Below, piece by piece: positions 1 to 64,000 of a DNA stretch of 64,000 nucleotides. How positions within the stretch are numbered: the first letter of the stretch is position 1; each line of letters starts with the position of its first letter. Position numbers and translations under genes: made by a program. Source of the stretch: an uncultured Porphyromonadaceae bacterium. GTDB lineage: Bacteria > Bacteroidota > Bacteroidia > Bacteroidales > Muribaculaceae. A model generated the notes under the pieces. The model had not been told where the DNA came from and did no database searches. It saw nothing but the letters and a program-made list of their open reading frames with translations. Where the stretch lies: contig CANOLV010000013.1 of assembly GCA_947567425.1 (NCBI GenBank), positions 1-64,000 on the forward strand, written 5' to 3'.

Positions 1-39
1 GAGGTCCATCAGTTTGGTCTGGAAGTTTGAAGTTGCCAT
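1..39 (-). CDS. 5' fragment of a probable ECF sigma-70 factor
   Basis: Only the first 13 codons lie in the window (MATSNFQTKLMDL, starting at 39 on the minus strand). A Bacteroidetes-type promoter lies about 75 bases upstream of the ATG. The peptide resembles the start of Bacteroidales ECF sigma factors, which open with a short polar stretch followed by a helix of the form FxxxLxxLQ. That resemblance is from memory and rests on very few residues, so the product name is a guess; that a gene starts here is better supported by the promoter spacing. Confidence 0.35.
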   Translation of the reverse strand, partial: MATSNFQTKLMDL

Positions 40-113
40 AATGTCTTGTTTTAAGGGCAGTGAAGTATGATGTTTTAATTGTTTTGCAATCGTGTTACAA
101 AACGATTACGATG

Positions 114-144
114 CAAACTTAAGGATTATTCCCGAACCGTGCAA
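114..144 (-). promoter_or_regulatory. Bacteroidetes promoter for the leftmost gene
   Basis: On the minus strand a TTG (144-142) is followed after 20 bases by TAAGTTTG (121-114). This matches the Bacteroidetes housekeeping promoter (-33 TTG, 19-21 bases, -7 TAnnTTTG). It points to the partial gene starting at 39. Confidence 0.6.
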
Positions 145-551
145 ATATTTTTGCGATTATTTTTAATAAAAGTTGCGTCTAAAATAGTTAAAATATGTAA
201 AACAATTAATAATCAATGGAATAAGTGGTGAGAGAAGTTACACGGCTGTTACAAAGATGTCGATTTAGCGAGTGCTGGCGATAGAAGCCGACACTCTGAT
301 GGCCGAATGATGGATGGTTCTTGCCGTTGACGCGATTGTAACACAGATGTGTCGGCCGTCGGGCTGAATCTACTGATGGCAAACCGCAGGACGTTCCACC
401 GAGCGTTTTCTAATGGCATGCACGGCACTTGAAAGATATAACGAAAGGCTGTATCATAATGGAGCTCCTTTCAGATGCGATAGTCGCTTCATATTGACAC
501 AGCCCTCTATTGCAGAGTGCATCCTGCAGGATGCGGGGGAGTGTTTGCAGC
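145..551. other. Intergenic region without a recognised gene
   Basis: About 400 bases lie between the promoter of the leftmost gene and the end of mrp. The stretch near 120-230 is A+T-rich. Around 270-296 there is an imperfect inverted repeat (AGTG...GGC against GCC...CACT). No convincing ORF, RNA gene or strong terminator was seen; short ORFs near 413-640 run into mrp antisense and look like shadows. Confidence 0.4.
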
Positions 552-1661
552 TTATTGATGGGTGTGGACTTTCTCCGTGGGAGGAAGTTCGGAATTGCGT
601 TTTTCCACGGCTTTGTCCACCGCTTCGGCCAGGTCCATGAAAGCCATGCCGGTCATGGTGTCGGCCAGGGCTATCGGCGATCCGTTGTCGCCGCCTTCGC
701 AGATGCCGCATACCATAGGTATCTGTGCCAGAAGTTCCACTTTTAGCTTTTCGGCGAGTTCGACGGCTCCGTTGCGTCCGAATATGTAGTAGCGTTCAGT
801 CGGGTGCGCTTCAGGAGTGAACCATGCCATGTTCTCTACGATGCCGAGCACCGGCACGTTGACCTTCTCGTCGGTAAACATGGCTATTCCTTTCCGGGCG
901 TCGGCCAGGGCCACCTGTTGGGGGGTGCTGACTATTACCACGCCGGTTATAGGCAGAGTCTGCACGAGCGACAGATGGATGTCGCTTGTGCCGGGGGGCA
1001 TGTCGATCAGGAAATAGTCGAGCTCGCCCCACGATGCCTGGGTGATGAGCTGGTTGAGCGCGCGTGAGGCCATGGCGCCGCGCCACAGCACCGGACTCTC
1101 CTTGTCGACAAGAAATCCTATCGACAGGACTTTCACTCCGTAGCGCTCCACGGGCACTATGCGGTCCTGTCCTCCGGCATTCTCCATGTATATAGGTTCG
1201 TCCTCTACGCCAAACATCTTAGGCACTGACGGGCCGAAGATGTCTGCGTCAAGAAGTCCTACTTTGTAGCCTTTGCGGGCAAGTGCCACGGCAAGGTTGC
1301 TGGCCACGGTCGATTTGCCTACGCCGCCTTTACCCGACGACACTCCTATTATGTTCTTGACTCCCGGCAGCGGAGTCTCCTCCTGTCTTACCCCTGCCTG
1401 TTGGCGGAATTTGACGGAGATGTTGCCTTTGATGTCGACTTCGGGCGAGATGTATGTGGCGATGGCCGTCTCGGCCGCCTTCACGAGCGACTTGGCGAAT
1501 GGGTCGGTGGGTTTGTCGAATATCAGCGAGAAGCTGACTTTGTTGCCGTCGATTCTTATGTCGTCCTCCACCATGTCGAGTTCGACGATGTTTTTTCCGT
1601 TTCCCGGATAGCGCACGTTGGTCAGTGCGTCGAGTATCAGTTTCGGATATAAAGTTTCCAT
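552..1661 (-). CDS. mrp: Mrp/NBP35-family Fe-S cluster carrier ATPase
   Basis: A 369-residue cytosolic P-loop protein of the Mrp/ApbC family, which binds and transfers iron-sulfur clusters. An N-terminal DUF59/FeS-assembly region (about 1-85) precedes the deviant Walker A motif SSGKGGVGKS (108-117). A downstream DADIFGPS segment and DMPPGTSDIH are typical of the family. The usual CPxC cluster motif after ENM is absent (ENMAWFTPE). A CGIC lies further on near SICEGGDN-type sequence, so cluster ligation may differ from the enterobacterial protein, as I recall being common in Bacteroidetes. The gene ends without an obvious terminator. The trmB gene lies just upstream on the same strand, 24 bases away, so the two are probably co-transcribed. 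Confidence 0.93.
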   Translation of the reverse strand: METLYPKLILDALTNVRYPGNGKNIVELDMVEDDIRIDGNKVSFSLIFDKPTDPFAKSLVKAAETAIATYISPEVDIKGNISVKFRQQAGVRQEETPLPGVKNIIGVSSGKGGVGKSTVASNLAVALARKGYKVGLLDADIFGPSVPKMFGVEDEPIYMENAGGQDRIVPVERYGVKVLSIGFLVDKESPVLWRGAMASRALNQLITQASWGELDYFLIDMPPGTSDIHLSLVQTLPITGVVIVSTPQQVALADARKGIAMFTDEKVNVPVLGIVENMAWFTPEAHPTERYYIFGRNGAVELAEKLKVELLAQIPMVCGICEGGDNGSPIALADTMTGMAFMDLAEAVDKAVEKRNSELPPTEKVHTHQ

Positions 1662-1685
1662 TTCTAATATATTGTATGAAGTTTT

Positions 1686-2474
1686 TTAGTCGTTGGATTT
1701 AGCTGTCACTTTGGGAGCGCACAGTTCGGGACACTGGATCTCGCCCCGTGAAAAGCTTCTGTAGGTGTCAAATTCAATCTCTACCTCAGGCTCCGACAGT
1801 TCTGAATCGCGGTCGAGACGCCATGCGATGTACTTTATCGACAGGCCGCGGTCGAGCCACTGCTGCTCGTAGAAAGTGCGTATGTTCAGTATGTCGCTTG
1901 CTCCTTCCGGACTTTTATACAGGTCGGATGTGTCGGTGACTATCTCCAGTCCGTTGTGTCGGGCCATTATGGAGGTGTAGGTGTAGAGGAATGGGCTGTC
2001 GCTTTTAAGGTGCACCGTGCCGCCGTCCTTCAGCACCTGCCGGTATAGTCCGAGAAACCGTGTGCCGGTCAGACGCTTGTTGACCTTCTTCATCTGCGGG
2101 TCGGGAAATGTGATCCATATCTCGTCGACTTCATCCCGGGCGAAGAAGTAGGGTAGCAGTTCGATGCTGGTCCGGAGAAAGGCCGCGTTCGTGATGCCCT
2201 GTTCGCGCACCCGGCATGCACCCGTCCACATCCGGGCGCCTTTTATGTCGATGCCGATGAAGTTCTTGTCGGGAAACCGCTCGGCAAGTCCTACGGTGTA
2301 TTCGCCTTTGCCGCAGCCGAGTTCCAGCACGATTGGGTTGTCGTTGTGGAAATATTCCTCATGCCAGCGCCCTTTCATCGGGAATCCCTGTTCCTTAAGC
2401 ACTCCGAAAGGATATTGAAACACGCACTCCATCGTGGCCATATCATTGAATTTCTTTAATTTGTTCTTTCCCAT
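1686..2474 (-). CDS. trmB: tRNA (guanine-N7-)-methyltransferase TrmB
   Basis: Methylates G46 of tRNA using S-adenosylmethionine. The ATG at 2474 gives 262 residues beginning MGKNKLKKF, which suits the Bacteroidetes family. A longer frame to 2594 would run into the upstream LRR gene and is less likely. The SAM-binding motif [10 protein letters not shown] is at about 51-60, then [12 protein letters not shown], and the family signature [11 protein letters not shown] lies in the middle. It starts 23 bases after the stop of the LRR gene and is followed by mrp, all on the minus strand, suggesting a read-through operon S24-LRR-trmB-mrp. Confidence 0.93.
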
Positions 2475-2497
2475 TTTTATAGTATTGGCAAAACTGT

Positions 2498-3655
2498 TTA
2501 TTTGACAAAAGTGAACGATCGGGGTCCGTACCCCTCGGCCCATACCCTTGCTATGTATATTGATCGCCCGAACGAAGAGATGTCCATCAGGCATTCAGGC
2601 GTTCCGGGCGTGATGGCCGACAATACCGTCCCGTGCAGGTCTATCAGCTCGACGCGGTTGATCGTAGTTCCTGCGGCCTCCACATGCAGGCGGTCGCCGT
2701 CGGTCGACATTCGGATGTCAGCGCCGGTAGTGCCGCCCGTCGTCGCATAGTCCGACGTGGTGAGGTCGATGTGGAAATCCTGCCACTGCGGTGCCGACAG
2801 GAAAGCCTGTGTCATGTCGGGAGCCACGGTCAGCTCTACGTTAGGTTGGTCGACGCCATTCCACACTGACTCTCCGGTGAGAGGCACGGCGGTGAGGTCC
2901 GATGCGTCGACATGGCGGAGCGAGTGCATACGCTCCATGGCGAAGTCCCCTGCATATTCGAGCGTGGCGGGCAGGCTGACATGCTCGGTGGCGTCGTTCC
3001 CCGATAGAGCGTAGGCTCCGATGCTTGAGGCATGGCTTTCGGCCAGAATCTTTGAAAGGTCAGCCCGGCTACATCCCGCAAACAGATAGGGTGGGAGGTC
3101 GCCCGCGCCTGTTGCGTCGACATGACTTAGGTCGGTGCAGCCCATGAACACACCTTCGCCAAGGATGATGGCCGACGGCGGGAGCTCCACTGATTTAAGC
3201 CCATGGCACAGGGCGAACGCCCATGCGCCTATGTAGGAAAGTCGGGTGCATCGGCCGAGATCGGCCTCCGTCAGGGCTGTCGACTGAAATGCCTCGTCGC
3301 CTATGGATAGCAGGCTGTCGGAGAATCCCACAGATTCAAGGGCGGTGCAGCCTCCGAACGCATTGCGTCCGATGTGCCTTACTCCGTGCGGTAGAGCTAT
3401 GCTTCTTACTTTCGTGCAGTGGGCGAATGCATACGGTCCGATGGAGTCGAGCGTGGAGGGAAGTTCGATGGTTTCAAATTCCGAGCCGGCAAATGCGCCC
3501 TCGCCTATAACGCGGACTCCTTCCGGCACCGTCAGCGCCGTGTCGCGGCATCCCGTGCAGGCATACTCGCCGATAGTGTCGGCGCCGGCACCGTAGGCCG
3601 CGTTCATGGCCGCGGCAATCATTAGCGTGCAGTATGTCAGGATTCCGGCCTTCAT
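2498..3655 (-). CDS. BspA-like leucine-rich-repeat secreted protein with T9SS-like C-terminus
   Basis: A 385-residue exported protein. An N-terminal signal peptide (about 1-22) is followed by roughly nine BspA/LRR_5 repeats (about 30-250) with the spacing IGxxAFxxCxxLxxVxLP. The last 70 residues contain [10 protein letters not shown], a short loop and a [12 protein letters not shown] segment ending in TFVK. This is the layout of a type A sorting domain of the type IX secretion system. Its ATG overlaps the TGA of the upstream S24 repressor gene (ATGA, 3655-3652), implying translational coupling. Such proteins usually sit on the cell surface in adhesion or protein binding; the ligand is unknown. 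A T9SS locus lies only 3 kb away. Confidence 0.85.
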
Positions 3656-4356
3656 AGCTGCATCCTCACATTGACCACGGCTTTCACCGGATATAGGGCG
3701 CGTATGTCGTCGATGCGCACGTCCATCGAGTCGTAGTCTTCGTTTTTGCTTTTCAGTATCACGTATTGCGGGTCGGCGTGGCGACGCACGAATTTTACCA
3801 CTCGCCGGTTGTCCATCACTATGATGTATATCTGCCCCCAGACTATGTTGTCTATGTCGTTTTCGGGCAGAAACACTACGTATGCCCCGTCGTCGATGAT
3901 CGGTGACATCGAATCGCCTTGAGCCCTTACGGCCACCCAGTTGGGATTGAAGTCGGGCAGCATCAGATAGCCTTTGACATGCTCGCTGGTGTAGTCGCGC
4001 GACATCTCCGTTATGCCTGCCGCCACGTCGATGTCATATATGGGTATCGACCTGACGGATGCCGGTTGGGCCTCCGGCGTGAATCTGCCGGAACGGTCCG
4101 GTTCGGCGACGCTTTTTTCAAACGGGATTCCGAGACCTTCGAGCAACCAGCATTTCGACACATTGAGATTGACGATGATGCGGTTGATAAACGATTCGCT
4201 GACGGGCAGGCGTCCGCTGAGGTATTTCGAGACATTGGATGCGTCGATACCTATCAGTTTTGCCAGCCGCGACTGCGACAGGCCGCGCAGCGACATGATG
4301 TGGCGTATGCGGCCGATGATTTCGCTGTCGCTGGTCGAGGGTGTGGTGTCCGTCAT
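3652..4356 (-). CDS. XRE-family repressor with S24 (LexA-like) peptidase domain
   Basis: 234 residues from the ATG at 4356; the frame extends to 4407, but that part covers the promoter. Residues 10-65 form an XRE helix-turn-helix (GLSQSRLAKLIGIDASNVSKY). Residues about 105-230 form an S24 fold with Ser149 (QGDSMSP) and Lys188 (RRVVKFV) as the expected dyad, and an Ala-Gly at 113-114 that could be the self-cleavage site. Proteins of this type repress genes until RecA-stimulated self-cleavage, though some have non-SOS roles. It is translationally coupled to the downstream LRR gene. A perfect palindrome overlaps its own -33 element, so autoregulation is likely. Confidence 0.88.
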   Translation of the reverse strand: MTDTTPSTSDSEIIGRIRHIMSLRGLSQSRLAKLIGIDASNVSKYLSGRLPVSESFINRIIVNLNVSKCWLLEGLGIPFEKSVAEPDRSGRFTPEAQPASVRSIPIYDIDVAAGITEMSRDYTSEHVKGYLMLPDFNPNWVAVRAQGDSMSPIIDDGAYVVFLPENDIDNIVWGQIYIIVMDNRRVVKFVRRHADPQYVILKSKNEDYDSMDVRIDDIRALYPVKAVVNVRMQL

Positions 4357-4375
4357 AATCTGATTTGTTTTGTTG

Positions 4376-4407
4376 CAAAGATACATCTTTATATTGTATC
4401 TATACAA
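4376..4407 (-). promoter_or_regulatory. Promoter of the S24 repressor operon
   Basis: On the minus strand TTG (4407-4405), 21 bases, then TATCTTTG (4383-4376). The ATG follows about 20 bases downstream. Confidence 0.7.
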
Positions 4408-4408
4408 T
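4393..4408. promoter_or_regulatory. Palindromic operator candidate
   Basis: ATTGTATctATACAAT is a perfect inverted repeat with 7-base arms and a 2-base centre. It covers the -33 element of the S24 repressor promoter, the place where an autorepressor would block sigma factor. The dyad size suits a dimeric XRE protein. Confidence 0.6.
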
Positions 4409-4450
4409 CGCGTTCCGCTTTTTTAAGCAAAAAATATTAAAATCTGGAAC

Positions 4451-4471
4451 AATGGGAGACTTCCTCCCATT
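4451..4471. promoter_or_regulatory. 21-base inverted repeat upstream of the DUF3943 gene
   Basis: AATGGGAG acttc CTCCCATT, perfect 8-base arms with a 5-base spacer. It lies 30-51 bases before the ATG at 4502 and 20 bases before a -7-like TATATTTG (4491-4498), replacing the usual -33 region. There is no T-run on either side, so an operator is more likely than a terminator. It differs in sequence from the palindrome at 4393. Confidence 0.4.
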
Positions 4472-4501
4472 TAGTTGTTATAATAGAAAATATATTTGAG
4501 A

Positions 4502-5992
4502 ATGCGATTATTAATCACCACATTGCTGTGCTTTATGATGTCGGCTCTGTCTGCCTCGGCTCAGATGCCGATCAAGCTGCGTGTGCTCCCGGCCGTGAAG
4601 CCGGACAGCGTGGACGTGGAGTATTATTCGCGCAATCATTTCTGGCGTGCCGCGGGGGAGGTGGTCGGATTCAATCTCGGACTTTGGGCATTCGACCGCT
4701 ACGTGCAGAAGGGCGACTTCGCCTATATCTCCTGGAATTCTATACGCGAGAACTTCAAGCATGGTTTTAAATGGGACAACGACAAACTCGGCACCAACAT
4801 GTTCCTACATCCATACAACGGAAGTCTTTTCTACAATGCCGGACGCTCAAACGGATTCAACTATTGGCAGTCGGGACTTTTCGCTATAGGGGGAAGCGCC
4901 ATGTGGGAGATGTTCATGGAGTGCGAGTATCCCTCGACAAACGACATAATAGCCACTCCGATCGGCGGCATAGCCATAGGGGAGGTGTGCTTCAGGGCGT
5001 CTGATGCCATAATCGACGACCGCCTGACCGGATCGTCACGATTCGGGCGCGAACTGGCGGTATTCGCCATATCTCCGATGCGCTCCGTGACGCGTCTGCT
5101 CACAGGCGATGCATGGCGTGTGCGTCCTACACGGGGCCGGCTCTACGGCACCCCCAGTGTGGCCATTCAGTTTTCGCTCGGCACCCGCGGGTTGTTTCTC
5201 AACAATTCTGCCTCCAACTCGGCCGTGGGGGCGTGCGGGCAGATCGACATCGAGTATGGCGACCGCTTTGAGGTGACGAGTACAAAGCCGTTTGACTATT
5301 TCACGGTAAGTGCGAGCCTTAACGGCATGAACCGTCAGCCGGTGCTCGGACAACTTGAGATCAAGGGTCGCCTGCTGGCCCGTGAGATTTATGATGTGGC
5401 CGGTAAGCATCTGAGCGTGGGCATGTACCAGCATTACGACTATTTCGACTCCGACACCATACATGGCCGTGGCACCAAGAATACCAAAGTGCCGTTCAAA
5501 CTCGGCATTCCTGCCAGTCTGGGGTGCGGCTTCATGTACCGCGACGTAGACCGTTCGGGGTGGGTGATGGATGCCTACGGACATTTCAATGCCGTGATTC
5601 TGGGCTCGATTCTGTCTGACTACTATGATGTCGACGAGCGCAGTTATAATTTCGCAAGCGGATTTTCTCTGAAGGGCGGGGTCAACGCTGTGTTCGGGCG
5701 AGATAAATTCTCGGCCGGCATCAATGCCAATTACTACAGGCTCTACACATGGAAAGGATATAGGTCAAACACCAATCTGGAATTTTCCGATCCGAAGACG
5801 CTCGACGCTCAGGGCGACCACTCCAACGCGCATTTCCTCGTGGCTGAACTCCGGTCGGACTTCCGGATATGGAAGAAACTTTACCTGACGCTGTCGCTGT
5901 CGCACTATTGGCGCCGCACCAACTACCGCGACTACCCGTCGGTCAACTCATCGTCGACCGACATCCGCGCCATGCTCACCTACAAACTCTGA
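4502..5992 (+). CDS. DUF3943 outer-membrane-associated protein
   Basis: 496 residues from the ATG at 4502; a TTG two codons upstream is possible but follows directly on the -7-like sequence. A signal peptide (MRLLITTLLCFMMSALSASA) begins the protein. The DUF3943 core (about 45-180) holds the conserved blocks DRYVQKGDFAYISW, DNDKLGTNMFLHPY and STNDIIATPIGG. The rest (about 210-496) is made of alternating aromatic beta-strands ending in LTYKL, as in outer-membrane barrels. The function of the family is not known to me. It stands alone, with a hairpin directly after its stop. Confidence 0.85.
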   Translation: MRLLITTLLCFMMSALSASAQMPIKLRVLPAVKPDSVDVEYYSRNHFWRAAGEVVGFNLGLWAFDRYVQKGDFAYISWNSIRENFKHGFKWDNDKLGTNMFLHPYNGSLFYNAGRSNGFNYWQSGLFAIGGSAMWEMFMECEYPSTNDIIATPIGGIAIGEVCFRASDAIIDDRLTGSSRFGRELAVFAISPMRSVTRLLTGDAWRVRPTRGRLYGTPSVAIQFSLGTRGLFLNNSASNSAVGACGQIDIEYGDRFEVTSTKPFDYFTVSASLNGMNRQPVLGQLEIKGRLLAREIYDVAGKHLSVGMYQHYDYFDSDTIHGRGTKNTKVPFKLGIPASLGCGFMYRDVDRSGWVMDAYGHFNAVILGSILSDYYDVDERSYNFASGFSLKGGVNAVFGRDKFSAGINANYYRLYTWKGYRSNTNLEFSDPKTLDAQGDHSNAHFLVAELRSDFRIWKKLYLTLSLSHYWRRTNYRDYPSVNSSSTDIRAMLTYKL

Positions 5993-5998
5993 CATTCC

Positions 5999-6030
5999 CC
6001 TCCATGACCATCGTAGCCGGTACATGGAGG
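5999..6030 (+). terminator. Hairpin after the DUF3943 gene, terminator-like
   Basis: CCTCCATG (5999-6006) pairs with CATGGAGG (6023-6030) immediately after the stop at 5992. The T-run that follows is weak. The right arm and its flank (GGTACATGGAGGTCATAGG) resemble part of the palindrome cluster at 60968-60985, so this may be a copy of that repeat family used as a terminator. Confidence 0.45.
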
Positions 6031-6056
6031 TCATAGGTTGTATTTAGATATGTAGG

Positions 6057-6518
6057 TTATGGCTGTCGTAATTTGGGGCGGTGGCGGTCGATGAGGCGGC
6101 GCAGGTGTTTGTGCGGATCCGGCTTTTTGCACGTTTTGGAAGGTTGCGGAGCGTTTGGCTTTAGTTGTTGCGGATGTTCGACGTCCGGCAGTGGCTGCGG
6201 TTGCGGTTCGGGGTGGTTCGTGTGGTCGGTCGGTTGAGTCTCGGCTTTATGTTTGGCCGGGCGTGTCCGGGCGGTCTGCGCTTCCTTCCGGCGCAGACGG
6301 GCATTGCGTTGACGCGTGCGTCGGTCTACAATCTTCTTTATCAGCAGGAATGCCATCATCTCGGCGCCCTCCAGTCCGGCTGGTTCCGTCGATGCCGACT
6401 GGTATTCGCGTATCGCTTTTGTCAGGATTTCTCGTCTGTGTCCGGGCAGGAGGTTGATCATTTCGGTCCATTCGCGGTCAAATCGCGGCGTTCTGGGTCG
6501 GGTGGATGTGTGCTTCAT
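6057..6518 (-). CDS. Small basic, proline-rich hypothetical protein
   Basis: 153 residues from the ATG at 6518; a longer frame to 6767 overlaps the porT start and lacks family character. The N-terminal half (about 10-75) is a helical domain with EWTEMINLLPGHRRE and EGAEMMAFLLIKKIVDRR, reminiscent of small Bacteroidetes replication- or plasmid-associated domains (DUF6291-like; weak memory). The C-terminal half is Pro/Gln/His-rich and positively charged (PEPQPQPLPD...HLRRLIDRHRPK), hence probably disordered and able to bind nucleic acid. On the minus strand a -7-like TTAACTTTG is found near 6558-6566. No signal peptide. Function unknown. Confidence 0.6.
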   Translation of the reverse strand: MKHTSTRPRTPRFDREWTEMINLLPGHRREILTKAIREYQSASTEPAGLEGAEMMAFLLIKKIVDRRTRQRNARLRRKEAQTARTRPAKHKAETQPTDHTNHPEPQPQPLPDVEHPQQLKPNAPQPSKTCKKPDPHKHLRRLIDRHRPKLRQP

Positions 6519-6666
6519 AATGATATGTGTGTTAAGGTCTATAAATGATGTTTTCTGCAAAGTTAAGGCATAAATGCGCGGTTGATACTGCAAAATTGGG
6601 ATAAAATTTACCGGAGCTTTCGGTTTGCCGTCACAATATTGGGCCTGGAGGCTCGTTACAATAATA

Positions 6667-7398
6667 ATGAGTATCCGCAGAATCATATTACTATGTGTAT
6701 TGTCCATGGCCGGAATGGTCTGGACGGCCGGAGCCAGCGCCCAGCAGCGCAACGACAAGGTGCTCAACCGCCCTTACTCCGACCTGCGCCGCTGGCACAT
6801 GGGTTTCTCGGTAGGGGTTAATTCGCTTGACCTTGCCTTTACCCACAGCGGATTCGTGACGGCCGACGGTCAGAGCTGGTTTATGGAACAGCCCGACTTC
6901 TCGCCGGGTTTCTGCGTCAACGGGTTGTTTAATCTGCGTCTCAACGACTATTTCAGCGTCCGTCTGTCGCCCGGCATGTATTTCGGCAACCGCGTGGTGA
7001 AGATGCGCGACGACAACAGCGGGGCGGTCGAGCAGCAGAACCTGAAGTCGACCATGGTGGTGCTGCCCCTCGACATAAAGTTCGCCGCTCTGCGCTACCA
7101 CAATGTCCGTCCGTATCTGACGGCCGGAGTGATGGGCACGCTCGATCTGTCGAAGAAGCGCAACCGCGACCTGCTTCAGCTCAAGAGCACCGACATGATG
7201 CTCTCCGTAGGATTCGGATGCGACCTTTATCTGCCGTTTTTCAAGCTATGCCCCGAACTTAAGTTCTGCTTCGGACTGACCGATGTCATAAAGCACGACC
7301 GTCCGGACCTGGACGATGATCCTGACCGGCTTAAGTTTACCCAGTCGTTAACTAAGGCCACCCAGCAGATGGTGGTGCTAACTTTCTACTTTGAATGA
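6667..7398 (+). CDS. porT: PorT-family outer-membrane beta-barrel of the type IX secretion system
   Basis: 243 residues from the ATG at 6667, matching the usual PorT length. A signal peptide (about 1-25, ending ASAQQ) is followed by the family start NRPYSDLRRWHMGFSVGVN. Eight-stranded barrel segments follow, including VRPYLTAGVMGTLDLSKKR and LPFFKLCPELKFCFGL, the latter strongly conserved in PorT/SprT. The protein is needed for assembly or function of the T9SS in the outer membrane. Its TGA overlaps the ATG of porP (ATGA at 7395-7398), placing it as first gene of the porT-porP-gldKLMN operon. I saw no clear -7 element directly upstream. Confidence 0.82.
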   Translation: MSIRRIILLCVLSMAGMVWTAGASAQQRNDKVLNRPYSDLRRWHMGFSVGVNSLDLAFTHSGFVTADGQSWFMEQPDFSPGFCVNGLFNLRLNDYFSVRLSPGMYFGNRVVKMRDDNSGAVEQQNLKSTMVVLPLDIKFAALRYHNVRPYLTAGVMGTLDLSKKRNRDLLQLKSTDMMLSVGFGCDLYLPFFKLCPELKFCFGLTDVIKHDRPDLDDDPDRLKFTQSLTKATQQMVVLTFYFE

Positions 7399-8381
7399 TG
7401 CGCGGTTGGATCAGAATTCTGGCAGTCACGGCATTATGGGCCATTGCGGTTCTGTCGGCCCCTTACGCCTCGGCGCAGGTCGACGCGCAGTTTACGCAGT
7501 ACTACGAGGTTCCGGCCTATTATAATGCCGGAGCTATAGGCCGCATCGACTATCTGCGCATCCGCGGCGGTTCGCGCATGCAGTGGGTGGGCATACCGAA
7601 GGCTCCGAAGACGTTTCTTGCCGCGGCCGACATGCCCCTTAAGCTTTTGGGCAAGAGGGTCGGAGTGGGGCTGCTGCTGCAACAGGAGAGCATGGGACTT
7701 TACAGCAACTTTACCCTAGGAGCGCAGTTCGCGTATAAGCTGAAGCTGTTCAAGGGAGAGCTTTCCATCGGACTTCAGATCGGCATGATCGACGAGGGAT
7801 TCAAAGGCTCGCAGGTGATATTGCCCGACGATGACGACTACCATGAAGGCTCCGACGAGGGCATCCCCAATACCGACATCCACGGCACGTCGATGGATCT
7901 TGGACTGGGAGTGTTCTACACCCACCGTCTGTTCTGGGCCGGACTGTCGGTGACACATCTCAACGAGCCGGCCATCACGATGACCGCCGACGGCACTGAG
8001 GCTAAAGAATATGAGTTCAAGGCCGGCCGGGTGCTATATTTCATGGCCGGAAGCAATATTCCGATAAAAAACACGTTATTTGAAATACAACCGTCGGTCA
8101 TGGTCAAGTCCGACCTGACATTCACCACGGCGGAGGCCACGGCGCGTGTCAGATACAATAAGTTCCTGACCGCCGGCGTGGGCTATCGCTACAATGACGC
8201 CGTGTCGCTGATACTTGGCGCCGAATACAAAGACTTCTTTATCGGCTATAGCTACGACTATTCCATATCGGAGATCTCCAAGGCAAGCAACGGCAGCCAT
8301 GAAATCTGGGCCGGATACAAGCTTAAGCTCGATCTGGGCGAGAAGAACAAGCACAGACACAAGAACATACGCATAATGTAA
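7395..8381 (+). CDS. porP: PorP/SprF-family type IX secretion membrane protein
   Basis: 328 residues: signal peptide (about 1-27, ending YASAQV), then the family opening DAQFTQYYEVPAYYNAGAIG, an outer-membrane barrel with many Gly/aromatic strands, and a YKLKLDLG end. PorP/SprF proteins are outer-membrane partners of the T9SS trans-envelope complex and of attached cargo. Two ATGs are adjacent (7395 and 7398); the first overlaps the porT stop. It lies 17 bases before gldK. Position directly ahead of gldK is as in Porphyromonas porPKLMN. Confidence 0.92.
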   Translation: MMRGWIRILAVTALWAIAVLSAPYASAQVDAQFTQYYEVPAYYNAGAIGRIDYLRIRGGSRMQWVGIPKAPKTFLAAADMPLKLLGKRVGVGLLLQQESMGLYSNFTLGAQFAYKLKLFKGELSIGLQIGMIDEGFKGSQVILPDDDDYHEGSDEGIPNTDIHGTSMDLGLGVFYTHRLFWAGLSVTHLNEPAITMTADGTEAKEYEFKAGRVLYFMAGSNIPIKNTLFEIQPSVMVKSDLTFTTAEATARVRYNKFLTAGVGYRYNDAVSLILGAEYKDFFIGYSYDYSISEISKASNGSHEIWAGYKLKLDLGEKNKHRHKNIRIM

Positions 8382-8398
8382 TTATATTACCGAAAGAT

Positions 8399-9844
8399 AT
8401 GAAAGGAACATTAAAATATCTGTTCATCGCTATATTTGCCACGGCTATGGCAACATCCTGCGCTGTCGGGTCGCGCAACGGTACCGGCGGCGAGGTGACT
8501 GGCGTGGGAGGAACGTCATGGACCGAGCCTACGCCTTACGGAATGGTGCTCGTGGACCGAGGTTCGATCAAGATGGGTCCGGCAAAGGCCGACAGCGCAT
8601 GGAATCTGCGCGCCGATGCCAGAGGCATATCGGTCGACGGATTCTGGATGGACGAGACGGAGGTGACCAACAGCAAGTATAAGCAGTTTGTCTTTTGGGT
8701 GCGCGACTCCATCATCCGCGAACGTCTGGCCGATCCCGCCTATGGCGGCAACGAGGAGTTTAAGATCGAGGAGGACAAGGAGGGCAACCCCATAACTCCT
8801 TATCTGAACTGGAACAAGGCTATACCTTGGCGCAATCCCAACGAAGACGAGGCAAGGGCCATCGAGAGCCTGTACCGAATAAACCCGATAACCGGGGTCA
8901 AGGAACTGGACGCCGAACAGCTCACCTACCGCTACGAGACATATAACCATACCGAGGCGGCCAAGCGCAAGAACCGCATGAACCCCGCCCGGAGGGAATA
9001 CAACACGGACAAGCCGGTGCCGACACAGCTTCCGGTCATATCCAAGGATACTGCCTATATCAACGACGACGGTGAAATAGTGCGCGAGACCATCACCCGC
9101 GCTCTGTCGGGCGACTACGACTTTGTCAACACTTATATAGTCAATGTCTATCCCGACACCACGGCATGGATAAACGACTTTGACAACGCTTACAACGAGC
9201 CGTATGTCAGGCTCTATTTCTCCCACGGCGGCTACAGCGACTATCCGGTGGTGGGGGTCAGCTGGGAGCAGGCCAACGCGTTCAGCAACTGGCGCACCGA
9301 CTTCCTGCGCCGCTCGCTCGGCAAGCAGGGTGTCTATGTCGAGCCTTACCGTCTGCCGACCGAGGCCGAATGGGAGTATGCCGCACGCGCCGGCAACAGC
9401 GAGAACATCTATCCATGGGACGGCGACCTGCCTCTCACCGAGGATAAAGGATGCTTCTACGCCAACTTTAAGCCCGACGAGGGCAACTACGTGCGCGACG
9501 GCCATATAATCACCTCAAAAGTAGGTACATATTCGCCTAACGACTTCGGTCTTTACGACATGGCCGGCAATGTGAGCGAATGGACCTCGACGGCATACAC
9601 CGAAAGCGTGGGCAAGCTGACGAGCGACCTTAATCCTGAATACCGTTACGACGCGGCAGTCGAGGATCCCTACAAGATGAAGCGCAAGATAGTGCGCGGC
9701 GGTTCATGGAAGGACGTGGCGCATAACGTGCGCTCCGACCTGCGCATGTGGGAGTATCAGAACGAACAGCGCAGCTATATAGGATTCCGCAACGTGCGCA
9801 CCCAAATTGGATTCGCCAAGGGCCAGGGGCAGAAAAACAAATAG
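8399..9844 (+). CDS. gldK: Gliding/type IX secretion lipoprotein GldK (PorK)
   Basis: 481 residues. A lipoprotein signal with lipobox ATSC (Cys21) precedes a formylglycine-generating-enzyme-like (FGE-sulfatase) fold. Marks are VSWEQANAFSNWRT, YRLPTEAEWEYAARAG, GLYDMAGNVSEW and KIVRGGSWKD near the C-terminus with IGFRNVR. GldK/PorK forms the periplasmic ring with GldN/PorN attached to the outer membrane; it uses the fold structurally rather than as an enzyme. Size agrees with the family (about 450-490). Upstream porP is 17 bases away; gldL follows after 57 bases. Confidence 0.96.
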   Translation: MKGTLKYLFIAIFATAMATSCAVGSRNGTGGEVTGVGGTSWTEPTPYGMVLVDRGSIKMGPAKADSAWNLRADARGISVDGFWMDETEVTNSKYKQFVFWVRDSIIRERLADPAYGGNEEFKIEEDKEGNPITPYLNWNKAIPWRNPNEDEARAIESLYRINPITGVKELDAEQLTYRYETYNHTEAAKRKNRMNPARREYNTDKPVPTQLPVISKDTAYINDDGEIVRETITRALSGDYDFVNTYIVNVYPDTTAWINDFDNAYNEPYVRLYFSHGGYSDYPVVGVSWEQANAFSNWRTDFLRRSLGKQGVYVEPYRLPTEAEWEYAARAGNSENIYPWDGDLPLTEDKGCFYANFKPDEGNYVRDGHIITSKVGTYSPNDFGLYDMAGNVSEWTSTAYTESVGKLTSDLNPEYRYDAAVEDPYKMKRKIVRGGSWKDVAHNVRSDLRMWEYQNEQRSYIGFRNVRTQIGFAKGQGQKNK

Positions 9845-9901
9845 ATTGACACGGTAAAAAATACAGAACCACACTCCTTCTACAGGACAATTTAATAAGC
9901 A

Positions 9902-10780
9902 ATGGGAAAAATAAAGAGATATAAGAACAGCGTGGAGCGTTTTCTTTCCGGAGAGAAAGGACAGCGCTTCTTCAATTTCGCTTACTCGATAGGTGCCGCC
10001 ATCGTGATATGGGGCGCACTGTTCAAGATTCTGCACCTGCCCGGCGGCAATATGCTTCTGTCGATCGGTATGGGAACGGAAGTGCTGATGTTTATCCTGA
10101 CGGCGTTTGACAGGCCTCCGCGCGAATATCATTGGGAAGAGGTGTTTCCGGTGCTGTCGTCGAAAAATCCGGAGGACCGTCCGGAGTTCAACGGCTCCGG
10201 AGTGGTGATTAACGGCGGTGTGCAGTCATCGGCGTCTGCCACGACGCAGCGCACGTCCGTGTCGTCGCATTCAGGCATAGAGCTTCCTGCCGATGCCACT
10301 CCTACCGACGAATATGTGGCCCAGGTGACCGCCCTGTCGCGGCAGATGGACCAACTGCGCCAGACCACCGAATCGCTCAACAAGGTGTCGGAAGTGCTGC
10401 TGGAGTCATACCGTGCGATTACTGAAAATTCGGAAAACATCACCCGCAGCTCCACCGGCTACGTGGAGGAGATGCAGGCGCTTAACCGCAACATAGCCGG
10501 ACTCAACACTATATATGAGATTCAGCTTAAGGGCGTCAGCTCGCAGCTTGACTCCATCGACCGGGTCAACCAGGGCATAAAGGATATCCGCGACATGTAT
10601 GAGAAGTCGTCGGCCATGTCGCACCGCTATTGCGAGGAGACTGAGAAGATGGCCCGCTATATGCAGCAGCTCAACCAGGTATACGAGAAGATGCTGCACG
10701 CCATGACCATAAACATGTATAACCCGATGGGAGCTTCAGGCCTCGGAAATGCCGGCATGACTCCCGACAGAAACAACTGA
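9902..10780 (+). CDS. gldL: Type IX secretion inner-membrane motor protein GldL (PorL)
   Basis: 292 residues. The N-terminus holds two transmembrane helices (about 22-44 and 50-68), with the family signature GAALFKILHLPGG-like GALFKILHLPGGNMLLS between them and a conserved Glu in MGTEVLMFILTAF. The remainder is a cytoplasmic coiled-coil-rich region (about 130-270). GldL with GldM forms the proton-driven motor of the T9SS. GldM follows 4 bases after the stop, so the two are translationally linked. Confidence 0.96.
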   Translation: MGKIKRYKNSVERFLSGEKGQRFFNFAYSIGAAIVIWGALFKILHLPGGNMLLSIGMGTEVLMFILTAFDRPPREYHWEEVFPVLSSKNPEDRPEFNGSGVVINGGVQSSASATTQRTSVSSHSGIELPADATPTDEYVAQVTALSRQMDQLRQTTESLNKVSEVLLESYRAITENSENITRSSTGYVEEMQALNRNIAGLNTIYEIQLKGVSSQLDSIDRVNQGIKDIRDMYEKSSAMSHRYCEETEKMARYMQQLNQVYEKMLHAMTINMYNPMGASGLGNAGMTPDRNN

Positions 10781-10784
10781 TTGA

Positions 10785-12353
10785 ATGGGAAGTAACAACA
10801 CTCGCGGACTGTCGCCCCGTCAGAAGATGATCAACCTGATGTACATCGTCCTGACGGCCATGCTTGCGCTCAATGTGTCGAGCGACGTGCTTGAAGGATT
10901 CGGCCAGGTCGAAGAGGGGTTGTCGCGCTCCAACTCCAATGTGGCACAGCGCAACGACGTGCTGTTTCGCCAGCTTGAGGCATTCAACGAGCAGAATCCC
11001 GGCAAGGGAGGGGTGTGGTATGACAAGGCCGCCGAGGTCCGTCGCGCTACCGACCGTGTATATCAGCTCATCGACACCCTCAAGACGGCCATCGCGGTCG
11101 AGGCCGACGGCAATGACGCGGATGTGGCCAACATAGTCAATCAGGACGATCTTGAATCGGCTTCGGTGGTCATGCTGTCGCCCGGCAACCAACGGGGAGC
11201 CAAATTGCGCGGCACCATCGACTCTTACCGCGAATATATCGCCTCGATAATGACCGACAGCGTGAAGCGTGACGGCATAATGCGTGCGCTCTCCACCTCT
11301 CCCCAGGCCCGGCGCGGCGGTGTCGTTCCCGAACCGTGGGAGAACGCCATGTTCGAGAGCAAACCCGTAGTGGCGGCGGTGACGCTGCTGACAAAGCTCC
11401 AAAGCGATGTCCGCTATGCAGAGGGTGAGGCTTTGGCCACGCTTCTGGCCAATGTGGATGCCGGCGATGTCAGGGTCAACGAATTGAATGCGTTCGTCAT
11501 ACCGCAGTCGCGCAATGTGATGCGCGGCAGCCGCTATTCGGCCAATATCGTGCTTGCGGCCGTGGACACCACGCAGCGTCCGGCCATATTCATCAACGGC
11601 AAGCAACTGGCCAATGACAACGGACTTTTCGAGACATTGGCTTCTTCGACCGGAACATTTGATTATTCCGGATATCTGGAGGTGCCTCACGGCGACGGGA
11701 CGGTGACACGCCACGACTTTTCGTCGAGCTATACCGTGATCGAACCTACCGCCACAGTGTCGGCCACTATGATGAACGTCCTGTATGCCGGAATCGACAA
11801 TCCTATGAGCATATCCGTACCCGGTGTGGCACCGTCCGCCATTTCGGCTTCTATGACCAACGGCACTCTGACCCGTCAGGGCGACAAGTGGGTGGCCCGT
11901 CCGGCCAAAGTGGGATCGGAGGCTGTGATCACCGTGACGGCCAATATCGACGGCCGGCCTCAGACTGTGGCCGCGAATACATTCCGAGTCAGGAAGCTGC
12001 CTGATCCGACCCCCTACATCGCATTCAGCGATGCGAAGGGCAATGCCGAGCGCTATAAAGGCGGAAAGCCGTTCAGCAAGACACTTCTGCTGCAGGCTCC
12101 CGGCATCGAGGCCGCTATCGACGACGATCTGCTCAATGTGAGTTACAAGGTGTTGAGCTTCGAGACGGTGTTTTTCGACTCGATGGGCAATGCCATTCCG
12201 GAGGTGTCATCCGGAGCTTCGTTCTCGCAACGTCAGAAGGACTCTTTCCGCAGATTGTCCCGTGGAAAGCGGTTCTACATATCAAGAGTCAGAGCTGTGG
12301 GTCCCGACGGCATAGAGCGCGACCTTGCTCCGATGGAGGTGATAGTTAATTAA
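10785..12353 (+). CDS. gldM: Type IX secretion motor/stator-linked protein GldM (PorM)
   Basis: 522 residues with one N-terminal transmembrane helix in the conserved start LSPRQKMINLMYIVLTAML (about 9-27), immediately followed by ALNVSSDVLEGF. The remaining large periplasmic part is built from a helical domain (about 40-220) and three Ig-like beta domains, ending MEVIVN. GldM spans the periplasm as a dimer and transmits motion from GldL to the GldK/N ring. Length is near that of Porphyromonas PorM. Confidence 0.96.
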   Translation: MGSNNTRGLSPRQKMINLMYIVLTAMLALNVSSDVLEGFGQVEEGLSRSNSNVAQRNDVLFRQLEAFNEQNPGKGGVWYDKAAEVRRATDRVYQLIDTLKTAIAVEADGNDADVANIVNQDDLESASVVMLSPGNQRGAKLRGTIDSYREYIASIMTDSVKRDGIMRALSTSPQARRGGVVPEPWENAMFESKPVVAAVTLLTKLQSDVRYAEGEALATLLANVDAGDVRVNELNAFVIPQSRNVMRGSRYSANIVLAAVDTTQRPAIFINGKQLANDNGLFETLASSTGTFDYSGYLEVPHGDGTVTRHDFSSSYTVIEPTATVSATMMNVLYAGIDNPMSISVPGVAPSAISASMTNGTLTRQGDKWVARPAKVGSEAVITVTANIDGRPQTVAANTFRVRKLPDPTPYIAFSDAKGNAERYKGGKPFSKTLLLQAPGIEAAIDDDLLNVSYKVLSFETVFFDSMGNAIPEVSSGASFSQRQKDSFRRLSRGKRFYISRVRAVGPDGIERDLAPMEVIVN

Positions 12354-12378
12354 GGATGAAAATATAAGAAGTCAAGAT

Positions 12379-13488
12379 ATGAGCTTTATTAAGAGATATA
12401 TGTTTGTGGCCATGGCCCTGACGCTTTCGGCCGGTGCGGCAGTAGCCCAGGGGCAGTCGTCGTCATCGTCATCGGTGGTAAGGAAAGGCGGCGCCGATGC
12501 CAGGAAGGGCGAATCGCAGCAGTCGGCGGCCGTCACCGGACGCATGCAGCAGTTCTTCGAGGAGCCTGAGCGGAGCGATGCCGACGCCCAGTGGATGAAG
12601 ATCGTGTACCGTCAGCTCGATCTGGACAATGTAAAGAATGCGCCGCTTTACTATCCGGAGGAAATCATCGACGGGCAGGAGAATCTCTTCAGGATAATCA
12701 TGCGCCTGCTTGCTTCGGGCGACATCAAGGCATACGAATATCTCGACGGCCGTGAGATATTTTCCGACCAGTATCAGATAAATGTACGCGACATGCTCGA
12801 CCGCTTCCATGTGATCTACACCGAAGGACGCGGCTCGACTGAGAAGAATCCCCGGTTTGTCATCGAGGAGGCCGACGTGCCTACAAACGAAGTGCTTTCC
12901 TATTATATACTCGAACGCTGGGAGCTTGACAAGCGGTCAAACCGTATGCGTACCACAGTCGAGGCCATCTGTCCGGTGCTTCACCGTTCGGGCGACTTCG
13001 GCGGCGAGGCGGTCAAGTATCCGATGTTCTGGATGCGCATGGACGCGCTTCGTCCATATCTGACCCAGCAGTCGATATTTGTCGACGACGACAATAACCT
13101 GCCGCAGTATAATTATGACGACTTCTTCCAGCTCGCGCTTTATGAGGGCGACATATACAAGACCCGCAATCTGCGCAACCGGTCGATGATGCAGCTCTAT
13201 CCTGATCCTGACGACATGAAAAAGGCCCAGGACAGCATACAGAATTATCTGACCAACTATGAGAAGAAGATGTGGGTGCCTTCGCGCGAGGAGATTATCG
13301 CGGCCCGCGAGGAGCGCGAACGTGCCGCTTCGGGCGATACGATAGCGGCCCGCGAGGAGAAGAAGACCTCCACCGCCAGGCGCAGTTCACGGGCTAAGAA
13401 GCCTGCCCGTGCCAAGGCCTCGAAGCCGAAGGAGTCGAAGGTCAGCAAGCAGTCGTCGGCCACTCGTTCGGTGCGCCGCCGCAAGTAG
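12379..13488 (+). CDS. gldN: Type IX secretion ring protein GldN (PorN) with basic tail
   Basis: 369 residues with a signal peptide (about 1-23). The GldN core (about 65-290) includes WMKIVYRQLDLD, NAPLYYPEE, VLSYYILERWELDK and YPMFWMRMDALRPYL. GldN associates with the GldK ring at the periplasmic face of the outer membrane. The last roughly 45 residues (about 325-369) are Lys/Arg/Ser/Ala-rich low complexity ending SVRRRK, which I do not regard as part of the standard core. It is the last gene of the operon; the convergent beta-barrel gene begins only 4 bases on. Confidence 0.95.
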   Translation: MSFIKRYMFVAMALTLSAGAAVAQGQSSSSSSVVRKGGADARKGESQQSAAVTGRMQQFFEEPERSDADAQWMKIVYRQLDLDNVKNAPLYYPEEIIDGQENLFRIIMRLLASGDIKAYEYLDGREIFSDQYQINVRDMLDRFHVIYTEGRGSTEKNPRFVIEEADVPTNEVLSYYILERWELDKRSNRMRTTVEAICPVLHRSGDFGGEAVKYPMFWMRMDALRPYLTQQSIFVDDDNNLPQYNYDDFFQLALYEGDIYKTRNLRNRSMMQLYPDPDDMKKAQDSIQNYLTNYEKKMWVPSREEIIAAREERERAASGDTIAAREEKKTSTARRSSRAKKPARAKASKPKESKVSKQSSATRSVRRRK

Positions 13489-13492
13489 ACTG

Positions 13493-14101
13493 TCAGAATT
13501 TATATGAGATGCCCGCGAAGACTGTGTGGGTGGTATGGTCGACATTGACCGGGAGTCCGTAGTGGCTCACAGGCCAGCCTGAATAGAGGCTGAAGTCGGA
13601 GACTCCATAGCCGAGCGACATGACAGCGCGGTCGATCTGCATGTTGATGCCGCACTTTAAGTCCAGGCATGAGGTCTTGGCCCGTTTACTTCCGGATGCT
13701 CCGGGCGAAAGCACGAGTCCAGGCTCTGCAAACAGGTAGAAGTCGAGATTCTGGCTTTTCCACGAGAAGAGGCGTGGACTGCGCAGGGCCATCGCCACTC
13801 TGAACTTGAAGCGGTCGGTGTAGTCGTCGGGTTCATCGTAGTAGTAATCATCATCGTCGTCGCCGAAATGCCAGTCGCCCATTTCCTTAATCTCTCCTGC
13901 CACGCCGATGTCGAGTTTCAGTCCGAGATATTGTATGGGGAAGTATGCCACGCCCCCTTCTATGGCCCAGCCGTCGGTGTTCAGTCCGGCGGTCAGCCCG
14001 CCTTCCCAGATGAAAGTCTCACCTTCGACTTTGTTTGACTGGGCCATGGTGGATACGGCCGCGACAAGTGCGGCAAAAATAATAGTGATAATACGGTTCA
14101 T
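13493..14101 (-). CDS. Putative outer-membrane beta-barrel protein
   Basis: 202 residues: signal peptide (about 1-20, ending STMAQ), then alternating hydrophobic/aromatic strands ending TVFAGISYKF, the typical aromatic C-terminus of an outer-membrane barrel. An acidic/aromatic loop of consecutive Asp and Tyr (about 79-93) is probably surface-exposed. No named family recognised. It lies 35 bases downstream of a second barrel gene on the same strand and converges on gldN. Confidence 0.7.
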   Translation of the reverse strand: MNRIITIIFAALVAAVSTMAQSNKVEGETFIWEGGLTAGLNTDGWAIEGGVAYFPIQYLGLKLDIGVAGEIKEMGDWHFGDDDDDYYYDEPDDYTDRFKFRVAMALRSPRLFSWKSQNLDFYLFAEPGLVLSPGASGSKRAKTSCLDLKCGINMQIDRAVMSLGYGVSDFSLYSGWPVSHYGLPVNVDHTTHTVFAGISYKF

Positions 14102-14136
14102 TGATTGGTCTATTGTCGGTTATATATATCGGCAGG

Positions 14137-14814
14137 CTACCATTCAAATCCTACGGTGGCTCCGATGTTGTTGAGCGACAGCGACCGGGATCGCCAACCG
14201 TAGTTGTCGTTGGATGTGAGGAGCTGATATGACACGCCGATATTGACGGCCTGACGTGAGTTGTTGGAATTGATAGGGATTCTGATGCCCATGGTCGGTT
14301 TCAGATAGAACTGTGCACGGTTTGACATATAGCCTCTGTTTAGCCGCAGGTAGCTTGATCCCATTATCCATGCCGCCCCGAGTTTGAGGTCGATGAAGAA
14401 CGAAGTGTTCTGCTCCTGGCCGATGTTGAATCGGAAGTCGGTGAACACGGGAATCATCACTTTAGTCTTTGAAGATCCATAGCCGTAGTAGCCGTCGCCG
14501 TCACCGTTGGGGATGTCGTCGATCAGTTCGGGCTGATGTGCCATTGCCACATCGACTCCTATGCCGACACCCATGAAGAACCAAGAGGAGTATTTGAAGC
14601 CTTGCGACGTGGAAAGTTCGATGAAGTTTGCGCGGTTGTCGCCCAGTCCGGCCATGCCGCTGAAGTCGACATATCCTTTATAGTTCAGTGAGCCGGAGAG
14701 AGCGGGCGATAGCAGCCGGGGGAGCTGGTTGGCGAGTTCATAGTACTGGGCTTTGGCAGTCGGGGCGCATATCAGCATTATCAAGGCTGACATAAGGATT
14801 GAGATTTTTTTCAT
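14137..14814 (-). CDS. Putative outer-membrane beta-barrel protein
   Basis: 225 residues: signal peptide (about 1-22, ending PTAKA), then strands such as FKYSSWFFMGVGIGVDVAM and SFFIDLKLGAAWI, ending ATVGFEW with aromatic C-terminal residue. Likely an eight-strand barrel of the OMP_b-brl class. Probably first gene of a two-gene operon with the 13493 gene. A -7-like TAACTTTG (14901-14894, minus) lies about 80 bases upstream without a clear -33. Function unknown. Confidence 0.7.
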   Translation of the reverse strand: MKKISILMSALIMLICAPTAKAQYYELANQLPRLLSPALSGSLNYKGYVDFSGMAGLGDNRANFIELSTSQGFKYSSWFFMGVGIGVDVAMAHQPELIDDIPNGDGDGYYGYGSSKTKVMIPVFTDFRFNIGQEQNTSFFIDLKLGAAWIMGSSYLRLNRGYMSNRAQFYLKPTMGIRIPINSNNSRQAVNIGVSYQLLTSNDNYGWRSRSLSLNNIGATVGFEW

Positions 14815-15060
14815 GTCGTGTCAAATTTATTAATAAACGATATTATTACATTTGTCGCTTTGTCTCCGTGAAGTCTTTTACGTTCACTTTCGGCAAAGTT
14901 AGGCTAATTATTCCATTTGTAGAAATAACGGTCAAATAAATAACAAATAATAGTGTGAAAGGACGGCTCGGCGGGCCGGTTAAAATGTGTTGCCGTGTCA
15001 ACCAATGTTCCGGCGATGGCGTTATTGGATTAGAAATGTAGAAACTAAATTTTATGAACT

Positions 15061-15357
15061 ATGAATTACTCTGAAATTATAGAAAGCCGTCCTGTGGTGT
15101 TGGTGGAATTTTTCGCCAGCTGGTGTCCCCATTGCCGTAAGATGATGCCTATCGTGGAGCAGATCAAGATGCTTCTCGACGGACGGGTGCCGGTCTATCA
15201 GTATGACATCGACGAGAATGAAGCCGAGGCAGGGAAAGCAGGGGTGGAGTCGGTGCCGACATTTATCATCTATCGCGACGGTGAGCCGGTGTGGCGCCAC
15301 AGCGGGGAGATTGACGGTGAGGCGCTTCTCGCCAGGGTCGAATCGTTTACGGAATAA
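15061..15357 (+). CDS. Thioredoxin-family protein with CPHC active site
   Basis: 98 residues, a single thioredoxin fold without signal peptide. The active site is WCPHC (Cys22, Cys25), the DsbA-type dipeptide, instead of the WCGPC of housekeeping thioredoxin. VESVPTFIIYRDG supplies the cis-Pro loop. A frame starting at 15054 stops at once, so the ATG at 15061 is the start. It is 14 bases ahead of a VKOR-type oxidoreductase on the same strand, which suggests a dedicated disulfide-exchange pair. The CPHC site predicts a more oxidising redox potential than classical thioredoxin (known for DsbA; inference here). Confidence 0.85.
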   Translation: MNYSEIIESRPVVLVEFFASWCPHCRKMMPIVEQIKMLLDGRVPVYQYDIDENEAEAGKAGVESVPTFIIYRDGEPVWRHSGEIDGEALLARVESFTE

Positions 15358-15371
15358 ACACCTTGGGCGTG

Positions 15372-16379
15372 ATGGATTCCCGGACTGAAAATAACATTTT
15401 GTCCGATCTGCTCGCGGAGCTTGGCGTACCGTTCACGCCTGAATATGCGGGCAAGCAGTTTGAAGCGATGCCGTTTGCGTCGCTTTTCGGTCTGTCGAGG
15501 GTTCTGGCCTCATACGGTGTCGACAGCGAGGGCTTGCGGATCGCCGACAAGTCGGAGATCGAGAAACTGACTCCGCCGTTCATCGCCCATACTGCACCTG
15601 GACTGGTCATAGTGACAGACATAGGCCCGTCGGAAATAGGTTATATGACCCGTGGAGTCAGTGAGCGCATGCCTCTCGCGAAGTTTTGCGACGTGTGGGA
15701 CGGCGCTGTCCTGCTGGCTTACCCCGACCGGTCGTCGGTAGAGCCGGACTACAGGCTTCACCGCGAAGCCCGGTTTTTTACCCGTGTCAGGGATTGGGGG
15801 CTTGTGGCCGGCATCGCGGCGTTGCTGATATATCTGTTTGTCGGCAACGGCGTGTATCGTCATCTGTCGACTGTGCTGCTGACTGTGCTGGATATGGCGG
15901 GGTTGTATTTCAGCTGGCTTTTGGTGCAGAAATCGCTGAACATCCGCAATAAGGCCGCCGACCGTGTCTGCAAGGTGCTTCAGGAGGGGGGATGCGACAG
16001 TATCCTGTCGACCGGGGCATCGAAATTTTTCGGGATATTCGGTTGGAGCGAAGTCGGCTTCGCTTATTTTTCAGTCAGTCTGCTCTGCCTGTTGATGTTC
16101 CCTCAGTGGATATGCTATCTTGCGGCATGCAATGTGTGCTGCCTGCCGTTCACGGTATGGAGCATCTGGTATCAGCGGTTTAAGGCCAAGGCGTGGTGCA
16201 CGCTCTGTGTGAGTGTCCAATGCACGCTGTGGCTGTCGTTTTTCTGCTATTTGGGGGGCGGTTGGTTGAATGGTGTGTTCCCTTTGCGGATTGAGTTTTT
16301 CGTATTGGGCGCTACATATCTGACGGCTCTCTTTGCGCTTAATAAGATATCTCCTAAATTTGATAATTCCGGGAAGTGA
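15372..16379 (+). CDS. C39-like/VKOR fusion membrane oxidoreductase
   Basis: 335 residues from the ATG at 15372. The first part (about 1-115) resembles a C39 peptidase-like domain (FASLFGLSRVLASYGVDSEG, PPFIAHT), as found fused to VKOR in Bacteroidetes; it lacks a clear catalytic Cys at the start and may be inactive. The second part (about 140-330) has about five transmembrane helices with VKOR features: Cys200 and Cys208 and the active-site CTLC (276-279) in WCTLCVSVQ. VKOR proteins reoxidise disulfide carriers using quinone. The neighbour is a CPHC thioredoxin; the next ORF overlaps its stop. Confidence 0.85.
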   Translation: MDSRTENNILSDLLAELGVPFTPEYAGKQFEAMPFASLFGLSRVLASYGVDSEGLRIADKSEIEKLTPPFIAHTAPGLVIVTDIGPSEIGYMTRGVSERMPLAKFCDVWDGAVLLAYPDRSSVEPDYRLHREARFFTRVRDWGLVAGIAALLIYLFVGNGVYRHLSTVLLTVLDMAGLYFSWLLVQKSLNIRNKAADRVCKVLQEGGCDSILSTGASKFFGIFGWSEVGFAYFSVSLLCLLMFPQWICYLAACNVCCLPFTVWSIWYQRFKAKAWCTLCVSVQCTLWLSFFCYLGGGWLNGVFPLRIEFFVLGATYLTALFALNKISPKFDNSGK

Positions 16380-16549
16380 TGGATAAGATGAAGATTATAC
16401 CCCGTCCGGAGCTGAAAAGCGCGGTCAGGCTGTCGGCGATGGATCTTAACAAGATCCGTTTTTCGTCGAAGCACACGGTGCTTACTCCGGCGATGCTTGA
16501 GAAGTTTGCTTCGCGCGGCGATGTTGACGACAAAGTGAAACGGAAGTGA
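16379..16549 (+). CDS. 56-residue ORF overlapping the VKOR stop
   Basis: The VKOR stop and this start share TGATG (16377-16381), typical of translational coupling. The 56-residue product is basic, without Cys or signal peptide; it contains LSAMDLNKIRFSSKHTVLTP. The spacing of a short basic leader, an LxxMxLNKI helix and a polar tail is faintly like Bacteroidetes natural-product precursor leaders, but there is no Gly-Gly and no obvious modification core. Its own stop lies within the left arm of a strong terminator, so it is the last gene of the operon. Real gene likely; function unknown. Confidence 0.6.
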   Translation: MDKMKIIPRPELKSAVRLSAMDLNKIRFSSKHTVLTPAMLEKFASRGDVDDKVKRK

Positions 16550-16588
16550 GCGCGACAGGCCTGATTGGCTTTGCCGCGCTCACTTTTT
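16545..16588 (+). terminator. Rho-independent terminator of the thioredoxin-VKOR operon
   Basis: AGTGAGCGCG (16545-16554) pairs perfectly with CGCGCTCACT (16575-16584), followed by TTTTT. The left arm includes the stop codon of the 56-residue ORF. Confidence 0.85.
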
Positions 16589-16629
16589 ATGGGGCTGCTC
16601 CGTCGTGGCGACAGAGTGGATGTGTGTGT

Positions 16630-16983
16630 TTAGGGTTCGGTAGTCTCTGTAGCGTCGGGAGCCTGGTTGGCAGGAGCGACGGGAGTTACATCGGTGTTGA
16701 AGTTGGCAGGCATGGTCTGCTCAGTGGCCTGAGGAACGACACGGCTGCTTTCAACGACGTTGCGGGGCATGAAGAATACACCCAAGACTGCGAGAACTGC
16801 GATGATACCGGCAAGCCACCAAGTGGTCTTTTCGATAAAATCGTTTGTGCGGCGAACACCCATCACTTGGTTTGCTCCGCCGAACTGAGAGGAAAGACCT
16901 CCGCCCTTTGACTTCTGGATAAGCACCACGCCTATCATAAGAATCGAGGCGATGACAGTAAGAACGATGATTACTATGTACAT
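16630..16983 (-). CDS. secG: Preprotein translocase subunit SecG
   Basis: 117 residues. Two transmembrane helices (about 3-22 and 53-72) flank the SecG signature IGVVLIQKSKGGGLSSQFGG and the GVRRTNDFIEKTTW segment. The C-terminal 35 residues are Ala/Pro/Thr/Glu-rich and probably disordered, as in other Bacteroidetes SecG. It is an accessory subunit of SecYEG. Last gene of a minus-strand run beginning at the acyltransferase; 11 bases after the TPR-like gene. Confidence 0.93.
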   Translation of the reverse strand: MYIVIIVLTVIASILMIGVVLIQKSKGGGLSSQFGGANQVMGVRRTNDFIEKTTWWLAGIIAVLAVLGVFFMPRNVVESSRVVPQATEQTMPANFNTDVTPVAPANQAPDATETTEP

Positions 16984-16994
16984 TGTTTTATCGG

Positions 16995-17780
16995 TTATTT
17001 TTTGTTTTGATATTGCTGATTAATTATAAGTTTCTGTAGGAAACGCAATTGGTCTGCAAAGTAAATACTTTTTTCTGGATATTTCAAACTTAAATTGCTT
17101 ATAATTTCAAAAGCCTTGGCGTAACGGCGCTGTTTTATATATATTTTGGCCAAACTTTCGCTTAAAAGCGAGTCGTCCTGCACGGCCGGAGCCTGTATAG
17201 GCTCGGATGAGGCCTCCTGCGGCGCTTCTTCGCGCCGGGGCTCGATAGGGTCGTCGGGCGAGGGGAAGTGTCCTTCCTGGCTGCGGCTTTTGAGGATGAA
17301 TGCGTTTATGAGGCTGTCCTGGCTGTCGCCTTCGGCTTCCGACGAGTCGGGTAGGCTCCGTTCTTCTTCGGAAGCGAGTATCTGGGCGTAGTCGGCTACA
17401 GGATTGAATATGAGCTTTTCGAGAATGGCTTCCTCATGGCTGTCGGAGCTTCCGTATTTGTCCATGAATTTATCGATGGCCTGGTCGGTCGAGGGAGTGT
17501 CGGGTGCTTCAGGCTCGGGATAGAATCCCGCCAGTTCGGCTCCGAGCGGTTCGGTGAGGCGGTAGAGCATCTCTGACGATGAGCTGTTGACAGCTATCCG
17601 CTTCATCAGTACGGCCCGGCGTTCGGGGGTGAGGCTTGATGGCTCGGCCCTCTGGAGTTCGAGTGTGGCCGGGAGCGTCATGTAGGGGTATGCCGCGGCC
17701 ATCTCGTCGGTCCATTCGGGATCGACTTCCATCGAAGGGTCGTCGAGCAGGTGTCTTAATATTTCGAGCCTCTGGTTCAT
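16995..17780 (-). CDS. Hypothetical cytosolic protein with C-terminal TPR-like helices
   Basis: 261 residues without signal peptide. The N-terminal half contains a helical domain (RLEILRHLLDDPSME...YPYMTLPATLEL). The middle (about 140-200) is acidic and Ser/Pro-rich. The C-terminus SESLAKIYIKQRRYAKAFEIISNLSLKYPEKSIYFADQLRFL is one tetratricopeptide-type helical pair. The order LptE-this gene-SecG is one I recall from other Bacteroidales genomes, where it stays unnamed. A link to envelope biogenesis is inferred from position only. Confidence 0.75.
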   Translation of the reverse strand: MNQRLEILRHLLDDPSMEVDPEWTDEMAAAYPYMTLPATLELQRAEPSSLTPERRAVLMKRIAVNSSSSEMLYRLTEPLGAELAGFYPEPEAPDTPSTDQAIDKFMDKYGSSDSHEEAILEKLIFNPVADYAQILASEEERSLPDSSEAEGDSQDSLINAFILKSRSQEGHFPSPDDPIEPRREEAPQEASSEPIQAPAVQDDSLLSESLAKIYIKQRRYAKAFEIISNLSLKYPEKSIYFADQLRFLQKLIINQQYQNKK

Positions 17781-17795
17781 AGTCGGTGAGGGTGT

Positions 17796-18326
17796 CTACC
17801 AATTGCCGAGTGTGGCGTTGAAAATCAAGTCGACGAGCTGTTCGGTTATCTCCTGGCACAGTTGGTCCTGGACATCGGTGAGCAGTTCGTTGCTGTCGAA
17901 GTCCTGATATGCCGAGAATGTCTGGTCGATGTCGTTTTTGTCGTTTTTGGAGTCGGTGTATTTGACCCTGACCGTAATGGTGAGTCTGGTTTTCGAGGCG
18001 AGAGCGTTTTCCGTGATTGCCTGCGGGCTGAGGGAGTAGCCGGTGATCTCGCCTTCAAGATTGAGGTCGCTGTTTCCGTCGTTGACCTGCAGGCGGGTGT
18101 TTCGCGCTATGTAATCGAGCAGTGCATTTTCGAAAGTCTGTTGAAGCGGCGGGTAGACCAGAGCCGCACGGATCGGGAAGTTGGCCACGTGGATGGTCTT
18201 GTAGACGTTGTAGTCGATGGCGCTTCCGTTGAGCTTATAGCTTATGGTGCAGCATGGCAGTATGAATGCCATCAGCATAACGAGAGCCGATGCGATGTGG
18301 CGCTTATTTCGAGATTTCTTGTCCAT
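17796..18326 (-). CDS. lptE: LptE-like LPS-assembly lipoprotein
   Basis: 176 residues from the ATG at 18326 (MDKKSRNKRH). A basic N-terminus, hydrophobic helix and lipobox LPCC are followed by ISYKLNGSAIDYNVYKTIHVANFP, a common LptE family opening. Middle strands VNDGNSDLNLEGEITGYSLSP and TRLTITVRVKYTD fit the family fold. LptE plugs the LptD barrel in the outer membrane for LPS export. It follows the sigma-54 activator by 34 bases and precedes the TPR-like gene by 15. Confidence 0.85.
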   Translation of the reverse strand: MDKKSRNKRHIASALVMLMAFILPCCTISYKLNGSAIDYNVYKTIHVANFPIRAALVYPPLQQTFENALLDYIARNTRLQVNDGNSDLNLEGEITGYSLSPQAITENALASKTRLTITVRVKYTDSKNDKNDIDQTFSAYQDFDSNELLTDVQDQLCQEITEQLVDLIFNATLGNW

Positions 18327-18360
18327 TTCAGTAGTGCAAAGGTAGCATTTCTTTTTCAAT

Positions 18361-19590
18361 TTATTCGAGTCCGTACTCCTTGATCTTGCGATATAGGGTC
18401 CGTTCGGAGATGTTCAGCTCCTGTGCAGTGGCTTTTCTGCGGCCTTCATTGCGTTCGAGTGCGCGCCGGATGGTCTCCCGTTCGGTGTCTTCGAGGGTCA
18501 GTGCGTGTGAGTCTGCATCGTCGGCGGGCTGCCGCTGGACGGGCCGGATTATGTCGTGGATAGGGGTGAATTTGACCAGCGAGTGGGGCATATCATCGAC
18601 CACGTCAGATGTGTCGGTGAATGCCGACGTCGACCTGACGGCTGATCCGTCGATTTGCTCGATGGTGGCGCGGAGTGTGTCGATCTCGTTGCGCATGCGG
18701 AATATCATGTTGAACAGAAGCTCGCGCTCCGAGGCGTAGGAGTGTGCTCCGCCGTCGGGAGCCACGGTGGCCGGCATGAAGCTCATTCCTGAGGCCGGGA
18801 TGTAGGGTCTTAAGGCATCTGCGTCGATGTCGTGTCCGGCCTCGAACAGGGCCACCTGTTCGATTATGTTCTTCAGCTGGCGGACATTGCCGGGCCAGCG
18901 GTAGTGCATCATTATCTCCTCGGCGCTCTCGTCGAAGGCAATGGAGGGGGTGCGGTAGCGTTCGGAAAAGTCGAGCGCGAATTTTTTTGCGAGGAGCACC
19001 ACGTCAGTGCCCCTGTCGCGCAGGGGCGGGACACTGATTCCAACGGTCGAGAGCCTGTAGTAGAGGTCTTCGCGAAACCGGCCCTCTTCAATGGCTTTGG
19101 CTATGTTGACGTTGGTGGCGGCCACGACGCGTATGTTGGTTTTCTGTACGGTCGACGATCCGACTTTCAGAAATTCACCCGATTCGAGCACTCTCAGGAG
19201 CCTTGCCTGTGTGGGGAGGGGCAGTTCGGCCACCTCGTCGAGGAAAATGGTTCCTCCGTCGGCCTCCTCGAAGTAGCCCTTGCGAGATGCGACGGCACCT
19301 GTGAAAGCACCCTTTTCATGTCCGAACAGCTCGGAGTCGATGGTTCCTTCGGGTATGGCACCGCAGTTGACGGCTATGTATTTGGAGTGCTTCCTTGATC
19401 CGTAGGCATGGATTATTTTCGGAAAGAATTCCTTTCCCGTGCCGCTTTCTCCGGTTATCAGCACCGACAGGTCTATGGGAGCCACTTTGATGGCTCTCTG
19501 GACGGCGGCCGTCAGAGCCGGGGCGTTGCCGACTATTCCGAACCGTGATTTAGCCTGCCGTACTTCTTCAGATATGTCGACTATGTTCAT
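18361..19590 (-). CDS. Sigma-54-dependent transcriptional activator (AAA+/Fis)
   Basis: 409 residues. The AAA+ domain starts near residue 15, with Walker A GESGTGKE (47-54), the sigma-54-contacting GAFTGA loop (94-99) and Walker B GTIFLDEV. It ends in a Fis-type helix-turn-helix (RKATAQELNISERTLYRKIKEYGLE region). There is no N-terminal receiver or GAF sensor, so control must come from another protein or from expression level. Its ATG overlaps the stop of the acyltransferase gene (ATGA at 19590-19587). Downstream are lptE and secG, so it may govern envelope genes; its target promoters are not visible here. Confidence 0.93.
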   Translation of the reverse strand: MNIVDISEEVRQAKSRFGIVGNAPALTAAVQRAIKVAPIDLSVLITGESGTGKEFFPKIIHAYGSRKHSKYIAVNCGAIPEGTIDSELFGHEKGAFTGAVASRKGYFEEADGGTIFLDEVAELPLPTQARLLRVLESGEFLKVGSSTVQKTNIRVVAATNVNIAKAIEEGRFREDLYYRLSTVGISVPPLRDRGTDVVLLAKKFALDFSERYRTPSIAFDESAEEIMMHYRWPGNVRQLKNIIEQVALFEAGHDIDADALRPYIPASGMSFMPATVAPDGGAHSYASERELLFNMIFRMRNEIDTLRATIEQIDGSAVRSTSAFTDTSDVVDDMPHSLVKFTPIHDIIRPVQRQPADDADSHALTLEDTERETIRRALERNEGRRKATAQELNISERTLYRKIKEYGLE

Positions 19591-20444
19591 TTTCGGTCTC
19601 TAAGTTCGTATGTTTTGCCTTTTAGGAATGATCCGAGCTGTTCGTCGGATTCATATCCCAGATATTCGTCGGGCTGTATGATGTCGCCGACGGATATGTG
19701 TATGGTCGAGTGGCATTTGCGCCACACTTCGGTGGGTAGGCGTAGGGTGCGGAGTTGCCAGCTGACCACTCCAAGCAGATTGAAGAAGGTGCTGTTGTGG
19801 CCGTGGAAATAAATGGGCACTACCGGCACTTTCAGCTGTCGGATGAGTCTGATGATCGACGGCTGCCATTCGCGGTCCTCGATGCGCAGGCGTCCGTTGA
19901 TCTTGCTTACAGCTCCTGCGGGGAAAAATCCGATGGGCTTGCCGCGGCGCACCTGCATGATGGCTTCCTTTATGCCCTTCATCGACACGGCTTTCTTGGC
20001 CGGGTCGTCGCTGGCGAGCGCGTCGACGGCTATGAAGTTGGGCCGCATGGCCGATATGTGGTTCAGCACCATGTTGACCATGACTTTGAAGTCGGGTCTG
20101 ATGGAGGCTATCAGGGCTATGAGCGATATGCCGTCGAGTGCACCGAACGGATGGTTGCTGACGGTGATGAATGCTCCTTCGGGCAGACTGTCGAGCACCT
20201 CCTGTCCGTCGACTTTGAGTTTGATGTCGAAGTCCTTAAGCAGATTGCGGGCGAATTCCGGTCCGGGGTTGTCGCAGTATTTATCGTGTACGGCATTGAC
20301 TTTGTCGACTGATAGCCAGTGGAGTAGTCTGTTGACCAGTTTTTCGTGTCCGGCCAGAGCCGGGACTATTGAGGCTATGTCGTTGTAGTCGAGTACCGAC
20401 CTTTTTATCGTCTGAGGTGTCGTCGCCTTGTCGTTTTGTTCCAT
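19587..20444 (-). CDS. Lysophospholipid acyltransferase-family protein
   Basis: 285 residues from the ATG at 20444. Residues about 85-230 form a PlsC-type acyltransferase domain with the motif SNHPFGALDG (His98, Asp104), then a substrate block IGFFPAGAVSK and VPVIPIYFHG-like VPVVPIYFHGHNS. The His-x5-Asp spacing is that of the hemolysin/ornithine-lipid type rather than the strict His-x4-Asp. No membrane helix is evident, so peripheral association with the inner membrane is likely. First gene of a five-gene minus operon ending at secG. A -7-like TATATTTG (20490-20483) lies 40 bases upstream, without matching -33. Confidence 0.88.
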   Translation of the reverse strand: MEQNDKATTPQTIKRSVLDYNDIASIVPALAGHEKLVNRLLHWLSVDKVNAVHDKYCDNPGPEFARNLLKDFDIKLKVDGQEVLDSLPEGAFITVSNHPFGALDGISLIALIASIRPDFKVMVNMVLNHISAMRPNFIAVDALASDDPAKKAVSMKGIKEAIMQVRRGKPIGFFPAGAVSKINGRLRIEDREWQPSIIRLIRQLKVPVVPIYFHGHNSTFFNLLGVVSWQLRTLRLPTEVWRKCHSTIHISVGDIIQPDEYLGYESDEQLGSFLKGKTYELRDRK

Positions 20445-20562
20445 AAATGCATAAATTAACAAGAAGAGTTCCTATATTAATGCAAATATAAGAAAAAATC
20501 GCGAGACTTCGTCGCGGGCTGTCCAAAATGGCCTGTTTTGATGCGGAGAGGGCGATGTTTTC

Positions 20563-23135
20563 TCACTGTATCCTGCCGACCGCAAACTCCCCGTCGGGCG
20601 TAAACCCACTGATCCACACCGGGCTTTTGCAATCCGCAGGAATCTCTTCCGCACCGCAGGCCATCGGCACCCAGCATCCGAGGCCGGAACTCCGGACAGC
20701 GAAAGCCGATTGCTCTGACTGATACCCTAACGGTCTGTGTACCTGCAGAAACAGGTCGACAGCCCAGTCATTGCCGCTCCCGGACTTTGTGGTTATGACC
20801 AATGCGCCTCCACCATGGGCCGCGGAGCTGCTTATGAACAGTGCGGAATGTGGCGGGACATACTCTATGGACTTTACAATGTTGAAGGGGTAACTGCCCG
20901 ACAATTCGCTTATGACCGACAGTTGTGACGAATAATGGTGCTGAGCCAGATCATCGGGCAGGAGCCCTCCGGTCATTATCATCGCTGTCTTTGCAGCCCG
21001 GTCGGAAAGCTGACCTTGCTGCATTTCCTGTATTTCCGGTTTCCGGTCATCATTTCCGTAGCCTCCGTCGGCCGGAGAAAGAAACGATGCCGTCCACTGG
21101 ATTCCGTCGACCCATATTTCCACTTCGGGTTCGTTGCCGTATATGGAGCTTCGTCCTCTCTGGCTCACTATCCGTCCATCTTTGATTTTTAAAGACGGAA
21201 AAGCGTGCAACGCTTCGTCGTATGAGGTCACCTTATGCTCATTGAAATAGTCCTCGCCGAGCGATTTGACCCCCATGGCGGAGAACATTATCGCTCTGGC
21301 ATCGGCTTCGTTGGCCTGAGCGGTCACCTCGACTTCCCGGAGCAGAATGCCGCCTTCGCCAATGCGTTTAAGGTATTCGTCGAAAGGCTCTTCCTCGGAT
21401 TCGACATATATGAGCGGGATGGGCGATATAGCGGGAAATGAATCTTGCGCGATGTCGAAATTATGTTCGCGGCTACCGTTGGGTCCAATGGCCTGGCAAA
21501 CAAATGCAGTACCGTCGGGCCAGTCAAATCCGTCAACGACGAATCGGCCTGAAGCGTCGGTACGGGCTTCTGCGGCAAATCCTATGGACGGTGCGATTAT
21601 GTTGATTTTGGCATCGGCCATGAGCTTGCCCCGCCAGCGCGATTTTATGGTTCCGGAAATCTCGGATCCCATCTCTACGGGATGGTCGAATGCGGGATCG
21701 GTGTACCTGTCGGAGTTTACTGTAAGCATCAAGGCGTCCATATCCTTGCCCGGTCCGGATTCAGAGATATAGTTGTCAATGCCATGGATATAACCCGGCA
21801 GATCCTGCCGCAGGAGTGCCGAACGGATGCCGGCGGCCACGTTATCGCCGTAGCGTGTAAATATCGCGAAATCGCCGGCCGGAGGCAGGCTGTCGGTCCA
21901 ATGCGCAGACTTTTCCCATCCGGCACGGTTGTATGCAAATCGGGTGCTCAACGGCCGTCCTTGCCCGTCGAGTAGAGTGAACCGGAGCATGCCACTTCCT
22001 AAACCGTTGCCGGAAACGACCACTGGAAATTCCGACACGGTATCGGCCACTTGTGTGTGACCCCGCCGGTCGACGTGCAGGATGCCCGGGCGCGGACGGC
22101 GGCCTATGACATCGACTATGATTCGACCTTTGTTGGATGCTACTATTTTGAGTGACGTTCCGTCGGACTGTACTGCCGGCATCTGAAACCGCCGGCCATC
22201 TACCACCGCATGGTATTCATGGCCCACGCCGGGTACGATGTGGAAAATGCCAAGGCCGTATTGGTCCGACTTTAATTTTGCCGTTACTTCACCGTCTGGG
22301 CCTTCGATATGTCCGGTTACGGCGATAGGCCTCCCGAATGAATCGGTGGACCTGAAAGCCACGGCATTGCCTTCTCCGGCGATAAGTGAACCACCCTCCG
22401 GATAAAAGTCGAGTATCGGGCCGTTGTCATCTCCGGGCAAAGCTATGATCTTTTGGTAATTGTCAAATGTCAGTTTTACAGCCGGCATTCCTTTCGGATT
22501 CCTGACCGACAGATTAGATCTGTCCTTAGCCTTGCGGACCACCTCTCCGTCTGGACCGGAAATGAGTATGCGCCTACATTTGACCGGCTCTCCGGAAAGC
22601 CGGTTTGTGAGCCGTATCGTCAATGTGCCGTCGGCTATAGAATGCTCCATCTTATATTTTGAGGAGTACCGTCCTGCGACGGGCACGGGATGACGGTAGA
22701 AATATCCGGACGGTATGTTTTGAGAAAACATCGTGTAAGCACTGATGGTGTATACGCTTTCCGGGAGTTCCGGATCCAGGGGGATTATACCGACAAATGC
22801 GCCGTCATTAGACTTTATTTGACTCTGTCGACCGTGGCTCCTAACGGGTCGATAAGCTCGACATAGATATATTGGCTGAAGTCCTTAAGCTGTCTTTCCG
22901 ACGCGGCATCAAGAAGAAAAGCCCTGAATCGTATAGTGTCGCCGGCCGCATATCCGTCTTTGTTCGTCACCAATATGATCTTCTCCTGTATGTATGGGTC
23001 GACAGAGGCAGATATGCCTACGGCATAGGCTTCCGTGGCAAAGGCTCCATTATGCGTAATGGAGGCAATGATTGACATCAAGAGTGCTATGATGCCGGGT
23101 GGGTTGACACTCGCCCTTGGAAGAGGAAGATTCAT
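20563..23135 (-). pseudogene. Frameshifted MG2/TonB-plug domain exported protein
   Basis: Two frames make one protein of about 857 residues. The first (23135-22815) has a signal peptide and the MG2-type opening PYIQEKIILVTNKDGYAAGDTIRFRAFL in two parts, and breaks at DRVK followed by TAA. One extra A in the AAA at about 22818-22820 would restore DRVK-IKSNDGAFVGIIPLDPELPE, typical of the family. The second frame runs to 20563, with macroglobulin-like beta domains and a TonB-plug-like region (about 440-640 of that frame, including SLGEDYFNEHKV and ALVITTK). The end ...FTPDGEFAVGRIQ stops where relatives continue into a further beta domain, so the 3' end may also be lost. A sequencing error cannot be excluded for the single-base break. 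Confidence 0.75.
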
Positions 23136-23248
23136 GGTTGAAACTAAATTTGATTATTTTGCTTTGATATTTCGTAAAGATAGGACATTTCTCCGATTAT
23201 ATCAAGCAAACTTGAAAGATAGTTTCAGGATATCATGCCTTGATGCTT

Positions 23249-24730
23249 CTAAGCGGGGTTGTTGCGGGGTGCGGTTCCTTTCTCGGTGATGAGCAGGAGT
23301 GTGTCGCCGAGGTACAGGTGAGTGTTGCCTTTGGGCACGATGTATTCGTCGCCGTGCTTCACCATCATCACGAGCGTGTTTGGGGGCAATTCGATCTCTT
23401 TGAGTGTATTGCCGTTTGAGAGCATCGAGGCGGTGACGTCGGTTTCGGTCAGGGCGGCTGTCACGTGATCGGGGAGATCCACGCCGTCAAATGCATTTTC
23501 GCGCAGGGTGTCCTTCAGTCCGAGCGCGGCGGCCATCTTGTTGACGGTGGTGCCCTGTATGATGAGCGACAGTATGGTGATGAAGAATACGACATTGAAC
23601 ATGAACCGGGCGTGCTCTACTGCCGGCGACATGAGCGCGTAGGTGGCGAATATGATCGGCACCGCGCCTCGGAGTCCTACCCAGGATATGTAGCACCGGG
23701 CCTTGAAGGTGAAGTTGCGGAAGGGCATGAGGGATGCGAACACTGCCAGCGGACGCGCCACGAGGATCATAAAGACTCCTAAGGCTATGGCCGGTATGGC
23801 CACGGGCCATAGTTCGCGCGGGTTGACCAGCAGTCCGAGCGACAGGAACATGAGGATCTGTACGAGCCAAGTGAATCCGCCGAAGAATGTGGCGATGGTG
23901 CGTTTGAGGTCGATGCGGTTGTTGCCGACGACGAGTCCGGCGAGGTATACGGCGAGATAGGCGTTGCCTCCGGCAAGCTCAGTCAGCGTGAATGCGAAGA
24001 ACGCGCAGGCCAGCATGGTCACCGGGTAGAGGAATTCGTTGTCGCTGCGGAGCCGGTTGATGATCTTTACCGAGGCATATCCTATGATAAATCCGCCGAC
24101 GGCACCTATCAGCAACTGCCGGCACAACAACAGGGCCGACCCTGCGATCAGGTCGGAGTCGAGGGAGTCGGCTCCGCTCTCGATTATGCCGATGAACATG
24201 ATGACGAGCATGTATGCCATGGGGTCGTTGGATCCGCTTTCGAGCTCAAGGGTGGGCTTCAGATGCTGGCGCAGACCTGTCTTTGACGAGTTGAGGATGG
24301 AGAACACGGATGCCGAATCTGTCGACGACATGATTGAGGCGAGAAGCATCGACTCGACCCATCCGAACGCATAGGCCGGTGCAAGCCAATGGAATACGTA
24401 GTAAATGAACGTCCCGGTGACGAGGGTGGTCAGAAGCACACCTACGGTGGCCAGCACGAGACCCTGTCCGAGGATAGGCTTTATGTCGCGGTATTTGGTG
24501 TCGAGACCGCCGGAAAACAGAATGACGCTGAGCGAAATCATTCCGATGAACTGTGCGGCCTGGGCCGAGTCAAACTGCAGTCCGAAGCCGTCGGTTCCGG
24601 CGAGCATTCCCACACCGAGGAACAGCAACAGCGCCGGCATGCCGTAGCGGCTTCCGGCCTTACCCACGAATACGCTGATGAGCAGCAACGTGGCGATGAC
24701 GAGCATTATGTTGTTAGCGTTAATCTCCAT
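23249..24730 (-). CDS. Potassium/proton antiporter, CPA1/NhaP2 type
   Basis: 493 residues with about 12 transmembrane helices (about 1-390) of the Na+/H+ exchanger fold: GMPALLLFLGVGMLAGTDG near the start, the ion-site region SSTDSASVFSIL, and VGLRGAVPIIFATYAL. The C-terminal 90 residues form a TrkA_C/RCK_C-like ligand-binding domain (LPPNTLVMMVKHGDEYIVPKG in two halves). Such proteins exchange K+ or Na+ for H+ at the inner membrane, regulated by nucleotides through RCK_C. Stands alone, followed by the broken MG2 gene. Confidence 0.9.
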   Translation of the reverse strand: MEINANNIMLVIATLLLISVFVGKAGSRYGMPALLLFLGVGMLAGTDGFGLQFDSAQAAQFIGMISLSVILFSGGLDTKYRDIKPILGQGLVLATVGVLLTTLVTGTFIYYVFHWLAPAYAFGWVESMLLASIMSSTDSASVFSILNSSKTGLRQHLKPTLELESGSNDPMAYMLVIMFIGIIESGADSLDSDLIAGSALLLCRQLLIGAVGGFIIGYASVKIINRLRSDNEFLYPVTMLACAFFAFTLTELAGGNAYLAVYLAGLVVGNNRIDLKRTIATFFGGFTWLVQILMFLSLGLLVNPRELWPVAIPAIALGVFMILVARPLAVFASLMPFRNFTFKARCYISWVGLRGAVPIIFATYALMSPAVEHARFMFNVVFFITILSLIIQGTTVNKMAAALGLKDTLRENAFDGVDLPDHVTAALTETDVTASMLSNGNTLKEIELPPNTLVMMVKHGDEYIVPKGNTHLYLGDTLLLITEKGTAPRNNPA

Positions 24731-24831
24731 AATATGATAGTAAACTTCACGAAGTTACTCAAAAAAAGTCTGAAAACAGAAAATGCGGTGAATTTATTTC
24801 CAACTAATGTATGGTGTATAACAAAAATAGT

Positions 24832-24839
24832 TATCTTTG
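24832..24839 (+). promoter_or_regulatory. -7 element TATCTTTG ahead of the DUF4254 operon
   Basis: A perfect TATCTTTG 61 bases before the DUF4254 start. No TTG at the expected 19-21-base distance was found, so the -33 is degenerate. Confidence 0.5.
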
Positions 24840-24900
24840 TGTTTCCGCAATGCCCTTGGCGGGGATTGCTTTTTTACAGATAATTAAAAATATTACAGAT

Positions 24901-25506
24901 ATGAGTTTCGCGAATAAATGTTACGAGGTATTTGAAGATACAGTGGAACTGTACCACAAGTATGACGACGTTGATGCCAAGGTTGAGAATCCGTATGAGG
25001 AGGGAACGCTTGACCATACATTGTTTGCCAAGAACTGGATCGATGCAGTCCAGTGGCACCTCGAAGATATCATCCGTGACCCGGGAATCGATCCCGTGGC
25101 CGCGCTGGCTTTGAAACGCCGTATCGACAAGTCTAACCAGGACCGTACGGACATGGTGGAGGAGCTTGACACGTATTTCCGGGAGAAGTATGCCGCGGTG
25201 GCGGTGGCTCCCGACGCTACAATCAATACGGAAAGTCCGGCGTGGGCCATGGACCGTCTGTCGATACTCGCGCTGAAGATCTACCACATGCAGGCCGAGG
25301 TGGCCCGCGACGACGCTTCGCCCGAACACATAGCCAAGTGCCGTGCGAAGCTTGACGTACTGCTGGAGCAGCGCCATGACCTTACCACGGCCATCGACCA
25401 GCTTCTCGACGAGATCGCCGCCGGCAGAAAGTATATGAAGGTCTACCGGCAGATGAAGATGTACAACGATCCGGCCACGAATCCGGTGCTTTATGCGAAG
25501 AAATAG
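24901..25506 (+). CDS. DUF4254 protein
   Basis: 201 residues from the ATG at 24901; the frame opens at 24811 but the extra residues include the promoter leader. All-helical cytosolic protein with conserved blocks NPYEEGTLDHTLFAKNWID-type sequence, WHLEDIIRDPGIDP, LKRRIDKSNQDRTDMVE and a C-terminal KMYNDPATNPVLY. DUF4254 genes in Bacteroidales commonly precede a GT9 heptosyltransferase, and here it overlaps the GT9 gene by 14 bases. A role in LPS-core or glycan assembly is inferred only from that neighbourhood. Confidence 0.85.
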   Translation: MSFANKCYEVFEDTVELYHKYDDVDAKVENPYEEGTLDHTLFAKNWIDAVQWHLEDIIRDPGIDPVAALALKRRIDKSNQDRTDMVEELDTYFREKYAAVAVAPDATINTESPAWAMDRLSILALKIYHMQAEVARDDASPEHIAKCRAKLDVLLEQRHDLTTAIDQLLDEIAAGRKYMKVYRQMKMYNDPATNPVLYAKK

Positions 25507-26569
25507 CGGACTGCCCCGCAATGTGCTGGTGACGCGGTTCTCGGCGCTCGGCGATGTGGCGATGGCCATCCCCGTGGTCTATTCGGTGTGCCGCGGCAAT
25601 CCGGGAACGCGGTTTGTGTTCGTGACTAAAAAGTCGCAGGAGTCGCTCTTTATAAATGCGCCGTCAAACCTTGTGGTGCTTGGAATCGACTTTAAGCATG
25701 AATATAAGAGCACTGCCGACCTGTGGCGTCTGTTCCGCGACCTGCGGAGAGAATATAATATAGATGCATACGCCGACCTGCACGGGGTGCTTCGGTCGTA
25801 TGTGCTGTGTGCATTGGCGGCGCTTAACGGGATTAAATGCCACTCCATACGGAAGGGGCGTCTGAACAAAAGGGCGTTGACGCGGTCGCGCAACAAGGTG
25901 ATGTTGCCGTTGCTGTCGTCGCGCGCACGCTACCGGGAGGTGTTTTTCCGGTTCGGATTCTCCATGACAGAGACTTTCAAGGGCCTTTACGGCGAGGGCG
26001 GCAAGGCCGACCCGTCGGAATTCGCGTCGGTCACCGGTCCTAAGGCCGCGGGCGAGAAGTGGATAGGCATAGCCCCCTTCGCCAAGCATCAGGGGAAGAT
26101 ATATCCGCTGGATATGATGGAGCATGTGGTCGAGGAGCTGACCAAATTGCCGGGAGTCAGGCTGTTTCTGTTCGGAGGCGGAGAGCATGAGCGCAAGGTG
26201 CTCGGCGACTGGGCGTCGAAGTATAGCGGCGTCGTGTCGCTTGCCGATAAGCGCCACGGATTTCCGCTTGAACTGGCTCTGCTGAGCCACATGGACACGA
26301 TGGTCACTATGGACTCCGCCAATATGCACCTGGCCTCGCTTGTGGGAGTGAGGGTGGTCAGCGTGTGGGGCGCCACACATCCGTACTGCGGATTCAAAGG
26401 GTTCGGCCAGTTGGAATCGGACATCGTGCAGCTGCCGATGACGTGCCGTCCGTGTTCGGTGTTCGGCAATAAGCCGTGTTCGCGCGGCGACTATCATTGC
26501 CTTGCCGGAATCCCGCCGAGCATGATCGTCAGCAAGGTGATGAATGTGCTTTCGCTGGAGGATAAATAA
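25493..26569 (+). CDS. Glycosyltransferase family 9 (heptosyltransferase-like)
   Basis: 358 residues starting within the end of the DUF4254 gene. The N-terminal NVLVTRFSALGDVAMAIPVV (about 10-29) is the GT9 acceptor-site opening. IGIAPFAKHQGKIYP, LFLFGGGEHERK, TMDSANMHLASLVGVRVVSVWGA and CRPCSVFGNKPC mark the donor-binding half, with several Cys near the C-terminus typical of Bacteroidetes members. Family members add heptose or a related sugar from ADP/GDP/UDP donors to LPS core at the inner membrane. Followed by ruvB after 13 bases. Confidence 0.9.
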   Translation: MRRNSGLPRNVLVTRFSALGDVAMAIPVVYSVCRGNPGTRFVFVTKKSQESLFINAPSNLVVLGIDFKHEYKSTADLWRLFRDLRREYNIDAYADLHGVLRSYVLCALAALNGIKCHSIRKGRLNKRALTRSRNKVMLPLLSSRARYREVFFRFGFSMTETFKGLYGEGGKADPSEFASVTGPKAAGEKWIGIAPFAKHQGKIYPLDMMEHVVEELTKLPGVRLFLFGGGEHERKVLGDWASKYSGVVSLADKRHGFPLELALLSHMDTMVTMDSANMHLASLVGVRVVSVWGATHPYCGFKGFGQLESDIVQLPMTCRPCSVFGNKPCSRGDYHCLAGIPPSMIVSKVMNVLSLEDK

Positions 26570-26582
26570 GATTGATTGAAAA

Positions 26583-27623
26583 ATGTCGGAAAACGAAGAC
26601 TTTGACATACGCGCCAGTCAGAGCGCGGCAGACCGCGACAGGGATTTCGAACGTGCTCTGCGCCCTTCAGAATTCGGGTCGTTCAGCGGTCAGGAAAAGA
26701 TAATAGAGAATCTGAAGGTGTTTGTGGCGGCGGCCAAGATGCGCGGCGAATCGCTCGACCACGTGCTGCTCCACGGCCCTCCCGGACTCGGCAAGACCAC
26801 ATTGTCGCAGATCGTGGCCAACGAGCTTGGTGTGGGATTTAAGATCACTTCAGGCCCTGTCCTGGACAAGCCCGGCGACCTTGCGGGCATACTGACGTCG
26901 CTTGAGGAGAACGACGTGCTGTTTATCGACGAGATCCACCGACTGAGTCCGGTGGTGGAGGAGTATCTTTATTCCGCCATGGAGGACTATAGGATAGATA
27001 TAATGATCGACAAGGGTCCGGGAGCGCGTTCGGTGCAGCTGAGCCTGTCGCCGTTCACTCTTATCGGCGCCACTACACGGAGCGGCCTGCTGACTTCGCC
27101 GCTGCGGGCGAGGTTCGGCATCAACTGTCATCTGGAGTATTATGACCACGAGGTTCTTGAGCGTATCGTGCTGCGTTCGGCCCGGCTTCTCAATGTGGAG
27201 TGTACGGGCGAGGCGGCCCGCGAGATAGCTCTCCGCAGCCGCGGCACCCCCCGTATAGCCAACGCGCTGCTGCGACGGGTCAGGGACTTTGCCCAGGTGA
27301 AGGGGCGCGGCATAATAGAGCCGGACATAGCCCGCTATGCTCTGGAGGCCCTTAATATAGACCGCTATGGCCTGGACGAGATCGACAATAAGATATTAAC
27401 CACGATAATAACCAAATTCAAGGGCGGCCCGGTCGGACTGTCTACCATAGCGACCGCGCTCGGTGAGGATCCCGGAACTATCGAGGAAGTGTATGAACCA
27501 TACTTGATAAAGGAGGGTTTCATAAAGCGTACGCCGCGCGGACGCGAGGTGACCGAGCTGGCATTTGTCCATCTGGGTTATTCGCTTGAGGACAGGATGA
27601 CCGGTTCCCTTTTCTCAAACTGA
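26583..27623 (+). CDS. ruvB: Holliday junction branch-migration helicase RuvB
   Basis: 346 residues. AAA+ core with Walker A GPPGLGKT (65-72), Walker B FIDEIHR (about 112-118), sensor region [20 protein letters not shown], and the RuvB C-terminal winged helix ([25 protein letters not shown]). RuvB hexamers drive branch migration with RuvA. ruvA is not in the window. Sits between a GT9 and a flippase gene with 13-base gaps, an arrangement I recall from other Bacteroidales. Confidence 0.97.
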
Positions 27624-27636
27624 CATATAATTAATT

Positions 27637-29130
27637 ATGGCAGGAATCAGAAGTTTAGTAAAAGATACAGTCATATATGGTCTGAGCAGTATAGTGGGGC
27701 GTTTTCTCAACTGGCTGCTCGTGCCTCTCTATACGGCGGTGTTCCTGCCGTCGGAATATGGCGTGGTCACATATATTTATGCCGTGGTGGCGATAGTGTT
27801 TATCGTCCTGACATACGGCATGGAGACGGCGTTTTTCAGATTTGCCAACCATGAGCGTTATCCGGATCCGAGGGAGGCTTATGCCACGTCGTTGCTGTCG
27901 GTGGGATTCACGTCGTTGCTGTTCATGGCGGCCGTCAGCCTTCTGTTGCATCCGATTGCCACCGCTATGAACTGTGGCGGGCATGAATCATACATCTGGA
28001 TGATGGCCATGGCCGTGGCGGTCGATGCCTATTGCTCGATTCCGTTCGCTTACCTGCGGTTTCGGAAGCGTCCGGTAAGGTTTGCTGTGGTGAAGCTTGT
28101 CAACATAGGACTTAACATAGTGCTGAACCTGTTCTTCATACTGTTATGTCCGTGGATATGGAGTCGTTCGCCGGAGCTGATCTCGTGGTTCTATAGTCCG
28201 GACTTCGGGATAGGCTATATATTCCTGTCTAATCTTATAGCTTCGGCTGTGGTGTTCGTCTGCCTGCTTCCCGACATGATGTGGGCACCTGCCCGCTTTA
28301 ATTCCAAGATGCTCAAGGAGATGCTGGTCTATGCGTTCCCTCTGCTCATATTGGGACTGGCGGGAATCATGAACCAGAATCTTGACAAGATCTTTCTGCC
28401 TTACCTGTTCCCGACGAAGGATATAGCGATGCGCGAGCTGGGCATATACGGTGCCTGTGGCAAGATAGCCGTGGTGATGATGATGTTCACCCAGGCGTTC
28501 AGGTTTGCCTACGAGCCGTTCATTTTTGCCCAGAATAAGGAGAAGGGCTACGACAAGAAGAAGTCGTACAGCGACGCCATGAAGTATTTCGTGGTGTTTT
28601 CGCTGTTCATATTTCTCGGAGTCACTTTTTATCTGCCCGTGCTGAAGTATTTTATCAATCCCAGGTATTTCGAGGGGCTTCGGGTGGTGCCGGTGATAAT
28701 GATGGCCGACGTGTTCTTCGGGATATTCTTCAATCTTTCAGTGTGGTATAAGATTACCGACCGGACCATCTGGGGCACGTGGTTCTCGCTTGCCGGACTG
28801 GCGATAGTGGTGGCCGTCAACGTCATCTTTGTACCGATGTTCGGCTATATGGCGTGTGCGTGGGCTTCGTTTGCGTGCTACGGTGTGATGATGCTCCTGA
28901 GCTATTTCGTGGGGCAGGCCAAGTACAGGATCGACTACGGCGTGCCGCGTCTGCTCTTCTACTTTGCGGTGTGCGCGGTGCTCTACGGCGTGTCGCAGGC
29001 GGTGGTCATACCCAATGAATGGGTCAATCTGGCGTGGCGCACTCTGCTGCTTGGACTTTTTGTGTCTGTGGCCTTGAAGCGTGAGAATCTGAGTCTGATG
29101 AAGCTGCTTCCAAGGCGGAGGTCGGCTTGA
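27637..29130 (+). CDS. Polysaccharide flippase, Wzx/MurJ-MATE fold
   Basis: 497 residues with about 14 transmembrane helices. The N-terminus (VKDTVIYGLSSIVGRFLNWL, about 8-27) and YAFPLLILGLAGIMNQNLDK in the middle are typical of the polysaccharide-biosynthesis exporter family. Likely moves a lipid-linked oligosaccharide across the inner membrane. The C-terminal end is basic (KLLPRRRS). In operon with ruvB upstream (13 bases) and a DUF389 gene 19 bases downstream. The substrate cannot be told from sequence. Confidence 0.88.
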   Translation: MAGIRSLVKDTVIYGLSSIVGRFLNWLLVPLYTAVFLPSEYGVVTYIYAVVAIVFIVLTYGMETAFFRFANHERYPDPREAYATSLLSVGFTSLLFMAAVSLLLHPIATAMNCGGHESYIWMMAMAVAVDAYCSIPFAYLRFRKRPVRFAVVKLVNIGLNIVLNLFFILLCPWIWSRSPELISWFYSPDFGIGYIFLSNLIASAVVFVCLLPDMMWAPARFNSKMLKEMLVYAFPLLILGLAGIMNQNLDKIFLPYLFPTKDIAMRELGIYGACGKIAVVMMMFTQAFRFAYEPFIFAQNKEKGYDKKKSYSDAMKYFVVFSLFIFLGVTFYLPVLKYFINPRYFEGLRVVPVIMMADVFFGIFFNLSVWYKITDRTIWGTWFSLAGLAIVVAVNVIFVPMFGYMACAWASFACYGVMMLLSYFVGQAKYRIDYGVPRLLFYFAVCAVLYGVSQAVVIPNEWVNLAWRTLLLGLFVSVALKRENLSLMKLLPRRRSA

Positions 29131-29149
29131 CGGCATAAATATATGAAAT

Positions 29150-30559
29150 ATGAAACATCTGGATCTTAACGCGGCTAAGGATAAGCTGCTGGACTATTTC
29201 GACATATCGAGCTTTCTGCTTCCGCAGGCTGAGGCGGAGGAGGTGATCAGGGAGGGGGTCTCTTTCAGAGGGGTCAATCTGCTGATTCTGATTTTTGCCA
29301 TATTCATAGCGTCTCTCGGTCTTAATGTGAATTCGACAGCCGTGATTATCGGCGCGATGTTGATATCGCCTTTGATGGGCCCGATCATCGGTATAGGATT
29401 GGCTGTAGGCATTCAGGATTTCGAGCTTATGAAGCGGTCGTTCCGCAATCTGGTCATGGCCGCCGGTTTCAGTATAGCCACGTCGTGCCTTTATTTCCTT
29501 ATATCGCCTGTCAACGAGGGGCACAGCGAACTTCTGGCCCGCACGTCGCCTACCATCTACGATGTCCTGATCGGCTTTTTCGGCGGAGCTGCCGGCATCA
29601 TCGCCATAGGCAGCAAGGTCAAGGGCAACGTGATCCCCGGAGTGGCTATAGCCACTGCACTGATGCCGCCTCTATGCACGGTCGGGTATGGTCTGGCCAC
29701 GTGGCAGATGTCGTACTTCCTGGGTGCGCTGTACCTTTTCTTTATAAATTCGGTGTTCATAGCCTGCGCCACCACTGTGGGTGTGAGGCTGATGAAATAC
29801 TCGGTGGTCGACTTCTCCAATCCCCATAGGGCCAGACGCGTGCGCCGATCGATCACCACGGTGGCAGTGCTGACGATGATTCCAGCGGTGTACATGACGT
29901 TCAACATGTATCAGGAAAATGCCTTTTTCGCCAACTGCGACCGAATGATCGCCGCTGAATTCGACTTTCCCGACACGCAGGTGCTCAGCCGGACGGCAAA
30001 GTATTCAAGGGGCGACAAGTCACTGACTGTCACTCTTGTGGGCAAGCTGTTGCCTCAGGATTCGCTGATGCTTGCCGTTACTGACAAGTTGCCGTCGTTT
30101 GGTCTCGAGGGGACTCATCTGCGCATTATCCAAGGTCAGAATGCTGATGTGAAGTTTGATGCTTCGGAGGCGTCGTCGACCATGTTGCGCGATATGTATC
30201 AGGTGACTCAGTCGACCATCAACCGCCAGCGCGACACCATCGACTCGCTTATGGCGGTGTGTTCCGACCGTCACAGGGCCGATTCGATCAGTGCCAAACT
30301 GGCCCCGGAGCTGAAGGTGATATTTCCGCAGGTAAGGGATATAGCCGTGATGAGGGGAGTGGTGAGCAATGTGCCTACCGGAAGGCTCGACACGGTGAAC
30401 ATAGTCCTGGTGCAGTATGCCGAACGGATGAATGCGGCCTCGGTGGAGAAGTTCAGGCGTTATATGGAGGCACGTCTGTCGACCAAGCCTCTGACTATCG
30501 TGAGCACCAATGGATTGACCAATAGTAAAAACGAGTTTCTGCCTGCGGGCAATAAATGA
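29150..30559 (+). CDS. DUF389/TIGR00341-family membrane protein
   Basis: 469 residues. Residues about 45-260 contain six or so transmembrane helices with the DUF389 signatures STAVIIGAMLISPLMGPIIG and VIPGVAIATALMPPLCTVGYG. The C-terminal 200 residues are a soluble domain with a two-fold mixed alpha/beta pattern (TVTLVGKLLPQDSL), probably periplasmic. The family has no firm biochemical role. It lies between a flippase and a GT4 gene, but its presence elsewhere is not tied to glycans. Confidence 0.85.
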   Translation: MKHLDLNAAKDKLLDYFDISSFLLPQAEAEEVIREGVSFRGVNLLILIFAIFIASLGLNVNSTAVIIGAMLISPLMGPIIGIGLAVGIQDFELMKRSFRNLVMAAGFSIATSCLYFLISPVNEGHSELLARTSPTIYDVLIGFFGGAAGIIAIGSKVKGNVIPGVAIATALMPPLCTVGYGLATWQMSYFLGALYLFFINSVFIACATTVGVRLMKYSVVDFSNPHRARRVRRSITTVAVLTMIPAVYMTFNMYQENAFFANCDRMIAAEFDFPDTQVLSRTAKYSRGDKSLTVTLVGKLLPQDSLMLAVTDKLPSFGLEGTHLRIIQGQNADVKFDASEASSTMLRDMYQVTQSTINRQRDTIDSLMAVCSDRHRADSISAKLAPELKVIFPQVRDIAVMRGVVSNVPTGRLDTVNIVLVQYAERMNAASVEKFRRYMEARLSTKPLTIVSTNGLTNSKNEFLPAGNK

Positions 30560-30577
30560 CATGGCATATAATATCGT

Positions 30578-31672
30578 ATGAAAGTAGTCTATGACCATCA
30601 AGTGTTTTCTTGGCAGCGGTTCGGCGGAGTGTCGCGCTATTTTGTCGAATTGATCAAGCATCTTCCGCAGGACATCACTCCGAGCATCGACCCGTTGCTG
30701 TCGGAGAATGTCTATCTGTCGGATATCAGAGACGTGGCGTCGGATGTGAACGGCTGGAACATAGCCAATTTCAGGGTGCGGAAGCATCTGTATGAGTGGC
30801 TCAATCGGCGCGGGTCGGTCAGTACGCTGCGGGCCGGCGGATATGACATAGTGCATCCTACCTATTACGACCCTTACTTTCTGAAGCACCGCAAGGCTCC
30901 GGCGGTAGTGACGGTGCATGATTTTATCCATGAAAGGTTTCCGCAATATTTCGGTGACGCGTCGAAAGTGATCGAGCGTAAACGCCGGGTGATAAGCGAG
31001 GCCGACGCCATAATCGCGATAAGCGAGCATACGAAAAAGGATCTTATGGAGATATATGCCCTTCCGTCAGACAGGATCACGGTGGTGTACCACGGAGCCA
31101 CGAAGATGGCCGTTCCGGAAGCTGTGGCCGATCTGCCTGGGCGTTATGTTCTGTTTGTAGGGGAGAGGCGGAGCTATAAGAATTTCCATCGGTTTGCACG
31201 CGCTTTTGCCCTTCTGTCGGAGAAGGATCCGGATCTGTGGCTTGTGTGCGCAGGCAAGCCGTTCAGCCCGGAGGAGACAGCCAATCTCAAGAAACTCGGC
31301 ATAGAGGGCCGGTCGCGTTCCATGTTTGCTACCGACGGCCAGTTGACTTATCTTTACAGGCATGCACTGTGCTTCGTCTATCCGTCGATATACGAGGGGT
31401 TCGGGTTGCCTATTCTCGAAGCATGGGGTGCCGGATGCCCGATAGCGCTCAGCGAGGCAAGCTGTTTTCCGGAGATAGCCGGCGACGGAGGCGAATATTT
31501 CGATCCGTTGTCGCACCAGTCTATAGCCGATGCCATAAGCCGAGTGATTTACGACGGAGAGCATCGTGCCGACCTGCAGGGGCGGGCCGCAAGGTTGCTC
31601 CCGGACTTTACTTGGGACAGGACTGCCGGGCAGACCGCTTCGGTCTACCGTTCATTGACGGGCGGATTCTGA
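30578..31672 (+). CDS. Glycosyltransferase family 4 (GT-B)
   Basis: 364 residues, soluble GT-B fold. N-terminal VYDHQVFSWQRFGGVSRYF resembles the acceptor domain of mannosyl-type GT4 enzymes. The C-terminal donor domain has YVLFVGERRSYKNFHRFARAF-type sequence and the retaining GT motif YPSIYEGFGLPILEAWGAG with its Glu pair. Likely adds mannose or a similar sugar to a cell-surface glycan. End of the operon from 24901; converges with queC, 14 bases away. Confidence 0.9.
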   Translation: MKVVYDHQVFSWQRFGGVSRYFVELIKHLPQDITPSIDPLLSENVYLSDIRDVASDVNGWNIANFRVRKHLYEWLNRRGSVSTLRAGGYDIVHPTYYDPYFLKHRKAPAVVTVHDFIHERFPQYFGDASKVIERKRRVISEADAIIAISEHTKKDLMEIYALPSDRITVVYHGATKMAVPEAVADLPGRYVLFVGERRSYKNFHRFARAFALLSEKDPDLWLVCAGKPFSPEETANLKKLGIEGRSRSMFATDGQLTYLYRHALCFVYPSIYEGFGLPILEAWGAGCPIALSEASCFPEIAGDGGEYFDPLSHQSIADAISRVIYDGEHRADLQGRAARLLPDFTWDRTAGQTASVYRSLTGGF

Positions 31673-31686
31673 TAAGGGGCAGGGGC

Positions 31687-32346
31687 TCAGGATTCGTAGG
31701 GGGTGGTGTCGATGATGCCGGCTTCGGCGAGTGCTTCGCGGCGCTCTACGCATGTACCGCACCGCCCGCAGTGCCGTTCGCCTCCACGGTAGCATGAATA
31801 TGTGGTGGAATAGTCGAGGCCGAGCGCGGCTCCGCGTGCGGCTATCTGTCCTTTGGTCAGGTCGGTGTATGGGGCCTGCAGGGTGATGCCCTCGTAGGTG
31901 CCTTCCTGTATGGCGCGGTCCATGGCATCGACGAATCCCGGCCGGCAGTCGGGATAAATGTCGTGGTCGCCGGAATGGTTGGCGAGCATGACAGCCTTCA
32001 GCCCACGGCTTTCGGCAAGTCCGGCCGCTATGGCAAGCATGATGCCGTTGCGGAACGGTACGACGGTCGACTTCATGTTGGAGTCGGCATAATGCCCTTC
32101 CGGTATGCTGTCGGCTCCTTCGAGCAGCGAACTCCTGAAGTAGCGGGCCATGAAGTCGAGGTCTATCACCAGGTGTTCGATGCCGAGCGAGGCGCAGTGG
32201 CGGCGCGCGCATTCAATCTCGCGTGCATTGTGGTTTGATCCGTAGTTGAATGTTACGGCCAAAGCTATTTGAGGGGCGAAGTCGTATAGCATAGTGGTGG
32301 AGTCCATGCCCCCGGACAGCACCAACAGAGTGTCGCGATTTTCCAT
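31687..32346 (-). CDS. queC: 7-cyano-7-deazaguanine synthase QueC
   Basis: 219 residues. N-type ATP pyrophosphatase loop SGGMDST (11-17). Four Cys near the C-terminus in SCYRGGERHCGRCGTC bind zinc. Converts 7-carboxy-7-deazaguanine to preQ0 with ATP and ammonia, a step to queuosine in tRNA. queD/queE/queF are not nearby in the window. A -7-like TAACTTTG (32370-32363) lies 17 bases upstream, divergent from the adenosyltransferase promoter. Confidence 0.95.
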   Translation of the reverse strand: MENRDTLLVLSGGMDSTTMLYDFAPQIALAVTFNYGSNHNAREIECARRHCASLGIEHLVIDLDFMARYFRSSLLEGADSIPEGHYADSNMKSTVVPFRNGIMLAIAAGLAESRGLKAVMLANHSGDHDIYPDCRPGFVDAMDRAIQEGTYEGITLQAPYTDLTKGQIAARGAALGLDYSTTYSCYRGGERHCGRCGTCVERREALAEAGIIDTTPYES

Positions 32347-32383
32347 ACTGATAAATATGGGGCAAAGTTAACGATAATTCATG

Positions 32384-32413
32384 TTGGAATGTCATTTTTT
32401 TTGCATATATTTG
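32384..32413 (+). promoter_or_regulatory. Promoter of the adenosyltransferase gene
   Basis: TTG (32384-32386), 19 bases, then TATATTTG (32406-32413), a good Bacteroidetes promoter. It gives a leader of about 55-60 bases before the ATG at 32476. Confidence 0.7.
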
Positions 32414-32475
32414 CGCCCCCGATTATGGGCAGCCTCAGGAATGAGGCGGAAGAAACTTTTTTAATAAACGTAGCT

Positions 32476-33039
32476 ATGGCAAAAAGTAAAATCTACACAT
32501 GCACAGGCGATACCGGCGTCACCTCATTGGTCGGCGGCCAGCGCGTTAAGAAAACTGATATACGTATTGAGGCCTATGGGTCGGTCGACGAGCTCAACTC
32601 CAATCTGGGAGTGCTGGTGGCCATTCCTAATCTTCAGCCCCAGTATGTCGATCTGCTCCGCTATGTGCAGAACAAACTGTTTAATATAGGTGCATATCTT
32701 GCGACCCCTAATCCTGAAAATTCGATCACTCACTGTCCGGGGCTTTCTGTGGAAACGCTTCGCAGGATTGAAGACGCGATAGATGAAATGGATGCGCAGT
32801 TGCCTCCTCTGACCAGATTCGTGCTTCCCGGTGGAACGCATCGCGCCGCCGTGGCCCACGTGTGCCGTACCATGTGCCGTCGATGCGAGCGTCGTATAGT
32901 GGCGTTGGCCGATACTACCTATGTCGACCCGAAAGTACTCGAATTTGTAAACCGTCTGAGCGATTTCTTGTTCGTTTTTGCACGTTTTAACAATGTAGCC
33001 AACCAGGTCGATGAAATATTTTGGGAAAAAGAGTGTTAA
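32476..33039 (+). CDS. PduO-type cob(I)alamin adenosyltransferase
   Basis: 187 residues from the ATG at 32476 (MAKSKIYTCTGDTGVTSL); the frame opens at 32389 inside the promoter. The ATP-binding motif TGDTGVTSLVGG and R-IEAYGSVDELNS, then FVLPGGTHRAAVAHVCRTMCRRCER with the family Arg/His pattern, are clear. Transfers adenosyl from ATP to cobalamin or cobinamide, making coenzyme B12. No other cobalamin genes and no cobalamin riboswitch were seen nearby. Followed by the DUF2795 gene after 55 bases, likely co-transcribed. Confidence 0.93.
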   Translation: MAKSKIYTCTGDTGVTSLVGGQRVKKTDIRIEAYGSVDELNSNLGVLVAIPNLQPQYVDLLRYVQNKLFNIGAYLATPNPENSITHCPGLSVETLRRIEDAIDEMDAQLPPLTRFVLPGGTHRAAVAHVCRTMCRRCERRIVALADTTYVDPKVLEFVNRLSDFLFVFARFNNVANQVDEIFWEKEC

Positions 33040-33094
33040 GTAGATAAGACACTTTTTGATAACCGAATGAACAACAATAAAAAGTAAAATCTAT

Positions 33095-33316
33095 ATGTAC
33101 TGGACATTAGAATTGGCCTCGAAGCTCGAAGATGCGCCGTGGCCCGCTACCAAGGAAGAACTGATAGACTACGCAATGCGCTCGGGCGCCCCGCTCGAAG
33201 TGATAGAAAACCTTCAGGAAATGGAGGACGAGGGCGAAACCTATGAATGCATCGAAGACATCTGGCCCGACTATCCCTCCAAAGAAGACTTCTTCTTCAA
33301 CGAGGAGGAATATTGA
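33095..33316 (+). CDS. Small DUF2795 protein (insertion target)
   Basis: 73 residues, cytosolic. MYWTLELASKLEDAPWPATK and APLEVIENLQEMEDEGETYE are almost fixed in Bacteroidales members. The C-terminus is very acidic and aromatic (EDFFFNEEEY). Function unknown. The last codons and the following four bases recur at 41371-41394 with two synonymous changes, so the 3' end of this gene looks like the attachment site of the adjacent island. A terminator follows 30 bases downstream. Confidence 0.9.
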   Translation: MYWTLELASKLEDAPWPATKEELIDYAMRSGAPLEVIENLQEMEDEGETYECIEDIWPDYPSKEDFFFNEEEY

Positions 33317-33319
33317 TTG
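33296..33319 (+). repeat. Left copy of a 24-base direct repeat (island boundary)
   Basis: TTCAACGAGGAGGAATATTG plus ATTG: the 3' end of the DUF2795 gene with its stop and four more bases. It matches 41371-41394 at 22 of 24 positions, and both differences are third-codon-position changes (AAC/AAT, GAA/GAG). Confidence 0.7.
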
Positions 33320-33346
33320 CGAAACAACAATCTAATAATCTAACAG

Positions 33347-33392
33347 CCAGCGACATAAACATAATTTGAATGTTTGTATCGCTGGTGTTTTA
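33347..33392 (+). terminator. Terminator after the DUF2795 gene
   Basis: CCAGCGA (33347-33353) pairs with TCGCTGG (33379-33385), extended inward by partly paired ACATAAACA/TGTTTGTAT, followed by TGTTTTATT. Confidence 0.7.
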
Positions 33393-33431
33393 TTGCCTGA
33401 AATGGACAAATATGTTTGTATGTACAAACAT

Positions 33432-34301
33432 TTATTGATACAGGATGTATCCTTCCTGATCGTAGCAGCGACGATACCGGTGTATGATAGATATGAGAGA
33501 TCTTAATCGAGGATCGTCGCAGGTCAAGGTGGAATACTTTGCGTATTGGGTGTCATATCTCTCTCGTGATCCGCGGGCAATTCGATTCTCGATGTCTTCG
33601 GGTATTAGATAAGATCCACGATTCTCCACATAGGGCTTGAATTGAGAAAGGAAAATGGAAATACCTGCCAGGTCAAAGTCTCCGAAATGAAGATATCTGT
33701 TCGATATTCTTCCCAACCATTGCATTAGATCGGACGAAAATGCATATCTCGCCACAAACACCACACTCCTTTCTTCAGCGGTCAGAAAGGATTCCATCAC
33801 CTTCCGTTGTTCGCGTATCTTGAGAAAATTTTCCATGTTCTCGATTCCTACTATGAGAATATCCTTCGGGACAATAAAATTTTGCCAGTCGGCGATATAC
33901 ATGGCACTCCCTTCCGGTGGATTCAAAGTGAATGGTTTTCCGTTGAGTTGACAATCGATTTTGTTGTATGCGTTGATAAGGAAGCCAGGGCAGCTACGCT
34001 CGCTACGTAGTTTTGAATTACCAGACATTGTAGCCTGGTATGCACGGGTATGCGTCTCGATAAGAGATTCGGCAGAATCCAGATCTGACAGAGCCTCATT
34101 ATATGCCGGTAGCGCAGACTTCAAGGCCTCAGGATTATTGGTCCTAAGAGACTTCTTACTGCCATGAGCCTCAATCGAAAGAAGTCCTTCATGTATCAAC
34201 GTAGAAGTCAAAGATGTTGGTAAAGAAGAAAATGCGACCGACTTTCCTTCAATGATACTGCGCAGATTTTCAATTAGTCGAGATGTAATCCTAATCTTCA
34301 T
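33432..34301 (-). CDS. jetD: Wadjet nuclease subunit JetD (TOPRIM)
   Basis: 289 residues. The N-terminal part is helical/winged-helix-like (about 1-90). The C-terminal part is a TOPRIM domain: DILIVGIENMENF supplies the acidic Glu and YLHFGDFDLAGISIF the Asp-x-Asp. JetD is the DNA-cleaving subunit of Wadjet, which cuts small circular plasmids extruded by the JetABC SMC complex. It is shorter than many JetD proteins I recall (over 350 residues). Its start overlaps the jetC stop by 11 bases, so the two are translationally linked. Last gene of the operon. Confidence 0.85.
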   Translation of the reverse strand: MKIRITSRLIENLRSIIEGKSVAFSSLPTSLTSTLIHEGLLSIEAHGSKKSLRTNNPEALKSALPAYNEALSDLDSAESLIETHTRAYQATMSGNSKLRSERSCPGFLINAYNKIDCQLNGKPFTLNPPEGSAMYIADWQNFIVPKDILIVGIENMENFLKIREQRKVMESFLTAEERSVVFVARYAFSSDLMQWLGRISNRYLHFGDFDLAGISIFLSQFKPYVENRGSYLIPEDIENRIARGSRERYDTQYAKYSTLTCDDPRLRSLISIIHRYRRCYDQEGYILYQ

Positions 34302-37300
34302 AATGGTTTGCTTGCCGAGTGGAAAGAATAGGTTGAACTATTGTGTGGGCATCCTTGTCTTTAGAAAGCATATAGAGATGGCGGTAAGACAGTGGACGGT
34401 GGGCCTTGGGAGATGAATTGACAATAAGGATGTCTCGTTCGTTAGCGAAGTTCAAAATGCCCTCGATATTTTCATCAGCCAGACGGCCGATCTCGTCCAT
34501 CATGCAGTGCACACGGAAGTCACCGTCCTGTCCGGCTCTGCGTTTGAACACACTCACAAGCAATATGTTCATGATAGCCTTCACCAGAATGTCGGTGCCT
34601 TCCGAGCCAACCGCCTTCAGATTTTCAGTCCAGTCGGTGGTGTTGTCGTTTTCTTCGATTTTGAATTTCAAGGAGAAAGTCTGTTCAAGAGGGAGTTTGA
34701 TGAGGTCGGGGGTACGCGTTAGAACCTCGGTCAGAGATTTTAGATACTTGATTGCCTCATGGTTGACATCGTCATGGGTGTCGTCTGAGAAAAGATTAAG
34801 TTCTCCAAGTTCGTATTGGTTGGCATTCCAGAAATCCGTAATGTTTTGCAGCTGCTGTATAATAGGCATGGTGCTTCTGTCGAGCCTCAATGTGATGCTT
34901 CGAATGACTCCGGCAAACGTCTTTCTGGAGAAATCATTATTAATATCGTTGACAATGCGCCGTATCTCCGACTCGCGACTCAGCAACATGCTGAAATCGG
35001 AAGCCGCTCTTGAGAGAATATCTCGATACAGATTGCTCGTGACTTGCTGATATTCTTTTATTTTATCATTCACCACAAAATCTTCCAGACTATCAGCGTA
35101 CCGGCGGTAGTCGGCCGTCGAGTCAAAATCGAGTGGAAACTTGAAGGTATTGTTGAGCGAGAATCTCTTTTGGAATTCGTTGATCTGACTTTTAAGTGAA
35201 TCGGAAAGACGGTATATTTCACCGGTGAGATTTTTTATTGTTTCAACTATGGATAGACATTCCAGTTCTGTGGATATGGAATTGGCTTTCTTCAGTTCCG
35301 GTGGACATGCTGAGGAGTCAATGAAGTCTTCGGTCTTTTGTATGGCCTCAACAGCTCGGTCGTAGGATGATTTCAACTCTGACAGTGCGGCGTTCTCCTC
35401 CGTCCTTTCCGACTGAAGCTTTTGAGATTTTCTGTCATATGTCTGTTTAAGAGCGGCATCGGTAGCTTCGATGTCTTTCTTTTGAGACTTGAAATTGTCT
35501 TCATGATCAAGCCAGCGTTTGCAGTCATTCCGGTATTCGACCACAATATCTCGTTCCTTTTCGATACTGTCGATTCTGCTTTTGGCCATGCTGATTTCCT
35601 CCTGAAGACCATTGGTCATCGTTGTGTCCACCCCGGCACCCGATAATTCCGCGCGCTCATCGCATTTCACCTGCGCGATTTTAATATCGTCTTCCTTCAA
35701 ACGTGCTGATATCTCTGCTTCGTAAGATTTTATAAGCTCGTCAATCCTGTTGCGGTCATTCTGTCTTTCTGTATCTGTCGATTTTCTGAGGGCTTTCAAT
35801 TCTTTGTCGAGCTTTCCCTTGTTTTTTTCAAGGGCGGTCTGTAATTCTTCAGCCTTGAGTTTCCACTCTTCGATCTCGTCTGCATACCGGGAATCAGTCT
35901 CTTTGAGCATTTTCGTCTCTTGGGCTCTGATTCCCTCAATACGCAACTCCTCTTCTCTGATACTCCGGCGTTTAAGCTCAATTTGATGGGGAATCAGACA
36001 GTTTTCATACTGTATCGCTTTAATTGATCGAATAAGATCTTTTTGCCCTTCATTGATTTTAAGTTCCGTTTCTTCGCGGAGATTTATGATTCCAGCGTAT
36101 ATGGAGTTGATTTCTGAATTGAGCGTGCGGATAGTTTCCTTTATCATTGCTGGAGTGCGCACCTCTTTATTGATGCTGTAAAGGTCGATGTCTACGCCGA
36201 ATAGGGTGTTGGAGCCTGCATCGGTAAGTTTTGGATTGAGTGTCTGGGAATAGAGCACATTCTTTTCATCGACAACTTTGCCTATCGACATTTCCCATGA
36301 TTTCACATTTTTATCGAGCCATTCACAAAAGGATCCTTTGAATTTCTCAAGCGTAATATTTTCTTCTGTTAGTTTGGATTTCAGGCTTTTGGCTTGCGAT
36401 GTCAATTTGAATTCCTGAAGTTTGAGTTCATTTCCCAATTCTTGCCGTTGACGGTCAATCCGGTTTTGCAGAATCTCCAACTGATTGTCATTTTGCAGTT
36501 TCTTGTGGTTCAGGTCGGCCTCCTCTTTTCTTAACGATTCGATAGCGGCCTGACACTTGTCGATGTCCTGCTTTAACGGTGAGTATTTTGACGCTTTCAG
36601 TCGCTCCATCTCGAGATGGTGGATTGACTCTTGGCTGGCATGCAGATTTTGGCTGGTTTCATCAATCAATGAGTTGAATTTCATGCGTATTTCATCCTCG
36701 GCTTTTGCCTGCTTTTTCAGCCGGTCCGCTTCGCGCCGGTTGAAATCGGATGTCGCCGCGTTAGATTGCTCTTTGCGCGACTGCGCATATTCTTTTCCCG
36801 CATTTTCTATACTGTCGACCAGCGATTTGTATTTGCCGGAAATTGACTGGTACTGCGCAAGCACCTGTGTGAGGAGCCGTTCTTTTTGTCGAAGGTCGAG
36901 GCGAAGGCCTGACAGACTTGTCACGCGTGCGATTATCGACTCGATATTCAATTCGTCATATTTCTTCCTCAATGTTTTTGTTTCCTTCAACTTTTCATCA
37001 AGGGCTCCTATCTTTTTGAGATTTTTCTCATGTTCCGACCAATATTTTGCATTTAATTCGGAAATCCGGTCGTCAAGTTTTTTGACGGTTTCTTCTTTTC
37101 GGTTTATTTTGCTTTGAAGTACCGGCATGTCACGCTCGGTGCGATGCAGTGCGTAAATGAGCATTCCACAATTTTCTCGCAGATAAAATTCGGATGCAGT
37201 GATTGTATGGGCAGTATCGATAATCTGGTCAGCGTCACGTCGGGTCTCATTGATTCCATGTCGGTTTATGGCGGTTCATAACGCAAGGTCTTTCAGTTCG

Positions 37301-37983
37301 TCAGTAAAATTGATAAGCTTGGAACGGAAAAAATTCAGATCGATTGATACTTCTTCGTCATCGCCCGAGATGCTGTTGATTATGGTATTTTTAATGAAGG
37401 CAGCATTGACACGTTCGTTGAGAAAGACATTCTGTATGATACGCTTGATATTCTGGTATTGTTGGCTGCGCAGCAAGTAATACTTCAGCAAGTCCTTTTT
37501 CATTTTAGAGCTGCGGTTGCCATAAATGACATCCATATACTGCGTGTATCGTTCAATAATTCCGCTGAGGTCAATGCCCCGGCTCTGTATGCGTTGTCTG
37601 ACAGTGACCGGGTCTGACGCTACAATGCCCATAGCATCAATAAACCAATCTTTGTCATAGGCCGCATCCACAAATCTGAAAGTCGCTCGATTGTGGTGAC
37701 GGAAGAGCACTACGCAGAACGGATGCTCTTCACCTCCCCGCGATACTTCATATACGATATATGATTCCGATGTAGGAACATAATAGTCATCAAAAGAATT
37801 TTGGTCCTGTTTTCTGAGTCCGAGTTTGTCTTTATCGGCATTGTAGAAAAAAAGAATGGCACGAAGCAATGTGGTTTTGCCGACGCCCTGTGTGCCGGTG
37901 AAATGCACATTGCCGTCGAGTGCTACTTCGCCATATCTAATGTGGGCGCTGTTGATAAAAATTATTTTATTCAGAAATCTCAT
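34291..37983 (-). pseudogene. jetC: Wadjet SMC ATPase JetC interrupted by an in-frame TGA
   Basis: Read through a single TGA at 37278-37276 the gene encodes about 1230 residues, the usual JetC size. Before the stop: about 235 residues from the ATG at 37983, with Walker A GTQGVGKTT (30-38) and the N-lobe of the head. After it, in the same frame: 38 codons to the next ATG (37164), then long antiparallel coiled coil, a hinge-like centre, and near the end Walker B CMMDEIGRL. The 38 codons after TGA read as normal helical protein (ETRRDADQIIDTAHTI), so it is a nonsense change, not a frameshift; TGG (Trp) to TGA is the simplest origin. Possible outcomes are loss of function, read-through, or a split SMC. 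Confidence 0.8.
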
Positions 37984-38512
37984 CTTCGTTTTCAAAAGCT
38001 ATAAGTTGAACCAAATCTTCAAGATATCGATATGCCGACGTTACCGAATATCGTTGTGTTACATTGTCTAGAAGCTCGACAAATCCTTGTCTGGTGAGTT
38101 CCTCCACGAGCCTTGTCGCTATCTCGTCGTGACGTGTTCTGTTGTCGTAAAGCGTTTTGGCCTTGTCTCTGAGTTCGATGTCAGAATCGATTTTCACTAT
38201 TAGATCGGCGGTTAGAAACGAGAAACCGGGGCCGAAGGCTGGCTCCCAAGCTTTGAGAAAATCGAGTACATCAATCCAATGACCCATTTTTTTGAGTTTG
38301 TCTGTCAGAGCGGTTTTAGATTCCCGTCGCGAAAAATAAAAGTATTGTTTCCCCTCTTGGAGAATAAAGCCTATTTGGGAAAAATAGTCAGCGTAGTCAT
38401 CCCGGTTATCGTCGAGGTCAATATAAATTCTGCGTATGCTCTCGTCGACACTGTCTGCGGGAATGAAACCGCCCCGGCTCAGGCGGTCAAAAACTTGTTG
38501 TACATATTTCAT
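37967..38512 (-). CDS. jetB: Wadjet subunit JetB (MukE-like, DUF4194)
   Basis: 181 residues, soluble, winged-helix (kite-type) protein: VFDRLSRGGFIPADS, IGFILQEGKQYFYFSRRES and VTSAYRYLEDLVQLI. JetB bridges JetA and the JetC heads, like MukE in MukBEF. The ATG overlaps the jetA stop (38512-38509, ATGA). Its own end overlaps the jetC start by about 17 bases. Confidence 0.85.
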   Translation of the reverse strand: MKYVQQVFDRLSRGGFIPADSVDESIRRIYIDLDDNRDDYADYFSQIGFILQEGKQYFYFSRRESKTALTDKLKKMGHWIDVLDFLKAWEPAFGPGFSFLTADLIVKIDSDIELRDKAKTLYDNRTRHDEIATRLVEELTRQGFVELLDNVTQRYSVTSAYRYLEDLVQLIAFENEDEISE

Positions 38513-39708
38513 GGCCTGTTAAAAATTAAAGGGTATTCAATATTTCCATCACACTTCCATTCTGATGTTATCAGCAATCGGTCGGAATGGTTGAGAATAA
38601 TCTCTGTATAATATTCCACTTTCCGTTTCTTGTCTTGAGGTTGGTCATATGGATAAGTCATCACGAAGATATATAGGTCTTGCGATGTTGCGAAAAAAGC
38701 GTTGGCGATAACATCTGTGTCAACGAAGTCCTCTACTACGAAGCCCGTGTTCATGTCGCTCTCAGTCAAAGGTACTGAAGAGTGTTTTTTCAGATTCTTC
38801 AATCGCTTGATGACTTTGCGCACCTCAGTTATAGCGTCAAGTCCATCATCGGTGTTACGGATAAAATCAAGAGATACTTTTGTAGAATAGTAGGATGCCG
38901 TCTCCAATGCCATATGGTTGATGCTTTCGAGCAGACTGCGGATGTTGGTGGTGCGCTCCCAGGTGAGCTGGTCTTTGAGATATTTCAGTTTCCGTATCCT
39001 CTTTACCAGTTGGTTGTATGCGTCAATCTGATGAAGATAGTCTCTGATAGTGCGTTCGAGTTCAATCAGCGAATGGAAAATATCCATGAACTGCATCCTC
39101 ACATCGGTGGTAAGACGCGTGATTCGATTGTCTCCAGAGAGCACAACGAGCGTTTCCTTCCGCTCGTCGATAAGCCTTTCTGTATTTCTGATCAAATTGG
39201 CGATATTCTCGAGGGTTGCAAGATTGTTCTCAAGTTTCTGCCGTTTGATTTCATAATTGCGTTCTTGGCGATAGGTGTCGTTGATTACGCGTTTGAGCTC
39301 AATTGTCTTGTTGGCGGCCTGAGTGGCGATGTTTCGAAGCGATCGCCTTATTCGTCTCACATATTTATCTCGATTTTCTTGTTGTTCGCGCTCTTTGAGA
39401 TAAAAATCAATATTATCTTTAAGCGACTGGAGGTTTTCTTCAACCGACGAGCTTGTTATGTCTTCGTTGAGCATTAGCACCTCCTCAAAGAAATGTTGGT
39501 AAGTCTCTTCAATCTCAATGAGATTATCCTCAACACGAATCACCCCGTAATCGATGAGAAGACTCAGATTCTGTTCGCTATCAACAAACTCCAAAGCGTC
39601 TTCATATGTAAAGTCAAACCTCAGCCGCGCCTGAAACAGTTCACGCAGAAGTTTGCGCTCTGAGTGCAGTCGCTTGAGTAATTCATCGATATTTGGGAAA
39701 ACTTTCAT
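38509..39708 (-). CDS. jetA: Wadjet subunit JetA (kleisin, MukF-like)
   Basis: 399 residues. N-terminal winged-helix region (FDFTYEDALEFVDSEQNLSLLIDYGVI-type, in parts), then a long helical coiled coil (about 110-300) and a C-terminal mixed domain ending NHSDRLLITSEW...PLIFNRP. JetA is the kleisin connecting the JetC heads. It is shorter than DUF3375-type JetA, so I do not assign a Wadjet subtype. It starts 12 bases after the AAA ATPase stop and overlaps jetB, so ATPase-jetABCD form one transcription unit. Confidence 0.82.
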   Translation of the reverse strand: MKVFPNIDELLKRLHSERKLLRELFQARLRFDFTYEDALEFVDSEQNLSLLIDYGVIRVEDNLIEIEETYQHFFEEVLMLNEDITSSSVEENLQSLKDNIDFYLKEREQQENRDKYVRRIRRSLRNIATQAANKTIELKRVINDTYRQERNYEIKRQKLENNLATLENIANLIRNTERLIDERKETLVVLSGDNRITRLTTDVRMQFMDIFHSLIELERTIRDYLHQIDAYNQLVKRIRKLKYLKDQLTWERTTNIRSLLESINHMALETASYYSTKVSLDFIRNTDDGLDAITEVRKVIKRLKNLKKHSSVPLTESDMNTGFVVEDFVDTDVIANAFFATSQDLYIFVMTYPYDQPQDKKRKVEYYTEIILNHSDRLLITSEWKCDGNIEYPLIFNRP

Positions 39709-39720
39709 AAATTGGATACG

Positions 39721-41172
39721 TTATGGTTCAAAAAGATTGTCAAGGGTTATGACCGAATTGATTTCCATTGACTGAGGATTTCTCACCAGCCCAGACGATG
39801 CCACCATTGTGAGTTGAACTCCTTTTTTGGGAGCAACCTCATGCTGATATCGGCATCGCCGAAGATTTAATTCCACCAAATATGCAGGTGTTATGGCGTA
39901 AGGGCCATCAGTATATTTCATTTCGCAGATATTGACCATATTGTCGGCGCGGTCTATTATCATGTCACATTGGATTGCAGGGAAAGACTTATTCTCTTTG
40001 GCTGCCCATGCAAAATATTCGCAATACACGCCCCCTATTCCGAGAGCTTTCTGAATTTGATTGATATGTTGGGCGCAGACTCTTTCGAATGCCAATCCTC
40101 GCCATGAGTTCACAACCCCAGTGCCATGATGAGAAGTCCAGAAATTAGATTGGCATTTCCTCTTGTACACAAAATTATGATAAAACAATATGAAATTGTC
40201 TGCAATCTGATATATCGCGCCCCGCTCTCTCTTTGTGGGCTGGGGAATTTCGCGTATAAATCCGGAAGCTTTCAAATTGCCAAGTATGTTTGAGAAACTT
40301 GCGGACATTGTAATCCCCGTTTTTTCAGAAAGTTCTTTTGCCGTCATACCTCCTTTTTTTTGTATTAAAGCACCTATGATGGCTTCATGTTTCTCAGGAT
40401 TATTAAAAAGAGACTTGAACAGGGCCTTGTATTCTATGTCCATTTGTGCTCTCTGCGAAAAAAACAACTCATCAATATTTGACGACAGACTCTTATGGGG
40501 ATCGAGCATGGTCCAATAGTAGGGCACACCTCCTAAAATCATATAGGCCTCCGTAATCAGATTTCTTGTCCAATTAAATCTACGAGCTTTGCAGTATTTC
40601 TCACATTCATTTAGCGAGAATGGTCCCAAATAAATTTGTCGTGTCACTCTATTATAAAGACCTCCATGATTACTGAACACCCTTTTAAGCATCCAACTTG
40701 TTGCACTACCGCAAATAATCAACAGTATATCTCCTGTCCATGCTGCCCAATCATTCCAAAAATGGCCGAGAGCTTTTACAAAGTCTGACCCCTTCGCATC
40801 CATCCATGGAAGTTCATCCAAAAATATTATCTTTTTGTGGTTGAATTTTGGATTGCCTGCTTTAGTCTCGAGTAGAGATCGCAGCATATCAAAAGCGTCG
40901 AACCAGTTCTGAGGTTTTGCACATTTGGATAGCCCTTGTCGCAGAAGACTTCTATGAAATTCTGACAATTGTTGCCGGGTATTGTTTTCTTCAATACCTG
41001 TAAAGGAAAAACAGAATTGTTGTGCAAACATTTCTTTAATCAGAAATGTTTTACCGATCCTGCGTCTCCCGTAAATGGCAATGAATTCCGAAGCATCTGA
41101 GTTTAACGCATCCGAAATCTTGGCTATCTCGGCTTCTCTGCCAATTATCTTAACTCGAGTTTCTGTTTTCAT
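39721..41172 (-). CDS. AAA ATPase (ATPase_2/DUF234 type) upstream of the Wadjet genes
   Basis: 483 residues from the ATG at 41172. Walker A YGRRRIGKT (about 34-42) and Walker B KIIFLDELPW; LLIICGSATSWMLKRVF matches the sensor region of the archaeal-type ATPase_2 family. A winged helix (MTAKELSEKTGITMSASFSNIL-type region, about 285-330) and a C-terminal PD-(D/E)xK-like part with Asp and Glu-x-Lys (MIIDRADNMVNICEMKYTDG) follow, as in DUF234. Such ATPases are frequent in Bacteroides genomes and of unclear role. Position 12 bases ahead of jetA makes a link to the Wadjet system possible but not shown. Confidence 0.82.
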   Translation of the reverse strand: MKTETRVKIIGREAEIAKISDALNSDASEFIAIYGRRRIGKTFLIKEMFAQQFCFSFTGIEENNTRQQLSEFHRSLLRQGLSKCAKPQNWFDAFDMLRSLLETKAGNPKFNHKKIIFLDELPWMDAKGSDFVKALGHFWNDWAAWTGDILLIICGSATSWMLKRVFSNHGGLYNRVTRQIYLGPFSLNECEKYCKARRFNWTRNLITEAYMILGGVPYYWTMLDPHKSLSSNIDELFFSQRAQMDIEYKALFKSLFNNPEKHEAIIGALIQKKGGMTAKELSEKTGITMSASFSNILGNLKASGFIREIPQPTKRERGAIYQIADNFILFYHNFVYKRKCQSNFWTSHHGTGVVNSWRGLAFERVCAQHINQIQKALGIGGVYCEYFAWAAKENKSFPAIQCDMIIDRADNMVNICEMKYTDGPYAITPAYLVELNLRRCRYQHEVAPKKGVQLTMVASSGLVRNPQSMEINSVITLDNLFEP

Positions 41173-41176
41173 AATG

Positions 41177-41184
41177 CAAAGATA
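41177..41184 (-). promoter_or_regulatory. -7 element TATCTTTG almost at the ATPase start
   Basis: TATCTTTG on the minus strand ends 4 bases before the ATG at 41172. If used, the mRNA would start at or within a few bases of the ATG, i.e. a leaderless transcript. No TTG is found 19-21 bases upstream. Confidence 0.4.
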
Positions 41185-41370
41185 ATAAAATTTCGTCAGA
41201 TGGTTACTTTTAGGATATTTTTTGGGGGGCAAAAGTAATCAGCTATCTCGAAATACAGATGAGAACAACACAGAAATTATAACCTAAGATGGTCTTACAA
41301 AGACATTTAAGATTGCGTATGATTCAATATTGTCGTTGCTGCTATTTGGCAATCAATTAAAGTGTTGTTT

Positions 41371-41394
41371 TTCAATGAGGAGGAGTATTGATTG
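41371..41394 (+). repeat. Right copy of the 24-base direct repeat
   Basis: TTCAATGAGGAGGAGTATTG plus ATTG; translated in frame it still gives FNEEEY-stop, the C-terminus of the DUF2795 protein. The preceding codons lose the similarity within a few residues. A strong terminator follows 36 bases later, as one does after the intact gene. Confidence 0.7.
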
Positions 41395-41430
41395 TCTGGA
41401 GGCGTGTAAATACGTGTAAATAAAAGTATA

Positions 41431-41475
41431 TCAATCGGATAAACAAAGATGTGTTTGTTTGTCCGATTGATTTTT
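41431..41475 (+). terminator. Strong terminator downstream of the duplicated gene end
   Basis: TCAATCGGATAAACAAA (41431-41447) pairs with TTTGTTTGTCCGATTGA (41454-41470) with a single G-T wobble, followed by TTTTTG. No intact plus-strand gene now precedes it, so it is probably the original DUF2795 terminator left after insertion. Confidence 0.75.
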
Positions 41476-41505
41476 GCATTTTCGCTAAGGGCGCGTAAAT
41501 TTTGC

Positions 41506-41537
41506 AAATAGCTGAAGGCAAGCGTTCAGCTATTTTT
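41506..41537 (+). terminator. Second hairpin with T-run
   Basis: AAATAGCTGAA (41506-41516) pairs perfectly with TTCAGCTATTT (41525-41535), continued by TT. It lies in the gap between the right repeat and the DUF262 gene. The rest of that gap (41538-41662) shows one further imperfect inverted repeat (CCAGAG/CTCTGG) and no gene. Confidence 0.6.
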
Positions 41538-41662
41538 GTCAGCTGTCAAGATTTGAATTTGTATGTCTAAAACAGATGCGCTATTCCGATAATCCAGAGT
41601 GTGACCGCAACTGTGTGGTTGTGCTCTGGGAGATTCGATGGATTTGTTTTTTTAGTTAGTTT

Positions 41663-44002
41663 TTAGCATTCCGATGCTTCTGTTGGCTCGATAGCAGTCC
41701 GGTCATATTCGTCAAAGATTTCTCGGCATTTGTTTGTTGCGAACTTAACCCTGTCGACAGTATCAATTCCTGATTCATTCTCAATTGTTATAGAGTCAGT
41801 GTTACCATCGGGATATCTCACGAAAAGCTCATGCTCTTTGACATCAATGTCAATTTGCTTATCGGTGAGGTATAAGGGCCCTCCATAATCGTCAATCATA
41901 CAGTTGATATGTGATTCCAAATCCTTTTTAACCGCCAGATTATATGGATTCCAGTAGTATTCTTTTCCGCCACCTCCGTTGGCATTGAGTTTTTGGTAAG
42001 AATATTCTCCGCCCATATAGCGGTATTTCGCTTTTGTGGCATTGTTTATACTATCATAGACAGCCATATAGTATGACCATGGGAAGGATTTAATATTCTT
42101 ATCCTTCTTGAAATTATCAAGTATTGAATCTAATGCCTGATGAGAATAATCGCTATAAAGATTCAAAAATTTCTGAATAATGGCTGGTGTGACACGATTA
42201 GATGATTGAGTCAGTCCCCTCCATTGTCCCCAGTCCTTGCCTCCATAGCTTTTGACCTTTTTCGAAGAGGGTGTAGGGGAGTAGTCGCCTATGGTAAGCA
42301 GAGCTGTTTCAATCTTGTAATAGTCTGCGTCGGAATGAAATAGATGTCCAAATCGCTCCAGAGCTATTGTGTCAATGTCTTGGCGATCATCCGAACCCGT
42401 AATGAATACATTGATATTTCCCATGATTAGCCAATGGTTCTCAAGCAACTTCAGTAAAGGACCAAATTGCACATTCTTCTTAATCCACAGTGTCTTAAAC
42501 GCCTCTTGCTCCTTTTGGCGTTTATTGAATTCGTCATCAATCCCCTCTTTGGTAGTTTCACCTGTTGATATGATGTGGTCTACAAGCTTCAATGTATTGC
42601 TGAAATCGCGTGCGTGGATTTCTGTATTTTCAATCAGGTTTCTTAGTATGCGCAATCTTTCCTTAAAATCCATTGGGTTAATGGTGGACTCAGAAGACGC
42701 ATATTCAAAAAAAGCTTCGACATAGAGATTCGGTTCGTTATTAAGCAATCCATTCAGACAAACTTCTTTTAAGAGGTCGGTCCCTATACGAGTGCCTATG
42801 AAAACTTTTACGTCCTCGGGGATGGTCACGTTCCTGATATCGACATCCCATGCGTCATAATTGGTCTGTATGAATTGGCCAAAGAATGTATTGGGGTCAT
42901 TGACATATTTCTTTTCTTCATCTTTTTTAGAAAAGAAATCAAGGATTCTCTCAAAACGCGACATAATCCTCCTGACCTCTTCCGATTTTATTTGTCGCTC
43001 TGTCTCCAGCTCTTCACTTGTATATTCCTTTTCCAGGTTCGGATGGAATCCAAGAACTGTGTCGGCAAGTTTGAGAATGTCCTTTTCAGGATATTGGTAG
43101 TCGACCAACCCAAGTTTGGCACCTTCGATGTTCAGAAAGAATATCAGTAGATTTGTAAAACATCCGTCCAGTCCATTGTCAACATAGTGATTTATGTCGA
43201 AGTCCATATCGGTGTTACGATAGCGCCAAAGCAGATTGGTCCATCCGGTGTCTATTTTTGCGGAAAGTCGTCCTTGAGTTTGAGCAAATTCATCAAGCAT
43301 AGCCTTGAAATGCTCAAAATCTGTCAGCAACTTACCTCTGGAGTTCATTTTAATATACAGCTCGTCCGTAGTGTCGAGATCCGACAGATAGAGACTCCAG
43401 AACTTTACGTTGGCTTTAAGATTATTCCACACAGTCAGAAATTGATGTTTGCCATATTCCAACTGACAATAATGCGTGTCTATATCGTCGAGCATCGTTA
43501 TCATAGCCATGATGGTCGGATCTGAACGCCATAGACCGGTATACCACCATTGGTCTTCGATGTATGCTTTAATCCCGGCGAAGTTCTCGGCCGGAATATC
43601 ATGCAGTCTTTCACAAAATTGCTTACTGCTTGTCCTGGTCTCATAACTGAATTTCCGGAGGAAATCAGTGTCAGAGCCACTTCTTTTTCCAACATAAAGA
43701 TGCAGGAGAAAAAGTGTGGTGAGACGTTGCTGCCCATCAACCGGGTAGAAAATATTGCGGGTCTTCTCCTCCTTTTGTCCAAATACAAAGTCGAGAAGCA
43801 ATTCCTTCTCCCCCTCTTTGTCTATGGAATCAAATAAGCTTTTCAGAAAACGCTCTCTGATTGCGCTTGCGCTTTTACGCCCCTGAGCATAGTCGCGTTG
43901 TATTTTGGGTATCAGTATCTTGTGTATGATATCCTCCGAGTTCTTTCCAAGCATTTCGTAAAGAGAAAGCTTTTTGCCAAAGTTCTTATCGGTTTCTGAC
44001 AT
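41663..44002 (-). CDS. DUF262 (ParB/GmrSD-type) protein, second of a pair
   Basis: 779 residues. DUF262 at the N-terminus with IPKIQRDYAQGR and the nucleotide-site motif PVDGQQRLTTLF (about 87-98). The long remainder is helical, and near the C-terminus there is a separate region (about 670-770) with GGEYSYQKLNANGGGGKEYYW. I find no DUF1524 HNH motif, unlike its neighbour. DUF262 hydrolyses NTP and in GmrSD controls cleavage of modified phage DNA. It starts 2 bases after the upstream DUF262 gene stop, so they are co-translated, and may act as an ATPase/nuclease pair. Confidence 0.8.
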   Translation of the reverse strand: MSETDKNFGKKLSLYEMLGKNSEDIIHKILIPKIQRDYAQGRKSASAIRERFLKSLFDSIDKEGEKELLLDFVFGQKEEKTRNIFYPVDGQQRLTTLFLLHLYVGKRSGSDTDFLRKFSYETRTSSKQFCERLHDIPAENFAGIKAYIEDQWWYTGLWRSDPTIMAMITMLDDIDTHYCQLEYGKHQFLTVWNNLKANVKFWSLYLSDLDTTDELYIKMNSRGKLLTDFEHFKAMLDEFAQTQGRLSAKIDTGWTNLLWRYRNTDMDFDINHYVDNGLDGCFTNLLIFFLNIEGAKLGLVDYQYPEKDILKLADTVLGFHPNLEKEYTSEELETERQIKSEEVRRIMSRFERILDFFSKKDEEKKYVNDPNTFFGQFIQTNYDAWDVDIRNVTIPEDVKVFIGTRIGTDLLKEVCLNGLLNNEPNLYVEAFFEYASSESTINPMDFKERLRILRNLIENTEIHARDFSNTLKLVDHIISTGETTKEGIDDEFNKRQKEQEAFKTLWIKKNVQFGPLLKLLENHWLIMGNINVFITGSDDRQDIDTIALERFGHLFHSDADYYKIETALLTIGDYSPTPSSKKVKSYGGKDWGQWRGLTQSSNRVTPAIIQKFLNLYSDYSHQALDSILDNFKKDKNIKSFPWSYYMAVYDSINNATKAKYRYMGGEYSYQKLNANGGGGKEYYWNPYNLAVKKDLESHINCMIDDYGGPLYLTDKQIDIDVKEHELFVRYPDGNTDSITIENESGIDTVDRVKFATNKCREIFDEYDRTAIEPTEASEC

Positions 44003-44004
44003 GA

Positions 44005-46032
44005 TTATAAGAATTTTTCAAGTTTGACATCCATGTCTTTGAGATATGCATTGCGGTCGTCATCACCCCAAAAGAAAAGATGGTCAGCATCACAGTTGTA
44101 TGCAATCTGCATTTCCGCTCCATTTGAGTCCATCTCTGTTTTTACGCCTGAAATGGCTTTAAGAAATACGCGTTCGGTTGCGATAGGAACGAAATTTGTG
44201 CTAAGCATCTCAATAATCTTGCGACGTTTAACATCGAATGTTGAATTATTGAGCGTCGAATTATCATTCTTGCTCAATAACGCCATATTTCCCATGTCAT
44301 CCTGATACAATCCAGATGCTCCCGGAATGCTTTCGATAAGTGTTGTGAAGTTATCCGCTATTTCTTTGAACACTTCTCTATTGTCATCACTTGTGAAGAT
44401 TGACATTTGATTTAGAAGATTCCCGGCATGTTCTTTAATCGGCATTGAGTCTTTATATGAGGCTAAAATCTTTTCAACAGTAATTTTATGGTTGTCCACC
44501 CATTCTTTCCACTGCCATCCTTTATTCAGTGTCTCGGATTTTTGGGCATGAATATGCTCCAGGCTCCATCCACCTCCGGCATTGTTGTGTAGGCCGAATG
44601 GATAACGAAGCTCCTTTCCCGCTGATTCGGTCACCATGATATTATATAGGGTAAGATACCTTTTTATCATGTAATGATGTGACGTGTCTTTTGAAGTGTC
44701 AGGTGTGTCGGATGCATTGTATTTCAAGTCGTGGAAAGATGTTATGCCATCCCACTTTTTACCTTTGGGCATCTTTAATGAAAACTTGACCAAAGTATCA
44801 AGGATTTTACGCACCCGGTCAGTCCCTCTGTTTTGCCGGCCCGGGAAAGTGGGATGTGCATATTTGAATATCCTGCTCAATGCGTTCTTCGGAAAATCAA
44901 TTGCTACGAGATAGCCGAGTCGATGATATATTTCGCGGTCTTTCCACCAGTCGCGGAGACGTTGGTATTGCAGATATATTTCGTTCCACTTCTGCTTTCC
45001 GGTCATCTTCTCATGATTTTCAAACCAAGAGACGAAATAATTGAAGGTAAAAAGTCTGTCACTGCTTCCGCTTTCAGCTTTACCGGATATCAGGTCGAAA
45101 AGCAGGTCTATTTTTGTAGGATATGATGCAGAGTCGATGCGGGTCAGGAAGCCCCAGAAATCCTGTTCTGAAAGTTCCCGTTCTATCTGATCCCACTGTG
45201 CCACCAATGTCTGCTTTTCATATTCTTCAGCTTCAAGGTCATTGACTCCTGAAAAATTTTTGGAACGCAAGAATAGAGCCTTGACAAGTTCTGAATTTGT
45301 CAAAGGAATTTTGCCGATATTCAAATCGGTGAATTTCTTCCAGTCTGTGATGGAATCGGAGAGTTCATACCAAATTATCTTCACCTGATTTTTATATTGA
45401 CCGGTTTCCGTTAAGGCACGAGCAAGCTTAGGAACCTCATCCGTCGTTCCCAACCATTTTAAGATTGCAGTATATGCGTGCCACATATAGAGATGGTCGG
45501 GACTCTTGCGTATATTATTGATGATGTCAGGTTCTGATGTTGGATTACCTTCCTGATCTACTTTTATTGACGATATTCCATTAAGAAACTTCAGAGTGCT
45601 CTTACGTGTTTCATACGATAATTCAAATGGGATGGTTATTTGAATATTGTCTATGAACGTTGGAGAGTAAGGCATATTCATTGATTCCAAAATTTTCCTT
45701 GCTTCTTGATAATCGGCTTGTTTTCGCTTAAGAGCCTGAAGTATCAGAAATATTGTTGTAAGTCTCTGTTGCCCATCGATCAGGTCAAAATCATATTGCT
45801 CTTCCTCCGGAAAGTCTTTCACTTCTGCCGGAGCCGGTGAAACGACTATGGGTTGGAGATAATAAGGAACATCCTTATCACTCTTTATAATGTCATTTAG
45901 AAGCTGCACCACATTCTGACGTTCCCAGCGATATCCCCTTTGGTATGCAGGGATACGGAAGCGGTATTTCAGTTCTTGTATCGCCCTCGGACGCAGGTCA
46001 GGACATTTATTGTCTATATTTTCGCCTTTCAT
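44005..46032 (-). CDS. DUF262-DUF1524 protein with HNH motif, first of a pair
   Basis: 675 residues. DUF262 domain with YRFRIPAYQRGYRWE and DLIDGQQRLTTIF (about 83-95). The C-terminal third has the DUF1524 HNH-type block GGGWSLEHIHAQKSE (around residue 500) and LLNQMSIF...MGNMALLSKNDNSTLNN, with Asn residues of the H-N-H. This is the architecture of GmrSD-like type IV restriction proteins and relatives. A TATCTTTG (46208-46201, minus) lies 170 bases upstream of the ATG. Together with the 41663 gene it makes a two-gene unit. Confidence 0.83.
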   Translation of the reverse strand: MKGENIDNKCPDLRPRAIQELKYRFRIPAYQRGYRWERQNVVQLLNDIIKSDKDVPYYLQPIVVSPAPAEVKDFPEEEQYDFDLIDGQQRLTTIFLILQALKRKQADYQEARKILESMNMPYSPTFIDNIQITIPFELSYETRKSTLKFLNGISSIKVDQEGNPTSEPDIINNIRKSPDHLYMWHAYTAILKWLGTTDEVPKLARALTETGQYKNQVKIIWYELSDSITDWKKFTDLNIGKIPLTNSELVKALFLRSKNFSGVNDLEAEEYEKQTLVAQWDQIERELSEQDFWGFLTRIDSASYPTKIDLLFDLISGKAESGSSDRLFTFNYFVSWFENHEKMTGKQKWNEIYLQYQRLRDWWKDREIYHRLGYLVAIDFPKNALSRIFKYAHPTFPGRQNRGTDRVRKILDTLVKFSLKMPKGKKWDGITSFHDLKYNASDTPDTSKDTSHHYMIKRYLTLYNIMVTESAGKELRYPFGLHNNAGGGWSLEHIHAQKSETLNKGWQWKEWVDNHKITVEKILASYKDSMPIKEHAGNLLNQMSIFTSDDNREVFKEIADNFTTLIESIPGASGLYQDDMGNMALLSKNDNSTLNNSTFDVKRRKIIEMLSTNFVPIATERVFLKAISGVKTEMDSNGAEMQIAYNCDADHLFFWGDDDRNAYLKDMDVKLEKFL

Positions 46033-46397
46033 TTCTTTGATATTAATGAAATATTCGGAATCGCATGATTCTCCATAATGAGTTCAATGTCTTGGAGTAA
46101 ATCTGTGATTCTTGTTGTCTGACATAGTCAGCACACCCGATTTGATACATGGGGATTCTGTTACGATCTCAATGGCTGACATTTATTCTTTTTTGAAATA
46201 CAAAGATAACCAATATCCTGAATCAGGGCTAATTTTACTGTTATAAAACAAGGATTTGTAACTAAAATTCTGATTCGAGGTTGAAAGTTGATTTGTTACA
46301 TGCAGGGACGAAATCATACATTGGCATGATTTATATCAAAGGTAGCGAATAATTGCTTATATTTGTGGCGGATATATTGGATATGTGATTTTGCAAT
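46033..46397. promoter_or_regulatory. Divergent intergenic region, DUF262 pair and yaaA
   Basis: 365 A+T-rich bases with two outward -7 elements: TATCTTTG on the minus strand (46208-46201) toward the DUF262 genes and TATATTTG on the plus strand (46358-46365) toward yaaA, about 33 bases before its ATG. Neither has a TTG at the usual distance. No RNA gene or long inverted repeat was seen. Confidence 0.45.
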
Positions 46398-47171
46398 ATG
46401 CTTGTATTGATAGCTGAATCAAAAACTATGGCACCATGCGCAGGTCAGGTGTCTCCTCAGTTTATGGAGCACCACAGGCCTGTGCTTGAGTCATTGGCTT
46501 GCGATATTATGTGCCGCATGGAGTCAATGACTGTCGATGAACTTGCCTCAAAAGTGAAGATAAGTGTACCTATGGCCCGTAAATTGCGGCAGATGATATA
46601 TGATTTTCCGTATAAGGAATCTGGTTGCGTGGCCATTGAAGCATTTACTGGTGTCGTGTTCAAGGCTTTTGAATATTCATCGCTAAGCGCGAAGGAAAAG
46701 GAGAGAACCAACCGGACTGTCGGTATTGTATCGTCACTTTACGGTTGGTTGCGGCCGGACGACATAATAAAACCGTACAGATTTGACTTCACGAATCAAT
46801 TGGCCCCTGACGGCAAGTCGTTTGCCTCTTTCTGGATACAGAAAGTCACCGATTGCGTGATTTCTTGGATTGAGAATGAAAAGGATTATGATGTGTTGAA
46901 TCTACTGCCCGGAGATGCATCCAGGTGCATTGACTGGAACAGGGTGGGAAAGAGTGCCAAGGTATGGAAGGCTGATTTCCAGGAGATACAGGCTGGCGGG
47001 TCAATAAAAACACCTAATTCAAACCGTTTGAAAATTTTGCGTGGGAAACTATTGCGACAGATAATAACGGATTCCATCGCCACTCCGCAGCAGCTTATGA
47101 CTGTAGAAACGGAATGTTATGCGTCGGAAAAATCATCCGTTCCGGGACAATTGCTGTTTGTTACCGCCTGA
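46398..47171 (+). CDS. yaaA: Peroxide stress protein YaaA (DUF328/UPF0246)
   Basis: 257 residues, cytosolic. Family blocks: LIAESKTM near the start, YSSLSAKEKERTNRTVGIVSSLYGWLRPDDIIKPYR in parts (about 94-130), and a conserved FWIQKVTDC. In Escherichia coli YaaA lowers free iron and limits oxidative DNA damage, and binds DNA. It is divergent from the DUF262 pair and may be part of the same low-G+C segment. The C-terminus is slightly atypical (PGQLLFVTA), but overall length is normal. Confidence 0.88.
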   Translation: MLVLIAESKTMAPCAGQVSPQFMEHHRPVLESLACDIMCRMESMTVDELASKVKISVPMARKLRQMIYDFPYKESGCVAIEAFTGVVFKAFEYSSLSAKEKERTNRTVGIVSSLYGWLRPDDIIKPYRFDFTNQLAPDGKSFASFWIQKVTDCVISWIENEKDYDVLNLLPGDASRCIDWNRVGKSAKVWKADFQEIQAGGSIKTPNSNRLKILRGKLLRQIITDSIATPQQLMTVETECYASEKSSVPGQLLFVTA

Positions 47172-47580
47172 TTAATATTCTGAGGTTTATGGATGGTGAT
47201 GCCGTAGGCCGCGTATCGTGGCCTACGAAATGCGGGTATTATGTTTGTCCGGCTACTCTGTAGCCGTTTTTTGGGGATGAGAGTTGTGGGAATGGGGGAA
47301 ATTGATTAATTTCGCGACATGATGAAGAATCAGACGTGAACATACAATAGGGTTTAGAGAACCTGATCCGTGCTTGCGGATCGCTCAAAATCAATGATTA
47401 GATAGCTGATAGCCAATGTCGTATCCTTACGGCAGGCTTGAAGTTGAAGCGAACATTGACATTTTGGGCGGATATCAGGAGGAATATTTCCTAATAAATT
47501 AATCGACATCGATTGCAGCCACGACTTAGTCCGCAGTGGCCCGGCGATCGATATTTTTTATTCTCTAAACTTAAAAATGT
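47172..47580. other. Intergenic region with palindromic repeats
   Basis: 409 bases. The left part carries the repeat at 47201-47272 (separate entry). Further right are a short hairpin GATCCG/CGGATC near 47367-47384 and an isolated 28-codon frame (47416-47502) that I do not accept as a gene. The stretch just before 47581 is A+T-rich and may hold the promoter of the next gene, but no TAnnTTTG was found there. Confidence 0.4.
47201..47272 (+). repeat. Palindromic repeat unit, terminator-like
   Basis: Two hairpins: CGTAGGCC (47203-47210) with GGCCTACG (47220-47227), then CGGCTAC-TCT-GTAGCCG (47250-47266) followed by TTTTTT. The second hairpin, with its TTTGT prefix and T-run, recurs exactly at 60673-60695, and the GATGCCGTAGGC...AAATGCGGGT segment recurs at 61061-61107. 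It sits right after yaaA and may end its transcript. Confidence 0.7.
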
Positions 47581-48144
47581 ATGAAAACAAATCTCAAACT
47601 CAATTCAAACACTCCTCTTCAAGCTCTCGCATCCAAGGCTCGTAGGGCCGTGGCGATTGCGATGGCCGAGCGTGTCGAAAGACCGAAGAATAATTCTAAT
47701 AAGCGTGCCGTAAGGCAGATTCCGAAGATCGACCGCGATATTCGGTCGATCTTCAAGACCTTGACCTCCAGGGTGGCGGAGGACTCGACCGTGGTGTTGG
47801 AAAAACCGGCGCAAGGCGCCTCATGCACAGGAATAATACGGATCTACCGACATGACGATCTCGTCAGGCAGGAGCATGAGGCCTCATGCCATGAACTGCG
47901 TAGAAATACCACGGAGGGTGGGCGTAGATCCAGGCCATACCGGGCCGCACCCTGCGTGACATACGCATTTTATCCAAATGTCACCGACATTACGAAACTT
48001 GGCTCCATAGCCATATATGGCGAGAATGCGGAATCGCGACTCCGTATGATTCATAATTCCGGTACATTCTTCGGACATGAAGTGGTCAGCGCCAGAATCG
48101 AAATGGGGATGCGCCCGTTTGTCGATGTAAAGCTGCGGTGCTGA
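47581..48144 (+). CDS. Unrecognised basic protein
   Basis: 187 residues, Arg/Lys-rich, without signal peptide or membrane helix. The N-terminal 60 residues are basic and helical (LQALASKARRAVAIAMAER). The C-terminal 80 residues look like a small mixed alpha/beta domain with APCVTYAFYPNVTDITKLG and PFVDVKLRC. Four Cys are scattered, not in a metal-binding spacing. I cannot assign a family. It stands alone, converging on rtcB 44 bases away. Codon use resembles the G+C-rich host genes. A poorly preserved or lineage-specific gene is possible. Confidence 0.6.
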   Translation: MKTNLKLNSNTPLQALASKARRAVAIAMAERVERPKNNSNKRAVRQIPKIDRDIRSIFKTLTSRVAEDSTVVLEKPAQGASCTGIIRIYRHDDLVRQEHEASCHELRRNTTEGGRRSRPYRAAPCVTYAFYPNVTDITKLGSIAIYGENAESRLRMIHNSGTFFGHEVVSARIEMGMRPFVDVKLRC

Positions 48145-48188
48145 AGCCGGCAGGGCACCTATCCGCTCCGGGGCCGTGTAAATGGATT

Positions 48189-49361
48189 TTATCCTTTTAT
48201 CACGGCCACAGGGCTTAGGCGTGTGCGTATGCGTACGAGGTCGGCCTGATCGGCCATCACTTCGTCGATATCCTTATATGCTCCGGCGGCCTCATCGAGG
48301 TCCTCTTTGTGGCGTATGGCGTGGATTACGCCGGCTCGTTCCAGACGGGCTATCTCTTCTTCAAGGGAAAGCTCGTTTCGGGCGGCGGTGCGTGACAGAC
48401 GGCGTCCGGCACCGTGTGAGCATGACATGAACGATTCCGGACTGCCAAGCCCTTCGGTGATATAGGAGCAAGTGCCCTGCGAACCGGGGATTATGCCTAT
48501 CTCGCCTTCGCGGGCAGAGGTGGCGCCCTTGCGGTGGACTATGCAGTTTTCGCCGAAGTGGTTCTCCCACCGTGCATAGTTGTGAGCTATGTTTATTGCC
48601 GCGTCAAATTCAGCTCCGGGTATGGTGTCGCCGATTACCTGACATATGCGCTCCATCATCAGCGACCGATTGCACAGCGCGAAGGCTACACAATACTCCA
48701 TCTCCGCCCAATATTTCTGAAATTCGTCTGTACGCACGGGCAAAAACGCCAGGTTTATGTCTTTCGGCACCGATGCGAACCAACGGCGGTTGAGTAGATC
48801 GGCCTTGTCATTGTAAAATTCGCCTACCTGTTTGCCGAGGTTGCGTGAACCGGAGTGAATCATAATCCAGAGCCATCCGTCATCGTCGCGCTGAAGTTCG
48901 ATGAAGTGGTTGCCTCCGCCGAGTGTCCCGAGCTGTTTTCTGGCGGAAAGTAGCTGGCGCGACACTACATGCATTGAATCGGTGTCGAATCCCTGCGGCA
49001 TATACTTCTCGTCCTGAGCTTGCTTGTGGTGGTCATGTCCGAGCGGAATCTGTCTGCGTATGCCGCGCAGAATCTGTTTGCGGATTACAGTCTCGTCGAT
49101 GCCGGCGATCTGTATATTGGTTTTTACGGCGCACATACCGCACCCTATGTCGACCCCTACGGCATTCGGGATTACCACCCCCTTTGTAGCCAACACGCCA
49201 CCTATCGGCATGCCTTTCCCTCCGTGTGCATCCGGCATGAGGGCCAGATGACTGTGTATAAACGGCAATGTGCATAGGTTCTGCACCTCTTGCTGTCCAT
49301 GTTCGTCCAGATGGCGTACCCAGCTTTTAACTACGGTGTTGTTGATGACTTTTACTTCCAT
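48189..49361 (-). CDS. rtcB: RNA-splicing ligase RtcB
   Basis: 390 residues, the short bacterial RtcB form. Metal-site motif PNAVGVDIGCGM (about 66-76, Cys74), LGGGNHFIE (about 147-155), and CSHGAGRRLSR with the His expected to be guanylylated (around 310). RtcB joins 2',3'-cyclic phosphate and 5'-OH RNA ends using GTP and Mn2+, in RNA repair. A divergent WYL-domain regulator starts 137 bases upstream. No prfH or archease gene is present beside it. Confidence 0.94.
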   Translation of the reverse strand: MEVKVINNTVVKSWVRHLDEHGQQEVQNLCTLPFIHSHLALMPDAHGGKGMPIGGVLATKGVVIPNAVGVDIGCGMCAVKTNIQIAGIDETVIRKQILRGIRRQIPLGHDHHKQAQDEKYMPQGFDTDSMHVVSRQLLSARKQLGTLGGGNHFIELQRDDDGWLWIMIHSGSRNLGKQVGEFYNDKADLLNRRWFASVPKDINLAFLPVRTDEFQKYWAEMEYCVAFALCNRSLMMERICQVIGDTIPGAEFDAAINIAHNYARWENHFGENCIVHRKGATSAREGEIGIIPGSQGTCSYITEGLGSPESFMSCSHGAGRRLSRTAARNELSLEEEIARLERAGVIHAIRHKEDLDEAAGAYKDIDEVMADQADLVRIRTRLSPVAVIKG

Positions 49362-49497
49362 GATTATATGCTTTTATGATGGCCCGGTAAGCATCCCCGC
49401 CGAGCCTCCCGGGGTTTATGATGCAAAGTAAAGATATGACTGCGCAATGATTTTGCGTAGATCGTGGAAAAGTGGTAATTTAGCAAAAAAAAATTAT

Positions 49498-50511
49498 ATG
49501 GCTCAGAATAAAAACGCACTGTTGCGATACCGTACCATTGACCGCTGTCTGCGCAACACCGGACGTCGATGGACCTTGCAGAATCTCGTCGATGCGTGCA
49601 GCGACGCACTGAATGAATATGAAGGCAAGCAGGATCTGGTCAGCACCCGCACCGTACAGCTCGATATACAGATGATGCGCTCCGACCGGCTTGGCTATGA
49701 AGCCCCGATCGAGGTGTACGACAGAAAATATTACCGGTATGCCGATCCGGAATATTCGATAAGCAACCGTCCGCTCTCGCAGCATGACATCGACGTGCTG
49801 AACCGCACGATAGACCTGTTGCGTCAGTTTGACGAGTTTGACCGCTACCATGACATGTCCGATGTGGTGAGCCGCCTTCAGGACAAGGTGGCTTCTGCCG
49901 TCAGGCGCCGTCCTATCGTGGACTTTGAGCGCAATCCCAATCTCAAGGGGCTTGAGCATCTTAATACCCTGTATGACATCATAGCGGCGCGTCAGACAGT
50001 GTGTGTCGACTATCGTTCGTTCAACTCACGCAGTTCACGGCCATTTTTCCTGTTCCCGTATCTATTGAAGGAGTACCGCAACCGCTGGTTCCTGTTCGGC
50101 TCACGCGTCGGCGACATGAAGCTTTTTAACCTTGCCCTTGACCGTATTGTGGATTTTAATGTTTGCCGAGATATTCCATATAAGGAGAATCCTGAATTCT
50201 GCGAGGACTTTTTCGACGATGTGGTGGGTGTGACCAAGCATTCGAGGTTGCGGAAAGAGCATATAGTGTTCCGGGCCGACAATTCGCAGACCGGATACAT
50301 ATTGACCAAGCCCATCCACTCGTCGCAGCGTCTTGTAGAGAGGGACCGAACTGACGGTTCGATGACTTTCGAAATGGATGTGGTCGTCAATCAGGAACTT
50401 ATAGCGCAACTTCTGGCGTTCGGTTCCGGAATTTGCGTCATGTCGCCTCGGTCGCTTGCCAGCCGTCTGCGCGACATACACCGTCGGGCGGCAGAAAAGT
50501 ACACCCCTTAA
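49498..50511 (+). CDS. WYL-domain transcriptional regulator
   Basis: 338 residues from the ATG at 49498; the in-frame 49447 start would add a basic stretch not typical of the family. N-terminal helix-turn-helix (about 5-85: RRWTLQNLVDACSDALNEYEG) is followed by a WYL domain (about 155-235) with TVCVDYRSFNSRSS and FLFPYLLKEYRNRWFLFG, and a WCX-type C-terminal domain (about 250-338). WYL proteins sense nucleic-acid or nucleotide ligands and often control DNA/RNA repair and defence genes. Divergent placement next to rtcB makes rtcB the likely target. Confidence 0.88.
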   Translation: MAQNKNALLRYRTIDRCLRNTGRRWTLQNLVDACSDALNEYEGKQDLVSTRTVQLDIQMMRSDRLGYEAPIEVYDRKYYRYADPEYSISNRPLSQHDIDVLNRTIDLLRQFDEFDRYHDMSDVVSRLQDKVASAVRRRPIVDFERNPNLKGLEHLNTLYDIIAARQTVCVDYRSFNSRSSRPFFLFPYLLKEYRNRWFLFGSRVGDMKLFNLALDRIVDFNVCRDIPYKENPEFCEDFFDDVVGVTKHSRLRKEHIVFRADNSQTGYILTKPIHSSQRLVERDRTDGSMTFEMDVVVNQELIAQLLAFGSGICVMSPRSLASRLRDIHRRAAEKYTP

Positions 50512-50536
50512 AGCCGTTTTCAAGAGCTTTAAGGGG
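50504..50536 (+). terminator. Hairpin at the WYL gene stop
   Basis: CCCCTTAAAG (50504-50513) pairs with CTTTAAGGGG (50527-50536), covering the WYL stop codon. There is no T-run on the plus strand; on the minus strand a short T-rich stretch follows, so it may serve either converging transcript. Confidence 0.45.
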
Positions 50537-50562
50537 CGTGAATTCTGGCGTATGCGGGGAGA

Positions 50563-50769
50563 TTATTCCACGGTGACAAGTTCGATGCCGTATGGCAGAC
50601 CGCGGTTGCTGCTGTAGCGTCGGTCGAACGGATTGTCCCAGTGTTCGAATGCTCCGAGACTTCCTGTCGCCTCTCCGTCAGGCCGGTATGCACCGATGGC
50701 GCAAATGGCCCATTGCGGAATGGGGGTGCGTCGGACTGTTATTGATTGGATATGCTTTGAATCATTCAT
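50563..50769 (-). CDS. Small protein overlapping the purN stop (DUF6926-like?)
   Basis: 68 residues from the ATG at 50769, which overlaps the end of purN by 8 bases (ATGAATGA), suggesting translational coupling. It reads MNDSKHIQSITVRRTPIPQW, then a Gly-rich turn, EHWDNPFDRRY and GLPYGIELVTVE. The pattern 'VRRTPIPQWAICAI ... W-N-F ... G-Y-V-TV' is like the DUF6926 family of small Bacteroidetes proteins, but about ten residues shorter; the resemblance is from memory. No signal peptide. Function unknown. Confidence 0.55.
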   Translation of the reverse strand: MNDSKHIQSITVRRTPIPQWAICAIGAYRPDGEATGSLGAFEHWDNPFDRRYSSNRGLPYGIELVTVE

Positions 50770-51361
50770 CTGCTGCATGGGTGTGGGTGGTCGGCGTAAG
50801 GATGATGTCGCGGACTGCTCTCGGAAAGTGTTCCAGTTCGAGTTGCCGGACTTTACGCTCGACATCTTCCGGGGTGTCGTCCGGCTTGACTTCGGTGCTG
50901 GCTTGGAACATTACGGCGCCTTCGTCGTAATGTTCGCTGACGAGGTGTATGGTGATTCCGGTCCGGTTCTCTCCGGCTTCGACCACCGCCCGGTGCACGT
51001 GTGCTCCATACATGCCTTTACCTCCGAATTTAGGGAGGAGCGAGGGGTGTATGTTGATTATTTGTCCGGGGTAGCGTTCGATGATGAAGGGCGGCACCAT
51101 AAGCAGAAATCCGGCGAGCACGATCGCATCCACGGCGTGGCTTTCGAGCATAGGGAGCATCTTCGAGGGATCGTTGATGTCGGCGCGCGGCATTACGGCG
51201 GTATCCACTCCGAGCGCTTCGGCGCGACTGATCACTCCGGCGTCTGACCGATTACACACGACGAGTACCACGGAAGCCCCTTTGGTGCCGTCAAGGAAAT
51301 ATCTTATAAGATTTTCGGCATTGGAGCCGCTGCCGGATGCGAATACTGCTATTCTTTTCAT
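50762..51361 (-). CDS. purN: Phosphoribosylglycinamide formyltransferase PurN
   Basis: 199 residues from the ATG at 51361 (MKRIAVFASGSGSN; the phosphate-binding loop). The formyl-transfer site INIHPSLLPKFGGKGMYG (His in the centre) and a later Asp (GITIHLVSEHYDEGAV) fit the Asn-His-Asp triad. Transfers formyl from N10-formyl-THF to GAR, third step of purine synthesis. A 68-residue ORF overlaps its stop, and the metallophosphoesterase gene lies 18 bases upstream on the same strand. Confidence 0.94.
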   Translation of the reverse strand: MKRIAVFASGSGSNAENLIRYFLDGTKGASVVLVVCNRSDAGVISRAEALGVDTAVMPRADINDPSKMLPMLESHAVDAIVLAGFLLMVPPFIIERYPGQIINIHPSLLPKFGGKGMYGAHVHRAVVEAGENRTGITIHLVSEHYDEGAVMFQASTEVKPDDTPEDVERKVRQLELEHFPRAVRDIILTPTTHTHAADE

Positions 51362-51379
51362 GCCTATATCAATCAATGT

Positions 51380-52570
51380 CTACCTGTCGGGGGTAAAGTG
51401 CAGTTCTTTTTTCATCCGTCCGCTGTCGTCGATTATCTTGACATCTATGGCACCGTCGCCGGCCTTGATGTCGAGTATGTCCATGTTGGAGTTGATCAGC
51501 AGGGGGAAGTTGAATCCGGCGGATCCCTTCGGGTGGAACTGATGTTCGTGGAGGTGTCCGCTTATGGTCAGGTCGACTCCGGCGGTGTTGAGGATGGGCA
51601 TGAACTTGTCGTTGACCTCGATCTGACCGTGCCAGTCGCGGCCGCCGGGCGGCACGTGGATAAGTACGATCCGCAACGGAGCCGATGCGAATATGTCGGA
51701 CTTTACCGTCTCGGCAAGCCATTCGGCCTCTTCCGTGCGATACTGATCGAATGCCGCGAGGTCGTTGTATTCAATGTCAGAGTCCGGTTTGTCCTCCCCG
51801 GCATCAAGGACCACGAAGCAGACATCGCCACGTCGGAGCGCATAGTACGGCTTGCCTGTGGGAGTGGAGTACAGATCCATGTAGCGCTGCGACTGTGTGC
51901 CGCGTGTCTCATGGTTGCCCCTCACCATATAGAATGGGATCGAGGTGGCGAACAGCCGCGACGATGTGTTGAGAAATCCATTGAAGGGCTGTTCGATAGT
52001 GTTCATATTGTTGACCATGTCGCCGTTGAGCACCATGAAGTCGAGCGATGCCGAGTCGACCTGCTGAAACAGACGGCTGTAGCGAGGGGCATCTTCATGG
52101 ATGTCGTTGACCACGGCAAAGTGCAGGGCTTTTTCTCCCGGATTCATCGTGCGGAAGCGGAACGGGCGGCCGCGGTACACGTCGTTGGCGATTGTGCGGC
52201 CGTAGCGGGTGTCCATGTCGGCGTTTTTGGTCACCTCTTTTGAGTAGACGCGGTAGCGGTAGACCGTGTTGGGTTCAAGCCCCTTGACGGTGATGCGGTG
52301 CATCGTCCCGATATCCTTTTTGCCGAGAGTGGTGCTGAAATGCTTTGGCCGTTCAGTGGCATAGAAGTGTGTGTCGTCGTCGGGCGCCACTTCCACCCAC
52401 GATACGGCGTCGCGGTCGGTGGCCCATATAATGGTAGCTTCGTCCTCGGTCACGTTCTGAAGATACGGAAGGCAGGTGAAGTGCATCGGCACCTCGTCCT
52501 GGGCGCCTGCCCCTATGGTAGAAACGACGGCAAGCAACAGTGTGATGATGGTATGCTGAAGGTATTTCAT
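51380..52570 (-). CDS. Exported metallophosphoesterase with fibronectin-like N-terminus
   Basis: 396 residues: signal peptide (about 1-23, ending GAGAQ), an N-terminal beta-sandwich like the purple-acid-phosphatase fibronectin domain (about 30-145), then a calcineurin-type phosphoesterase domain. Metal motifs in order: AVVNDIHED (Asp-x-His), LNGDMVNN (Gly-Asp), RGNHETRG (Asn-His), HVPPGG and SGHLHEH. Probably removes phosphate from a nucleotide or sugar phosphate in the periplasm; the substrate is not evident. Lies upstream of purN on the same strand. A TAATTTTG (52604-52597, minus) is a possible -7. Confidence 0.87.
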   Translation of the reverse strand: MKYLQHTIITLLLAVVSTIGAGAQDEVPMHFTCLPYLQNVTEDEATIIWATDRDAVSWVEVAPDDDTHFYATERPKHFSTTLGKKDIGTMHRITVKGLEPNTVYRYRVYSKEVTKNADMDTRYGRTIANDVYRGRPFRFRTMNPGEKALHFAVVNDIHEDAPRYSRLFQQVDSASLDFMVLNGDMVNNMNTIEQPFNGFLNTSSRLFATSIPFYMVRGNHETRGTQSQRYMDLYSTPTGKPYYALRRGDVCFVVLDAGEDKPDSDIEYNDLAAFDQYRTEEAEWLAETVKSDIFASAPLRIVLIHVPPGGRDWHGQIEVNDKFMPILNTAGVDLTISGHLHEHQFHPKGSAGFNFPLLINSNMDILDIKAGDGAIDVKIIDDSGRMKKELHFTPDR

Positions 52571-52711
52571 AATGATATGGATAATGATGCGTTATGCAAA
52601 ATTAATAAAAACATCAGGACGCATAAGGGAGGCCGGATGTTTAATTATGTTAAATGTAGCGGCGGGGTCGAGGTATGTGTGTAAATTTGTAGAAACAAGT
52701 GCGAATATATT

Positions 52712-55168
52712 ATGAAACATAGTTTATTGCCAATATCCATGATGCTCGGCCTGGGAATGTGGGCCGGAGCGGCGACAGTAGATGTAACTTCGTTCAGGTA
52801 TGCCGGGCCTTATCCTTTGGCCGCCCCATACGAGATAGACAGTGTGGACAATTCGACGAAACGGTTTGACCGAGTGTCGCTGCTTGACACTCCTGTGTCG
52901 CCCGACCTTGCGCGTTCGGGCCGTGCGTTTGACGGAGCTGTGCTTGACTCGGTCGACGGATGCGCCCTGCATCTGCTCTCGTTCATGCTCGACAACAGCC
53001 GTTACGCCACGGGCACGCTTAAAGTTGACGGTGTGAAGAACTACCGCCTGTATGTCGACGGACATAGGATGGAGTCGGGCGAGCTGAAGCTCAAGCCCTC
53101 GACCCGCGAGGTGGTGATAAAGTGTTTGACAGATTCGGCGTCGGCCGATTCGATAAAGGTGACCATCGACACCGAACGTCCCGAGCTTTTCACGGTCAAT
53201 CCGACCGTGGGACGGCGTTATTCGACCAAAGATATATTCACAGGCAAGTTCATCGGTTCTGCCGAGGTGTCGCCAAGCGGAAAGTATCTTTACACGGGCT
53301 ATATTTATAAGTCGGCCACTGACGGTTCGCCGGTCTATGAATACCGTCTGACCGACATAAGCGGCGAAAAGCTGATCCAGACCCGAAGCGAATATATGAC
53401 CTGGATGCCGAAGAGCGACAAGCTTTATTTCACCCGCCAGCGCGACGGCAAGACTCAGCTTGTGACGCTCGACCCGGCCACCGGCATGGAGGATGTGCTG
53501 GCCTCCGATCTGCCGGAACGCCATTTCACTATGTCGCCTACCGAAGATTTCCTTATATATAATAAGGTGAACGAGGGTCCGAAGGAGAAGAGCTCCTCGC
53601 TCTATGAGATTATCAATCCGGAGGACCGGCAACCCGGTTGGCGCGACCGCGGCCAGCTCGTCAGGTACGACCTTCCGACCGGAATATCGCGGCCTCTGAC
53701 TTTCGGACATAAATATGTGTCGCTGTGCGGCATCTCAGACGACGGCGCCAAGGCGCTCTTCCTCTATTCCGACCAGAATCTGACGAGCCGTCCGACCACG
53801 CTCTTTTCGCTTTATCTGCTCGACCTGGCCACGATGAAGGCCGAATGCCTTGTGGAGCGCGACGGATTCGTGGCCACGGCATCGTTGTCGCCCGACGGAA
53901 AGCGGGTGGCCGTGATGGGGTCGCCGGAAGCCTTTGCCGGGGTAGGGCAGAATGTCGACGAGGGTCTGACCCCGAGCATGTATGACTACCAGCTTTATGT
54001 CATCGACGTGGCCGACCGCCGTGTCAGGCCGCTCACCCGCGACTTCGACCCCTCGATAGAATCGATGCAGTGGGGACGTGCCGACGGATGCATATACTTC
54101 ACCGCGCTCGACGGCGACGCAAAGCCTCTCTACCGTGTGGATCCGGCCACCGGCAAGATCGAAGGTCTCGGAGCCAAGGAGAGCTTCGTCATGAAATATT
54201 CGATCGCGTCGGGCTCGCCTGTGGGCGTGTACTACGGACAAAGCCCCGACAATTCCTACAGACTGTACTCCTTGAACACCCGAAATCTGAAGTCGACGCT
54301 CATCGACGACGTCAGCGCCGTGCGGACAGAAGGAATCAATCTCGGCAAGACGCACCGGTGGACTTACGCCACATCGCGCGGCGACACCATCCAGGCCAGC
54401 TACAATCTGCCGCCGGATTTCGATCCGTCGAAGAGCTATCCGATGATCGTGTACTACTACGGAGGGTGCAGCCCGACGAGCCGCTATCTTGACAGCACCT
54501 ACAATCCGCATCTGTTCGCGGCCAACGGCTATGTGGCGCTCGTGATCAATCCGAGCGGCGCCGCCGGGTTCGGCCAGAACTTCGCCGCGCGCCATGTGGC
54601 CACCGCCGGCGAGGGTGTGGCGCAGGACATCATCGAGGGGGTCAAGCAGTTCACGGCCGAGCATCCGTATGTCAACGCCTCCAAGATAGGATGCTGCGGA
54701 GCCTCCTACGGCGGATTTATGACGCAGTACCTGCAGACCCAGACCGACATCTTCGCGGCCGCTATCTCACATGCCGGCATAAGCGACCACACGAGCTACT
54801 GGGGCGAGGGCTATTGGGGCTATTCCTACAGCGAGGTCAGTATGGCGCATAAGTATCCATGGTCTGACAGCGAACTGTACGTGTCGCGCAGTCCTCTCTA
54901 CAATGCCGACAAGATCAATACCCCGCTCCTGTTCCTGCACGGCGATGCCGACACCAATGTGCCGGTGGGCGAGAGCATCCAGATGTTCACCGCACTTAAG
55001 CTTCTTGGCAAGGAGACCGCCATGGTGGCCGTGAAGGGCGAGAACCACCATATCCTGGAATTCGGAAAGCGCGAGGAGTGGATGAACACCATATTCGCAT
55101 GGTTCGCCAAGCATCTTCAGGACGATCCATCGTGGTGGAACGAGATGTATCCGGCCAAAAGTCTGTGA
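52712..55168 (+). CDS. S9-family prolyl oligopeptidase/dipeptidyl peptidase
   Basis: 818 residues with a signal peptide (about 1-21). The N-terminal two thirds form a beta-propeller (about 160-540, with repeats such as VSPSGKYLYTGYI and SLSPDGKRVAVMGSPE). The C-terminal alpha/beta-hydrolase has the nucleophile elbow GASYGG (Ser665), LHGDADTNVP for the Asp and KGENHHIL for the His. Cleaves short peptides, probably after proline or alanine, in the periplasm or at the surface. Monocistronic; terminator directly after it. A TAAATTTG at 52682-52689 may be its -7. Confidence 0.9.
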   Translation: MKHSLLPISMMLGLGMWAGAATVDVTSFRYAGPYPLAAPYEIDSVDNSTKRFDRVSLLDTPVSPDLARSGRAFDGAVLDSVDGCALHLLSFMLDNSRYATGTLKVDGVKNYRLYVDGHRMESGELKLKPSTREVVIKCLTDSASADSIKVTIDTERPELFTVNPTVGRRYSTKDIFTGKFIGSAEVSPSGKYLYTGYIYKSATDGSPVYEYRLTDISGEKLIQTRSEYMTWMPKSDKLYFTRQRDGKTQLVTLDPATGMEDVLASDLPERHFTMSPTEDFLIYNKVNEGPKEKSSSLYEIINPEDRQPGWRDRGQLVRYDLPTGISRPLTFGHKYVSLCGISDDGAKALFLYSDQNLTSRPTTLFSLYLLDLATMKAECLVERDGFVATASLSPDGKRVAVMGSPEAFAGVGQNVDEGLTPSMYDYQLYVIDVADRRVRPLTRDFDPSIESMQWGRADGCIYFTALDGDAKPLYRVDPATGKIEGLGAKESFVMKYSIASGSPVGVYYGQSPDNSYRLYSLNTRNLKSTLIDDVSAVRTEGINLGKTHRWTYATSRGDTIQASYNLPPDFDPSKSYPMIVYYYGGCSPTSRYLDSTYNPHLFAANGYVALVINPSGAAGFGQNFAARHVATAGEGVAQDIIEGVKQFTAEHPYVNASKIGCCGASYGGFMTQYLQTQTDIFAAAISHAGISDHTSYWGEGYWGYSYSEVSMAHKYPWSDSELYVSRSPLYNADKINTPLLFLHGDADTNVPVGESIQMFTALKLLGKETAMVAVKGENHHILEFGKREEWMNTIFAWFAKHLQDDPSWWNEMYPAKSL

Positions 55169-55197
55169 CTGACGGCCCATTTTAACGAAGTTTAATG

Positions 55198-55230
55198 AAT
55201 TGCCCGGCCCATGCCGGGCAATTATGTTTT
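55198..55230 (+). terminator. Terminator of the S9 peptidase gene
   Basis: AATTGCCCGGC (55198-55208) pairs perfectly with GCCGGGCAATT (55213-55223), loop of four, followed by ATGTTTT. Confidence 0.85.
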
Positions 55231-55373
55231 AAAACATTGTTGTATAGTTCTTTATACAGTTTGGAGAATATTTATAACATTCTTTTTAGGACTGCGCGAT
55301 GTTCATTTTGTCGATAAAAACAGCCTGAATTAGCTCAAAAGGATGCGTAAATCGGGTGATTTGTGGAAAAATG

Positions 55374-55404
55374 TTGGCAATGTGGCATAAAAGTGCTATC
55401 TTTG
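55374..55404 (+). promoter_or_regulatory. Promoter of the SusC/SusD operon
   Basis: TTG (55374-55376), 20 bases, TATCTTTG (55397-55404): an excellent Bacteroidetes promoter. The start codon of susC is 204 bases further on, so the transcript has a leader of about 195 bases. The leader (55410-55607) is A+T-rich and has no riboswitch I recognise; the remaining intergenic DNA (55231-55373) shows nothing notable. Confidence 0.8.
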
Positions 55405-55607
55405 CGCATTCCTTTATGGAAAAATAATTTCACTGATTCTGTTAACTTTTTTTGTGTTTAAAACGTTTAATAATTGTTTTCGTGATTCACAGTTCTTAAA
55501 ATAGCCCTATCGGATGGTCTGGATTCAGGCGATTCACCGGCAAAACGAAGGACTTTTATGAATGGAAATTTTTTGAAGTAATTATATCATTTAGTTTTAT
55601 TAATTGT

Positions 55608-58600
55608 ATGAAAAAGCTGTTTCTATTTCTTGTAGCAGTCATTACATTCTGCTTGTCAGCTTCTGCGCAGTCGCGCACCGTCAGCGGTGTCGTATACAGC
55701 GCCCAAGACAATGAGCCGCTTATCGGCGCCACAGTGCTCGGCGTCGGAAGCGAGGTCGGCACCGTGACCGATGCCGATGGTAGGTTCACTTTGTCGCTCC
55801 CCGACAAAGTGAAGAAGATCAAGGTGTCATACGTGGGTATGCACACCAAGGAACTCCCTATCACTACGGGCGAGATGTCCATCTCGCTTGACAATGCCAA
55901 CGTGCTCGACGAAGTCATAGCCGTGGCCTACGGTTCGGCCAAGCGTTCGGCCTTTACCGGTTCGGCCGCCGTGCTCGATGCTTCGCAGATCGAGGCCGTT
56001 CAGGTGACCAACCCGCTTGACGCTCTTAAGGGACGTGTGGCCGGTGTGCAGATGAACACCGCCTCAGGTCAGCCCGGCGACCACGACACCAAGATCCTTA
56101 TCCGTGGTATCTCATCGATCAACGCAGGCACAGAGCCTCTTATCGTGCTTGACGGAACTCCCTACGCCGGCGACATCAACAATATCAGCTCGCAGGACAT
56201 CGAGACCATGACGGTGCTTAAGGATGCCGCGTCGAATGCACTTTACGGTGCCCGCGGTGCCAACGGTGTCATCCTCATCACCACCAAGAAGGGTAAGGCC
56301 GGCGAAGCCCGCGTGACCCTCGATGCAAAGTGGGGAAGCAACTCGCGTGCCACCAAGGACTATGACGTGATCACCTCGCCTGGTCAGTACTATGAACTTA
56401 TCGGTACGGCTCTTGGAAACTATGGAGCCGCAAACGGCGTGGCTGATCCTCTTGCCTTTGCCAACCGCAACCTTATCGGCGTGCTCGGCTATCAGACTTT
56501 CACTATCCCTCAGGGCGAGAATATGCTTGTAGACGGATTCAAGCTCAATCCGAATGCAACTCTCGGCTATATGTACACCAATCCTGAGTCTGGCCAACAG
56601 TTTTGGCTTACTCCTGATAAATGGGTGGACCATGCCTATAAGAACAGCCTCCGCCAGGAATACAATGTAAGCGTGTCGCAGGCTACCGACAAGAGCAACT
56701 TCTATGCATCGTTCAGCTACCTTAACAACGAAGGTATCGTGGCCAATTCAGGCTACGAGCGTCTGACCGGACGTCTGACCGCCGATGTGCAGGCAAAGCC
56801 CTGGCTTAAGATGGGCGCCAACATGTCGTACACTCACTTCGAGGCCAAGACTCTCGGCGACGACGGCAGCGACAGTTCTTCCGGCAACCTGTTTGCCATC
56901 GCCAATCAGGTGGCTCCTATCTATCCTCTGTTCATCCGTGATGCCAACAAGCAGATAATGAAAGATGCTTACGGCAACACGATGTATGACTATGGCGATT
57001 CATACGAGATACTTGGACTCTCACGTCCGGTGTTCGGTAACTCAAATGCCCTTTCTCAGGCTATCCTCGACAAGGACAAGTCGGAAGGAAATGCCTTCAC
57101 CGCCACCGGTTTCTTTGAAGTGCGTTTCCTTAAGGACTTCAAGTTTACCAGCAACAATACTGTCAATGTCAATGAATCACGTTCGACTCAGGTGACCAAC
57201 CCGTTCTACGGACAGTATGCTTCGTCAAACGGTCAGGTATATAAATACCATACCCGCACGATGGATTACGCATTCCAGCAGTTGCTCACCTGGACCCGCG
57301 CATTCGGTCTGCACAACGTAAATGTGCTTCTCGGTCACGAAAATTACTGGAACAAGTATTCATATCTTTATGCATCACGCACAAATATGCTCCTGCCTGA
57401 TAATGAGGAACTGAATGGAGCCATTATCGACAACGGCACCGGATCATACGTGACCAACTACAACAATGAAGGTTACTTCGGCCGCGTGAACTACGACTAC
57501 GATTCGAAATATTTCGGTAGCGTTTCGTTCCGTCGCGATGCCTCTTCCCGCTTCCATCCCGACCATCGCTGGGGTAGCTTCTGGTCGCTCGGCGGCGCAT
57601 GGCTTATCAGCAAGGAGGAGTGGTTCCAGGCTCCCTGGGTCAACACCCTTAAGCTCAAAGCTTCATACGGCGAGCAGGGTAACGACAATATCGGTAACTT
57701 CCGCTATGTCAACATGTATGAGATTATTAATGCCGGTGGCTATCCCGGTGTAGTTCCGACTACCAAGGGTAATCCTGACATTACTTGGGAAAAGGGCGGC
57801 AACTTCAATGCCGGTGTGGAATTCTCGCTGTTTGAGGACCGTCTGTCAGGTTCTGTCGAAGGATTTATCCGCAAGACTTCCGACATGCTCTTCTCATTCC
57901 CGCTTCCCGGATCATACGGTTACACTTCATACTATGATAATATCGGCGATATGATCAACCGCGGTTTTGAAATCGACCTTACCGGACGCATCTTGACTCT
58001 CAGGGACTTCACTTGGGATGCAAGCCTTAACCTGACTTGGTATAAGAATAAGATATCCAGGCTTCCGGAGGAGCGTAAGACCCTTGAAGTCGACGGCGTA
58101 TATGGTTACAACAGCGGCGGTTACTTCTACGGCGAGGGCGAATCGCTCTACACATGGTATATGCCTAAGTATGCCGGTGTAGACAAGGAAACCGGAGCTT
58201 CATTGTGGTATCGTGATGAGGTGGACGCTAACGGCAAAGTGACCGGACGTACTACAACAAGCGTTTATAATGATGCTGACTACTATCTTTGCGGAACTGC
58301 ACTTCCTCATACTTACGGAGGTTTTGGAACGAGCGCGACATATAAGGGTTTTGATTTCTCTATCGACTTCAACTTCCAGCTTGGCGGAAAAGTATTTGAT
58401 TCGGATTATGCCAGTCTGATGAGTTCGCCGACAGGAAACACGATGGGACGCGCGCTTCACAAGGATATTCTTAATTCTTGGTCGGCCGACAACAAGGGTT
58501 CCAATATCCCGCGCTTCCAGTATAACGACCAGTATAGCGGCGGTACATCTGACCGCTTCCTGATCAGCGCGTCTTATCTGAGCTTGTCAAATATCAACTT

Positions 58601-58796
58601 CGGATATACACTTCCTGAAAATCTTGTACGTAAGGCTTTCTTGCAGAAAGTGCGTGTATATCTGACTGCCGACAACGTGGCTCTCTGGTCGAAGCGTAAA
58701 GGTCTTGACCCGCGTCAGTCGATCTCAGGTGCGTCGACCAATGCATATTACGCTCCGATCCGTACAATCTCCGGAGGTATCAACATCGTATTCTAA
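55608..58796 (+). CDS. SusC/RagA-family TonB-linked outer-membrane transporter
   Basis: 1062 residues. Signal peptide (about 1-21), a CarboxypepD_reg-like domain (about 24-100), a TonB plug (about 105-225) with NPLDALKGRVAGVQMNTASG and ILIRGISSINAGTEPLIVLDG-type repeats, then a 22-stranded barrel ending GGINIVF. It lacks an N-terminal STN/FecR-interacting domain, so anti-sigma control is unlikely. It imports glycan or peptide together with the SusD lipoprotein encoded 20 bases downstream. No glycosidase, sulfatase, hybrid sensor or ECF/anti-sigma gene is adjacent, so the substrate cannot be predicted. Confidence 0.96.
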   Translation: MKKLFLFLVAVITFCLSASAQSRTVSGVVYSAQDNEPLIGATVLGVGSEVGTVTDADGRFTLSLPDKVKKIKVSYVGMHTKELPITTGEMSISLDNANVLDEVIAVAYGSAKRSAFTGSAAVLDASQIEAVQVTNPLDALKGRVAGVQMNTASGQPGDHDTKILIRGISSINAGTEPLIVLDGTPYAGDINNISSQDIETMTVLKDAASNALYGARGANGVILITTKKGKAGEARVTLDAKWGSNSRATKDYDVITSPGQYYELIGTALGNYGAANGVADPLAFANRNLIGVLGYQTFTIPQGENMLVDGFKLNPNATLGYMYTNPESGQQFWLTPDKWVDHAYKNSLRQEYNVSVSQATDKSNFYASFSYLNNEGIVANSGYERLTGRLTADVQAKPWLKMGANMSYTHFEAKTLGDDGSDSSSGNLFAIANQVAPIYPLFIRDANKQIMKDAYGNTMYDYGDSYEILGLSRPVFGNSNALSQAILDKDKSEGNAFTATGFFEVRFLKDFKFTSNNTVNVNESRSTQVTNPFYGQYASSNGQVYKYHTRTMDYAFQQLLTWTRAFGLHNVNVLLGHENYWNKYSYLYASRTNMLLPDNEELNGAIIDNGTGSYVTNYNNEGYFGRVNYDYDSKYFGSVSFRRDASSRFHPDHRWGSFWSLGGAWLISKEEWFQAPWVNTLKLKASYGEQGNDNIGNFRYVNMYEIINAGGYPGVVPTTKGNPDITWEKGGNFNAGVEFSLFEDRLSGSVEGFIRKTSDMLFSFPLPGSYGYTSYYDNIGDMINRGFEIDLTGRILTLRDFTWDASLNLTWYKNKISRLPEERKTLEVDGVYGYNSGGYFYGEGESLYTWYMPKYAGVDKETGASLWYRDEVDANGKVTGRTTTSVYNDADYYLCGTALPHTYGGFGTSATYKGFDFSIDFNFQLGGKVFDSDYASLMSSPTGNTMGRALHKDILNSWSADNKGSNIPRFQYNDQYSGGTSDRFLISASYLSLSNINFGYTLPENLVRKAFLQKVRVYLTADNVALWSKRKGLDPRQSISGASTNAYYAPIRTISGGINIVF

Positions 58797-58816
58797 CATT
58801 ATTCTGAATAATCAAT

Positions 58817-60571
58817 ATGAAAAATATATTTAAATCAGTCCTTTTCGGCGCATTGTCGACTGTGGCCCTTACCGGATGTATCGACGAGGTGGTGCCTACC
58901 AATGGCGTTGATCAGGGTCAGGTGGACAGCTCAGAAAAGACTACTGTTGCAAAAATTTGGGCGATGCCCGCTTATATGGTGCAGTTTAACTCGCTTGGTC
59001 GTCCGGACGGCGACGAGTGGCACGGCGATTGTGGCTATGCCTCGATGATGCACGTCCTCGACTTTATGACGGGAGATATGTGTCTGACCGGTCCGATGCT
59101 TACTTACGACCAGTATTATCTGTTCTCAATGGGCAATCTTGGTGTCAACAGCGCCTACACGCAGTTCGTTTGGCAATATTATTATAAGGTGATACAGACC
59201 GCCAATATAGCCGCAACACAATTCACTGCCGACTCGGAGTCGGAGGTGGAGCAGGGTTATCATGCTGTGGCTCTCGCTTTCCGTGCAATGTGTTATCTGG
59301 ATTTGGGCCGTTGGTATGATTTCCTGCCTAACGACAAGACCACGCCAGTCAACATTGATGGTAATAATGTCAACGGTTTGACTGTGCCTATTGTAACGGA
59401 AAAGACTACTGAAAAGGAAGCTGGCAATAATCCGCGAGTTACTAAGGAAAAGCTTGTAGAGTTTATCCTTTCTGATTTGGATTATGCCGAGCAGAATATA
59501 AGCAAATCTGACCTTGCGTCGAAATTGCTCCCCGATTTGGCATGCGTATATGGTCTTAAGGCCCGTCTGTATATGTGGACTGGAAATTATGCGAAGGCTG
59601 AGGAATATGCCAACATGGCTATCGGAGCAAGTGGATGCGAACCGCTGTCGGAGGACGAATGGGTGAACCCGAGCACGGGCTTCAACACTCTTGACAATAA
59701 TTCATGGATGTGGGGTCTGGAGGCTAAGGCTGAGAATGATATAGTCAAGATCGGCATCTGTAACTGGACTTCGTTTATGAGTCTTGAGACTGATTACGGT
59801 TATGCCGGTGCCGGTTGTGCTCCTGCGGTAGACGCCGCCATGTATGAGCGCATCTCTGACACTGACTTCCGTAAGCTTTCATGGATTCCTGAGAGTACTG
59901 CTAATCCGCTCGTCTATGACATCTCGTTGAGTCAGCCCGACTACCTCGGCTACTTCTGCTATTATTTCCCTTATGGAACCGTTAAGTTCCGTGCCGGATT
60001 CGGAAATGTATCCGATCCTACTGTCGGCTCTGCCACAGCTGTGCCTATGATGCGTGTGGAGGAGATGTACTTCATCGCCATGGAGGCCGCGGCTCATCAG
60101 AGCGCACCTCAGGGTAAGCAGGATCTGATCGACTTTATGACCCAGTACCGCGACTCGGAATATACCTGCGATGCTACATCGATGGATGATGTCGTTGAAG
60201 AAATCGTGTTCCAGAAGCGAGTGGAACTTTGGGGCGAAGGTCAGGCTCTTTGGGACATCAAGCGCCTGAACTATTCCGTGACCCGCAGCTACAAGGGATC
60301 TAACTGGGAAGAAGAGAAAGCGTTCAACACTCAGGGTCGCCCGGCTTGGATGAACATGATTATGGTGATTTCGGAAGAGAACAACAATGCCGGTGTGAGA
60401 AATTGGAATAACCCGAACTTTGCACAGGTTTACACAGCAATACCTATTCCGGGTGATGATGTAGAGCCGCAGGAAGTGATGTCGCGTGCCGGAGGTTTCG
60501 GCCCGATCCAGAATTTCCGCACTCCGAATCCCCGCTTGAAGAAGTATCGTCCGTTGTGGGTAATCGAGTAA
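58817..60571 (+). CDS. SusD/RagB-family surface lipoprotein
   Basis: 584 residues with lipobox LTGC (Cys21 or so) and a short acidic linker. TPR-like helices with ALAFRAMCYLDLGRWYDFLP and LPDLACVYGLKARLYMWTGNYAKAEEYA in parts, and the C-terminal RVELWGEGQALWDIKRL motif, are SusD hallmarks. It acts as the lid over the SusC barrel at the cell surface, binding the ligand. Ends with a terminator 27 bases after the stop. Confidence 0.95.
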   Translation: MKNIFKSVLFGALSTVALTGCIDEVVPTNGVDQGQVDSSEKTTVAKIWAMPAYMVQFNSLGRPDGDEWHGDCGYASMMHVLDFMTGDMCLTGPMLTYDQYYLFSMGNLGVNSAYTQFVWQYYYKVIQTANIAATQFTADSESEVEQGYHAVALAFRAMCYLDLGRWYDFLPNDKTTPVNIDGNNVNGLTVPIVTEKTTEKEAGNNPRVTKEKLVEFILSDLDYAEQNISKSDLASKLLPDLACVYGLKARLYMWTGNYAKAEEYANMAIGASGCEPLSEDEWVNPSTGFNTLDNNSWMWGLEAKAENDIVKIGICNWTSFMSLETDYGYAGAGCAPAVDAAMYERISDTDFRKLSWIPESTANPLVYDISLSQPDYLGYFCYYFPYGTVKFRAGFGNVSDPTVGSATAVPMMRVEEMYFIAMEAAAHQSAPQGKQDLIDFMTQYRDSEYTCDATSMDDVVEEIVFQKRVELWGEGQALWDIKRLNYSVTRSYKGSNWEEEKAFNTQGRPAWMNMIMVISEENNNAGVRNWNNPNFAQVYTAIPIPGDDVEPQEVMSRAGGFGPIQNFRTPNPRLKKYRPLWVIE

Positions 60572-60597
60572 ATTCTAATTGATATAATTCCTGAATG

Positions 60598-60640
60598 GCG
60601 GCCTTGGCGCGTGTGCGTCAAGGCCGCTTTGCATTTTCTC
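60598..60640 (+). terminator. Terminator of the SusC/SusD operon
   Basis: GCGGCCTTG (60598-60606) pairs perfectly with CAAGGCCGC (60619-60627), followed by TTTGCATTTT. Confidence 0.75.
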
Positions 60641-60660
60641 CCGCCTCCGTTTGATGATGT

Positions 60661-61107
60661 ATGATGTTTGTACGGCTACTCTGTAGCCGTTTTTTGTGGG
60701 TGTGTGCTGGTACCACAAGCTGCGCGCGGCTCCACCGCGCTTGCATGTGGCTATCGTTGTTCCGTGGCTCTGCCACTGTGGCCTATGGCATGGCTTGATG
60801 TATGGGGCCTGGTTGGGCGATGAAGGGTTGAGTAGCTGCAACCTATGTCCTGCGGACATATAGGGGCGGGGCGTGTGGTCCCGGCACATGTCGCCCACAG
60901 GCTCCATGTACCGGGTTAAGATGGACGATGCGGAGTATACCCGGTGATGTCGGAGGCTCGTATCCGGGTACATGGAGCCGATAGGCTACATGTGCCCGGT
61001 GTGGGGCAACCGGGAAGGTGATGTCTGAAGGACATCGGTTGCAACAAGGCCCTATGTCAGGATGCCGTAGGCGCGTCGGCCGCATCGCGGCCGTGCAAAA
61101 TGCGGGT
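60661..61107. repeat. Cluster of short palindromes between susD and pnp
   Basis: This 450-base gene-free stretch is a mosaic of hairpins with small loops: CGGCTAC-TCT-GTAGCCG (60673-60689, then T6), GCGCGG/CCGCGC (60724-60740), GTGGC-TCT-GCCAC (60764-60776), TATGTCC-TGC-GGACATA (60844-60860), CCGGGT/ACCCGG (60911-60944) nested in GGCTCCATGTAC/GTACATGGAGCC (60900-60979), GATGTC/GACATC (61020-61036) nested in GCAACCG/CGGTTGC, and CGGCCGC-ATC-GCGGCCG (61077-61093). Parts recur at 47201-47272 and 5999-6045. No coding frame of note. It looks like a non-coding interspersed repeat family. Confidence 0.7.
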
Positions 61108-61166
61108 GTTTGGGGGCAAATTTTCAGGGCGTTGGGGCAAAATTATGAATTGTCAAATGTTTTGCG

Positions 61167-61174
61167 TATCTTTG
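61167..61174 (+). promoter_or_regulatory. -7 element TATCTTTG ahead of pnp
   Basis: A perfect TATCTTTG 42 bases before the pnp ATG. A TTG at 61150-61152 is too close (14 bases) for the standard -33, so that element is degenerate. Confidence 0.55.
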
Positions 61175-61215
61175 TGTGATTTTTTGTACAAGAAAAAGAG
61201 ATTCAAAATATTTTT

Positions 61216-63495
61216 ATGGCACAACCAATTAAGAAAACCATCGAGCTAAGTGATGGACGTACCATCACACTTGAGACAGGAAAGCTGGCCAAGCAAGCCG
61301 ATGGAGCGGTAGAACTGCGCATGGGCAATACGATGCTCCTTGCGACAGTAGTTTCGGCCAAGGAGGCCGGCGAGGGCGTAGACTTCATGCCCCTTCAAGT
61401 AGAGTATAAGGAGAAATTCTCCTCAAACGGCCGTTTCCCCGGAGGCTTCCTCAAGCGTGAAGGCCGTGCATCAGATTATGAAATCCTAACAGCACGTCTG
61501 GTGGACCGCGTATTGCGTCCGCTTTTCCCCGACAATTACCATGCCGATACTTTTGTGAACATCATCATGTTCTCGGCCGACGGTAATGACATGCCTGACG
61601 CATTGGCCGGACTTGCCGCTTCCGCGGCTCTGGCTGTCAGCGACATCCCTTTCAATGGTCCTATCTCTGAAGTACGCGTGGCCCGCGTCAACGGAGAGTT
61701 CGTTATTAACCCGACCTTCGAGCAGCTTAAGAATGCCGACATGGAGCTAATGGTTGGTGCCACTTACGAAAATATAATGATGGTGGAAGGCGAAATGAAC
61801 GAGGTGAGCGAGGCAGATCTTCTGGCAGCCCTCAAAACCGCCCATGAAGCCATCAAACTCCAGTGCAAGGCTCAGATGGAACTCGCCGAAGAGGTCGGCT
61901 CGACCGTGAAGCGCGAATATTGCCACGAAGTCAACGACGAGGATCTGCGCAAGGATGTGCATGACAAATGCTACGACAAGGCTTACGCCATAGCTAAGGC
62001 CGGCAGCGCCGACAAGCACTGGCGTCAGGATTCGTTTGACGCTATATGTGACGAATATATCGAAAGCCTTCCTGAAGAGGAGCGCGAAGAAAAGGCTCCG
62101 CTGGTGAAGCGCTACTACCACGATGTAGAGCGCGAGGCTGTGCGCCGCTGCATCCTCGACGAGGGTATCCGTCTGGACGGCCGCAAGACCACTGAAATCC
62201 GTCCGATCTGGATTCAGCCCGACTACGTTCCGGGACCTCACGGATCGGCCGTGTTCACCCGCGGCGAGACCCAGGCTCTCGCTACAGTGACCCTCGGTAC
62301 GAAGCTTGACGAGAAGATTCTCGACGACGTTCTCAACCAGGGCCGCGAACGCTTCCTGCTCCACTACAACTTCCCCCCCTTCTCTACAGGCGAGGCCAAG
62401 CCTCAGCGCGGAGTAGGACGTCGTGAAGTGGGCCACGGCAATCTTGCCCACCGCGCCCTTAAGAGCATGCTTCCTGCCGATTTTCCCTATGTATGCCGCA
62501 TAGTCAGCGATATCCTTGAGTCTAACGGCTCGTCGTCGATGGCTACTGTGTGCGCCGGTACAGTGGCTCTGCTCGACGCCGGTGTGAAGATGAAGAAGCC
62601 TGTCAGCGGTATAGCGATGGGTCTTATCACCGACAGCGACGGTTCGAAATATGCCGTGCTTTCCGACATCCTCGGCGATGAGGACCACCTCGGCGATATG
62701 GACTTCAAGGTGACCGGTACACGCGACGGTATCACCGCCACCCAGATGGATATAAAGGTAGACGGACTTTCCTACGAAGTGCTTGAGAAGGCTCTTCTCC
62801 AGGCTAAGGAAGGACGTATGCATATACTTGACAAGATTCAGGAGGCCATCGCGGAACCCCGCGAGGACTACAAGCCTCACGTTCCGCGCATAGTCACCAT
62901 GACTATTCCGAAGGATCTTATCGGTGCAGTGATCGGCCCGGGCGGAAAGGTGATCCAGGGCATCCAGGAGGCCAGCGGCGCTACTGTGTCGATCGACGAG
63001 ATAGACAACGCCGGATATATAGAAGTGGCCGCCAACAACCGCGAGGCCATGGACAAGGCTTTGGAAATGATCAATGCCATCGTGGCTCTTCCCGAAGAGG
63101 GCAAGGTCTACACCGGTACTGTCCGCTCGATACTCGACTTTGGTGCGTTTGTGGAATTCATGCCCAACCGCGACGGTCTGCTCCACATCTCGGAAATAAG
63201 CTGGGAACGCCTGCAGGATATGGAGGCTTCCGGTCTGAAAGAGGGCGACACTGTGGAAGTGAAGCTTATCGAGATAGACAAGAAGACCGGCAAGTATCGC
63301 TTGTCGATGCGTGCCCTCCAGCCGAAGCCGGAAGGATATGTCGAGCCTCAGCGTGCTCCGCGAGGCGACCGTGGACCCCGTGGTGACCGCGGACCTCGCC
63401 GCGACGGCGACCGTGGACCCCGTAATGACCGCGGACCGCGCCGTGACGGCGACCGTGGACCCCGCAATGACCGCGGACCCCGCCGTGAAGATTAA
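61216..63495 (+). CDS. pnp: Polynucleotide phosphorylase
   Basis: 759 residues. Two RNase PH domains (about 10-220 and 300-540, the second with [23 protein letters not shown] in parts and the active-site Asp region [25 protein letters not shown]-type), an intervening helical domain, a KH domain (about 555-620, [11 protein letters not shown]) and an S1 domain (about 625-700, [13 protein letters not shown]). Degrades RNA phosphorolytically 3' to 5'. The last roughly 40 residues are repeats of Arg, Gly, Asp and Pro. Preceded by the palindrome cluster and followed by a long terminator. Confidence 0.97.
63364..63489 (+). repeat. In-frame tandem repeat encoding the PNPase tail
   Basis: Repeats of a 42-base unit (about two full and several partial copies), encoding [14 protein letters not shown] and shorter GDRGPR variants. 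Copy number may vary between strains by slippage. Confidence 0.7.
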
Positions 63496-63519
63496 CGAAT
63501 TACGTAGACGTATATATGG

Positions 63520-63563
63520 CGTCAGGCCGTCCCGGATAAACCGGGACGGCCTGACGTGCTTTT
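63520..63563 (+). terminator. Strong terminator after pnp
   Basis: CGTCAGGCCGTCCCGG (63520-63535) pairs perfectly over 16 bases with CCGGGACGGCCTGACG (63541-63556), 5-base loop, then TGCTTTT. Confidence 0.85.
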
Positions 63564-63604
63564 GGAGAGGCCCGCTGTTCTTGATGGGAATGCGTCTAAA
63601 ACGG

Positions 63605-63640
63605 AAAAATCCGCATGGGCGATGAACTGCCGCATGCGGA
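63605..63640 (-). terminator. Terminator of the tRNA-Arg transcript
   Basis: On the minus strand TCCGCATG (63640-63633) pairs with CATGCGGA (63617-63610), followed by a T-run (63609-63605). It lies 10 bases after the 3' end of the tRNA. Confidence 0.75.
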
Positions 63641-63650
63641 TCTAAAGTGT

Positions 63651-63721
63651 ATGCCCGTGGGGAGTCGAACCCCAATCGATGGAACCGGAATCCATAATTC
63701 TATCCATTGAACTACGGGCAC
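63651..63721 (-). tRNA. tRNA-Arg (anticodon CCG)
   Basis: Read on the minus strand: acceptor GTGCCCG pairs with CGGGCAT (first pair G-T), D-arm GTTC/GAAT with loop AATGGATA, anticodon stem ATGGA/TCCAT with loop TTCCGGT (anticodon CCG), 4-base variable loop, T-stem TGGGG/CCCCA with loop TTCGACT. 71 bases without encoded CCA. Decodes CGG. It has its own promoter and terminator. Confidence 0.93.
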
Positions 63722-63767
63722 ATGGAAAAGTCAAGGCTTTTTGGCGGTAAACCGCGCCTTTCGGATG

Positions 63768-63798
63768 CAAAAGTAAGAAAGTTTTTGTAGTTTTGCAA
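63768..63798 (-). promoter_or_regulatory. Promoter of tRNA-Arg
   Basis: Minus strand TTG (63798-63796), 20 bases, TACTTTTG (63775-63768), i.e. about 40 bases upstream of the mature tRNA 5' end. Confidence 0.65.
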
Positions 63799-63843
63799 AT
63801 CTAAATTTAATAAGGCTCCGGATAATATCTAAAAAACAGAGTT

Positions 63844-64000
63844 ATGAATGTCAGGATAGACCCGTCGTGGAACGATGCACTGCAGTCGGAATGGGATAAG
63901 CCCTATTTCGTGGCGCTTACCGACTTTGTACGTAATGAGTATCGCACAAATCCGGCTACGACGTTTCCGCCTCCCGGTCAGATTTTTGCGGCGTTTGACA
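63844..64000 (+). CDS. ung: Uracil-DNA glycosylase, 5' part
   Basis: The first 52 codons are in the window: MNVRIDPSWNDALQSEWDKP, then YFVALTDFVRNEY and FPPPGQIFAAFD. This is the N-terminal region of family 1 UDG, in which a Trp-x-x-x-L, a KPYF and a 'PPP..IFxAF' block precede the catalytic GQDPYH (beyond the window). Removes uracil from DNA. A -7-like TAGTTTTG (63788-63795) lies upstream and overlaps the divergent tRNA promoter region. Confidence 0.88.
   Translation, partial: MNVRIDPSWNDALQSEWDKPYFVALTDFVRNEYRTNPATTFPPPGQIFAAFD

Follow-up and report, generated by a model that had tools for sequence, protein, structure and literature searches.

A Wadjet operon between repeats of a DUF2795 gene end, and a candidate integrase attachment site in Bacteroidales

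The analyzed stretch of DNA (the window) comprises 64,000 nt of contig CANOLV010000013.1 (assembly GCA_947567425.1) from an uncultured Porphyromonadaceae bacterium of the Muribaculaceae. It contains an intact DUF2795 gene, whose 73-aa product is 88-99% identical across the 80 loci kept, followed by an 8 kb segment with a Wadjet operon and by two GmrSD-like genes. The features are listed below; other genomes and loci are cited by G and L numbers.

33095-33316, plus strand: DUF2795 gene, intact, putative integration target (PF11387, E 1.1e-16)
33293-33319, plus strand: left core (putative attL), final DUF2795 codons plus TTG (pattern scan; boundary role seen in relatives)
33342-33389, plus strand: left-end hairpin, terminator-like, bearing the inverted arm ATGTTTGTAT (fold; homology to G115)
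33412-33433, no strand assigned: additional arm-sequence copies (ATGTTTGTA) in both orientations, presumably integrase arm sites (read from the sequence)
33432-34301, minus strand: jetD (DUF7281; Pfam and PADLOC; 60% and 58% identity to G203 and G212)
34291-37995, minus strand: jetC (DUF3584; Pfam and relatives), with an in-frame TGA at 37276-37278
37967-38512, minus strand: jetB (MksE; PF21980; 73% and 76% identity to G203 and G212)
38509-39708, minus strand: jetA (same operon place; 71% and 66% identity to G203 and G212)
39721-41232, minus strand: ATPase, PADLOC candidate PDC-S27 (E 3.4e-184)
41368-41394, plus strand: right core (putative attR), displaced DUF2795 end (pattern scan and own-end search)
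41430-41471, plus strand: CAATCGG-type hairpin past the right core; probable left end of another element (fold and family scan)
41663-46032, minus strand: two GmrSD-like genes (41663-44002 and 44005-46032; PF03235 in the first), likely second-element cargo

As looked for in an integrative element, the target gene is intact and its end is directly repeated. The pattern TTYTTYAAYGARGARGARTAYTGATTG (up to 2 mismatches) occurs in the window solely at 33293-33319 and 41368-41394, with 0 occurrences expected from 100 shuffles of the window; the repeat is beyond chance. The original prediction described the recurrence at 41371-41394, with 22 of 24 bases identical and synonymous differences only. This is confirmed; over the longer span 24 of 27 bases agree and all three differences are synonymous, and identity over a 35-nt stretch is 83%. 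Hairpins with T-rich tails lie 3' of the left copy (-21.5 kcal/mol, z -4.8) and of the right copy (-24.1 kcal/mol, z -7.4).

The insert contains the predicted genes, an ATPase and jetABCD, with jetA and jetD as probable assignments. Among the Wadjet components, JetB is recognized by PF21980 (E 1.3e-34) and JetC by PF12128 (E 2.6e-31 and 2.5e-27) with weak PADLOC JetC scores, while jetD matches DUF7281 and weakly PADLOC JetD1 (E 0.00088). The jetA gene has no match in Pfam or PADLOC, and was named from its operon position and from homologues in 14 of the 15 other jet loci. To this picture we add that the Wadjet gene set is not fully intact, with jetC interrupted by the in-frame TGA; in the closest jetC relatives the frame is open across ~1230 codons. 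The insert would presumably serve in defence against phage or plasmids.

The repeated gene end is not peculiar to the window. A pattern scan of 297 genomes of the family revealed at least 17 contigs with two or more same-strand cores 0.4-11.8 kb apart, and no opposite-strand pairs on one contig among the matches listed. In an own-end search, a downstream same-strand copy was present in 25 of 99 loci, as compared with one copy on the downstream reverse strand, none upstream on the same strand and one upstream on the reverse strand. The positives include 22 of 35 family loci (the window among them; many had been fetched for pairs seen in the scan) and 3 of 64 loci not chosen for pairs; genus members not chosen for pairs were positive in 6 of 7 cases.

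The check set beforehand, for other genes occupying the site and for a tyrosine recombinase associated with the core, came out positive on both counts: in many genomes varied cargo lies between duplicated DUF2795 ends, and an integrase family is located directly behind such ends. The integrase gene is located 187-602 nt past the first base of a same-strand core in 28 of 30 loci, 27 of these 28 being behind an intact DUF2795. Two isolates, SW299 (SDWH01000003.1; L027) and Muribaculaceae Isolate-013 (SCEJ01000015.1; L045), have the integrase behind DUF2795. In 393 genomes belonging to the order, 9 of 9 further integrase loci were behind a core, so that 37 of 39 pooled loci begin just past the core. 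On the integrase tree, the seven hairpin classes require six changes, which is the minimum, in a weak test where the classes were named by hand by someone looking at the tree, three of seven were single-row and a shuffled control was lacking. The integrase had no match at 1e-20 in 50,697 phage records. An integron cassette array of the IntI type was rejected, since the integrase scored 47.7 bits against the integron-integrase model with a cut-off of 265. The integrase family, the varied cargo and a shared element starting at the core (below) support the predicted role of the DUF2795 gene end, indicating that in Bacteroidales a tyrosine-integrase family uses the 3' end of this gene as its attachment site. 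In the titles and abstract starts searched, from a collection with few subscription papers or bioRxiv preprints, we recognized no description of DUF2795 as an integration site; two papers in this collection mention DUF2795, neither of them dealing with mobile elements as far as title and opening lines of the abstract show.

Comparison between genomes shows the site, the integrase family and the core, which in relatives is the element boundary. This is sharpest in G102 and G095, which belong to two genera and share a near-identical element starting exactly at the core: identity is 100% in each 25-nt step of the 300 nt to the right of the core, and drops to 68-92% within the gene body and to 46-65% beyond it on the left. 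At the right end, G005 and G219 are 92-100% identical before the core, 84% and 80% at the core and 46-76% after it. The boundary in this pair is less sharp, the DUF2795 body being also 76-96% alike; in G268 and G071, similarity ends ~50 nt ahead of the right core. A left-end copy (~88% over 185 nt) follows the right core in G004 and G005, so these flanks are not plain original sequence either. No clean empty site was obtained via shared right flanks in a comparison with one genome per species, G019 having no DUF2795 in the adjoining 1.5 kb; RtcB, encoded right of the window island, was matched at E 1e-100 in one of the 13 other genomes of the genus, at a different chromosomal location.

Over 132 nt from the core onwards, the left end of the window element is homologous to the integrase element of G115, with an alignment score of 114 (next best 70; shuffled maximum 24). 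The sequence preceding the right core resembles other displaced ends no better than shuffled sequence does. Thus, of the attL and attR that define a CIME, the left end is recognizable, and on the right the core is present with an unrecognizable arm. As had been predicted, no integrase was found within the 8 kb insert. The whole genome has no close relative of the integrase either (best match E 5e-10), and the element was therefore filed as non-autonomous. Because the right arm is unrecognizable, the cognate integrase was not found and jetC carries a stop codon, the copy in the window is probably now immobile and possibly inactive.

The insert was also predicted to be A+T-richer than its flanks, which holds for its interior and fails on the right. 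In 2-kb steps GC is 39-47% from 32 to 48 kb and 53-56% outside, hence the low-GC DNA extends beyond the right core to ~48 kb (41% GC in the GmrSD-like stretch). The CAATCGG-type hairpin was detected at 16 places in the 297 genomes, always 30-40 nt past a core. At 11 of these it is directly preceded by an intact DUF2795, and at least three of the 11 (G050, G204, G222) have a bounded cassette behind it. Since this type follows intact DUF2795 genes with bounded cassettes behind, the hairpin at 41430-41471 more likely starts a second element, and what follows the right core of the window is probably another cassette's left end. Its reading as the native terminator is less likely, as the hairpin or a close variant splits DUF2795 from a bounded cassette in L102, L103, L109, L132 and L234. 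A terminator after both copies had been proposed; the T-rich-tailed hairpins bear this out at both, but not the right one as the original terminator. The second GmrSD-like gene has the same PADLOC group matches as the first. A right end of this second element was searched for and not found, with no third core within 4 mismatches right of the GmrSD-like genes (best candidates 5 and 6 mismatches). No integrase with a CAATCGG-type end occurred among 28 left ends compared or in the further integrase loci examined.

The 8 kb segment is likely to represent a non-autonomous element integrated site-specifically at the DUF2795 end by the integrase family acting in trans. The last ~24 bp of DUF2795 would have recombined with a matching core on a circular element, and the enzyme would be a tyrosine integrase from a Bacteroidales-wide family using the DUF2795 end as attB. 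The element would have supplied its own DUF2795 end and hairpin and displaced the earlier end to 41368; the gene would therefore have retained a coding sequence and a terminator. Because the left end of the window element is of the G115 integrase-element type, a G115-type integrase, supplied in trans by a different element present in the cell, would be the most likely mover. The repeats near the left end presumably act as its arm sites, and relaxase-bearing relatives may provide cell-to-cell transfer.

Among the compared loci, units that lack an integrase recur, with left ends that match and frequently with defence genes as cargo. We delineated 33 units between successive cores, in fetched loci partly selected for having core pairs: 7 with an integrase (11-19 kb) and 26 without (0.4-9.2 kb), many carrying defence or toxin-antitoxin genes. 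These units bear on decay, by which a once complete, integrase-bearing mobilizable element lost its integrase and relaxase through deletion after insertion and became a CIME. Such decay and accretion are described for tandem islands in passages of PMC5704250, a Mob_Pre relaxase is present in some full elements at the DUF2795 site (G004, G585), and in the window both jetC and the right arm look decayed. We nevertheless regard decay as rather unlikely: an integrase remnant was found in none of the 26 integrase-less units, and an HTH_17 remnant in 2. Moreover, 34 of 68 ends from integrase-less loci align to integrase elements (the other 34 do not), and all 34 best alignments break off before the integrase gene.

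In another genus, the same Wadjet operon follows DUF2795, as the two closest homologues (G203 and G212) lie downstream of this gene with matching orientation. The left end in G203 is of the CAATCGG type, unlike that of the window, whereas G212 has ~2.5 kb of other DNA between DUF2795 and the operon, with no core in between. Neither locus has a counterpart of the PDC-S27 ATPase or a convincing right core beyond the operon (best 3 and 5 mismatches), and 13 of 15 fetched jet loci outside the window, some on short contigs, have neither core nor DUF2795. One Wadjet with different left ends would fit homologous recombination, in which the operon was swapped between the cores or hairpins of an existing array without an integrase acting on the segment; a Fic cassette also has differing left ends in G003 and G147. 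This route is improbable, given the match of the left end of the window to an integrase element over 132 nt and the ~24 bp cores, which are short for homologous recombination.

A tandem duplication, in which the right copy is a truncated DUF2795 duplicate and genes arrived later in between, would account for a coding repeat with synonymous differences. It was rejected as very improbable, because the recurrence is limited to the final 24-35 nt, the sequence preceding displaced ends is not that of DUF2795, integrases lie directly behind the core and the near-identical element of two genera begins there. Chance or a common unrelated repeat has a negligible probability and was rejected, with nothing found in its favour and with the shuffles and the strand and side controls against it, in agreement with the original prediction.

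In staphylococcal SCC arrays and integrons, short cassettes are stacked at one site and the recombinase is supplied elsewhere; SCC uses serine recombinases at rlmH, and integrons use IntI and attC. The DUF2795 site would resemble both in that cassettes are added successively to a single site, the recombinase coming from elsewhere, and it differs from integrons by an integrase far below the integron-integrase cut-off. NBU1 targets tRNA-Leu. According to passages of PMC5704250, NBU1, Tn4555 and relatives have a tyrosine integrase and a MobP relaxase in Bacteroidetes hosts. Some elements at the DUF2795 site likewise combine tyrosine integrase and relaxase in Bacteroidetes, but the relaxase is Mob_Pre-type in the two elements scanned and the target is DUF2795, other than those of NBU1 and Tn4555.

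Closer likenesses are found among tandem islands. CIMEs have att sites without integration or transfer genes and form tandems with IMEs at a gene end through accretion at attR (passages of PMC5704250, which in its material on CIMEs and IMEs does not name DUF2795). The att-bounded units without mobility genes at the DUF2795 end are similarly arranged. CIMEs are described there as decayed ICEs or IMEs, whereas our integrase-less units are devoid of integrase remnants and outnumber those with an integrase by 26 to 7, in a sample partly picked for paired ends. The ssrA islands of Dehalococcoides, as described by McMurdie 2011 (PMC3146451), are arranged in tandem downstream of one gene, whose 3' end recurs as a short direct repeat at their boundaries, with an integration module next to the left edge in part of them (16 of 31) and varied cargo. 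They share these traits with the DUF2795 site, and differ in their tmRNA target, serine recombinase and many reductive dehalogenase genes, as opposed to a protein-gene target, a tyrosine integrase and much defence-related cargo.

Our best reading is of a variant of tandem-island and CIME arrays, comprising non-autonomous defence cassettes together with an attachment site and an integrase family that are both new. More tentatively, with chances a little short of even, Bacteroidales may possess an integron-like defence-cassette system, in which a family of tyrosine integrases captures, stacks and exchanges small cassettes in trans, each made up of a core, a hairpin end specific to its class and a single defence or toxin-antitoxin operon; arm specificity would reside in the hairpin, and relaxase-bearing elements would serve as vehicles. 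The findings bear on the interspecies spread of small defence operons that have no mobility genes of their own. They also make available a tractable group of integrases whose end classes are matched to them, and provide a compact guide to locating defence systems in this dominant order of gut bacteria, namely to search between copies of the DUF2795 end. The DUF2795 slot of the window holds other defence genes in many relatives, apparently placed by one integrase family, and in G204 and G147 a shared flank gene lies behind the displaced ends while the inserts are different.

The core, formed by the last codons of the DUF2795 gene, occurs twice as a direct repeat in the window and encloses a unit that carries the Wadjet operon jetABCD. 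The features of this locus are as follows.

33095-33316: DUF2795 gene (PF11387)
33293-33319: left core
Between the cores, all on the minus strand: jetD, jetC, jetB, jetA and an ATPase matching the PADLOC candidate PDC-S27
41368-41394: right core
41663-46032: two adjoining GmrSD-like genes
47581-48144: 187-aa gene

The duplication of the DUF2795 3' end with synonymous changes, as put forward in the original prediction, was borne out: the terminal 27-mer is present again at the right core with 24 of 27 bases alike, and all three changed bases are synonymous. The right-hand copy is not a chance match, since scanning the window for the degenerate 27-mer (two mismatches allowed) returned these two places only, with 0 expected. 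Hairpins follow both copies. The island had also been described as A+T-richer than its flanks, and its GC content is indeed low; however, the values of 39-47% extend from 32 to 48 kb (53-56% in the flanks), and thus the low-GC stretch exceeds the 8 kb originally proposed. The GmrSD-like pair within this stretch is probably a second cassette, the right end of which is not recognisable. Look-alikes of the 187-aa gene, judged by eye, are found near DUF2795 in two other genomes, G010 (L099, 8102-8665 when oriented as DUF2795) and G212 (L217:16359-16757).

A tyrosine recombinase associated with this core, for which the original prediction proposed a search, was found in relatives. In genomes G004 and G005, a 444-aa tyrosine integrase (PF00589 and PF13102 in the G005 copy) is located after DUF2795, and identical 24-nt cores are 13.3 and 17.2 kb apart. 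The G005 integrase, used as query, found matches at 1e-25 in 32 of 297 family genomes. Among 30 returned loci, the integrase starts 187-602 nt past the first core base on the same strand in 28, 27 of them with it behind an intact DUF2795 gene, and is convergent to a DUF2795 gene in the remaining two (L164, L168). Another member of the integrase family (from locus L027) matched 10 of 393 order genomes at 1e-40, representing seven families. Two of the 11 resulting loci had been seen before; in all nine new loci the integrase stands behind a core, which in seven ends an intact DUF2795 gene and in two is a displaced end (a core copy away from the intact gene). One of the nine integrases is interrupted by stops. 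In G551 (isolate SW299; L263:621-16173), the displaced-end case reflects two integrase elements in tandem at the DUF2795 site, where the genes between cores include one for an FtsK-type protein. No close integrase relative was found in the window's own genome (best E 5e-10), nor did any of 50,697 phage records match at 1e-20.

Pairwise alignments of relatives, taken together, show that the core bounds mobile DNA, most sharply at the left. Genomes G102 and G095, from different genera, share 99.7% identity over 10.8 kb, with 100% in every 25-nt step rightwards from the first core base; leftwards, identity is 68-92% in the DUF2795 body and 46-65% beyond it. Compared with G238, from a third genus, G102 is 96-100% identical starting 30 nt upstream of the core, and the remainder of the gene body is 72-84% identical. 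At the right end, G005 and G219 (different genera) are 92-100% alike except in the final 25 nt ahead of the core, where identity falls to 84%; it is 80% over the core and 46-76% thereafter. Their left side is little informative, since the gene bodies too share 76-96% identity. Inside the element G268 resembles G071, with similarity lost about 50 nt before the right core and regained within it. The right core of G004 and G005 is followed by another left-end copy, about 88% alike over 185 nt (L096:14030-14215, L097:17904-18083), probably the trace (solo end) of an earlier occupant.

The core pattern, with one mismatch allowed, is present in 195 of the 297 family genomes. Among the matches listed, at least 17 contigs (hand count) carry more than one core on the same strand; no contig among these matches has cores on opposite strands. 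We also sought each locus's own DUF2795 end in its surroundings, allowing up to 4 mismatches in 22. A downstream copy was found in 25 of 99 loci; the reverse-strand control gave one downstream, and the upstream controls gave none on the same strand and one on the reverse. This set is mixed: 3 of 64 loci from named contigs, not chosen for pairs, were positive (one only 85 nt off, one at four mismatches), as were 22 of 35 family loci including the window, many of them fetched since the core scan had shown pairs. Among genus members not chosen for pairs and having at least 1 kb downstream, six of seven were positive. In L093, a distant Bacteroidetes contig, the last 22 nt of DUF2795 are repeated exactly about 85 nt past the stop, a spacing too short for a cassette.

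Left ends share a layout of core, about 30 nt, and a hairpin with a class-specific stem; direct repeats of the hairpin's 3' arm often come next. In the window, the left end aligns to that of the G115 integrase element with a score of 114 (next best 70, shuffled maximum 24). Of 75 sufficiently long DUF2795 ends, 23 exceed the shuffled maximum in their similarity to an integrase left end. One hairpin type, CAATCGG, has 16 occurrences in 15 of 297 genomes, always downstream of a core (at most 2 mismatches) and, in 11 of them, directly behind intact DUF2795; it lies 40 nt from the core at the window's right copy and 30 nt from it in the other 15. On a tree of 28 integrases (26 rows labelled), seven left-end classes need six changes, the minimum; this test is weak, with labels assigned by hand and three classes of one row each. 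Sequence to the left of the right core in the window scored at best 21 against other displaced ends, inside the shuffled range, which counts against the element reading.

Between neighbouring cores in the fetched loci we delimited 33 units, the window's included, a sample rather than a census, since loci were fetched partly for having paired cores. Seven units contain an integrase (11.1-19.2 kb) and 26 do not (0.4-9.2 kb). Queries with the 28 integrases and with six proteins for mobility or replication detected a remnant of an integrase in none of the 26 units and an HTH_17 remnant in two. Half of the ends from integrase-free loci (34 of 68, including the window's left end) align with integrase elements, beginning at the core and extending over 91-289 nt, all 34 best alignments ending before the integrase start; the other 34 have no such alignment. 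Simple decay of integrase-bearing elements ought to leave some partial integrases, and content exchange between conserved ends is therefore the favoured reading.

Different cargo at the same site, also among the things originally proposed for a search, was found in other genomes. The following was obtained from chosen proteins (30 scanned by Pfam, 15 by PADLOC).

L111: EcoRI restriction-modification pair
L102: AbiE antitoxin and toxin
L112 (G237, 9941-18082, flanked by two cores): UG24 reverse transcriptase of 1267 aa next to DnaG-like and AbiGi-like proteins
L181: TmtA-like, AbiP2 and helicase proteins
L132: AbiL-like ATPase
L095, L110: Fic proteins
L100: RhuM
L107: ORF6N
L105, L109: AAA_14/DUF4143 ATPases
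L113, L115: XRE-plus-M78-peptidase proteins
L116: two methyltransferases and a large ATPase protein

Cargo lacking a clear defence role includes a weak SatD match with DUF3307, DUF1848, a metallophosphatase and BspA-type repeats, and several scanned proteins matched no family. Related cargo recurs at the site; a Fic protein is 90% identical between G003 and G147, from different genera. The integrase elements L116:7049-18374 and L194:463-11721, from two genera, are alike, and their two DNA methyltransferases and 1480-aa ATPase protein form a possible restriction-like system. The presence of Mob_Pre-type relaxases with DUF5906 or DUF3987 proteins suggests that the G004 and G585 elements are mobilisable (the latter is left out of the 33 units, its right core not having been found).

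Sequence comparison establishes the site, its boundary in relatives, the integrase family, the recurrence and the end classes. In the mechanism we propose, the integrase would act in trans on integrase-less units, repeats at left ends may serve as its arm sites, the hairpin could double as a replacement terminator for DUF2795, and relaxase-bearing relatives would carry units from cell to cell. Papers found to name DUF2795 in the literature searched concern other subjects, to judge by titles and opening lines of abstracts, and the terms 'DUF' and 'attachment site' are absent from the text of a gut mobile element survey (PMC6907783). The nearest described arrangements we found are the Dehalococcoides ssrA islands (PMC3146451) and CIME accretion (PMC5704250).

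JetC relatives were detected at E 1e-60 in 17 of 297 genomes, the window's own counted. The nearest two, at 53 and 52% identity, come from a different genus (G203 and G212) and belong to operons downstream of DUF2795 in the window's orientation, with about 2.5 kb of other DNA separating gene and operon in G212 and no convincing right core beyond either operon. Next in similarity is the relative in G162, whose 6.9-kb contig has no DUF2795 gene, and 13 of 15 fetched jet loci have neither core nor DUF2795. The jet operon has probably been combined with different ends, because the window's ATPase has no match in the G203 or G212 loci and the G203 left end is of another type. The window's jetC has an in-frame TGA at 37276-37278, whereas its closest relatives have an uninterrupted frame of about 1230 codons. 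In-frame TGAs in jetC were also seen in three other family genomes.
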